From assembly GCA_037447655.1 (NCBI GenBank), contig JBBHKE010002012.1:109945-173944 (forward strand): a DNA stretch of 64,000 nt, read 5' to 3'. The notes below the pieces were generated by a model. The model saw only the letters and a program-made list of their open reading frames with translations, ran no database searches and was not told where the DNA came from. Positions 1 to 64,000 of the stretch are shown one piece after another (within the stretch, counting starts at the first letter, position 1; each line of letters opens with the position of its first letter). Position numbers and translations under genes: made by a program. Origin of the DNA: Zygnema cylindricum. Its lineage: Eukaryota > Streptophyta > Zygnematophyceae > Zygnematales > Zygnemataceae.

Positions 1-499
1 GAATCGCAGAGAGGAAGAATAGGACATTCTAGGAGATGGTGTGGGCCATGCTCCATACAGCTAAACTCACACATCGTCTTTGAGGAAAAGCAATTAGGGC
101 GGCCAATCATGTTACCAACAGGAGAATCGATTCGGCTTTGGGCAACAAACCACCGAAAAACATTTGGATTGGACAGGTGAACGTGCCCGAAATCTCACTT
201 GTAGTGCATAACAGAAGGTACGTCTCTTGATTGCCACAGCCACATCCCCATAACGGGCATCACACATCGTAATAACGAGCATCACTCCAAGTGATGATGT
301 CAGTATTGTCCCCACCCAAATGCAACCATAACTCTCGTGTTCCCACGAAATACCTCATAACTCTCTTATTTGCCTCCTAATCTTTCCTCCTAGGCTCATT
401 TAGACTTCTACTTAAGACTCTCACAACTGCAACTATGCCAAGTCTCGTACAATTCATAAAATTAATCTCGGAAAAACACTTAAGGATTTGGGGATGTGA
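1..499. other. Unassigned left edge
   Basis: No recognisable gene or repeat boundary was seen. The sequence runs directly into Copia integrase-derived sequence at about 500-540, so part of it could be decayed 5' sequence of that element. Confidence 0.4.
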
Positions 500-2704
500 G
501 GCTATAAGGTTTGTAGAGGAAAAAAATCGAGAATGGAAGTTTGCAGCACAGTCATGGGAAGGATACTTTGTGGGATATAGTGAGAATTTAATATAGTGAG
601 AATTTGATGCAGTATCGGATTTATAACCCTATTAGTAAAAGGGCTAAAAAGTCTAAAAATGTGGAGTTTAACAAAAATTTTGGAATGGATGGTGAAAGGA
701 GCTAATGAGTCCAAACGGGCTCATGATTACGAGGAAGAGAGTCATTATGAGAAGTTCATAGGAGAGGAGGATGAAGAAGTTTTGATGGAGGAAAGGACAA
801 AGAAAAAGGTGGAATTTGTAGAGAAGACTGTAGAGAAGTTTCAACGCTTAAGCTTACCGAGAATGAATCATAAGGTGGCAAGGTTGTTAGTGAATCACCT
901 ACTCGCATAGACCACCTGACAACAAAAAAAACACCTTTGGAAAAGAAAGATGATGACAAGGCAGAGAGCACTGATTCGGATAAGGAGTTTGCAGAGGACG
1001 TACAGAGGAGTAAGAGATCAACAAAAGAACCGGGTCAGTTCTCACTTGGACAATCATATATAAAGCAATCCAGCTCCGAATCCGTGAGGGAAGGTCGGAA
1101 TCCTTCCTCTTATACAAGGTAGTCAAATAAATCGTCCAACTAATCTTCAATCACATTAAGAGAGTCGGATGGTTGGAAGGAAAAGTGGAAACTTACGTTA
1201 ATGAAAGAATTTAATTATATGAAAGCAAATGGGTGTTTTGAGAATGTAGATTTGCCAAAAGGTAAGAAGGCAATAGATTCAAAATGGGTATTCAGATGAG
1301 AGCCTTGAAAGAAATTGTTAAGTACAATGCAAGATTAGTGTGCAAAGGTTTTCAACAGAAGGGAGGCATTGACTATTCGGAGACTTTTGCTCTTTTAGTC
1401 AAATTCAATTCATTATGTGCAATCATTGCAATGGCTGCGGCGGAAGGAATGCACATTCAACAGATGGACATGGAGACAGTTTTTCTAAATGGTGAATTGG
1501 AAAATGAAGTGTACATGAAAATTGTAGGAGTTTCTGGAGAGAAAGGTAAAGTGTGGAGGTTGTGGAAAGATTTGTACGGATTGAAGCAGGCACTACGGAC
1601 GTTGGACCACAAGCTTCATAAGGTTTTGCTAACTTTGGGTTTTAAAAAGCTCATTGCGGATTGTGGAATTTATATTCGAGAAGAAAGTTATGATGTGATA
1701 ATTTTCAGTGTATATGTAAATGATTTCATGTCCATAACTTGGAGTTACTTAGAGAATTTAAAAGTGAATTTAAATACATTTTTAAAATCACTAACTTGAA
1801 TCAAAAAGTGAATTTAAAAAAGATTTTAAAATCACAAACTTAGGGGACGCTCAATAAATTGTGGAAATTCAGATTAAAAGAATGAAGAATGGAGACATTA
1901 AGCTAAGCCTAGAACAATATGCAAAAAAGGTTTTGGAAAGATTTGGATTTCTAGGTTGCAAGCCATTTGGAACTCCTCTTGATCCTCGTGACAAACCATT
2001 TAATTTTGTTATGAGTCTCGAGGTCGATGTTTCGTATAGAGAGGCAGTTAGAAGCTTGATGTATTTCAGTGTTGGGACTAGGCGAGCCATTAGCGCTGCA
2101 CTAAACGTAGTTAATCCATATTGTAGCAATCTTAAAAAGATACATTAAAAAGCAATGAAGAGAATATTTAGATATTTGACTGGAACACTTAGTCTTAAAA
2201 TTGTCTATAAGGAGGATGAGAGCTTAAGCTTGCCAATTATGGAGGTGACCATGATACAGGAAGGTCTACATCAGAATATGTGTTTTTACTTGCATGAGGA
2301 GCAATTTCATGGAATTTGCGTTTGCAACCTATTGTCGCAATCGCATCTACGGAGGCAAAGTATATGGTTGAATGTCATGCTGCAAAGAATGTTGTATGGA
2401 TAAAAGAATTTTCGACGGAGGTTGGAATGCCAAAGGAATGCTTGCAAATATTGAGTGAAAATTTCCTCTATTTCACGTAGTAAAAATCATATTTTGCATA
2501 AGAGCACAAAACACATTAAAATTCAGTGGCAGTTTGTTCGAGATTTACTTTCGGAAGAAGAGATTGAAATTGTATTTGTATATTTGGAAAAACAAGTTGC
2601 TGATATGTTGACTAAAGCAACATTAAAGGAAGTATATGACATGGGAAAGAAATTAGTGGGCATTGAGTTAGAGGGGGCTTTGAGTGTTTCAGTATGAGGG
2701 GGAT
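500..2704 (+). pseudogene. Copia-1: decayed Copia pol (integrase C-terminus, RT, RNase H)
   Basis: Around 540-660 the reading FVGYSEN...YRIYNP...KKSKNVEFN is the usual end of Copia integrase before the linker. RT follows from about 1180 (KWVF, then YNARLVCKGFQQKGGIDYSE and MDMETVFLNGELENEVYM). RNase H and the pol C-terminus run from 1861 to about 2695, ending in VADMLTKATL. Frames are interrupted several times. The RT active-site box reads YVND where Copia normally has YVDD (about 1711-1722). A short direct duplication near 1764-1842 adds a stop. A polypurine tract (tatgaggggga, about 2692-2703) directly precedes an LTR start. This is a dead remnant lacking gag, protease and the integrase core. 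Confidence 0.88.
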
Positions 2705-3290
2705 TGTTAGGATACTGAGTAGTCATTATTGAGATTGTGACGAATCGCCAATGTATCGCAAAGCTGCGTGCGCAAAAATGTTCCGTTGAGTTAAATTACC
2801 GCATCATCTTACCAATATGCGATGTCGTTTTGTAGTACTTTTTGAGGCGGCCGCGAACGACATGTACTATTTTGTTCGCGTCATTTTTATCAATTTTTGT
2901 GCAGGTATATTTGTTTCGTACGATCAAAGGACACGCGCAAAACTTCTGGATTTTTTTAATTTCGTAGTTTAAAGAAGAAGAGTGAACACCATCTTTCGTG
3001 GAATCCTCTGTGTTTTTTGTGTTTTTTGGTAGAAGACGGTTTGTGAAATTAGACACAAATTTGTTGACTTGCTTGCTTCATTGTTTCCATTGTTTGGAAG
3101 GAAGTTAGAAAAGAGATAAAAGCTGCAGCGTACAGCGGCAGATATTAACCCTTTGGAGTAGAGATTAGTGATGTGAGAAGAGGCGAGAGAGATGTTGTAA
3201 AAGATTATTAATTCAAGGAGTTAGAGGAACATAATCTTTGTGGTGTGTCTTTTGTATACATCTTCGTATTGTTCTTTTTCATCAACTTTA
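2705..3290 (+). repeat. 3' LTR of Copia-1 (right end uncertain)
   Basis: The LTR begins TGTTAGGATACTGAG directly after the polypurine tract of Copia-1. Its first part (gaatcgcc-aatgtat-cgca) resembles the starts of the LTRs at 13688 and, more loosely, 63354, so these belong to one broad family. No clean CA terminus was found; the end is placed where the next Copia remnant becomes readable. Confidence 0.55.
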
Positions 3291-3299
3291 TCAAATCAG

Positions 3300-4480
3300 T
3301 TGATAAAAGCCTCAAGACTGTTAGTATTGCTGTTTCCGTTGAGGACATAATTTTCGCGACCTTTGGCGATCTTCCAACATCCTACTAAGCTTTTATTTCC
3401 TCGATCGACAACTATCTTATTTGTCACCATCCCATCATTAAATGTCGGGTTGGTCCACGAGGAAACCAAGCAGAATTTTTCCCCAATTCTTAGAGCAACT
3501 TTGGCCACATTTTCTCCGCCCAATCGCAATACAAAAAACTCCTCTTGTAGTTACTGCCACGCACCGGATCACGCCAAACAACGTTATCGATGCCTGTCTC
3601 ATCCGTAACCGAAAGCATGATAGCCAAAGATATTATAGACGACTGACAAGACGAGGACCAAATGTTGGGCAAAGTCTTTATTCAGGTCGAGCATTTGCTA
3701 CCGAAGCTATTTTACCATGTACAAGCCTCTACTCATGATAGGCATGTCCACCACATGGATGTTAAGACCGCCTTCCTAGGTGGAATTCCCACTGAAAAAA
3801 TCTTCCTCGCTCAACCGGAAGGGTATGTATCACTCGACAGTGAGCATTTTGGTACGTCGCCTATGTGTGAAGCACGCTCTTAGAGTTTGAAACAAGCATC
3901 TTGCAGCAATCCTCTTTCGAAAAGGCTTCTCCAAGCTGGATGACGACTTTGGACTCTTCTTCCATGGAACCATAAACACTCGCATTACTTGTAATATATG
4001 TCCATGACCTCCTCCTTGTTGGCCTATCTCTTTCCCTCATCCAGCTTGTAAAACTCATGCTAAACAATCATTTCTCCATGGCAGACTTAGGAGAAGTAGA
4101 GTATTATTTTGGCATATTTGTCGGCCATGATCGACCAACACGAACTCTATGAATTTTTTCAGGAGAAATACATGAGAAAAGTTTTTACCAGATTTTCTAT
4201 GGCTGATTGTACTCCTATCTCTTCCCCTCTAGATCCCAAAGTGAACTCCTCAACTAGTTTGGTGGGCCTTTCCCTGAAGATACACATGATCAATTCGGGT
4301 CCATAGTTGGCAACCTTATGTATGCAATGCCTATAACTTGTCCAAACATTGTTGTCGTTGTCGGTTTCCAATCCTTCTACTGACCATCCTCTTGCACCAA
4401 AACGATCGCTACACTATCTACACGACACTAAGGCTTTAAACTCAACTTCAGCTCCTACCCTCCAGCTCTCGTCGGCCATT
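3300..4480 (+). pseudogene. Copia-2: internally deleted Copia remnant (gag zinc knuckle plus RT/RNase H)
   Basis: At about 3535-3600 the frame gives a CCHC zinc knuckle (CSYCHAPDHAKQRYRC), the nucleocapsid part of gag. Shortly after, at about 3745-3840, RT motifs appear (VHHMDVKTAFLGG, then LAQPEGYV), so protease, integrase and the start of RT are deleted. Later pieces read [14 protein letters not shown] (about 4080-4130) and the RNase H approach PALVGHCDAETEGV (about 4455-4505). Frameshifts and stops are frequent. The remnant is cut at its right end by the minus-strand Copia-3. It is a different, divergent Copia lineage from Copia-1. Confidence 0.75.
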
Positions 4481-5357
4481 GCGACGCCGAGACTGAGGGG
4501 GTAATGTGGATTCCTGTTGTTTCGAGACAACTTCTGGCACTGAAGATGAAGAAGATGCTGCAGTAGTCATCTTAGAACAAAACAAAAGGGGAAGCTTCCA
4601 CAAATACGAATGGCTGAACAACAACTTTGACAGACTATAACTTTCAGAAAAATTATTCAATGGTCCTGAAGATTTACCGCAGTGTAGATAACATAAAAAA
4701 GAACACAAACACAAGATTTCAATGAATTCCGCTTACATATCTCTGAGATATGCAGAAATAAAATTACATAAAACTAAGTGTACAGTTTTCATATTATTTG
4801 TTCCTAATGAATCAAATTCACTAAGTCCTACTTCTATACACCGAAACTACACTAAGCTGTACGGAGGCATTCCAACCGTCCATATAACATTCTAACACAA
4901 CAAATAGTATGAGTATACCTGTGTACTGAAGGTATGTCATAAACCACATTCTCAACACTAAACAACTAATTCACTACAAACAAAATTCTATTCTACCAAA
5001 TATTTACACAAAAGTTCAGACAACGTAAAGTGATAATGATCTAGTCACACCTCGTCAGTATTTGTTGGCGGCGGCTGTCAGCCGTCCGACTAGAGGATTT
5101 CGCACCGTATAATTGACTTCATGAAGTTCCGTGGTCGTGCCGAATTTCCGTACGTCCACGGAGGACATACTCACGCATTTCTCTCAAGTGACGACGTGTG
5201 TCCCAAGTGTGAATGAACCATGAACTCCCAACTTCACTGTCACACTAATTTTGGTAACCACTGAACCAAACTCAACCAAAAATAGCTTAAGTCCTGAATA
5301 GCTCTCTCTCCCTCACAGCTGAGGCATATAGAGGACTAAAGCTTTCTAAAAACAACA
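4480..5357 (-). repeat. Shared LTR, leader and gag-start relic of Copia-3
   Basis: The segment 4573-5040 is closely similar to 9749-10064 (both carry the same leader and the MTTAASSSSS start), which shows that the two ends are copies. The LTR probably starts TGTTGTTTTTAG at about 5357 on the minus strand, just after the polypurine tract. The LTR/leader boundary and the primer-binding site could not be located. Gag stops after about 20 codons at the junction with Copia-2. Confidence 0.65.
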
Positions 5358-5380
5358 CTCCCCTAAAGCTTTAGACTTTG

Positions 5381-6300
5381 CTAGTCACTCAGTCCACATG
5401 CCTCTCTACAGAACTTCAATTTGGGAGCAGGTAAGGGTTTTGTTATCATATCAGCTACCATTTGCTCATCCAGAAAATAACCTAACTTCATGACTTTTCC
5501 CATCACCTTTTCTCTTACAAAATGTAGCTTGATATCAATGTGCTTACTCTTAAAGTGATGACTGGGATTAGATGCAATAGCAATTGCTGCCTGATTGTCA
5601 CACCACACTATCTGTGGTCCAGATTGCATAAAGAGAAGCTCTTGGAGAAGAGACTTTACCCAAATTAACTCCTTATCTCCCGAGCTGGCAGCCATGTACT
5701 CAGCCTCCATGGTAGACTGAGCTGTTACCTTTTGAAGTTTGCTGCTCCAACAGCAAGTTCCACTTCCGATCTTCAAAATGTATCCAGTGGTGGAGTGTTG
5801 GCTGGGCATATCTCCGTAGCTCGCATCGCTCCATGTATGAATTTTGACTTCCCCTCCACCGAGAGAGAGTCTAAGATTTCGAGTTTCTGCAAGATAACGA
5901 ATAACTCTCTTTGCTGCCTCATAGTCCGACTTCCTTGGATTTTGCAGGCTTCGGCTCAAGGCTCCAACCGCTGATGCGATGTCGGGACGAGTACAGTTCA
6001 TGAAATAAATAAGGCTTCCGACAATCAGCCTGTAAGGAATGGAGGACATAGAATCTGCCTCCCTTGAATCTAAGAAATCATCAACCAAAACACCACCATC
6101 CGTTTCCGTGCCCTCCAATTTCTGCTTGAATTCCATAGGAGTGGCACTCCCCTTTGCCTCTTACATGCCAAACTTTTCTAGCATGTTCTTGATTGCTTCC
6201 TTTTGAGTTAAATAAATAATTTTCTTTTTCCTGTCTCTTTCTATTTGAATTCCTAGAATATACTTAGCCTCACCCAAGTCTTTCATTTCAAATCAGGAAT
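5381..6300 (-). pseudogene. Copia-3 RT end and RNase H
   Basis: The frame from 6300 begins MKDLGEAKYILGIQIERD, the conserved Copia block after the RT active site, and has a stop near 6160. A long open frame from 6136 continues with the typical YRLIVGSLIYF, RPDIASAVGALSR, then TGYILKIGSGTCCWSSKLQ and STMEAEYMA, and ends VADMITKPLP near the pol C-terminus. These are the RT tail and RNase H domain. RNase H removes the RNA strand of the RNA-DNA hybrid during reverse transcription. Confidence 0.85.
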
Positions 6301-6642
6301 TCAGAGCTGATTTTATTCTTCGGTCAAAAATTTTCAAAGACTTTTCAAAGTGTAATTCAATTACCAACGCAATCCCTATATACCTAAAGAGTTCTTAAGA
6401 TCAAAATATGCATGAAGCTATCAAGTTTTCTTCAGTCACTAGTATAACTCAATTTTTGTAGCTGTCAAGATGTTTGCCGACTATGGGAGCATAAACTGAT
6501 GAGAATTGTGTTGGTAAATTTTAAGATTCCTTGCAAAAGCATTGTTCTGCTTTATCATTTTTTTATATGCACGTAGGTATTTTTGTGAAGTGTTTGTCTG
6601 TATATGATCACTAATCATATCATGTGATGGTTGTGTGCTTTT
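6301..6642 (-). other. Non-Copia interruption replacing the RT active site
   Basis: Between SDHSVYVRL (stop at 6643) and MKDLGEAKYILG (6300) about 340 bases show no Copia similarity in any frame. The RT YVDD active-site block that belongs here is absent. This is either an insertion combined with a deletion or a replacement event, and it makes the element non-functional. Confidence 0.7.
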
Positions 6643-8076
6643 TTACAACCTTACATAGACTGAATGATCTGAACTGATACTGGTAAAGCCAAGATTGGTT
6701 AAAAACTCATCTAATTTCAGGTTCCATTGCCTCGGAGCCTGTTTCAGACCATACACGGACTTCAACAGTTTACAAACCAGATCTTCTTTCCCTTTTTCTG
6801 CATACATCTCTGGCTGCTTCATGTAAATTACTTCCTCCAAATCAGAATGCAAGAAAGCCGTCCTTACATCCATGTGATGCAATTCCATATCCTCTATCGT
6901 AGCAAGAGATAGTAAAACTCTAATAGTAGGAAAGCGAACCACAGGAGAGAAGGTCTCTTCATAGTCAACTCCCACCTTTTGGCTAAATCCCTTAGCAACC
7001 AGTCTAGCTTTATATCTCTCAATTGTATTATCAGGATATTTTAATTTGAAGACCCACTTACAACCGATAGCTTTCCGTTTCGGTGGGAGCTCCACAAGTT
7101 CCCAAGTTTGGGCTTCCATAATTGACTTTATCTCTTCATTTGCAGCCGAGATCCAATGATCCTTTTCAGGTACGGAAAAAGCTTGATGAATAGTAAGCGG
7201 CTCCCCTGTGCTTGCTGAAAAAACACTCTCAACTCGGTCGCCTCGAAGGCGGCCGCTTTGTCTTCTTCCCTCCGGAAAATCTGACGCGGGAACTGTTGGT
7301 TCCCTAGATTGCCGCAAAAGGCGTGTATTGGGAGGAGCATCGACAGAAGGAGCAGCTCTAGAAGGAGTATTAGACGGCCCAGAGGCATTTGGAAGAGAGG
7401 TAGAAGAAGTAGAAGAGGATGGAGTAAAAGGTACCTGATCAAGAATGATATACTCTTGTATTTTCTCATTCCTTTCAGCTGCATCCATGCTAAAAACGTC
7501 AACAGATTGACTTTCTTCTTTAATATGAATATTCCTGGCTGTTTGAAGGCATCCTCTCTGAGGATTATACACTCTATAACCTGCAGATTCATCATCATAA
7601 CCTAAAATGACACCAGGTACAGATTTTGGACTAAGCTTCCAATTAGGAAGATTGTCCAAGATAAAACATTTGCTACCAAAAACTCTAAAATGACTAACAT
7701 TTGGCTTTTTGCCTGTCCAAACTTTATAAGGTGTCTTACCCCTAACAGCCCGGGTTTCCACTCTATTTCTGATGTAGGAAGCACAATGAAAATCTTCCCC
7801 CCAAAACATTGGATCCACACCTTTATCGGCCATCATAGATCGAGCACATTCAGTCAAAGTCCGATTAGGTCTCTCGGCAACACCATTTTGTTCCGTTGTG
7901 TACGGAGCAGTAAATTCACGAGAGATGCCATTTTCTTTCAAAAAATCAGCAAAGGCATGAGATACATACTCTCCACCATTATCCGTCTGCAGAGCAAGAA
8001 TAGATTTGCCGTGAAGTTTCTCCGCCCAGATTTTGTAGTGTTTAAAGTGAGTGAAGACTTTTCTCTTGTCTTTCAT
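6643..8076 (-). pseudogene. Copia-3 integrase core through RT fingers/palm
   Basis: This is one continuous 477-residue frame. The integrase core shows TDNGGEY...NGISREFTAPYTTEQNGVAE, with the D and E of the DDE triad; the first D lies upstream of this frame. The C-terminal domain follows (YKVWTGKKPNVSHFRVFGSKCF, GVILGYDDESAGYRVYNP). After a Ser/Pro-rich linker comes RT (WELVELPPKRKAIGCKWVFK, YKARLVAKGFSQKVGVDYEE, HHMDVRTAFLHSDLEEVIYM, LLKSVYGLKQAPRQW). The frame stops just before the YVDD box. Long open frames suggest fairly recent activity. Confidence 0.92.
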
Positions 8077-8503
8077 GAAGTATATGCGACTATACAGGGA
8101 GTAATCGTGAGTAAAGGTGACAAAGAAGCGGCTGCCACCTAGAGAGGGAACTTTAGAAGGGCCGAAAACATCAGAGTGAATAATACCAAAACATTTGTGG
8201 CTCGGTGATCAGAAACTTGTCATATGGGAAGCTTGTGAAGCTTTCCGAGAGCACAACCATCACACACATGAGACTCTTGTTCACCAAGCTTGACTCCCTC
8301 TATCATGTCATGCTTAATCATCTTAGTAAGTCTCTCATGATGCACATGACCAAGTCTTTTTGCCACAAAACATTATCACATAGGACATTGGAATACGCAA
8401 AATCAATTTTATTAGCCAGGTCCATGCGGTACAAAAAGTTTGGGCCTCTAGTTCCTACTAGAGCTTCTCTTCCATTCTTGCCCACTATTTTCTTGCCATT
8501 TTT

Positions 8504-8887
8504 CTAGAGAACCTCAAAGCCTTTGCTTTCAGCTACAGACATAGAAAACAAATTTTTCTTGAACTTTGGAACATACAAGACATCATACAAAGTTCTCTTA
8601 TCAACCTTTCCATCTATCACACAATCCGGATCTATGTTTCTTTTGGCATTTGATTCAACAGCATAACCACAAGCATAAAAGATCTGACGTAAAGGAATAT
8701 AAGACATCTCCTTAAACGAATTCTTGTTCCAGCACATGTGTGAAGAGCTGCCAGAATCCATTATCCATAAGAGGTCCTTTTCTCCTTCCATCATGTCGAG
8801 TTTGGCAAGAGCGAAGAACTCTTTGTCATCAGTTTTTGGAAAACTGAGCACATCAGGTGTCGTTTCCTCGGTCGTTTTCTTCTTCAA
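8504..8887 (-). pseudogene. Copia-3 protease and GAG-pre-integrase region
   Basis: The frame carries WIMDSGSSSHMCWNK, the aspartic-protease active site typical of Copia (DSG(S/A)), followed by YVPKFKKNLFSMS, the conserved motif ahead of the GAG-pre-integrase domain. Between 8077 and 8503 the integrase zinc-binding region is only readable in broken frames (CH-rich pieces such as HVCDGCALGKLH-like and LTKMIKHDMIEG-like). The frame ends at a stop at 8504, so pol is disrupted here. Confidence 0.85.
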
Positions 8888-8983
8888 TTCCGTATCCTCC
8901 GCTGTAAATGCAACACTTTTATTCGGAGGTTTTTGGGAAATAGGAGGTTCGCGGTGTCTCCATCCTTTCTGAAAGGTACCTGT

Positions 8984-9748
8984 TTAAAGCGCTTTTATAT
9001 ACAATGGACAAGCTTTGAAGGAATGACCATCATTATAGCAATAAACACATTTCTCAAACTGAGGATTAAACTGATTCCCTTCATATCTACTTTCCCTTTG
9101 AAACTGAGCCGTAAATGCTACAGCTGATTTTCCAAATCCTAAAACTGTTTGATGAGCCTCTTCTGCTAAGATAAACTCTATAGCTGTTTGCAAATTCCAA
9201 AGAGGTTTAGACAATTTTTTCATTTCATCTGAGGCTCTTTTATATTCATTAAGAAGCCCTTTTAGGAGAATCATGGCCAGATGATAAGGGGAGAAAGTCC
9301 CCCCAGAACATGCATTTTCTGAAAGTAACATTCGAAACCGATTAGTGTATTCCACCATGCTACCACCTGTGTACTTATACTCATAGATCTGACCAGCAGT
9401 TATAATCTCATGGTGGTCACTAGCTTTAACCTAAGAAGATTTCAAAGCATCCCACAATTCTGATGCCTTTGTAACATTAATATATGTCATATGCAATTCT
9501 TTTGATATCATAAGCTTTACTAAATGCAAAGCCTGGTCATTTTTCTGATCAAAGCTGGCATCAGATTCTGCCAGTGATCCATTTAACACATCAATAAGTA
9601 TCACTTGCTTGAAGTAAGACTTAACTAAATCTGCCCAATACAGATATTCGCGTCCATCAATGACCGGAATTCGTGAAGGCGGGCCCGTGACCTGTTGTTT
9701 TGAGACAACTTTTGGCATTGAAGATGAAGAAGATGCTGCAGTAGTCAT
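8984..9748 (-). pseudogene. Copia-3 gag
   Basis: Two frames cover gag. The first (9748 to 9431) starts MTTAASSSSSMPKV and contains the DUF-type gag core (YWADLVKSYF, ELHMTYINVTKASELWDAL). The second (9358 to 8984) continues the UBN2-like gag fold (EYTNRFRMLL, HLAMILLKGL) and ends with a zinc knuckle CVYCYNDGHSFKAC. They are separated by one in-frame stop near 9431. Gag forms the virus-like particle and binds element RNA. Confidence 0.85.
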
Positions 9749-10064
9749 CTAAGAACAAAACAAAAGAGGAAGCTTCCACAAATACAGATGGCTGAACAGC
9801 AACTTTGACAGACTATAACTTTCAGAAAAATGATTCAATGGTCTAGAAAGATTTACCACAGTGTAGATAACATTAAAAGAAACATACACACAAAATTTCA
9901 ATGAATTCCGCTCACAAATCTGTGAGATATGTAGAAATGAAATTACATAAAACTAAGTGTACAGTTTTCATATCATTTGTTCCTAATGAATCAAATTCAC
10001 TAAGTCCTACTTCTATACACTGAAACTACACTAAGCTGTACGGAGGCATTCCAGCCGTACATAT

Positions 10065-10598
10065 TGTTGGATTTTAAAATAAATACCCACTCAAATTAAA
10101 TGCTCAAAAGCATAAAATATTACACAGCGGAAGCTCATAAACAGCAAGAGGATAATCGGCCAAAAAGATTTATAAGTGTTTCTGGCCGAAGCCTCTTACA
10201 TCAACTCTTCTCTCCTCTTCTTCTCTCTTCAAAAATAAACTCTTCACTCTTAAAAGATCACTCAATAATGATCACAACCTCTTTTCTCCAAATGGATCAC
10301 TAAGGATCCTCAACAACTCTTAATTGACCACAAAGGATCATACCTCTTAATTGACCACAAAGGATCATACTCTCTCTCTCTCTCTTAATCAATCACTAAG
10401 GATCTTCCCCTCTCTCTTAATCAATAACAAAGGATCTACATCTTTACTCTTCAATTGATCCAAAGCTAATACAAGGATAGCTCTGCAATTGAACTCTGCT
10501 GCCTATATACTTGCAACTCTACACTAAGAGGCAACAAGGTAAGACAAGCAAGACTTAGCGTAGCGACGAAGTCTGTCCCTAGCTAACTGTCGCACACT
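10065..10598 (-). repeat. Inverted copy of the LTR 3' half
   Basis: It begins TGTTGGATTTTAAAATAAAT, the reverse complement of the 3' LTR end, and continues through the same landmarks in reverse order (ttccgctgtgtaa, ggccgattatt, gatccttagtgatc, gcagagttcagttgc, gtgcgacagttagc). It matches about 14131-14668 over roughly 530 bases with small indels, including different numbers of short GATC-containing repeats. Confidence 0.88.
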
Positions 10599-10693
10599 GT
10601 CTTACTCCACGAAAAATGAATTATTTTTGTAATGTTTTATGGTTTTTTTTTAGCATTTATTTTGAGTGGGAATTTTATTTAAGATCCAACAAT

Positions 10694-10705
10694 TGGTATC
10701 GGAGC
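10694..10705 (+). other. Primer-binding site (tRNA-iMet type)
   Basis: TGGTATCGGAGC lies two bases after the LTR terminus CAACA. It differs by one base from the common plant Copia primer-binding site TGGTATCAGAGC, complementary to the 3' end of initiator tRNA-Met. It fixes the + orientation of the element. Confidence 0.88.
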
Positions 10706-13687
10706 AGGTTATGCTTCAGTTAAGAGATATGTAAGAAATAAGAGGAAGAGTGAATTCAGTTTTGAAGGTGCTCAGTTTGAAGGTTCCCTTCCGCCGGACA
10801 CTTTCAAGTTCGGGGAAATTTGCAATTCGGATGTTCGACTCTGCAAATACCGTGGGTGAATTGATGAAAGTTATGAGGAAGAAGAAGAATACAGATACAC
10901 CTTCTTCTATGCCTACTTGTGAGAGAGAGTTGAGTTTTGTCCGGTACTCAATGTGAGGGTAATCGGAACATGGAGGAGAAAGTTGAAAAAAATGATATTT
11001 TGATGCGTTATGTAGATTCTCGACTTCAATCCCAAACAAGTGATACAAGGGAAGAGAATCACTTTCCAGCTGTCAATCCATTCAGTGGAGGAGCAGATGA
11101 GTTAGAGAAAAGAGTGAGGATTAAGAGGAGGATGATTGAATTGACGAAGACGAAGAAGAAGATGAAAAAGAGAAGAAATCGGATTCTTGTTCCAGTTTGA
11201 AAAAAAGAAAAGAGTAGAGATGAAGTGGAGGTAGAGAGTGATTATTTTCTTGGAAGGAAAAAGAGTACTCCTTCCCTCTTGGCGGCTTCGACGTTCGTTC
11301 GGAGAAACCATTCAATTTTTGTGTGTTTTATTTGAGGAAGAATCTCGGATGTATGGAGTCCCGAGTAATTTGGAAGATCAATTTCCGAAATTGTTCGACA
11401 AATTGATGTGGTATATTGATGCGTGATTGCAATCTGAATCGAGAGGAGAAAAAAGGAAGAATCATCTGCCGAATATTTCAGATTTCTATTTTGATGGAAA
11501 TGGAGATAAGAGTGGAGGTGACGATGATATACGATAATAAGAAGAAAGATATATGATGAAAGAGGAGAAAAAGAAGGGACAATTGTCACTTTGAATTCCG
11601 AGGAGTAAAGGTGACATTAAGGAGTTTTGGGGACATCTTAATGTTTGTTATATTTTGTCGGTGGTGGAAGAGGTCGCAAAAGAGGCAATCGAGGTGATCA
11701 CGGTGTAAGCCGCGACCGTGTTGATGATTTTGAATTTGGAAATAATGGTGATTATGGAAATGATACCAACGACATATTTCAAATTTTTATTTTGATGATT
11801 GATTCGATAAGTGGAGAATGAAGATTAAGAAAAAAATTGATTTTTATGAGGATTTCGAATTTTATGATTTCTCGGACATTGCGGATTTGGAATTGGAGGA
11901 AAAACTGCAAGTCTATATTTGGAGAGAAAATTGAAAAGAAATGTTGACATGAAGAGTGACATTGAAGTTTACATTGATGATTGGAGTGATTGAATTTTTT
12001 AATTCCCGATTGATTTTAAATTGCTCGAAATTTAAAGGGTTTTACATTGAGTTTACAATTAAGCTTTTACAAGAAGAATTAAAGGAGAGGAAAGAGGATG
12101 TTATTTTGTTCAAATGAAATTTAAGTTATGAGGGGGAAAAAGCCGAATAACGTTTCTTATTTTTGGCAAGGAGAAATGGTTTCGAACTCGCATCATTCTA
12201 TTTCGGATGTGAAAGAAATCAACTTTATTTGTTGACTATTTTGTGTGTAAGAATGCCGCTGAGAGCCCACAGTCGTATTTCGAATTAAGAGGATTCGGAA
12301 AGTGAGAAACTATAATGGAGGCGGTAGAAGAGGAGAGAATTGAGAAGGAGAAAAACATGAGAGTGAATTTGAGTTGTTTTCGACATCATGTAACAGAGAG
12401 AAATTGGAGTTAAATTTACGTGTATGCGTGCAATTTTTTTTTACGCACACATATTGAGTGACGCGGCTATTTGTACGGTCACCAATTTAAGAGGAGTTCT
12501 AATTAATTTTGATTGTGTTGGTTGAAAGTCCGAGAGGGGGTTATATATAGCCTTCTAAAATAGAGTGGCGGTCAGCGAAATCGCTTATACGATTTGTTAC
12601 ACGAGCGAGAGTCTTGATTTGTATTCACACAATCTAATTTTGCGAATCTATGAGAGGAGGAGAGTTGTTTCGAAATTCGAACAAAAATTAGATTTGTGTC
12701 GATTGGAATCCTGAGAGGAGAATTTATTAAAGCCCTCCTAAAATAACTTGGCTTTTATTGAATCCGCTATTTGGATTGGTAAAGACGCCATGGAGTTTCA
12801 TTTTTTTTTTATGGCGTACTTTTGAGAAGAGGCGAATTTGTTTTGTACAGAGAGGCGATTTGACGCCTAATGTACCTTTAAGTTGAAAAGTACAGTACCG
12901 GATATTGTTGGCGACCTTTATTTTTGTGTCATCAACTTGTATTGTCCGGTTGGCGTAAGGCTGTTATGGTACATCATCCGTACCATATATGACATCATTT
13001 TCTGTTAACGAAAATTGAATTTTTTTTGGAGTTACATTTGACGAAAGTGAAATCGTTCCGTACAGACATGCGATTGGACGCTTGGTGTACTTTGGAGAAG
13101 GAGCGACGATGTCGGATATTCAGACGGTTGTTTTGGTCGTCGTCATATATTGGCGGGCAGGAGTTATTCCATGACACTCAAGCGAATCTTTCGATATATT
13201 TTACTTTACGATTGATTTTGGACACGTCTTGTGATTGGTGAGGATTCATTGGATGGTGTTGATTGGTGCGGTAATTTTTTTCGACCTTGATTTTGAAAAT
13301 TCAACGGCCGATTACGTAGTAATTTGGAGCGGCATGCGATTATTGTTTGACGATGTTCAAACAAATGAGGATGTGCCACGTGGAAATTAAGTGTATGATT
13401 ACGCAATCATTTATTTACCTTTTGAGGAGTGAGCGACTAAATTGATTTTAGTTACGCTTTGAGGAGATTCTCGCAGTACAAAAGAGAATCTTGGACTTTT
13501 GCGTTAATCGACAGATTAACCGGTGTCGCGTTTGTCCGTTGATATTTATTTTGGAAGAATATGGAGTTCGACGATTCCCACAATAAAGAGGGGATCATTA
13601 CGTTATTTTGCGAATCGTCAAAGAGGACGAAATCGCGTGGAGTTTTGTTTCGAGGTGATTTGGCGATTCTGCCAATGAGAGGGGGAT
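10706..13687 (+). other. Internal region of the non-autonomous element, no recognised coding domain
   Basis: All frames are short. The longest open stretches (10750-10956, 10937-11200) give Lys/Glu-rich peptides with no gag, protease, integrase or RT motif. The segment about 12460-13200 is clearly related to 62340-62700 in the element at the right end of the window (shared gaaagtccgagagg, gtactttggagaagga, gtcggatatt). A module with gtacaga..gcgatt.gacgc recurs at about 12846 and 13061. The ending is the polypurine tract before 13688. Confidence 0.7.
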
Positions 13688-14668
13688 TGTTAGATTCATT
13701 GTTGAATCGCACCAAGTGACGCTTCAGTGAATCGCAATGTATATCGCGTTAGCGCACGAAGCGCTCGACTTCAATTCGCGAGTACACACTTTGTGTACGT
13801 TTGGATTTTTGGTGTCCTTTTGGAGTATCGAGGTTTGGCGGCGAAACGTACGACCTCGTTTCGCGCCTACATGTACTTTTGGAGTTTGGTACCTTTGGAG
13901 TAAATGTTGTTTGGCGCCGAAACGTACGACTTCGTTTCGCGTTAATATTTGATGAGTCAGCGAACGAAATGTACGATTTCGTTTCGCGTCACTTTATGTT
14001 TTTCGTGCGCAGGTGTTACATTTTGCGTGCAGGTGTTTTCGCGTGACGACACGTGTTTAAGTCAACGTTTGGAGTTAGTCGCTTCGAAGGAAGAAAGCGC
14101 GTGCGCCTTCCTTCGTGGAACTGTCATTGCAGTGTGCGACAGTTAGCTAGGGACAGACTTCGTCGCTACGCTAAGTCTTGCTTGTCTTACCTTGTTGTCT
14201 CTTAGTGTAGAGTTGCAAGTATATAGGCAGCAGAGTTCAGTTGCAGAGTTATCCTTGTATTAGCTTTGGATCAATTGAAGAGTAAAGATGTAGATCCTTT
14301 GTGATCGATTAAGAGAGAGAGGAAGATCCTTAGTGATCGATTAAGAGAGAGAGAGAGAGTATGATCCTTTGTGGTCAATTAAGAGGTATGATCCTTTGTG
14401 GTCAATTAAGAGTTGTTGAGGATCCTTAGTGATCCATTTGGAGAAAAGAGGTTGTGATCATTATTGAGTGACCTTTTAAGAGTGTAGAGTTTATCTTTGA
14501 AGAGAGATAAAGAGAAGAGAAGAGTTGAGGTAAAGAGGCTTCGGCCAGAAACACTTAAATATCTTTTTGGCCGATTATTCCTCTTGTTGTTTATGAGCTT
14601 CCGCTGTGTAATGTTTTATGGTTTTTTGAGCATTTATTTTGAGTGGGAATTTTATTTAAGATCCAACA
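13688..14668 (+). repeat. 3' LTR with three palindromic motifs in U3
   Basis: It starts TGTTAGATTCATTG after the polypurine tract and ends GATCCAACA. Three copies of an imperfect 22-bp palindrome of form CGAAAYGTACGAYYTCGTTTCG lie at 13842-13863, 13918-13939 and 13965-13986, in the expected U3 (promoter) part. The 3' half contains short GATCCTTWGTGATC-type repeats (about 14290-14450). Confidence 0.85.
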
Positions 14669-14879
14669 TAAATTTGGCCGCTGAATATATCCACTGTAAA
14701 TTATGTACTAGTACAGAATTTGACAAAATATACAGTTTTACGTCATTATGACGTTTGCATTATGCAGTTTGTTAAAACGCAGTTACATGAAAACGGCCTG
14801 TACTAAATCATTATTTGTACTTTTTTACTTAATAAAGTACAATTTTGCACGGTCAGACACTGACCGTACGCCACACTAT

Positions 14880-15042
14880 TTAAAACGGCACTGTATTAGA
14901 GTTATTAACGCTCATTCAAAAAGTACCTTAAATAACGTAAAGAATAAATTAGAATAATGTACTCTATTTATAGTGATAGAGTCAAAAAATGGGGTGACGG
15001 AATTAGCGTACATAACTCTAATTACAATTCGCGGTGTAGTGC
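14880..15042. mobile_element. Short inverted-repeat element (ATTAGAGTTA family)
   Basis: The ends are imperfect inverted repeats: actgtattagagttattaacgct on the left against the reverse complement of ttagcgtacataactctaatt on the right, close to gcggtgtagtg. It belongs to a set of small foldback elements in this window sharing a terminal CAC(C/T)G-type box and ATTAGWGTTA. Confidence 0.5.
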
Positions 15043-15165
15043 ATCTGGTGCTGGCGATGACCATCAAGGTCCCAAAGTAAGAGGCGGCTCGTACGGATAT
15101 GTAATGAGTTCAAGGTTCGCTTGCACAAAGACGACCAGGTGATGTTGGCATGTGATGTTGTTAAC

Positions 15166-15395
15166 TAACATCAAGTACAGTACAACCTTTAATCGCTATT
15201 AGTGTTAACGTTTTATTTTTGCCACTTAAATCATCTTTTCTCCGTACAAATGTGTCGGATTAAGGATCTGACAGTTGCGATTGAAAGGCTAGATTCTTAG
15301 CTTTCGATTGGCGGTCTCAAATTGAAAATCGGACAAACGTGTACAGAGAAAAAGAAGCGAAAAAAATTATTAAGAGTAATAGCGATACATGGTGA
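15166..15395. mobile_element. Small MITE-like element, same subfamily as 49135-49365
   Basis: The left end reads gtacagtac...atcgctattagtgttaac and the right end gagtaatagcgatacatgg, an imperfect inverted repeat. Subterminal blocks gccacttaaatcatcttttctccgta and gtgtacagagaaaaagaagcg are also inverted partners. The full 220-bp arrangement is repeated at 49135-49365. Confidence 0.6.
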
Positions 15396-15556
15396 TGGTA
15401 AACATGTAAAGTGATGGTTACAATAGTTGTTGACAAGTGATGTGATGCGACAGGTTGATTCGTAAATTATTTCGAAGTTGGATTTGGTGAATCATTATAT
15501 GTTTGCGTAAAACTTGTCGCATGCTCATTTTTGTCTTTTGCGAACTACAGTACAGT

Positions 15557-16560
15557 AAGGGCACTTTCCCATGTAACCGAAACTTTAATCTTGTAGCTTT
15601 GTTTCTAGCGAAGATTCTCCGTACATCTTTATGAGCATTCCGATGTAATCGCAAATAACTTGTTACTTCAAAAAGTGACAAACGTAGACGTGTACGAAAC
15701 ATGTGACACATAAACGGTACACAAAATGTTGCAAAACTTCCACTCAATTTCGATTTCAGACGTCCACCCGCACGTTGAACAATTTATGTCACTTCGCAAT
15801 ATCTGCACGCCACATTGTCGACGTGGGGGTATTGCAGATGTTTAGGGTTTGTGACATTGTAACGTCACGCGCGTCACGCTCAACTATGACAGCGCCCACG
15901 TCACAACTTGTAAAACTTTCCGCCATGATTTCCCGATTGTTGTTTTTTGTCTTTTCCTACTCTACTTGCCATCAAAATACGCTCAAAGATAGTAAAAAGA
16001 AATCGTTTTCGTAGATCTTTCATTTGATACCATTTTGGGCATTTTCGCTGCAAAAATTGTGAGATAGGCGCGGTAGTGGGAGAGGGAGAGAGAGAGAGAG
16101 GCGCTTTCACAAACTTCGCTTTTGCGAAATGGCGTCCGTTGGTCGAGACCCCTCCACTTCCTCTGTACGGAAAAAGGTGCACGGAAAAAAGCACGTACAG
16201 GCTGTAAACGTGCAGTGGGTTTTTTTTTTGAGGAAAATTTTGTCAAAAACCTCCGACGCGTGCGAAATCATATGCATATTCGCCCACGTTGTGGAACTTT
16301 AATTAAAATCACCTCGCGAGGTGATTTTATATAAAGTTTGAAGATGATCTGGAAGGACGCGAAAGTGGGTCGAAACTCTCTAAACGATAAACTGCATCAC
16401 GATAGACGACAAACTGCGGTACAGCTAAAGTTTTAATGGAACGTAACTTGTACGGTTGTAATTTGAATTTTTAGGTACGGCTGCAGATTTTTTCCTTTTT
16501 TTGTTATAAAGGAAAACGACAGAAAATAATTGTAACTTTAGCACATGGGAAAGTGCCCTA
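15557..16560. mobile_element. Non-coding DNA transposon of about 1 kb with AGGGCACTTTCCCATGT terminal inverted repeats
   Basis: The left terminus AGGGCACTTTCCCATGT (about 15558) and right terminus ACATGGGAAAGTGCCCT (ends about 16559) are perfect 17-bp inverted repeats about 1.0 kb apart. No transposase frame lies between them. The right subterminal part (ataaaggaaaacgacagaaaa) resembles the subterminal part of the 16741-17520 element (aggaaaacgacagaaaa), so the two families are related. No convincing target duplication was seen. Confidence 0.75.
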
Positions 16561-16740
16561 ACGCTTACGATGGTTGCGCGCGTTGCAATATCGCAGAATT
16601 GCAATACTGCAGAAGGATGCACCAATCATATCATTAGATTGACATACAAGTTGTTGTACGGTCTGGATAAAAATCAGCATAGTTTTCGTTTTGGATTTTT
16701 GTAGCTGCGTACGGAGTGACAGCCTATTCGAATAAGTGTA

Positions 16741-17520
16741 AGGGTGCGTCTCTATGTACTTCAAACTTAGAGATTTTTTTTTGTTTTTTAGCGCAGATCC
16801 GGCGGACCCGGATTTCGGGTGTCCCTATGTGTACCAAACGAAATTGTCACTTAGGGCGTGACGATTGTATACGTCGACAATGCCCGTGACGGCTGTCAAC
16901 GTCTACAATCTGTGATGACGCACGTTATTTTTCGTAACTGCTTGTGACGTCGCGTGACTTTTCGTGAATTGTAGACCTACCGCCCTCCAGCCTGTGCCAT
17001 TTCACGGTTGAAGAAGATGCGTTTTGACTTTGCGTCTATTGTCGGCTCGACGTGAAATGGCATCGGAACCTTGAGACCTCTGCAAAAAAAAATCCCGTAC
17101 CGGATGGAAACGGACAAAACAAAACAAACTGTGTACTTCTCTTTGTCGTATTAAACAAAAACGGACAAAACATAGCGAATCGTGTACACTTCCACGTCGA
17201 TTGAAAATGTTTGAACTTTTTGAACAAAACATTACACGTGCGAATACGTGTTCCTATTTGTTTATAGAAAATCCCTAATTTTAAAACACATCTGCCCTGT
17301 ATTTTAAAGATAAGGTTGAAGATGACGTTTTTTGTCGTCGAAGTGGGTCGAAGAACACAAGACGACAAGATGTAGTACATTTTAAATTCGATGATGACGC
17401 AAAATGTACTTCTCTTTTTTTCTATTTTATTGTACGGTTGAAACTTACGCGGTACGGCTCTAAGTTTTACAGGAAAACGACAGAAAAAAACCCTTACTTA
17501 AGCACACAGAGACGCACCCT
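16741..17520. mobile_element. MITE-like DNA transposon, copy A (AGGGTGCGTCTCTATGT ends)
   Basis: The left end AGGGTGCGTCTCTATGT pairs with the right end ACACAGAGACGCACCCT; the repeats are nearly perfect over about 17 bp and the element spans 780 bp. A second, highly similar copy lies inverted at 60230-61003. Internal open frames are shared between copies only because the DNA is similar; they show no known domain. Its superfamily is not certain; the ends and size are compatible with hAT-type non-autonomous elements. Confidence 0.85.
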
Positions 17521-18141
17521 AAGTTTCGTAATCGCCACACAGAAGCATCCACGCCACGTGCGAACTTTTTGCATCACGATCTAAAAAGTTGTAAGTGTGT
17601 CATCCAAGAGGTCAAAGGCTTCCCTGAAATTTTTATCGTTCCGTAGATAACAAGTTGAATGCATGCAAGAGAGGGATAGTGACGTCACTTTGTAACCTCA
17701 GATTTTTTTTCAAACTTAATTGGAAACTGAAAGAATAACATTGGCTACCGTACAATTTGGAAACAGAGTTAGGCCTTTTGTTTTCTTAAGGCTGTGGGCC
17801 CAAATCCCAGTTGAACGTGTGGCCATGACAAAGCCAAAATAATAATAAAAGAAAAGAAAGCAAAAGGCCAAATATAAGAGGAAAGCTCAAAAAAATAAAA
17901 AGATTTTTTGTCGTTACTTGTGTTGGATGTTTACTGATCTTTTTACGACAGTCTTCCCACGAATCCTCGCACTAAATTAGTATTGTATATTTTAGTTTTG
18001 CATCAACACTAATAAATCCTTAACTCTGGATAATGATGGGCAATGTACTTCAAATCAGTTGAACATTTTCTCGCAAAAAAAAAAAGAAAAAAAAAAAAAA
18101 AGCTAAATTAGCTAAATTTTCTAGCTCTCACATAAGCAAAT
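17521..18141. other. Upstream region of the LRAT/NC gene
   Basis: The sequence is AT-rich with A tracts near 18077-18101, and no repeat boundary or other gene was seen. It presumably contains the promoter of the gene starting at 18142, but no core element can be assigned with confidence. Confidence 0.4.
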
Positions 18142-20342
18142 ATGTCGTCTAGCAAGTGGGACGATTGGCAAGAGGACAGTTATCAACAAAAGAATATGAA
18201 AAATAAAAAAGCAAAGAAAATGCGGAATGAAGGAAGAACACAAAAAACAAAAAAGTATTCGAAGAAGTGGACGACGGAGGAGCCCGTAAACTGGATGACG
18301 CAACCGGAGGAAAACAACAAGGACTGGGGAGAGTGCACGCAGAAAAAAAACTACAATCACTCGGAATACAATTACTTGGAATATGGGATAGAGGAATATG
18401 GGATGGAGGAAGAAAACTACGATTACTTGGAAAACAGGGTAGAGGAGGAGAACGTGGAGGACTGGGCAGGCTGGACACGGGAGGAATGTGGGGAGTGGGA
18501 GGAAGGTAAGGTTTTAAGTAAAATTGGGTATAGAAGGTACAAGGACAAGGACTAAAAAATGGGTGCTTTGTATGACAATGCTTGACTATTCTTGTAAACA
18601 ATGTTTGAATTGAAACCGAACACGCGGCACAAGAACGAACTAATAAATGTACATTATCATTGTATGCATCATTATAGATACATCATTGTATACATCATTA
18701 TAAATATATTGTATACATCATTATACATATATCATTGTATATATCATTATAAATATATTATTGTATACATCATTATAAATGTATCATTGTATACATCATT
18801 ATAAATGTATCATTGTATACATCATTATAATTATGTGCCAGAAGTTGAAGCGATTACTATAGGAACCAGAGAAATGTAACAGCGGCCTCGCTGTGAATTC
18901 TCAACTTTGCACCTAATCTGGTTAATTTTTGATCCTTTTTTTTTTCTTTTTTGTAATTATTCAGAGACCGGAGAAGAAATCCGTACAATTGAGTACAAAG
19001 GCGAACCCGGTGATCATATCAAGAGTGGTTTGAAGGGAAGGCTTTACTTTCATGAAGGTAATTTCATAGAAAACATAACGAGGAACTAATTCAAGTTCAT
19101 TATGTGGTCCACAAATTGCTACATTTTCTTGAGTTGTTTCACGTGGGACACATGGAAGCAAAAACTTTGCTTTGCCAACATGGCTAATTGAAAACATTCA
19201 ATTTTTTTCCTTCCTCTAGGCAACTCTTTTTTGCAACGGTGTTCGAATTGTATACAAAATCCATTGTCTCTAGAAAATGCCTCTTTATGTCCATTTTTTA
19301 AAAGTCTATAATGCTTAAAAAGTGGAAATGTTGTTTACCATTGACAATATGGTTTGCCAAAATGACATGTATTGTTTGTTAACAAGATTGTTTAAAAGTT
19401 TTTTTTTTGTATTTTAGGCATTTACATGGGCGGAGATCGGGTAATACACCTTATGGGACCGAGAAAAAGCGACATCGCCAAACCTTGTCCGATTTGCGAC
19501 ACGTGTTATGATAGGGATGGTGTATTCCTATCGTGTGTTACATGTTTTGTAGGAAAAGGTCCACAACCAGAAAAAGTTGTGTACAAATGGCTAAAAGAAA
19601 GTCCACCGAAAGAAGTTCTCGCAAGGTGTGTGTTACAAAAGAAAAAAATACATAAATCTCAACATCTGAGGGTCTATATGGTTTATATATAGTTGTGTGG
19701 TTATGTTTACCTCTCAAGGATAGAAATGTGATCTTAGCGAAAAGACGTTAATGATAACATCTTATTAAAGTTGGGTTGCACTCTCCAGGATCTTTTTGCA
19801 TAAATGTAATTAAAATAAAATTAGCATCTTCTAATCTTCCTTCATAACAACCATGTGATCCACTTTCGCTTTCTATACTTGGTCAGTTTAAATTTGTGTC
19901 TGATCTTTGCTGTTTGCTACTCATTTAAGGTAACAAATAAGTAAAATAGTAAGGTTTATGAAAAATGCCGGATGGTAAACCATTTTGAGTACATGGAAAT
20001 AAAAGAGAGGAGTATCCAGAAAGAAAACTGATAAAAGTCATATAGGACCAAAGAAACCAAAAATCAAAATCACATACATTATAAGTCAACTGATTGGGTT
20101 GAAAAAACTTTGTTTTGACGGAGTTTTGGGACAGGGCTGAAGAAGAGTGGCGCAGCAATTCCCGAATATACAATATAACTGATTGGAACTGCGAAAATTT
20201 TGCATTGTTTTGTAAAACTGGGAAGAACTGTACTAGCACTCAAGTTGTTAAACTGATGGTCTTTGGTTTTTTAGCTGCTGTACCGCTCCATTTCCTTAAT
20301 CGCTTTATTCCACCTCCCTTTCATGTTGTGAACTATGTATAA
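18142..20342 (+). CDS. LRAT/NC-domain protein (four exons)
   Basis: Exons by splice site and phase: 18142-18505, 18965-19057, 19418-19625, 20135-20342; all phases agree and give about 290 residues. Residues 1-121 are a charged, Trp/Glu/Lys-rich N-terminus of unknown role. The NC/LRAT fold starts about residue 122 (GEPGDHIKSG). The catalytic set is visible: His151 in FHEGIYMG, His163 in DRVIHL and Cys241 in WNCENFALFCKTG. As in plant NC proteins, an insert with paired cysteines (CPICDTC, then CVTC) sits between them. A hydrophobic C-terminal segment (LMVFGFLAAVPLHFL) is the usual membrane anchor. LRAT/NC proteins are thiol acyltransferases or phospholipases on lipids; substrate unknown here. 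Exon 1 is the least certain part. Confidence 0.78.
18650..18832. repeat. 26-bp minisatellite in LRAT/NC intron 1
   Basis: About seven imperfect copies of a 26-bp unit (tgtatcattgtatacatcattataaa). The last three copies are nearly identical. It lies between exon 1 and exon 2 and is not part of the coding sequence. Confidence 0.85.
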
Positions 20343-20943
20343 GACTTTATCAGTTTTTACTCTAGTGACTATTTGTCGTATATCTTAAACTTTGTGTCGA
20401 TTGTTTGACCAAACGATGCTCTAAGAATGTTACTAAGCAAGTTATTTTTTTACTATTTTAGGATCTTTCTCGAAGCTCTAAGAATGTTACTAAGCAAGTT
20501 ATTTTTTTCTATTTTGGGATCTTTCTGGTATAAAAGCAGTTTTTTGTACTATATGGACTTATGTTTTTCTGCAATCCGGAAAGGTTACTTACAAACAAAA
20601 GATACATTGAAGGCGATATCTTTTATGTTAAGCTCAGGAATAAAATGACGAATAATATCCTTTTGATGCTTTGGTTTTTACAAAAAAATGTAAAGAGAAT
20701 TAATATTTAATGGGAGTCAAATAACAATATTTAGTGGGATGGCAAGAATTAGGGTATTTTCTTCAAACAGATGCTTTTGAAAATACAATGGCCAGAACAT
20801 CCATTCTCTCTCCCCCTCCCTCACTCTCTCTTTCCCTCTCTCCCTCTCTCCCAACCCCTTCTCGAATTCGTGAATCACTATTAAAATGTAAAATAATCAT
20901 GGTTGTTTCTAGAATGTAAGGTAATTATTAGTGTGGGACTATA
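20343..20943. other. 3' flank of the LRAT/NC gene with a 57-bp tandem duplication
   Basis: The unit gctctaagaatgttactaag... at 20418-20474 is repeated at 20475-20529. A CT-rich stretch follows at about 20800-20850. No gene was recognised. Confidence 0.6.
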
Positions 20944-21135
20944 GAAAGGAAGAAAGAAGAAAGGAAGAAAGAAAGAAAGAAAGAAAAAAAAAGATAAAGA
21001 AAGGAAGAAATGAATTAAGGAAAGTAAAGAGAGAAAGAAACATGAAAGGAAAGTAGTGAAAGAAAGACCCGGACCGGACCGGACCGTCCGTCCGGACCCG
21101 GGTCTTTCCGGTTCCGGTTCGGTTCGGAACGGTTC
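20944..21135. repeat. Polypurine (GAAAG)n tract and GC-rich CCGGA repeat block
   Basis: A GAAAG/GGAAG-rich tract (20944-21065) runs into a compact GC-rich block at about 21067-21133 made of CCGGA units reading in one direction and then the other (ccggaccggaccgtccgtccgg), followed by ttccggttcggttcggaacgg. The block is self-complementary. Confidence 0.75.
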
Positions 21136-21170
21136 AGTTTTTGGAACTAAAATAGTAAAATGTTATTCCA

Positions 21171-21492
21171 TAGTACACCGTGTATCGCTATTAGTGTTAA
21201 CACTGCTAGCGATTCACGGTGTACTGTAATGCCCGGTCATGCACAAAGTGACATTGCGTGACGCGACACAAATCGAACGGTTCTCTCGAACCCTAACATT
21301 TCTTCCGCGGAGTTTATAATAGCGTTATTAATTCGCCAAATGACGTGGCTTGTTTCTAACCGTTTGAATAATTAGCGTCAAGAAATAAAAACATAGTATT
21401 CTCGCCAGTATTTTAGGTTCGAGAGGCAAAATTTAAGGGCACCGATATAGTGCCATTCACGCTAACGACGATACACGGCGCACTGCAGATAA
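21171..21492. mobile_element. Foldback element of the ATTAGTGTTA family
   Basis: The left part tacaccgtgtatcgctattagtgttaac is matched in inverted form by cacgctaacgacgatacacggcgcactg at the right. A further internal hairpin (gctagcgattcacggtgta) lies near the left end. The GTTCTCTCGAACC / GGTTCGAGAG pair is inverted as well. No coding capacity. Confidence 0.55.
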
Positions 21493-22380
21493 TCTCCAAA
21501 TTTCTGGTTTAATCCAAAAGTGTTGCCATAACGCGTGGTTTGCCACTTGATTTTTGTAACCATCACTGTAAGAACCAACATCCATCATTGGAATAACCTA
21601 ATGTTGAAGTACAATTTGAGTTGTGTATTTAGTGATATGTACTTCTCTTAGTTGTACTTTAGTGCGCATGTTATTTTCTATGCGGAACTGTTGTTTCACG
21701 TCAGTGTAATGTTGATTCATGTAAATGTGTTTTTGTGTACGGATACCCTTATTACTATCCGGACACACTTTTGTAATCATTGTACTTATTTTGTCTCTTA
21801 GTTTAGTGAACATTATATTCGACGGTTACATACGTCGTACCTTTTCACGCTTACGTTGTACTTTCACAATATTCATTGTAGATTAGTGATTTTTTCATTA
21901 TAGATTCCTTGTACGAAATATTCTTTCGTTCCTAACTTTGCCGTCCACCGACTTTGTCATTGGTCGTCACCAGTAATACCTTTTTTGTCCTTTGCGGCTT
22001 CGATTCTTTTGTGGACGTCGTGTAGCTCGTCCACTCTAAATGTAGAGTTATACTTAGTACTTAACCTGTTCATTCTGTACATTCAAATCTAACCGATTAT
22101 AATGAGAAGACAATTTCTCCCCTGTGCTTCTCCTTTTTGTATTCCTCTTGTCTTTTTTATCTTTACCTTTTGCTTCCATATGTTACTTTGCCATGATTAT
22201 AATTCCATTCATCTTTGATATCTTTCTCCGGTTTTTCTCTCTTTCGCCCATCATGCCCTTACCTTCTACACCTAAAAGAAGCATGAAAACTTTACAAAGA
22301 AGCAACATCTGCAGCAAAGCTGAGGATTGCAATCAATCTAGATTTCTCTTCTGCCTCCGAGTAACATTTGAGACGACCAG
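21493..22380. other. Upstream region of the SKIP16-like gene
   Basis: No repeat boundary or gene was recognised. Open frames (for example 22124-22501) overlap the F-box exon in another frame and show no domain. Confidence 0.4.
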
Positions 22381-23520
22381 ATGTCTTCCCATCCTGACCT
22401 GTGGGAAGGATCTTCTGCCATTAATGCTCTCCCTGCCTCACTTCTCCTACGCATCTTCTCCTCTCTCCCTCCCAAGGAGTGTGCCAGAGCCGCCTGTGTA
22501 AGGAAAGACTGGAGCGACTCAGCAAGTGAGGATTCCATGTGGCAGGCTCACTGTCAGGAAGACTATCTTGAGAGTTCTTCTCCCCGTAAACCTAATGGAG
22601 AAGGATAATCCAGTTTCAAGGTAAATAGTGCATATGCCACAGAGTACGTCGAGGGCATAAAAAAATGCTATTTTTTTTTCTCAGGCACCTTGATTCAAGT
22701 CTATTCTTCATGAAAAAAAATTGACGAGTGCTTAGTAGGATCAGATTGAAGTTTGATGTTTTTTGTGGTTATTGTCGCCTTCGGTTAAAATAATCTCAAA
22801 TAAGATCTTTCGATTGACTTTGGGTCTTTTAATTGACCTTGGTTCTTAAATTTTCCTGCAGGAAATGTAAGAAGCATTTCATTTTGAATTTGCCAAGTAT
22901 GGAGGTCTATACAAGAGGGCCAAACTGTGCTGGTTAAGGATGGAGACATGGCTGGCTCAAAACTTGCAAGAAGTTGTGGAATCAATGCGTCGGGGGGCTT
23001 CAGAAGAGGAGCTGGATTTTGTAGAGGAAAAACTCGGGGAGAAGCTTCCTCTTCCTATGCGAATGTTGTATCAATTGCATGATGGGCAAAAGCTGCCACG
23101 TCACCTCCGCAACGACATAATTCTGGAATTTTATGGACTCTTTGGTGGTTATGGTTTTTGGGCTGAATACAGTTGCCTCTTCCTCAGATTTCGAACTATT
23201 TCAACTGGATAAAAGAGGTCAAGAACATTGCAATTCCAAGGAGTTCTTTTTAGATTCAGAACTTTTTCACTTCCATGGTATGTTGCGATGGCTGGAAGAG
23301 TACTCTATGCGTTTGGAGAGTGGAATGTATGTTATACGTACATTAAGTGACCCGGTGGTTTGTGTAGTTCGTGCAATTTCTATACATAGAGACAAGGTGG
23401 TTCTTGCAATATCATTATATCCTGAAGTGCCTCCACTTTGCACTAAAGCTGTGACTCAACGAGTGCAAGTGAGTGAAACTCACCAGAATTACCATGTTTG
23501 TTGTAGCGCTTCTTTTGAGG
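22381..23520 (+). pseudogene. SKIP16: SKIP16-like F-box protein gene, 5' part, damaged or truncated
   Basis: Exon 1 gives an F-box (INALPASLLLRIFSSLPPKE...VRKDWSDSASEDSMW), followed by LESSSP. A downstream exon gives FAKYGGLYKRAKLCW and an SMI1/KNR4-like segment (GASEEELDFVEEKLGEKLPL, LYQLHDGQKL, GLFGGYGF), then MLRWLEEYSMRLESGMY and SLYPEVPPLC as in SKIP16 before its ApaG domain. The obvious donor (22621) leaves an in-frame TAA at 22606; a donor at 22586 with the acceptor ending at 22871 would stay open. A frame change near 23150-23160 and a shortened SMI1 region remain in either model. A good donor follows at 23521, but no ApaG exon was found in the next 2.4 kb. F-box proteins of this type act as SCF ubiquitin-ligase adaptors through SKP1. 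Confidence 0.75.
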
Positions 23521-25992
23521 TAAGATAAACGAGTATTCCGTCTATGTCCTTTTTGAATATTTTTGGGATTTGATGCATCAAATCAGTATATTCCTATGCA
23601 GTAATCATAACATTATTACTTTCAATCGTGATTAGCAATTATGTACATAGATGTGATGTTTATAAAGAGCTCTCAGGAGAAAAAAGCGGTAGTGTGTGTT
23701 AAGAGTCATTGAGCACTCCCTTTTCTTTGGTAGTTAACGTACATCAGTCTATTTTGTTCTAAGAATCTTTATTCGTATCTATTTACATTTTGTGCTCCCT
23801 AGAGGAAAAATTCTTCTTTTGTTCTTTTGTACAAATTAGATCAGCTACTTCTTTTCAGTTTCACTACTTTCATTAAGGATCTTTAAGGACAATGCACTAA
23901 ATTCACACGTGAAAATCCACAGTAAATAGCACTGTGAGACTTTGTGTCACAGGATCTCTTCTCAATTCATTTCATTCGTTCAATTCATGGCCTCAAACAC
24001 TCCACCTCCAATTGTGTGGATGGCCCAAAAATACGTTTGTGTGGGTTCTTACTCAAATACAGGCCTGCCAAGCAATTTTTGCAGTTTTTCAGAATTTGTA
24101 GAGATTCATCAATATTTTTTTGAGATACGGTCACAACCGCATCTCGATATTTTCTATGTGTGGGATGTTCTTTTTTAGGATGGAATCAGCATGTAGAATC
24201 TCTCTTTCATTCCCATCCTACGCTTTTCATATTTTCTTTCTCTTCCAATGCCACGAAAACATTTTATCGTGGATTGCTTTCCACTTCGACCATTTTTTCA
24301 AGTATAACATGATGTGTTCTAAACCATTTTCTTAGTGGTCAAGGAGAAAGAGGCGATATTTTGCAATTTATAGGTTATGTTTTCAATCTTCAGTGTCCAT
24401 GTCAGTTAACATTTATCAAGATCTTGCCATTTGAACGTAAAGTTGGTAATCGACTTGAACTTTTCGCATTCACTCTCCTTAATCTCTCTTTGTCGTCATG
24501 TGACATTCTTGTCATTGGCCAACTGATATAAACTTCTTTGATTTTGGGATTGGCTATTCAGGAACGAGCTTCAACTGCTTTTATCCCACAACTGAGTAGT
24601 GTGAGATTTGTTGATTTTATTTGCGATTTTGGGCAATATCGGGTATCGCCGATTTACTGTGACCGACGTCACATCGTGGAACAGTACTATTTGTACGGTC
24701 GGACGTCGAAGTTCAGACGACGTGGAGTCATACCATTATTACAATCATGCAGTTGTACATATTCAGGTTCACCTGAACAAGCATTCGTAGGCATCATTTC
24801 ACTGGACCACATTAAAGAGTGTACATTAAAGAGTGTTTCATGCAGACAGACAACATTAGAGTACCAAAGCACTCAGAATAGACAAGAAGATACACCCTTC
24901 ATCCATTAATGTCAGAACAAAGCAGCGTAGACATAGTCAAGTAAGACAAGAATAGAGTGGCTTTATTAGAAAGTCCTCGTTGTAACACTTACCATTTATT
25001 AAAGCTACGGCATTTGTGTACCTCTATTTTGTCTACTTGTCTACTTCATCTGTTTGCTACGCATATCCCTCCCTACTCTTTTCTATCTCTCCTGTCTAAC
25101 TATTTGTAGTGACTCGACTCCCCAAGCCCCTCTGTGTGTATTGACCTGTGGCCGGTCAAAGCTATCCGTGGCTACGAGATTCTCTTCCCGTTAGCTCGGA
25201 TGACCGACCCAGAGCAACAAGATCACCCACACGCAAGAAGTATCTTTTTTTTTCGATTTGCTTGAAGCTACTGCCATACAAGAATGTTAAGGACATCCTT
25301 AAGGACAAGAGTGTACAATTACGGAAATGAGCTTTCACCACAAAGTTGGGGGATAAAGTTGTCCATAGTGTTGTCGAGGAGGGAGTGACCCTCCAGGTGT
25401 GTAAGCCATCTTAAAGCTTCGTAGCAGTTGTTTTAATTTGAAATCTCCAATTTCAATTAATGTTGATGGAGTCTCTTCTGCTAGGTTATATAAGGGGAAA
25501 AGGTTCATTCATGATGCTAAGCAAACTAGTTATCATCGATGTGGTTCCATGTGGGTTGACTGTGTAAGATACTTTTGAACTGCCTAAATTGTAAACTGGG
25601 ATTGCATGAGTGTGACGTAGAGTATTTTTATCTATTAATAAAGTTTATTATCTATTATCAATCAATAAAGATTGCATGAGCTCTTGCGGCAATATAATGT
25701 TCATTTGATTATGAGAAGATTCCATTGACGTATGGTTCTTGTGAAAGTAAGGCACAGAATTGGGAATTGAATTGTGTATCCGAATAATGGTAGAGTCGAG
25801 GGAAAAAAATGTACTCTAGAGTGGATGATTGTACGACTGAAGTCTTCCAGCCTTTTTCCTTAGCTAATTTTTTTTTTAAACCATTCGAACCTCTAGGGTG
25901 GTTTATACTGAAAGGTTTCTTTGTTTTCTAAGAATGAGAAATGTTATTAACTCTGTTGCCTTAGGATAGTAGAGGCTCATTCATAAGCTTTT
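23521..25992. other. Region 3' of the SKIP16-like sequence, no gene recognised
   Basis: Searched for an ApaG-type exon (Tyr-Trp-x-Tyr...Arg-His-Trp motifs) and for other domains; none was seen. The 123-residue frame at 24538-24909 has no recognisable motif. The sequence is otherwise AT-rich and unremarkable. Confidence 0.5.
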
Positions 25993-26591
25993 TGTAGGAT
26001 CTTTGAAATAAATAATCACAAAATTAAATCACAGAGAATTCACAAAGATACACTGATTTCATACACAGCGAAAGCTCATAGATAAAAAGAAAATTCAGCC
26101 AAAAAAGGTTTATATGTGTTTTTGGCCAAAGCCTTTTTACATCATCTCATATTTCTCTCTTTCAATCTCTTACTCAAAAAGATTCATTTCTGCAGTAGTA
26201 ATCTGCAGACTATATACCTTCTCTAACTAGCTTACAAAGGTAACAACCAAAGCTAGTATTGTGGTAATCTTCCATCTCCTTCCTGGCAAAGAGCACTGAG
26301 AAGAAATTTCCACGAAGGAAGGCGTACACGCCTTCTCCTTCTAGAAAGCGAAACTCCAAAAGAGAAGTTTCGTGCGTGCGCACGAAATGAGCACCTGCAC
26401 ACGAAATAACTCGCCTGCACGTAAAACAAAAAGTGACGCGAAACGAAATAGTATGTTTCGTTCGCGAATATCTCAAATAGTACCGCGAAACGTCATCGTA
26501 CATTTCGTACGATGACGTGGTACTTCACGTCAACAATAAATTATTGGTGTGACGCTTCGCGAAATGTCGCGAAAACGACAATATTCCAACA
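25993..26591 (-). repeat. Solo LTR, same family as the 13688-14668 LTR
   Basis: The ends are TGTAGGATC on the plus strand and TTCCAACA at 26591, so on the minus strand it reads TGTTGGAA...GATCCTACA. Landmarks shared with the 3' LTR at 13688-14668 include the cagcg(a/g)aagctcata block, the paired ggccaaa motifs, ggaaggcgtacacgcctt and the palindromic CGAAAC...GTTTCG motifs. No internal element sequence adjoins it. The flanking five bases (CTTTT and AAGTG) do not match, so the target duplication has been lost or the ends are slightly off. Confidence 0.8.
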
Positions 26592-28844
26592 AAGTGTAAC
26601 GTCAGGGCTCTACTTTTGTTGCTCTCTCTTCCTCTCCTACAGTGAGTAAAATCACAGGGCTGTTTTCGTAATGGTTTTTTAGGGTTGAGTGACTTTATTT
26701 CATTTTTATTTTATCTACCGAAACATCTTTTGAACCTTTTGACAATCGGTTTCTTCCTAAGATTCTCATTTCTGACACTAAAACTGGTATGTGAGGTTCC
26801 AACAACATAATTTCTTGATTAAATAATTTTATTGAAAATAACTTCTTAACGAAAATATTTATAGGTAAAACCTCTTGACAAAAGTTCTTGATTCTGGCAT
26901 TGAAATGATGGGAGACATAGTACATTGATACATATTATGGGATTTCGGCATTCAAATATGGATTTTGATAATTAAATTAGATGCTCACATTCAAAATTAT
27001 CGTTGAGATTTCTAACATCAAAAAATTTAGTGAAAAAATTCAAATTCTAGATTTAATTCATAAAACTTAGGCATCCACATCGGAAGTCTCTAATTCAAAG
27101 AAAAATCGTATTCTTGCCCATCTTATTATATAAAATTGACATTAAACATCGTAAACATAATTATAAGATTAAAGTTGTCAATAATGGACGCCAAATGAGA
27201 TTCTTATAATCAATCCACTTGTAAACGTGCAAAATAGTTGTCGAGACTCTCACATTAAAAAAAAATGATGTCCCCTCTCCCCTCTCCCCTTCTCCCCCTC
27301 CTACACCGAATGACGTGGTTGATTCTTAACCGTAACGTTATGAAAAAAACAGATAGTGTTGACACTATTTTGGGTCCAAAGGGGTAAAATTCAGCACCGA
27401 TATAGTAATAATGACACTATTTCAGGTCCCTGCGGTTAAATTTGTGAGCACTGATACAGTGATTTTGACACTATTGGTGTAACACCAAATAGTGAGGGTG
27501 TTCTCCTCACAGGCTGCCGCTTCCTCCCCGGAAACTCTTAAACTTTCTCATCCATGGCGGAAGAGTATTTGAAATTCTGTACATATGCCTTCTGTGGCAA
27601 ACTCGCTCTCTGAGGGAATTCCACTATTGTAGGTCAGGCTCCAAATCCGATTTTACAAAGACTTAACTATGGCTTCCAAATATCTAATGGTCTTTCCTAA
27701 CCACTTGTCAGGAGCTTCTCTTTAGCTTCTCTTTTCAGCTCCTTCGGGGCGTTTCTCCCTCAATGCTGAAAAGAGATTCAAAGATGAGCTGTTATGCTCC
27801 TTTCTCCCTATTCCATTTGACAGCAGGTGTTTGTGTTCGGGAGAGTGACAACTCTCCTGTCGCGTCACATCAATGCCAACACACTTTCCACCTCAACCCT
27901 TGTGCAAAAGTAATTTCCAAAAAAAAAATCAGGAGACAAAAATGAAAAAACCTTCATGCAATTAGATGATCATTAAAGAGACAAAATTACAAAAGAAACT
28001 ATGTATTCTCCTTAAACAGCCAGAGTATAGACGTATTGATAGTTCGACATCTACAATGACTAGTCGCACTACAAATGACATAACCAGAATTGATACAGGT
28101 CCAGTACATCTATACATGACATTTCAAGCGAAACCGACCCTTAACCCCTGAAATTGAAATAATTTTGGGGTTCTACACACTGTAGGTAAAGAACAAATAT
28201 GTACAGTTTTAGAACCCTTTTAGTATTTAAACTTCGGGCTACTATTTCTCAGCCAATACTAGTCTAAATGGCATGATCTAAACGTCTATGAACAGCTTTT
28301 TGCAAAACCTTAACACTCTTAAAAACCAATCATGCTCAAAGGTACATTTCCCAAAGTTTCCGTATTTACACACCAGAAGGGAACTTCGAGATGCCATAAC
28401 TACGGCTCGGAGGGTCAAAATCAAACTATTTACAATGCCATGGAGAGTACTAAATCCCCTCGAGAGGCCCAACCAATCCACACAAGCTAAAGCCCAAACC
28501 CCCCTCCAACGCGGGAGGCAACACCACGACGCCTCAGCCCCTCAGCATCATGTCCCTCATGAATGGGCGTGGTGACGAGGCACGGCCTATATCACACCCG
28601 TATAGTATTGGCCCAGCCTCTGACCGTATGAGCCGGCGAAGGAACCAATCCCATTCGCCCAAGGCTCCTCTGGTGCGTTGGTGCTTATTTTCAGTCGGTC
28701 GTTTATCCTGAATAAGTTGCGAGGACCCAACACTGGGGAATACGTGACTCTGGGATTTGTCGTTTGCCATTTGCTGCGGCCGACTCTGATGACGTCAGCC
28801 AAAGGTCACCGGAGGACATACGACGACATCGGGCATGTCAAGGG
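26592..28844. other. Intergenic stretch with one foldback-like block
   Basis: At about 27340-27490 repeated blocks with gacactatt, gcaccgatatagt and agtgttgacactatt occur in both orientations and resemble the ATTAGTGTTA elements. Elsewhere no gene, RNA or repeat boundary was recognised. Short frames at 27763-27945 and 28288-28575 show no domain. Confidence 0.45.
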
Positions 28845-29161
28845 AGAGGGAGGAGGGGGGAGGGGGGAGAGGGAGATGTGAGGGAGAAGGATGGAGAGGG
28901 AGGGAGAGAGAGAGCGAGAGAGAGAGGTATAGGGGGAGAGGGAGGGGAGGGCGATGGGAGAGGGAGAGGGAGGGCGATAGGAAGAGTGAGAGAGTGATAG
29001 GGAGAGGGAGAGGGAGAGGGAGGTAGAGAGATTTTGGGAGGAAGAGGGAGAGGGAGGGGGAGTTCGAGAGGAAGAGGGAGAGGGAGAGGGAGAGGAAAAG
29101 GGAAAGGGAGAGCGAGAGAAAGAGGGAGGTAGAGAGAGGGAAAGGGAGAGGGAGAGGGAGA
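28845..29161. repeat. (GGGAGA)n-type polypurine tract
   Basis: About 315 bases of nearly pure purine on the plus strand, built from GAGAGGGAGAGGGA units with few interruptions. Such tracts recur at 29598-29822, 37068-37355, 43869-43935, 44699-44907 and 50500-50632, with the pyrimidine strand on plus at 42467-42563 and 43327-43478. Confidence 0.92.
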
Positions 29162-29597
29162 ATAATTACCACACTCTGTGGAACTCTAGAAGAACCGACA
29201 TTTTCTCCCCTCAAAATTTTTGGCAGTCTGCCGGGAAAGTATCCTGGTGCCACCAAATAAAAACCATATGAATTAGAAATTCTAAAATGGAATTACATAG
29301 AAAAAGAAAAATCGCCAAACCAAAAAGTATAAATAAATATATGTTTAGATAAACAGCATATAGACATGTTAAATTTAAGGGCATGCCAGTCTTCATACAT
29401 ACAATCGTTAAACAAAGTATAAAATAAACTACAATGTTGTAAGGCTAGCCTTTTTCTTTATTGGGAAATTTTCTACATTTTGAAAAGAAAAAAAAATGAT
29501 GAAAAGTTGAAAAACATAAAATTGTAACTGAAAGTTGAATTACAATTAGAATTTAAAATTTTAAACATAAAAAAATATGACACGTCAGGAATGCGGG
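29162..29597. other. AT-rich spacer downstream of the BTB/NPH3 gene
   Basis: Parts (about 29330-29470: tatgtttagataaacagcatatagacatg...) are closely similar to 37440-37560 in a PheRS intron, so this is a dispersed repeat that occurs next to purine tracts in both places. No gene was seen. Confidence 0.6.
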
Positions 29598-29822
29598 CTG
29601 AGGGGGGGAAGGGGAGAAGGGGGAGATGAAAAGGCAGAGGGCATGAGGGGATAGGGGAGAGGGGGAGAGGGGGAGAGGGAGAGGGGGGGAGAAAGGGAGA
29701 GGGAAAAAGGAGGGGATAGAGCCGGGAGGGGGAGAGGAAGGGGATGGGGAGAGGGAGAGAGGCAAGGAAGGGGAAGAAGAGGGAGAGGGAGAGGGGGAGA
29801 GGGAGAGGGGGAGAGGGAGGAG
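29598..29822. repeat. G-rich polypurine tract
   Basis: Plus-strand purine-rich sequence dominated by GGGGAGAGGG units. It is followed immediately by the 31-bp minisatellite. Confidence 0.9.
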
Positions 29823-29837
29823 GCTGAGAAACTAAGG

Positions 29838-30080
29838 ACAGAAAAAGAGGGTGGAAAAACTAATAAAGGGAGAAAAAGAGGGTGGAAAAAAGAACAAAGA
29901 CAGGAAAAGAGGGTGGAAAACTAATAAAGACAGAAAAAGAGGGTAGAACACTAATAAAGAGAGAAAAAGAGGGTGGAAAAACTAACAAATAGAGAAATAG
30001 AGGGTGGAAAAACAAATAAAGAGAGAAATAGAGGGTGGGAAAACTAATAAAGACAGAAAAGAGGGTGGAAAAGAGGGCCC
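29838..30080. repeat. 31-bp minisatellite with an AAAGAGGGTGGAAAA core
   Basis: About eight imperfect copies of a unit of roughly 31 bp (agaaaaagagggtggaaaaactaataaagac with variants). It lies just beyond the 3' end of the BTB/NPH3 gene. The same core occurs twice in PheRS gene introns at about 37930 and 38018. Confidence 0.88.
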
Positions 30081-31100
30081 AACACCCAGGTACCATGTCA
30101 GTCCCAAAATAGTACCAAATCCTTTTTTGTTCTCAAAACATGAAAACTTGAATAAAATTAAAAATTATCTCATCTTATCAGGTTGTACAGTAGGTGTGGG
30201 GGTAAACTGAGAAGACAACTCACGGTTTTTCAGCGTTCAAACTTTTAGTACGTTTTGATTTTATTTTTTTTGTACGTTTTGATTTTTTTTTTTATCTTTG
30301 GTTTTCAAATCTTTACGAAGACCATCCACCTCAGCTTGCAAAGTCGATATCTTTTTCTGTATATACAACAAGGTAAACGAAAGGACAACATAACCGGTTT
30401 GAGACTAACAGGTATGGAGAAATTTTTCAAATACACATCATTGCAAACTCATAAAATGCATAAACCAATGGTAGTTTCAGTTGCACAGACCTATTTCGTT
30501 AGGAAAAAAATATCCAGCTTAGAGTAAAGATTATGATGTTACTACAGGGCACCTGAAGTAACATTTGAAATATTTGAATGGTTTCACTTACCGGATCTAA
30601 TCGCTGCTTGTCACACCATATCTAGAATATTCAGACATAGGTCTTGCTTGACATGTTTTAATACCATTAAAGTGGTCTATCAGATTTCCGACGATTTTTC
30701 AAAACCGTTGAGGATCTTTTAAGAATAAAGAAAAGATTTAGTGAAATGATTGTAACCAGTCAAGCCAACATAGCAAATTTATTGAAGTTTGACTAAAACA
30801 AAAAGTAAATTGACACATTGTTAGATAGACTAGCCATAAAAAAGAAAAAGCTGACTAATTTCAAATCATAAAAATATTTAACAAAATATTGACCCATTGG
30901 CCCAACACCCAGGTGCCAAGTCAGTCCGAAATAGTAGCAAATTCTTTCTTGTTGACAAAACATAAATTTCAGAAAGTATAGTATTTTATCAGATTGTACA
31001 GTAATTGCGAAGACTACTCACATTTTCTAACATAAGTTTTGCAATTTGGTTATCTTTCATTTTCAAATGTCCATGGAGACCCTCCATCTCAGCTTGAAGA
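30077..31100 (-). repeat. About 820-bp local duplication spanning the 3' end of the BTB/NPH3 gene
   Basis: The block gcccaacacccaggt...gtcagtcc through ttatcaggttgtacagta at 30077-30195 is repeated at 30898-31010. The coding pieces that follow are also related: the last exon (STLQAEVDGLRKDLKTKD) and the end of exon 2 (SNLQADVEGLQAEMEGLHGHLKMKD). The gene end was therefore duplicated and the copy spliced on as an additional exon. Confidence 0.75.
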
Positions 31101-33932
31101 CCCTCCACGTCTGCTTGCAAATTCGATACAAAATTCTTTTGGCTTTTCAGTTCCTTGTTTTGTGTCAAATACAAAGTTGTGAAAAAACCTGGTTGCAATG
31201 GAATTCGAAAATTTTGAACAGCCATCTCGGTTTTGGCTTCAGATAAATTTAACGGATCTAAAGCATGACACAAACGAATGACATCGTTGCCATTTACATC
31301 TGGGTTTCTCTCCAAAAAGGCATCGATCCCATCATATAAAGTATCACAGTTTTCCCGAAATGAACCAGGCAGAATCTCCACCAGTGTTTGAAGGTCAAAA
31401 AATTGAAATCCTTCACAATTAGAGGCTGCCCAACGGATATAGCCGTCGACCAAAGCACCGATAGAAATTTTTTTCTTATCTTTCAAAGGAGTGACATTGC
31501 CCATGTCTTTGACTTTTTCTATTGAAAACTGATCAGTGATAAGAGAAACCACTGTGCCTAATTCCAAGGCCTGCAAATCCGCCAAAGAGCATTTTTCCAG
31601 TTTCGTGCTCAGAAACTCTCGCAGAACATTTTCATATTTGCTTTTCAATTTGTGACAATATTTTAAAAGTGTCACCACATACGAGATCTGGCATTGCTCA
31701 TTATTGCAATTAGATCCATCCATGGAAAACCCCAAAGATTCTACAAGGCAATCCAAAATTGAACGTTTGTTAATTTCTGACCATTTTGAAAAAGTAGCAT
31801 CGTCGGCAGGGTAATTTGATGAACGAAAATCTTCCACTTCAGAAACTTCAGACGGCATAAGACATTTATCCCGGAGCACAATAGTGTAATTTTTCTCAGC
31901 AAGGTAATTTCCAATGCAGACAAAGCTCAATTTCTTTCTTCGAAGACCACCTAAGAATCCTCGGAGTAAAATAGGTGATAAGGCCACTAGCCTCCTGAAG
32001 AAAGCCTCCACTGCCGACAATGTGGACTCTGGTTCACCTTTATTCAATTTTAGTGCATACTCTGCAAGCCAAAACTGTTCCCAAAATCCGTTTAGCATTA
32101 GTGTGTACAAACAAAAATGCTAATCGCAAACATGTCTTCTTAAATGCTTCAATGCATTGCTTGGAAACAACCTCCAACAGCATCAAAGCAAGAAGACAAA
32201 AAACCAAAAAAAAAAAAAAATCTCTTGTTTAACATAGGAAAGTGCAAAGCATAACAATTTTTACCTTCAACGGTGTACAAGCAAAAAGACAACCAGAAAA
32301 ATCCAAACAACTTTCTTTTGTTTAACTTGCTACACAAGAAAGATTAATTATGTAGTTCATCAACAGTAAAAATTAAGACGACATATACATAAAATTAAAC
32401 AAAACTATCTTGCTTCACTTATGACATACCGAAGCATAACTTCTGCACACTGTCAACAGTATTAAGGAAGAGAACAAAAATAAAGTTTTGTTAAAAACTT
32501 GCGACAGAGGAAAAGATAACTATGCATTCCTGGATAGCTAAGCATATCTTCAACAGTACAAAGCAATAAGACAAAGAAACGGAATAGAACTAATTTTTCT
32601 TGTTTAACTCACGGCCCAGCAAAGCATACCTCTGTATATCTTCAACAGTATAAAGCAAAACAAAACATAAACAGAATAAAAAAAATATTATATTGCCTAA
32701 CTTATGACATAGCAAAGCAAAACCATGTAAACTTTGAACAGCATAACGCAAAAAGTTAAAGAAAGCAAATTGAACCAAGTTCTTTTGTTTAATGTACAAG
32801 TCATCAAAGCATAAGCATGTATGCCTTCAATAGTAAAGACGCAAGGAGAGAAAGAAACAGAATGAAACAAAACTCTCTTGTTGAACCTACAACATAGCAA
32901 AGCATAGCTATGTACGTCTTCAAAGCTATCAAACAACAAGAAAAATAGAGAAAATATAATCAAGATGATTCCGAAGCAAAGCATAACTGTATATACCGTC
33001 ACATACATAAAACAAGAAAACAAATAAAGAAAATGAAACAAAATTCTCTTGTTTACCTTACAAGATAACCAAAACATAATTTTGTTAGCTGAAAGGAGGA
33101 AAATCGCTAAAGACATGGAGAAATCCATCACAAACAGCGTAATCGCAAATATCCATAAAAGTTGGTACAACCCCCCCAAAATAAACACACAGTATTCGCT
33201 GAAATGAAGTAGCTGCAAACAATTTCACTGCAAAGTTTCACATTTCAGTTACACTTCCAACAACACTACGGCCAACAATTCAAATTTTTGTGCATGATTT
33301 CTGACAGACAAAGGATAAACATTGAACATTGCACACTGTAATATTTGTTAGATTTATTTTAATGCCGATATGCTTTTATACTCACCTAATATGACTTCTT
33401 GGCAGTTTTTAAAAATATCCTCACATATTCCAATACCGAGAGAAGTATCTTTAACAGTTCGCAGGAAAGAGAGAGAGCTCTCCCAGCTCGTATATACTTC
33501 CGCTTTCAAAAAGTCTTCACAAAGTTTGATCAAATTATTTGCAGAATATTCCTCAGTCATACGGAGATTATCCGCTGCAGCAATAATGTCAGCCACATTT
33601 TCTGCTGTCAACTTCGGCGATAAACCGTAACAAAAGTTCAGGATTTCTTTGAATGTAAGATTACCACCTGGCAACATGTCCAATGGCAAGTAAAACGTGA
33701 CGTGGAAAACATCTCTTGCTTCTTCACATTTCTGTTTGAAGAATTTGCTTTTTGCAAACAATGGAAATCTATGCAGCTGAAATGTGTTGTTATGCTCCAC
33801 ACTATTTATGGTAATGGCGGAGGAGCTTTGAAAATCGTTTTCCGGGGAATCTACAATCACAACTGTGACGTCACTAGGGATTGAAGAAGAGCGTAGCTGT
33901 TCCCAAGGGGATGAATGACAAATAGAAGCCAT
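30261..33932 (-). CDS. BTB/POZ and NPH3-domain protein (three exons)
   Basis: Exons 33386-33932, 31022-32061 and 30261-30356 join in phase (561 codons including the stop). Residues 1 to about 130 form a BTB/POZ domain (SDVTVVIVDSPE, FQLHRFPLFAKSKFFKQKC, then a BACK-like NLIKLCEDFLKAEVY). Exon 2 holds a divergent NPH3 domain (EAFFRRLVALSPILLRGFL, LLKYCHKL, YIRWAASN, FFDLQTLVEILPGSFR, YDGIDAFLERNPDV, RLCHALDPLNLSEAK, VQNFRIPLQ). The C-terminus is a coiled coil. NPH3/RPT2-like proteins are plant-specific and act as CUL3 ubiquitin-ligase adaptors, several in phototropin signalling. The exon 2 start is chosen by phase (acceptor before 32061); another acceptor seven bases upstream does not keep frame. 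Divergence from the classical members makes the partner unknown. Confidence 0.85.
32150..33090. repeat. About 90-bp degenerate tandem repeat filling intron 1 of the BTB/NPH3 gene
   Basis: At least ten units recur with the landmark (a)gcaaagcata at about 32243, 32337, 32430, 32536, 32617, 32706, 32805, 32891, 32972 and 33064, giving a mean spacing near 91 bp. Each unit also carries cttcaacagta and ttctcttgtttaac. Copies are strongly diverged from each other. Confidence 0.85.
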
Positions 33933-35969
33933 GGAAGCCGTGGCCGCAAGAAAATTTAAGAGAGAGAGAGAGGACGTAAAAAGTTAAGCCTCCCAGTAAA
34001 GCAGTTTCTCCATGAGGAGCTGCCACTATTTGTACAGAAACATTTACTTGTAGTAATTTTCAGGCCAACTTGCTCTCATGTCGTGCCAGTAGACTAACTC
34101 TTGTATATGTGCTTGATATTACCTGTTTTTATAAGGATTCAGCTACCATAGCCTTAATTTGATAACCTGGCTTAGCTTGGCTAGATTGCTGATTGGCTAG
34201 TAGCTTATGGAAGAGAAAGAGCAATGTCTTGTAAAGCATATCCTCCGTCCTGTAAAGCTTCAGCAAAACCTGGCAAACGCTTTTTAGCATGTTCTTGCCA
34301 ACTAAACTTTTCACCTGTTGTAGTTTCTTCTCCTTTCAATAAAGCAATCTGTACATAACCCGAACCACCTTGTAGGCAAAGATATAAGGTATATGCTGAT
34401 AACCATCATGGTAAGCTGAGGGTGATCAATCAAGATTCTCCGAGGGTCCATGCGTAAACGTTAACCGTCCGATGGTTTTTTATCGGCATCCGCGGATTTA
34501 CCGCTCTGTCCAGCCAGCAGTATGGCGCTGCACCGCTCATCGTTATTAGTGTTGAAAAAAAATAATACTGATAAAGATGAACGGTCCATGTACGAATGCG
34601 CTCATGCATGGAGGAACGTGAGCTACAAACTGGCGTACAATCGCTGCGCTTTTGAGATTGAGTTCCAACATAGACGGCCTATGGACAACCTGTCACGTCG
34701 TATGTCACGTCGCATGGGCCATGTGACTGTTGTAGATGGTGGATGCAAATCCACCAAAAGCGACCAGGAAATCTTACTCGGAGGATATCCTCTCACCCAT
34801 GCGAAAAGACAGCATCAGGGAGGATGGGATTTGGGTTTTAGAACGTCACAGCACGGATGGGTTTCTCTCACTCTCCTTCCCTCCCTCCCTCCCCGTTTAC
34901 GCTATTTTTTTTGGTCATTTGAACAGCATTACTTATTATTCTTCTTTACAAAAAAAATCGGCCAAACTCCTTTCAAGTTGAACAATTTTTGAAAGTTTCG
35001 CCAAAGAGTTCACCTTACATCTCCATAAGAGTTGATAAAAATAATTCGAGAGAGAGAGCTCTTTTGCCAATTACATAAATTAGTGTTAAAAAAACTATTT
35101 AGTTGAATGGCCCATAATGGTTTACCATTGTGGTTTCTTAATTAAGTCTTATTCCACCCATAATGAGTCTTGTGGAAAAAACAGGATTTACTTTTATCTC
35201 TCTTTGCACATAGTTGACTCTAGTATTTCATCTAAACTCTAATAGCGTTGAAAGAAGTACCGTATGCAATTTAAGTTTACTAGAAACACAGGAAATTCTT
35301 TTGGCTTAATTAACAAAAGTAATGTCTTCATTCGTTCCTTTTAACTTGCACATTTACAATTTCAAATATTTATAAGACCAGCTTTGTAGTTTCTTCTTTC
35401 CTTTTTTTGTTCTTTGTTCCCTACAATAGGTCATTAATTTGGTTTTGAAACATATGAAGCCTCAACTTGATTACAAAAGAGAAATTAGAAAAATCTGATC
35501 ACAATTCAACATACCATGCTTATAATAGTTTCAAAAATATGAATTCAGCACAAGAATGTAACACAGAGTAAAGACGGTTTTACTAATTTTCATTTACCAT
35601 GAAAATTTCCGGCACTTAAAACTGGAAAAAGAATATCGAAAAAGAATATCGAAAGAAACATCAAACAAAAGGTTCAATAAAATATACTTTAAAGGATCAT
35701 TAAGGTAACCAAAGGCAGCAACACCTTTTATTTCTTTTTTGCAAATGAACTTTATACTAAGAAAAAAAAAAAGACAAAATGGTTAAAAAAAGAAAACAAC
35801 AACAAAAAAACCCAGACCTCAAAAAGTGCCTCACAGAAAGGTCGTACATTATTTCGTATGGACAAAAATGGCAATTAAATATTCAAAACCGCCTAAAAAT
35901 GGTTCCCAAATTTGCATAAAAAATGGAAATCTCAAAGTCACGGTAGAAAACGGGTATAGCTATTAGATT
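33933..35969. other. Intergenic region between the BTB/NPH3 5' end and the PheRS 3' end
   Basis: An (GA)n run sits at about 33960-33972 in the presumed 5' leader of the BTB/NPH3 gene. The block caccgctcatcgttattagtgttg at about 34531-34555 matches the end of the ATTAGTGTTA foldback elements. The 156-residue frame at 34522-34992 has no recognisable domain. The rest is AT-rich with no feature seen. Confidence 0.45.
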
Positions 35970-50863
<14,894 letters not shown>

Positions 50864-50871
50864 CCTGTATG

Positions 50872-50885
50872 TGTGTGCCTGTGTC

Positions 50886-50936
<51 letters not shown>
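50872..50936. repeat. (GT)n(GA)n microsatellite in the PheRS 5' leader
   Basis: Compound GT then GA repeat lying 9 to 73 bases upstream of the synthetase start codon, so it is probably in the 5' untranslated region or core promoter. Confidence 0.92.
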
Positions 50937-50938
<2 letters not shown>

Positions 50939-50950
50939 ACAAAAGGACTC

Positions 50951-50958
50951 TGACGTCA
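50951..50958 (-). promoter_or_regulatory. TGACGTCA palindrome upstream of PheRS beta
   Basis: A perfect TGACGTCA, the classic binding site of plant TGA/bZIP factors, lies about 90 bases upstream of the start codon at 50863. The octamer could occur by chance, and its use here is inferred only from position. Confidence 0.35.
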
Positions 50959-50963
50959 CAAAC

Positions 50964-51233
50964 TCTCTCCTCTTCTCCAGTATTTTAGGTTTGAATGAAA
51001 TCAAAGATGGAATTAGGGTTCATGAAAAAGTGGAGTTTGAAACTGGGGGGGGGAATGTGGGCTCGTTAGCCGCGTGTTCAACTGTGCGAAACAATCGGAG
51101 CGGCTATATGTGGTTGTCCCAAACTACGCGTAATGATTGATATTTCGAGTATTATACGCATATAGTATAACAAGCTAAAAACCTATTTAGTGGCGGAGGG
51201 TAAATAATTTGCCATGTATTCTTTACCCAGGCT
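50964..51233. other. Junction between the PheRS promoter region and the DNMT retroelement
   Basis: Unique-looking sequence with a CT-rich leader-like stretch (ctctctcctcttctcc) and no LTR end, polypurine tract or target duplication that could be recognised. The retroelement coding sequence stops at 51234. Confidence 0.5.
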
Positions 51234-52540
51234 TTACAGCAGCCCAAGCCTCCGGCGGTCTACCCCATAGGTTAATGTTGAATTCCAATCCTCTACCCCT
51301 CCGGCTAGGACGCTACTGCTGACAACTTCCGCTAAAACTTCCGCTAAGCTGTCGCCATCTGAGCCGCCGCCCCCCCCCACTGGGAAAACCTGCGGTGGTG
51401 AAATGTGAATTTTTCTCCACCTTTCTCTCCCCCCCTCAAGCTGCAAAGTTGCCTGCATCGCTAACAACTGAGGAGCTTGAAGGTAAACAGCCCTAGATTC
51501 CGGGGACTTGAGACTGGAAAAGGCGAGTGCATGCTTGAGTACCCATGTGATCGAATTCAAGTCCATATTCTGTCCAATTAGGCTACACCTATGAAGGTTT
51601 GAAATATCTGGTGCTGCCGTGGTGCCTTTATGAAATCCCATCGCTTCTTCCCGTTCTGCAATCGTCGGTGTTGTCCAGATTCCCGCCTTATTGTCAAAAA
51701 TCATTCCCGTTGCTCCTTTCCGATAAGCGTGACTGTGAGGGAAAGAAACCAAAGTCGGGAGTGCTCTCCGTGGTAATCATAGTTTGTTGCACCGAAAGAA
51801 AGGAGAGCGGTCTGGTCACGTCACAGGGGTGGCCATCCTGCCTTCCCCAAGTATTTGCTGCACCAAATTCTGAGGGTCGAGAATTTGCTTGTCTAACAGT
51901 CGTCAGAGTACTGGAAGCGGGATCATATTTGTCCAATATGCCCTTACTCTGTGTGCACGGGATCCCATCTGTGCGGCGTCGAAACCCAAGGGAGCTCCTA
52001 AAATCCGGGTTACGTGATTCCAGATGTCCGCAACCTGTTTCCTTTTATCATCTCCCGGGTTGACATTTTCCAGAACATACACCACTGCTGTGTCCTGATG
52101 ATGTTGAATCCACGTGATTAATTCGATCATCCGGTGAAATGTTCCACTTCTGCAGTCTATATGCCCTTTTCCTTGTCCGTACATTTTGGGGAAAACTTCG
52201 GTGAGCTGTGGAAATGGCTTTCACTGGAAGTTGTTGAGGATATAGGTGATGAAACTGGTGGAGGCGGTGTTCGCTGACTGCCTGCGCCTCGGGTGATATT
52301 TCCACGGCCGCGTATGACTCCACCAGATATCTTGTTTTCAAAACCGCTTCCAAATCGGAACTAATTCCTGAAAATAGAGATAAAATACGCAGTCCGGAAT
52401 CGGAGACTGCCAATGACACCACTAGTCGATTGAACTCCTCGTTACCGGACTTAGGTTTGGAAGCATTAGACAGTGGTGTAGAAACGACTTCCTTCAATGT
52501 TAAGGCTGAAAATGCCTTATCCACTCCCCGCCGGAGTTTT
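51234..52540 (-). pseudogene. Retroelement-encoded cytosine-C5 DNA methyltransferase, catalytic loop lost
   Basis: Motif I reads RILSLFSGISSDLEAVLKT (S-adenosylmethionine binding; usually FSGIG), followed by YAAVEISPEAQAVSEHR. Then YVLENVNPGDDKR (motif VI, ENV) and GFDAAQMGSRAHRVRAYWTN (motif VIII, QxRxR-like). The C-terminal part has VSFPHSHAYR, EREEAMGFHKGTTAAP and LIGQNMDLNSI (motifs IX-X). The Pro-Cys of motif IV should lie between PVKAIS..FPQNV and GHIDCRSGTFHRM but is absent in all frames at about 52180-52260, where the frame also changes. At least three frames are needed to read the whole domain. The architecture matches methyltransferases carried by LTR elements in some algae rather than host MET1/CMT, as no BAH, RFTS or chromo domain is nearby. 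Confidence 0.85.
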
Positions 52541-52549
52541 GCTACCTGC

Positions 52550-53186
52550 AATAATCGATTCTTACATTCCTCTTCCCACTGCTTGGAAATTGGGAATTGC
52601 TAGATTTCTTTGGCGATATCTGTAGAACTGCCAAACAGTTCCGTCGCAGATGATGTAGTGTACACCAGGTAGCAACCAAACACTGGGACTTTTGTCTTCC
52701 CCCGGTTCCATAAATCCAAAGAACCACCACTTGGGTTCGTTCCGGATTTTTGGGGTCCCGGACGGTACATTCTTCCTTCCACACGCTCAAACTCATATTG
52801 AGCCGAGTCCAAGTGGCCATTCCCAACAGAATTTTGAATCGAGTCCCTCTAACCACCAAAAAAGGAAGCTCAATTTTCACCCGTTGGCCTCCGTCATCAA
52901 AAAAATTGATGTCCATGGCCTTAATTATTCCATGGGCTGGTTGACTGCCGCAGCTTAGGGTGCTTAAGCAGATATTGCTTGGGCAGATTTCAGGCCGGAG
53001 TTCCTCGGGCATTTTTTGCAAAGCGGAGGTGGTAATGAGGTTGGGGAGAGCTCTGGTTTCGACCACAACGTCCTGGTATCCCACGTACCCGTTGAGCTTG
53101 AAGTTCCCGATACGGTTTAGTATAAGAGCCACTGATAAGGCTTTATAGTCCCTATCCACTATAGGGGTTTTACGATCGGTGGACAA
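52550..53186 (-). pseudogene. Retropepsin-like protease domain, degenerate active site
   Basis: The frame contains VVVETRALPNLITTSAL where a retroelement protease has a hydrophobic run, DTG/DSG, then PNLIS, and later PFLVVRGTRFKILLGMATWTRLNMS, like the flap and the ILGxxxL helix of retropepsins. The catalytic Asp-Thr-Gly reads Glu-Thr-Arg, so the enzyme could not work. The position between the gag zinc knuckle and the methyltransferase fits a gag-pol order. Confidence 0.65.
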
Positions 53187-53553
53187 AAATACTGCGGGTT
53201 GGCGGAGTGGTCCTGTCTACCCCCCCACTTTCCAGAGTGGATCTCCTCTCCCAATGCCTGAATGAGGATTTCTTCGGGCAGGTTGTGGGAGGATGCTAGA
53301 GTCTTCACGTGTGTGAGGGCATAGGGGGTGAAGTGTCGGACTAGCATGACAGCCGGTTTGGAGGATGGAAGTGTTGCTTTCGGTGAAGATGGGGATGAGT
53401 TCGGTTCCTGTAGATCCGGATCTTGTCTGCATCTTGTCCGGATCTTGTCTGCATCTTGTCTTTCTTTCTCACTTTCAGAGCCGGAATCTAGGATTGGAGG
53501 AGTTTGGGGAGTGTCATTTTCCAGGCGTTCGGCCATATATCTCTCAAACCAAC

Positions 53554-56500
53554 CTAATTCTCCTTTTTCTCTCGTTCCATTGACTCCTTCTCTCGCTGTT
53601 GTTTCTCGTTCTGGTAATTTTCGAAACCGAGAGGCAATTTAGGTTTGGAAGGAAGAGATGGGGATTGAATGGGTTTGAATCCTAGGCCGATGTCGCTGTT
53701 CAGCATTACTGCCCGGGGAGTAAACGACAAAGGCCTTGTAGCTTTCCGTTTGTGATCCCGCTGACCCATTTTTTGCATGTCCTGTCTTTGCATCGAGGTG
53801 GAACTACGGAATTGGCGCCGGCTGTCTCCCACCCCAACATTCCAAGTTCCAGACAGAAAGGTTCGGGCAGGGTGAGCATTTGGGGGTTCCAAATCCCAGC
53901 CCAATAAGTCGTCATCGTTGGCACCCGCGGTGCCTTGAAGCTCAAGCTCTGCGAGCTTCAGCAACAACTCGCGTTTCTGCTTTTGAAGTCGTTGTGCTGC
54001 TGTGAGAGGAGCAGGTCGGGAAGAAGATCCTAGGCGGAGGGCAGCTAACTCTGCAGCCATTGCTGACTTGGTTGCTGGATGATGATCTCCGGCGTAAGCC
54101 TGGCGGGAGCAGCCGGGGCTCGTTCAGATCTCTCCGGCGTGGACATAAGTTGGCGCCCCTAAGGGTAAAGTAGTTGGAGGGGGAGAGGGTTAACAATTGT
54201 TTCTCCTTCTCCAGTAAAGAAAGCAAATTGCATTATTTCCTTGGGTAATCCATTTTTCCGGAAACATTGGCCTTCCTTATGCCCCATAAATCCACAAGCT
54301 TCGCACTTGGCGCCATCGGTGGTATATTGACTCCAGATTTCGTTGGAGATTTGACATCATCAAACTTTGGAAGTTTGATTTGCCGCAACTGAGATTGGGA
54401 CATTTTAGAGGTTTCGCTCCGTGGAGTTGGACGGTAAGTTTCTTTAGTTACCGGGGTCTTGTCCTCTCCCCTCCCTCCCTTGAGCTTTTCTTGTTGTTTC
54501 AAGGTCTTTTTTGCACGTTCTTTCTTTCATTCGTTAAGTTTCAAAAGCAGCTCCAGTTTAAGTTTCCTGGTTTAGTGCTTCCACCCATGACCCGGTTGCT
54601 GACAATTCATGCAATTATAGACAAATACTTACTCATCTGCTCCCATAACTAGCTGTGACCCGCTGTCAGCCACTTGCTTCCCTTTAAGATTCCGCAAAGC
54701 TTGAAATTCAGCCTGTTCCTCTTCATTCAATGAGGTTTGCCCGGCGAATCGTGCAAAATTTGCTCGGGCTTTGCCGGTCACGGCCTTCTCCCTTGCCTTA
54801 CTGTGGACGAAGTGGTCATATAATTTCATCGCCACCAGTGAGAATTCTTTGGCGGAGGGATTGATGTCTTGAATTACTTGTCCACCAATCCAGTTTTCTA
54901 GAGTAGTGTGCCTTGTCGGTCCTAATGAATTACGGACAACGATAAAGTATTTAGTTGCCGTTGTCGGAAGGTCAATCGTGGAAAGTTTCGTTTTCTGGCA
55001 AAGGCTTGAGGGTCAGTTGAAAAGAGTTTGGAGAGTCTCGTTCTTCAAGCATCGAAATTTCGTGAATTCCTTGATTGCTGACTCGTTCCTCTCTGTGTAG
55101 AGCAGTCTCCAGATGTTCAGCAGAGTGGTACAAGGGATTAGCAACCATGCGAGTTGCTGTCTAGGCTGCCTGAATGGCTTGCAGCTGGTTAACATAGGCA
55201 CTTCCTTGTACCAACAGTTTCATGTCCTGTGTGAAGGTAGCGGTTACAGGGGTTGCAGCCGCTGCCGCTAAGTCAGCCTCCGCTTGCAGAAATGCCGCAT
55301 CAAGGACTAGATCCGAGATCTTGATGCTAGGAGCCATCAAAAGAGGTTGATGCTCCTTGTAATCTGCCAACCCCCCTCCAAAAAGGTAGTTGACCATCAT
55401 GGGGAAGAGGGTTGTTTTGAAGTCATCCGGAATGGCTCCTCCCCGGTACTTATTGATTTCGGCTTGTGTGAAAGATTTCCACAACAACTCGAAATCCGAA
55501 AATGCGATCCCCGAGCTATCTTCGTAAAGATCCGGATATCCCCCATTTCATTTTGTTCCTCTGCAGGGTTGGTGAAATGGGAAGAGGAAGGCCAGGTGGG
55601 ACTGATATACTGAGCCGGCCACATGACTCCCGTATCCTCTTCCTCGAGATCGGAACCGTGTCCTCCTCCGGTAGAAGGTGCTGCCCTGAGAGGTGTGGAT
55701 CCCCCTCCCACAAAGGAAGTACCAGCGTCCGAAAATATGGTGGGTGGAAGGATGTTCCCCACTACTCCTCTGTATCTAGGAGAGTATTGTTCCTCCCTGA
55801 GAACTTGCTCCACTGATTGGATGTAGAGGCGAGGTCGGCCCAAAAGAGGTCCTTGGGGAATGGTTGGCGACGAAGACGGAGACAAAGTTTGTTGGGGCCC
55901 GGTTGGATAAGGCGTATGTTTCCAGGTTTGCCTTTGGAGGTCTCGGAAGGTGGAGTTCCGGAACTGGTGGAAGGGGAACGCTTGTGAGGAGGTGAGTAAG
56001 CGGAGACGTCGTGTTTGAAAGGTAAAATAGGCGGCTCGGGAGGCCCCCGGACTGCAGCAACGAGAGAAACGGATGGTGAAGGGCAAGCCCGGGGCTCTAT
56101 AGTACGACCCGGGGAGTGAGAGGAAGGAGGAGGAGGAGAATATGGGAGATATGTAGATGCTCAGAGAGGTGGTGAAGGGGGTGTTGACGGCCTCAAGGTG
56201 ATGTGAATCCTCTCGTGCGGTCGTAACTCCACCAAAGCCTCCAGTGTCGAAGACACCTCCACCGAGACCAAGGTTGGCTCTTCGCGAGGAATAGCAGTAG
56301 ACTCAGTAGGTAAATCTGCACCCAAACCTCTCCTATTAGGTCCTTTTGTTTCCCTCCCTTCCCGGTGAAGAGGAGGCTCTCGGCTAGGCCCTGAGGAAGG
56401 AACGTCAGGCTGTGTGCTTGCCAGAGGAGAAGTTCTCAGAGCTGGTGCTTCGGCATGCGGCCCGGTCTCTGGTGTAGGAGGGGTCTGCCCGCTGAGAATC

Positions 56501-57658
56501 CCACTTGTCCTACGACGAGCTTCCCGAATAAGCATCAATTCCTGTTCCCATACCTTTCTCCTTTCTACCTCCAAGGCCTCCCAATCTACGGTGGCAGGTC
56601 GGCCCCCGCCGTAGCCTGTCCCTAGGATTTTAGAACCTCCACTAGCTCCTTGGCCTTTTTGACCACTTTTGTGAGATCCGCTGTCCCCACCCCCGGAATT
56701 TCGGGATCATTGGGTCTAGTCCGCCACCATCCCTCGGACAAATTTTCTGGTCCCGAACCTGGAACCTCTGGTTTGGTCGTTTTGGATCGCCAGAGCCCAT
56801 CGGCAGGGTGGACACGAGTTGCTGTAGGAGCACGTTTCTCGGTTGAGACTGACACAATAGTGGGGGACGTCTCCTCCTTGGGAAAAGGTGCGAATCTCCC
56901 CTTGTTGTCACGGTGATCAAACCTCTTTCCCCTCAATGGGTCTCGTGCTTCCCTCTCGATACCCCCTTCTCCTCTACGAAGCCGCGAAGGGGTACGCCCC
57001 CGAGAGGGTATGCTGGCTGCGTTGTTCGAGAGGAAGATGGGGGAGGGCGAGAATAGGGAGCTCTTTGGGAACGGTCCTGCACCGACTGTGAACAGCTGCT
57101 CTCCGAAAAACTGCTCAAAATCTCCACCACCCCTCCCACGGGTCTAACCTCTCTGACTCCATCTGTCCGAGCCACTCTGTGTACCAACTCCTTCTTCACC
57201 TTCAGCTCATAGAGGTCGTGAAGGGCAAGGGGTTCTTTACGACCTGGGCGACGTGGATCCATCAAAACCGCGGGGTCAATCTGGATCTCGGCCCGGGGAA
57301 CTTTGGATCTGGTGTGAAGCCCGACCTTCGGAAGAGGACCCAAATGAGTCTCCCTATGCGTCTGCCTCTTTGGCCGGGCCCTGGGAGACACTCGGTTCCT
57401 CTCTTGGGCCTGAGCCCGAGCTTCATTCCTTTCCTTAGCATAGGCCCTGGCGGCCTCCGCTAAGGAGGGGTAATGTTCGGGAGTCAGACTTGGAGGAAGA
57501 GGAGGAGAAGAAGCACTAGCTGGTTCGTTGGTCGAAGATTCTAAGACAGACTCCATGGGTACAGAATCCTTTGACATCTGAGACTTTTCCTCCTGTACGG
57601 CCCTCTCCTGCCGACCCTGCTCTCCAGATCCATTATGCGGAGTCTCTCCTCCCACCAT
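53554..57658 (-). pseudogene. Gag-like region of the DNMT retroelement
   Basis: Several long minus-strand frames (57658-56933, 56936-56622, 56574-56161, 56086-55397, 55487-55161, 54835-54629, 54060-53554) form a broken polyprotein. The N-terminal part is Ser/Pro/Arg-rich and disordered in character. The middle part (KSFTQAEINKYRGGAIPDDF, LFPMMVNYLFGGGLADY, and MAMKLYDHFVHSKAREKAV) has the helical look of a gag core but no family could be named. The frame at 54060-53554 (KQKRELLLKLAELELQ, a short coiled coil) lies after the zinc knuckle. Confidence 0.6.
54264..54305 (-). pseudogene. Gag CCHC zinc knuckle
   Basis: CEACGFMGHKEGQC follows the C-x2-C-x4-H-x4-C spacing of retroelement nucleocapsids. 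It is read in a frame different from the longest open frame here. After the knuckle the same frame continues FRKNGLPKEIMQFAFF. Confidence 0.8.
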
Positions 57659-58920
57659 GATGACAAAGAGAAATAGTATTAAATGTAACTAGTGCTCACT
57701 TCCAAAAAGAGAGCTTCCAAATATAAAGCTCGTATCCCCGATTATCCGAGCAGACAAGTAGCTTTTCAGTACTATGCTTCTTCTAAGGTAAGTCTATCGC
57801 ACTTGTTCCCTCAAAACCCACTGTCCTCATCCAAGGGGTTTTAGTTTACTCCGGAATAGTAACTCCAAAGCTAAGAGAACTCCAGATGAAGACACAAATG
57901 CACTACCATGTAGATAGATATAAATAAATATGATTGGCTTTCCAGATTTAACAATATCACCTTGCCCCAGAAAAGAGAATAAAAGATAGAAAATGTGATA
58001 TGTGACGAAGGAAGCTTAACATACACCAACAATCTAAGATGACAATTACGAAAAGGCGGCCCCTCTCCCGATAGTATCATCAAAAGGTATGGTACTCCTA
58101 CAACCTTTGGTGTTCGCAGCTCGGAACCGACCAGACTCTTCTCGGTTCCAAACAGCAAAAAGTCCAAAATCACCCAAAAGGGAACCGACCAGACTCTTCT
58201 CGGTTCCAAACAGCAAAAAGTCCAAAATCACCCAAAAGGAAGATAGTGCCAACTACCCGCCCGGACTGTGATTTCCACAAAAGAAGGTTTGTTGGAATTT
58301 CTGAGGGTTTTCTCAGGAGACAGTACTGAAAAGCAACCTGTCTCTTTCGACCCCAAGTGCTTTATACATCAAAGTTTGTCAAATTGCAGGTCTAAAAGTC
58401 AAAGCTACTATATTAACAAATGAGCGGCAAACAAGTGTAATGGAACTGACATAAGACAAAATAATCCGTACAACACTCGGGGCAAAAAATTCTGCTTCGG
58501 ACTGCGGCTAGATCCGCAGCCGAAAGTAATTATTTGGTCCACTATTATAAGACAAAGTCTTGAAAAATGACACTAATTTGCCAGACTTTGACCTAACGTA
58601 ATTAATGGACCAAAAGTCAACTGAGCCTGAGCTAACTTCCAACTGACGGCTAACAACATAATCTAGATGCAAATGCGGAAAGTTACGTGGCAATCCACAA
58701 TGTACACCCCACGGAGGCTGTCGGAAACTCGTCCCATGTAACGGAATTGCAATCTTTGAAACGGAAGAACTAGGTCATTTGGCCTCCGTTAGACGCGGAA
58801 TAAAGTGTGTTCCGCTCAGTTTAGGAAATACAAGGATCTTGTCCGGCTTGGTGCACTCCCTCCGCCGTACTCTGAATACCGTACAGGGTAAAAAGGGCCC
58901 GGAAATCTTTGGTGATATAA
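57659..58920. other. Right flank of the DNMT element with a 58-bp tandem duplication
   Basis: The unit ggaaccgaccagactcttct... occurs at 58123-58180 and again, nearly identical, at 58181-58238. Short frames that span it are duplicates of each other. No LTR terminus or primer-binding site for the DNMT element could be identified in this stretch, although it is where a 5' LTR would be expected. Confidence 0.6.
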
Positions 58921-58939
58921 AGGTATGTCTGAAAAGCAC

Positions 58940-59091
58940 ATGAGCTTGACAGTAGCCGATATTATCGGCTACTTATCGGCAATAAGACCGATAGCGATAT
59001 ATCGTACCAATATATCGATTATCGGGTCCCCGAAAAAAGGCCCATATCGGTTATTGGCAAATCCTTACCGATACACAACACTACAAAATAG
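58940..59091. repeat. Partial foldback element abutting 59092-59533
   Basis: Rich in cgatatatcg and atcgg words and ends ccgatacacaacacta at 59083, nearly the right terminus of the neighbouring element. Its own left terminus is missing, so it looks like a truncated older copy. Confidence 0.6.
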
Positions 59092-59533
59092 TAGTGTTGG
59101 GTATCGGGTAGTTTCATATCGCGATAATTTCGATATTCGATATATCGAATATCGATTGAGCAGATTCCTCGATATATCGTACCGGGACCAACATAAATTA
59201 TCGCGATGTATATCGCAAAATTTGCATATCCGTACAGTCAGAGTACGGAAAACCGTACGAAAAAGAGTAGGAGAATCGTACGAAAAATCGTACGGATATT
59301 TTGCCCGCCCCCCCACCCCCCCGAGCGCCGGGGGGTGGGGGGGGGGGGGGGTTTGGAAAAAAATTCCAAAATTTTCATTTTCGATATATCGTCGATATGA
59401 TATATCGGCGATATATTGGCGATATATCGCGATAATTTGAAATTCGATATATCGAAGCGATATATCGAATATCGGGTACATGAAATTCGATATATATCGA
59501 ATATCGGCAATGGGTCCTCGATACCCAACACTA
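59092..59533. mobile_element. 442-bp hAT-like foldback MITE with 8-bp target duplication
   Basis: Terminal inverted repeats TAGTGTTGGGTATCG... and ...CGATACCCAACACTA enclose 442 bases and are flanked on both sides by the perfect 8-mer CAAAATAG (59084-59091 and 59534-59541). The interior is composed of overlapping cgatatatcg palindromes, with a GC hairpin at about 59304-59352 (C/G homopolymer arms). Eight-base duplications are characteristic of hAT transposons. There is no transposase, so it is non-autonomous. Confidence 0.9.
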
Positions 59534-59541
59534 CAAAATAG

Positions 59542-60229
59542 GCACATATATTTTTTTGTATTTTTTTTTTTTACACAACACTTTGATTCTCGTCAGCTTT
59601 TTTTCCGGGGGGCTAACATGGCAATTCTCAATTTCAATTAGCTGACTTCTACGGTGCACTGTGATTTGTTTTTATCGAAGGAACCAACGTCAGTATTTCA
59701 TAATCACGCATGCCCACGAGGGCTTAAAGTCCGTCCCTTGACTCAGAGCGTGTTTTGGAGCCGTACGCTGGACTGTACTTTTACTGGATCGTGGCGACAA
59801 TCTTATCGACAAAAAGGTGGTTGGAAAACCGTACGGCTGTCTTGCCTAAAAGACAAACATCTGTCCTTATACGGAAGCCGAATGGAAAAACGAAAAGTTG
59901 CTTTGCGGAGACGAAAGAATCTTTACGATATTGTTGCATGGGGGAAATCTCCAAATCCCTCGGAGGTTATGCCACGTGTTTGTTAAAGATGACGTGTAAA
60001 ATCTCAAATGCGTGAACTTTTTGGTTTCACGTGGGGCACAAAGCGCAGAAGTGGACATTTCAAAAATGTCCGTACAACCATATCACATTTACACACGTGT
60101 AAAAATCGAGCGAAAAGTGTCAAAGGAGAATTTCTCACTTTTGAAAAAAACCAAACACGTAACCCAAAAACGGTAAGCGACAGAATTGTCAAGTTATTCG
60201 TACAAAAAGACCGCACGAGGAAGAAAGTT
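59542..60229. other. Spacer between two DNA transposons
   Basis: No recognised gene. Frames at 59654-59986 and 60008-60256 are Lys/Arg-rich without known motifs. Words such as tacggtgcactgtg and ccgtacg recur, as in the other MITE-rich parts of the window. Confidence 0.45.
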
Positions 60230-61003
60230 AGGGTGCGTCTCTATGTGCTTAAGTAAGGGTTTTTTTCTGTCGTTTTCGTGTAAAACTTAGAGCCGTACCG
60301 CGTAAATTTCAACCGTACAATAAAAAAAAAAAAGTACATTTTGCGTCATCATCGAATTTAAAATGTACTACATCTTGTCGTCTTGTGTTCTTCGACCCAC
60401 TTCGACGACAAAAAACGTCATCTTCAACCTTATCTTTAAAATACAGGGCCGATGTGTTTTAAAATTAGGGATTTTCTATAAACAAATAGGAACACGTATT
60501 CGCACGTGTAATATTTTGTTCAAAAAATTCAAACAATTTCAAGCGACGTGGAAGTGTACACGATTCGCTATGTTTTGTCCGTTTTTGTTTAATACGACAA
60601 AGAGAAGTACACAGTTTTTTTTGTTTTGTCCGTTTCCATCCGGTACGGGATTTTTTTTTGCAGGGGTCTGAAGGTTCCGATGCCATTTCACGTCGAGCCG
60701 ACAATAGACGCAAAGTCAAAACGCATCTTCTTCAACCGTGAAACGGCACAGGCTGGAGGGCGGTATGTCTACAATGTCACGAAAAGTCACGCGACGTCAC
60801 ATGCAGTTACGAAAAATAACGTGCGCCATCACAGATTGTAGACGTTGACAGCCGTCACGGGCATTGTCGACGTATACAATCGTCACGTCCTAAGTGACAA
60901 TTTCGTTTGGTACACATAGGGACACCCGAAATCCGGGTCCGCCGGATGTGCGCTAAAAAACAAAAAAAAAACTCTAAGTTTGAAGTACATAGAGACGCAC
61001 CCT
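60230..61003. mobile_element. MITE-like DNA transposon, copy B (inverted relative to copy A)
   Basis: The termini AGGGTGCGTCTCTATGT and ACATAGAGACGCACCCT enclose 774 bases. The sequence is the reverse complement of 16741-17520 with few differences, including the shared internal blocks gacaatgcccgtgacggctg / cagccgtcacgggcattgtc and gacacccgaaatccgggt. The high similarity implies recent amplification. Confidence 0.88.
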
Positions 61004-61793
61004 AAATCACCTGCCGCGCCGTCAACCAATCACATCTTTACATCTGTAAGACCTACTTAATGCTTGCAATATTTTGGCGCGCACATGCGTAAGCATGACT
61101 GCGCCGACATACATTGTCCACCAATGAACCTAACCAGCTTGGTATCCACCGACCAAAATCTTACAAGTACCCCCAAAACTTACGAGTACCACCAAATCTT
61201 CAAAGAACAACCAAAGGCTACAAGTACAGCCAGAATCGTACACGTGGCATATGACGTGTGCTAGCCGCCAAATACGCCAAATGCCAAAAAGACGCCCTGG
61301 GACCACCGGACCATTCTTTTTTTGACTTGGCGGCGACTGCTTCTTCGGGATCCACGCGCCACTGCCAAAATTTAAAAAAGCACCAAAAAAGGGAAAAAGA
61401 CGCGCCATTTTCAAATTTTAAAAAACACAAAAAGAGTAAAAAGAAGCGCCACTGTTAAAATTTCAAACTGTTAAAATTTAAAAAAAACCTAAAAAGCGGA
61501 AAATAAGTTTTCCCTCCAAAAGTTTCCTCCGCAAGTATAAAGAGGAGAGTTCGCTCTCTCCCCTTCTCACCTACTCTTCTGTTGTACCTTTGATGACTTT
61601 CTCTCTCTCTCTCCCTCTCCCTCCTCCCTCACTATCTCACCATGCCGTCTAGTTTCGTCTTCCCCTCTCACTCCTCTCCCTCCTCCCCCTCCTCCCCCTC
61701 CTCCCCCCCAACCTCTACCATGTCTTCCTTCTCGTCTCACTCCTCTCCCTCTTTTGCCTCCTCCTCCTTTTCCAACCTCTCTGCCCACCCCTT
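61004..61793. other. Spacer with CT/CCTCC-rich tract before the last LTR element
   Basis: At about 61598-61790 the sequence is CT- and TCC-rich; the Ser/Pro-rich frame that starts at 61642 continues into LTR sequence and is not a gene. Blocks such as aaaatttaaaaaa and accaaaaagggaaaaa recur at 61370-61500. Confidence 0.5.
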
Positions 61794-63353
61794 TGTTAGG
61801 ATTATTGGAAGAATCGGCGGATCAACCGAAATCAAGTTTTGGTTCGATGTGGAGAATCGGTCGTCCGCGGATTTGTTGACGTTTTGGTTCGCGTGGCGTG
61901 ATCTCCAATTTCTCAGTGACTGCGACAAGTTTGAGAGTTGGAGAGAGAAGTTAGAGATAGACTGCCTCGACTTCTATATTTCTTTTCAGACCTAGAAAAT
62001 ACTAATAAAACCATTAGTTTCTACAAGTTGGTGAACTGGTACAGTATCGTATGTACATGAAGTTCCAGTTCATTTTGACGCTAAAATTTTGAGGAGGAAG
62101 AAGAGACGTTACGTGTTGGAGCGCAGCCGGTATTTTGCCGGTTGTTTCGGTCGTTTGCTATAGTCAGGCGTCGAACTGGAGTGTGGCCGACTGGCCGCTA
62201 TGTTTTTTTTTGGTACTCTGTTGGTACCTTTTTTTGGTGTGACATTGGAATGTGGAGTTGGAAGTACGGCAAAACTGTTCGAGTGTTACAGTCAAGCCTA
62301 TTATGGTGCGGCGGTTACCTAAATCGCTATGTGGATTGGTAGAATCGCTAAGGAATGTTGACGCAGCTGTTTGTACGGTTGCCAACTAAAGAGGAGTGAA
62401 AATTAAGTTTGATTTGGTGTGACGGTTGAAAGTCCGAGAGGAGATCATTTTAAGGTCTCCTAAAATAGATTGCGATTACATGAATCGCTGTGGAGTTATA
62501 CAGACGCCGTGAAGATTTGTATTTACAAAATCTATTTGGGCGTATCTGCGATGGAGGATTATTTGTTCCGTACAGGGTGTCAATCGAATGCCTCATGTAC
62601 TTTGGAGAAGGAACGATGCCGGATATTACGGCGTTCGGTTTTGGACGTCGAAATATATCGTCGGGCAAGGAGGAGTTATTATTCGACGGCCAAGCAATAT
62701 TTTCCGTATCTTTTGGTACGATGGAATCGGGGTTCGTCTTTCAGTTAGGAGTTGTCCGGATATTATTTCCGGGTATTTTGGCGGCTACAGTACTGTATTG
62801 TACTTTTTTTTTCGTCGTCATATTTTTGGTGGACGTGGATTTATTTCAATTCTGTTTACGCAGATTTTCTGGTACTTTATTAGTACCATGTGTACGAAAA
62901 TTTTAATTTGTTTTTATGATGGAGGTTGTGACGCAGAGTTATTAGTTTACGTTGACGTGGATTTGCGGCTTGGATTTATCACATTTGATTTCGAAATTTC
63001 ATCGCAGGCTTCAGTTTGGAGCGGCTCGAATGGTGACGTGCCATGTGGCGCAACTAAATTTATTTTTGGGTGGTGACTAAAATGCAATCCGCAAATGGAT
63101 GTTATGTGTGAGAGAGGGGCGACAAAATCGGGAGTTACACTTGCCGTGGTCCTCCCGGTAAAAAAAAAAAACAAAAAAAAAAGAAAAGTAAAAAAATACT
63201 TAATTTGTGTATAGCTAAATTGGTCGTTGGTGTAACAATTTTTTCTGTCCACATTAATGCTCGATCTTGTACTTTTGTACGGTGACATGTTTAAGAGGGG
63301 GCGGCTAAAATCGGTGGCGTGGCATTCCACCGCTTCTCCCAATAAGAGGGGGA
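61794..63353 (+). mobile_element. Non-autonomous LTR element, 5' part: LTR start fragment and internal region
   Basis: A 109-bp LTR start (61794-61902, TGTTAGGATTATTGG...) is followed by unrelated sequence instead of the rest of an LTR. From about 62340 the sequence is related to the internal region of the 10065-14668 element (gttgaaagtccgagaggag, gtactttggagaaggaacgatgccggatatt). It ends with a polypurine tract (aataagaggggga). No gag or pol domain is present. A deletion inside the 5' LTR and leader is the simplest reading. Confidence 0.72.
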
Positions 63354-64000
63354 TTGTTAGGATTATTGGAAGAATCGGCGGATCAACCGAAATCAAGTTT
63401 TGGTTCGATGTGGAGAATCGGTCGTCCGCGGATTTGTTGACGTTTTGGTTCGCGTGGCGTGATTCGATTTTGAGTATGGTTTGACGATTTGCATCGGAGT
63501 ACCTTTGGTTCGTTCAATTTACGGCGGTTTAGTACTAGCCGGTACATAGATAATTTCTGCATGATGGTTCAGTTTGGTCGTGTCACTGGTGACTATGATA
63601 TTCAGTGCGCTATACGTGTCTAGTTCATTTTACGTGTCTAGTGCATTTTAGTGCGTGTCACTTTGTTTTGGCGGTTGAATGTTTTTATTAGGCGCACGTA
63701 CGCATGTGGACTTCGGCGCCCTCGTCTGTTTTCAGCTACTGGAGTAAGTGGACATTAGCTGTCGGTGTTAAGAAGGTATATTAGCGTGTGTTACTATCAG
63801 TTCAGTATGCAGTCTGGGGAGATGCATCATGCAGTCTTTAGGAAGAGATGCATCATGTGTCTGCAGGGAGGATACATTAAAAAGTGAGAGAGGGAGAGGT
63901 TGTATTGAAAAGCTAAGGCTTAATATATTGATATTTGGCCTTTATGATTTCTGTGAGCTGTGAGTGTTTTATGTGTAAGAATGTTTATTCAAAGCTTCCG
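63354..64000 (+). repeat. 3' LTR of the last element, running off the window
   Basis: Begins TGTTAGGATTATTGGAAG immediately after the polypurine tract; its first 109 bases are identical to 61794-61902. Near the window end, atatttggcctttatgatttctgtgagct and caaagcttccg resemble the 3' part of the LTR at 13688-14668. The right terminus lies outside the window. Confidence 0.8.

Follow-up and report, generated by a model that had tools for sequence, protein, structure and literature searches.

The window, by which we mean the whole stretch of 64,000 nucleotides of DNA that was analysed, carries at 51234-57658 a decayed retroelement whose parts all lie on the minus strand. A gag-like region with a CCHC knuckle, a protease block and a C5 methyltransferase follow one another there in the order stated by an earlier note on this DNA. 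Open reading frames of at least 150 amino acids (stop to stop, 51234-57688) sum to 1841 amino acids on the minus strand versus 170 on the plus strand, and the same sum in 300 first-order Markov sequences had a mean of 141 and a maximum of 797. The element ends 372 bp before the first coding exon of the host gene for PheRS beta (50803-50862, minus strand, start placed by eye), a call that rests on B5 and CLM domains further on and on a match to PheRS beta in the PDB (E 0.0034).

The gag region is preceded by a 5′ terminal repeat, termed A, at 57776-58951 of the minus strand. It starts with TGTC, contains a 58 bp tandem duplication at 58123-58238, and its outer limit was set at the only TGTC in 58700-59200. 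Over 58488-57902 (608 columns) it is 70% identical to the repeat A of a better-preserved copy on contig C1374 of the same genome, which it also matches over 58655-58622. Furthermore, AGTACTGAAAAGC stands after repeat A in both copies. An initiator-Met-like primer site was searched for in the window and none was found. The repeat beyond 57658, the loss of motif IV and the stops described below go beyond what the earlier note had recorded.

The gag region (54260-57658, minus strand) consists of several broken open reading frames. Its zinc knuckle, CEACGFMGHKEGQC at 54264-54305 of the minus strand, was located by a pattern scan that gave only two occurrences in the six frames of the window, this one (54305, minus) and one in a Copia gag (9049, minus). 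The frame with the knuckle matched zf-CCHC_4 only with an E value of 0.13, below the cut-off. A second knuckle, with a stop in place of the last Cys, was recognised by eye at 54572-54613 of the same strand. No scanned gag frame had a Pfam or NCBIfam match above the cut-off; the scans of window frames covered ten with Pfam and three with NCBIfam, and none matched. The protease-like block (52720-53186, minus strand) was likewise not recognised by Pfam or NCBIfam and had no meaningful match in the PDB, and a structure model of its frame from the single sequence reached a pLDDT of 36.8. The retropepsin motif is D-T/S-G; at the site where it is expected, the block has ETRA. The block is nevertheless 67-72% identical to sequences beside the enzyme in five other copies, and 47% in L015. 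The block, earlier described as retropepsin-like, is thus conserved next to the enzyme and is a candidate retropepsin.

A linker in a third frame (52566-52720, minus strand, by eye) leads from this block to the methyltransferase. A tblastn search with the related metagenome protein P0027 matched the window with an E value of 3.6e-64 over 52178-51423, and motifs I, VI, VIII and IX-X, which had been claimed from the letters alone, are indeed readable; their order from I to X is not permuted. The N-terminal half (52180-52565, minus strand) contains motif I, LSLFSG, at 52366-52383; 43 of 111 residues are identical to P0027, and identity to five same-genome copies is 55-60%. The C-terminal half (51510-52178, minus strand) contains ENV at 52062-52070, QMGSRAHRVRAYWTN at 51927-51971, RALPTLVS at 51744-51767 and LIGQNMDLN at 51555-51581. 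Pfam found no match in the joined window methyltransferase. At the junction of the halves (52178-52182, minus strand) the frame changes and 29 residues, between residues 111 and 141 of P0027 and including motif IV, WPCQ, are absent. AGWPCQ is kept in all six of the nearest same-genome copies, whereas it is lost in the window copy, and three TGA stops interrupt the C-terminal half on the minus strand (51903, 51816 and 51777). A reading of TGA as a sense codon was considered and dropped.

The copy ends at 51237-51510 (minus strand, aligned to P0027 391-417), within the start of the linker that leads to the reverse transcriptase (RT) in P0027. The RT, RNase H and integrase of the methyltransferase-carrying family had no match in the window, and no 3′ repeats were found for this copy. 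These data indicate that the window copy is dead, 3′-truncated and mutated, with frame shifts. Since its DNA is only 70-74% identical, over the longer aligned blocks, to the copies L021 and L024 described below, it is old. The CpG observed/expected ratio was 0.685 in the element, 0.741 in the left flank and 0.493 in the Copia copy of the window, so that the element shows no marked CpG depletion.

Better-preserved relatives were searched for in the same genome (352,776,454 bases, or 352.8 Mb, in 2689 contigs). At least 123 methyltransferase matches were scored among 782 candidates (best E 1.1e-11), many of which lie in long open reading frames, and host genes may be among them. Twelve stretches of 10 kb were fetched, and in every one of them RT-RNase H and integrase come after the enzyme, with all these parts on one strand; the twelve were picked from the 123 for their long open frames, and the proportion is therefore not a census. 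Two loci, L021 (contig C1374) and L024 (C544), contain the gag pieces of the window, the protease block, the enzyme, RT-RNase H and integrase in order, in keeping with the earlier proposal that a retroelement carries the methyltransferase. Identities to the window were 32-60%, 79-80% and 65-67% for the successive gag pieces wGagB, wGagD and wGagC, 75-78% for the knuckle frame, 68-69% for the protease block and 57-68% for the enzyme. Four shorter loci (C633, C1042, C412 and C507) also show enzyme and protease block side by side, which brings the contigs with this linkage to six and excludes the case that no other copy would join the enzyme to gag or protease. The gag pieces and the protease block are real parts of the element, since other loci of the genome show them in the order seen here, ahead of the same enzyme. 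A PHD finger, possibly a chromatin-reading targeting domain, follows the integrase in eight of the twelve stretches (L022, L023, L025, L027, L028, L029, L031 and L032); these eight loci, in which neither the gag nor the protease of the window had a match, represent a second family. One of the eight top genome loci, L019, matched none of the queries.

The repeats of the family are split, in the order A-coding-B-A-B, in three of the four copies whose flanks were fetched. On C1374, the A repeats (20612-21797 and 35682-36866) are 97.8% identical over 1186 positions and the B repeats (35463-35680 and 36868-37084) 99.5%. On C1344, the A repeats (85514-86444 and 94981-95911) are 100% identical over 931 positions and the B repeats (94737-94978 and 95912-96154) 99.6%; this copy is therefore young. 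It starts with TGTC, ends with GACA and is flanked on both sides by a 4-base duplication, TTGG, while no target-site duplication was seen on C1374. In both copies, B ends in GACA and the A that follows begins with TGTC, and the two are separated by the bases GC. C449 has the same order reversed, with A pieces of 128-360 bp that are 74-96% identical, and C544 showed A before gag and no second A in the stretch fetched. The earlier note had spoken of an LTR retroelement and proposed a search for copies with repeats and RT or integrase: such copies exist (C1374 and C1344) and terminal repeats are present, but they are not plain LTRs, and the window copy keeps only the 5′ A. An element with a DDE integrase may replicate through the split-repeat cycle that is elsewhere a feature of DIRS-like elements, and the two features together pose a question about its replication cycle.

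Protein searches gave 2, 25 and 5 relatives of the enzyme, at least 30 of them distinct; the search that gave 25 scored only the best 7996 candidates by shared words. Pfam detected RT, RNase H, integrase or gag in five of ten relatives scanned and then in all five of a second set, the enzyme part of P0020 and P0031 being below its notice. The named sources are Closterium (P0015, P0018 and P0022) and the label jgi/Chrzof1 (P0011), which we take to be Chromochloris zofingiensis. Among the best 60 of 64 matches of a 15-row profile, DNMT3A/B came first (DNMT3A, E 1.5e-12), followed by the cytosine-specific methyltransferase 3g7u (2.1e-7), HhaI (2.9e-6), 4onj (9.2e-6), the DRM2 chains (2.8e-4) and DNMT1 (E 0.5), ranks to be read with the limit that DRM scores are lowered because the DRM motif order is permuted. 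The 4onj chain is named DNA methyltransferase in its record and is presumably tobacco DRM. A structure model of P0027 (mean pLDDT 72; 271 of 685 residues with a value of at least 90) retrieved DNMT3A-DNMT3L first in a fold search (E 3.5e-19, TM 0.85 by target length). Profile and predicted fold both place the enzyme closest to DNMT3A/B; the trees held no plant host enzyme.

In P0004, P0020, P0029 and P0030 the enzyme does not precede RT; it is placed after RNase H and ahead of the integrase, or immediately ahead of the zinc domain of the integrase, which is a second position in Pol. A search of viral contigs with query A1 gave 59 stretches and one relative, a phage enzyme; query A4 gave 51 stretches and 11 matches, all within query residues 5-211. 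The phage contig L001 encodes at 7971-8912 a DNMT3-like methyltransferase with RNYWTN. The viral fold search returned a mixture of enzyme and RT matches, and a search of genome contigs gave 101 stretches and no relatives.

In a tree with the genome copies (19 of 30 proteins used; L027, whose enzyme match was broken in two, was left out), the window enzyme groups with five same-genome copies (100/99), next with L015 and then with P0027 and P0028 (99/99), and the second family forms a separate clade (100/99). The window enzyme is 70% identical over 285 columns to its nearest relative in the tree. An earlier tree without genome copies, from which P0017, P0019, P0021 and P0023 of the 30 were omitted, had weak support (84/25) and placed the enzyme-before-RT proteins outside the enzyme-before-integrase group. 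In the later tree P0031, with the enzyme before RT and a long branch, fell inside that group, and domain order therefore does not track the tree strictly. Five copies gave ten pairwise comparisons of the enzyme: dN/dS (Nei-Gojobori) was 0.12-0.36 in nine of them, and the two sequences of the tenth pair were identical. Between L021 and L024, the sole pair of the first family in which all three parts were compared, it was 0.15 for the enzyme versus 0.08 for RT and 0.07 for integrase. The enzyme is under purifying selection, though less constrained than RT and integrase. Most dS values of the second family were saturated.

The nearest proteins outside the genome are P0027 and P0028, two JGI metagenome proteins of the same enzyme clade that also have the enzyme before RT. 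RT-RNase H and integrase of L021 and L024 are 74-76% and 76-77% identical to P0028. The C1374 copy has 76% in RT-RNase H and 77% in integrase but only 48% in the enzyme, and the enzyme has therefore either evolved more quickly than these two parts or been exchanged. The corresponding values for L022 of the second family are 55%, 59% and 40%. The three Closterium proteins likewise have the enzyme with gag or RT, with WECQ present in them, but form a separate clade (100/100); the P0022 enzyme is 28-41% identical to the genome copies, and identities of P0022 to these copies run only from 24 to 51%, which makes Closterium an unlikely host. Excerpts of PMC5890265 describe KnitGypsy-Dnmt3 of Klebsormidium nitens, which shares Gypsy-type domains, a DNMT3-type enzyme in Pol, a DIRS-like repeat order (Fig. 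4 legend; the A-coding-B-A-B wording is in the Fig. 1 legend) and purifying selection on the enzyme; it differs in its host and in a Ka/Ks below 0.2, against the range found here. The present family likewise combines enzyme, RT, RNase H and integrase in one element, with a non-rearranged DNMT3-type enzyme. No protein named KnitGypsy-Dnmt3 was among the at least 30 relatives found, and the comparison is one of described features. SymbioDIRS-Dnmt3 and SymbioLINE-Dnmt are also retroelement-borne DNMTs, but with DIRS or LINE machinery, and represent separate captures according to the same excerpts (PMC5890265). An excerpt of PMC12344493 names LTR Copia and DIRS families. Among the literature matches listed, we recognised no report of a methyltransferase-carrying retroelement in a land plant. 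Should the host be a land plant, which is somewhat less likely than not, one published statement would have to be corrected.

In our reading, the window almost certainly holds a 3′-truncated, mutated copy of a multi-copy Gypsy-type family with the order A, gag, protease, DNMT3-type methyltransferase, RT, RNase H, integrase and B-A-B. The kind is already known from Klebsormidium, and the genome of the window is a further streptophyte-type host record. Working members would copy through RNA, integrate by the DDE integrase and, we infer, methylate DNA, in the simplest case their cDNA or freshly inserted copies. The earlier idea of an element that methylates its own copies is impossible for the window copy, with motif IV lost from its catalytic residues and three TGA stops. 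Against the reading as a truncated Gypsy-type copy stand the absence of RT, integrase and 3′ repeats from the window copy, the protease block without a profile match, C1374 without a target-site duplication, C544 without a paired A in the stretch fetched, and the lower constraint on the enzyme than on RT and integrase.

A copy without RT or integrase is also what a non-autonomous subfamily would show, with gag, protease and methyltransferase only and moved by full members. This is very unlikely: the window sequence enters the linker leading to RT in P0027, the nearest copies possess RT and integrase, and no 3′ repeat follows the window copy. Bryophytes and Klebsormidium have host DNMT3 genes (PMC5890265, section 9), and a decayed gene of this type could have come to lie next to unrelated retroelement debris; however, the genome contains further copies in which gag, protease block and enzyme are linked, and in the tree the window groups with them (100/99), which makes such an origin extremely improbable. 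The stops, the frame shifts and the loss of motif IV leave a negligible chance that the locus is a domesticated, element-derived gene still in use, even though it lies just upstream of PheRS beta. For the truncated Gypsy-type copy and its family, it is a puzzle why a parasite would carry a methylating enzyme in a host whose silencing works through methylation. A second streptophyte-type genome is a place to test it: the copies there are many, the repeats of one of them are identical, and the enzyme is under purifying selection.

Domains of NPH3, BTB, F-box, SUKH and PheRS beta proteins are encoded in the window and point to a plant-type genome, NPH3 being a plant family. The Copia element lies at 4513-10064 of the minus strand, and its end repeats have 92.5% identity over 374 bp. 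A pair of inverted repeats of 788 bp (16741-17527 and 60223-61003) is 96.6% identical, and an LRAT domain is encoded at 19396-19689 of the plus strand (E 2.6e-5). Repeats like TATCGATATATCG occur near 59000-59540, and the CpG observed/expected ratio is 1.27 in 58300-64000 versus 0.74 in 1-51000.
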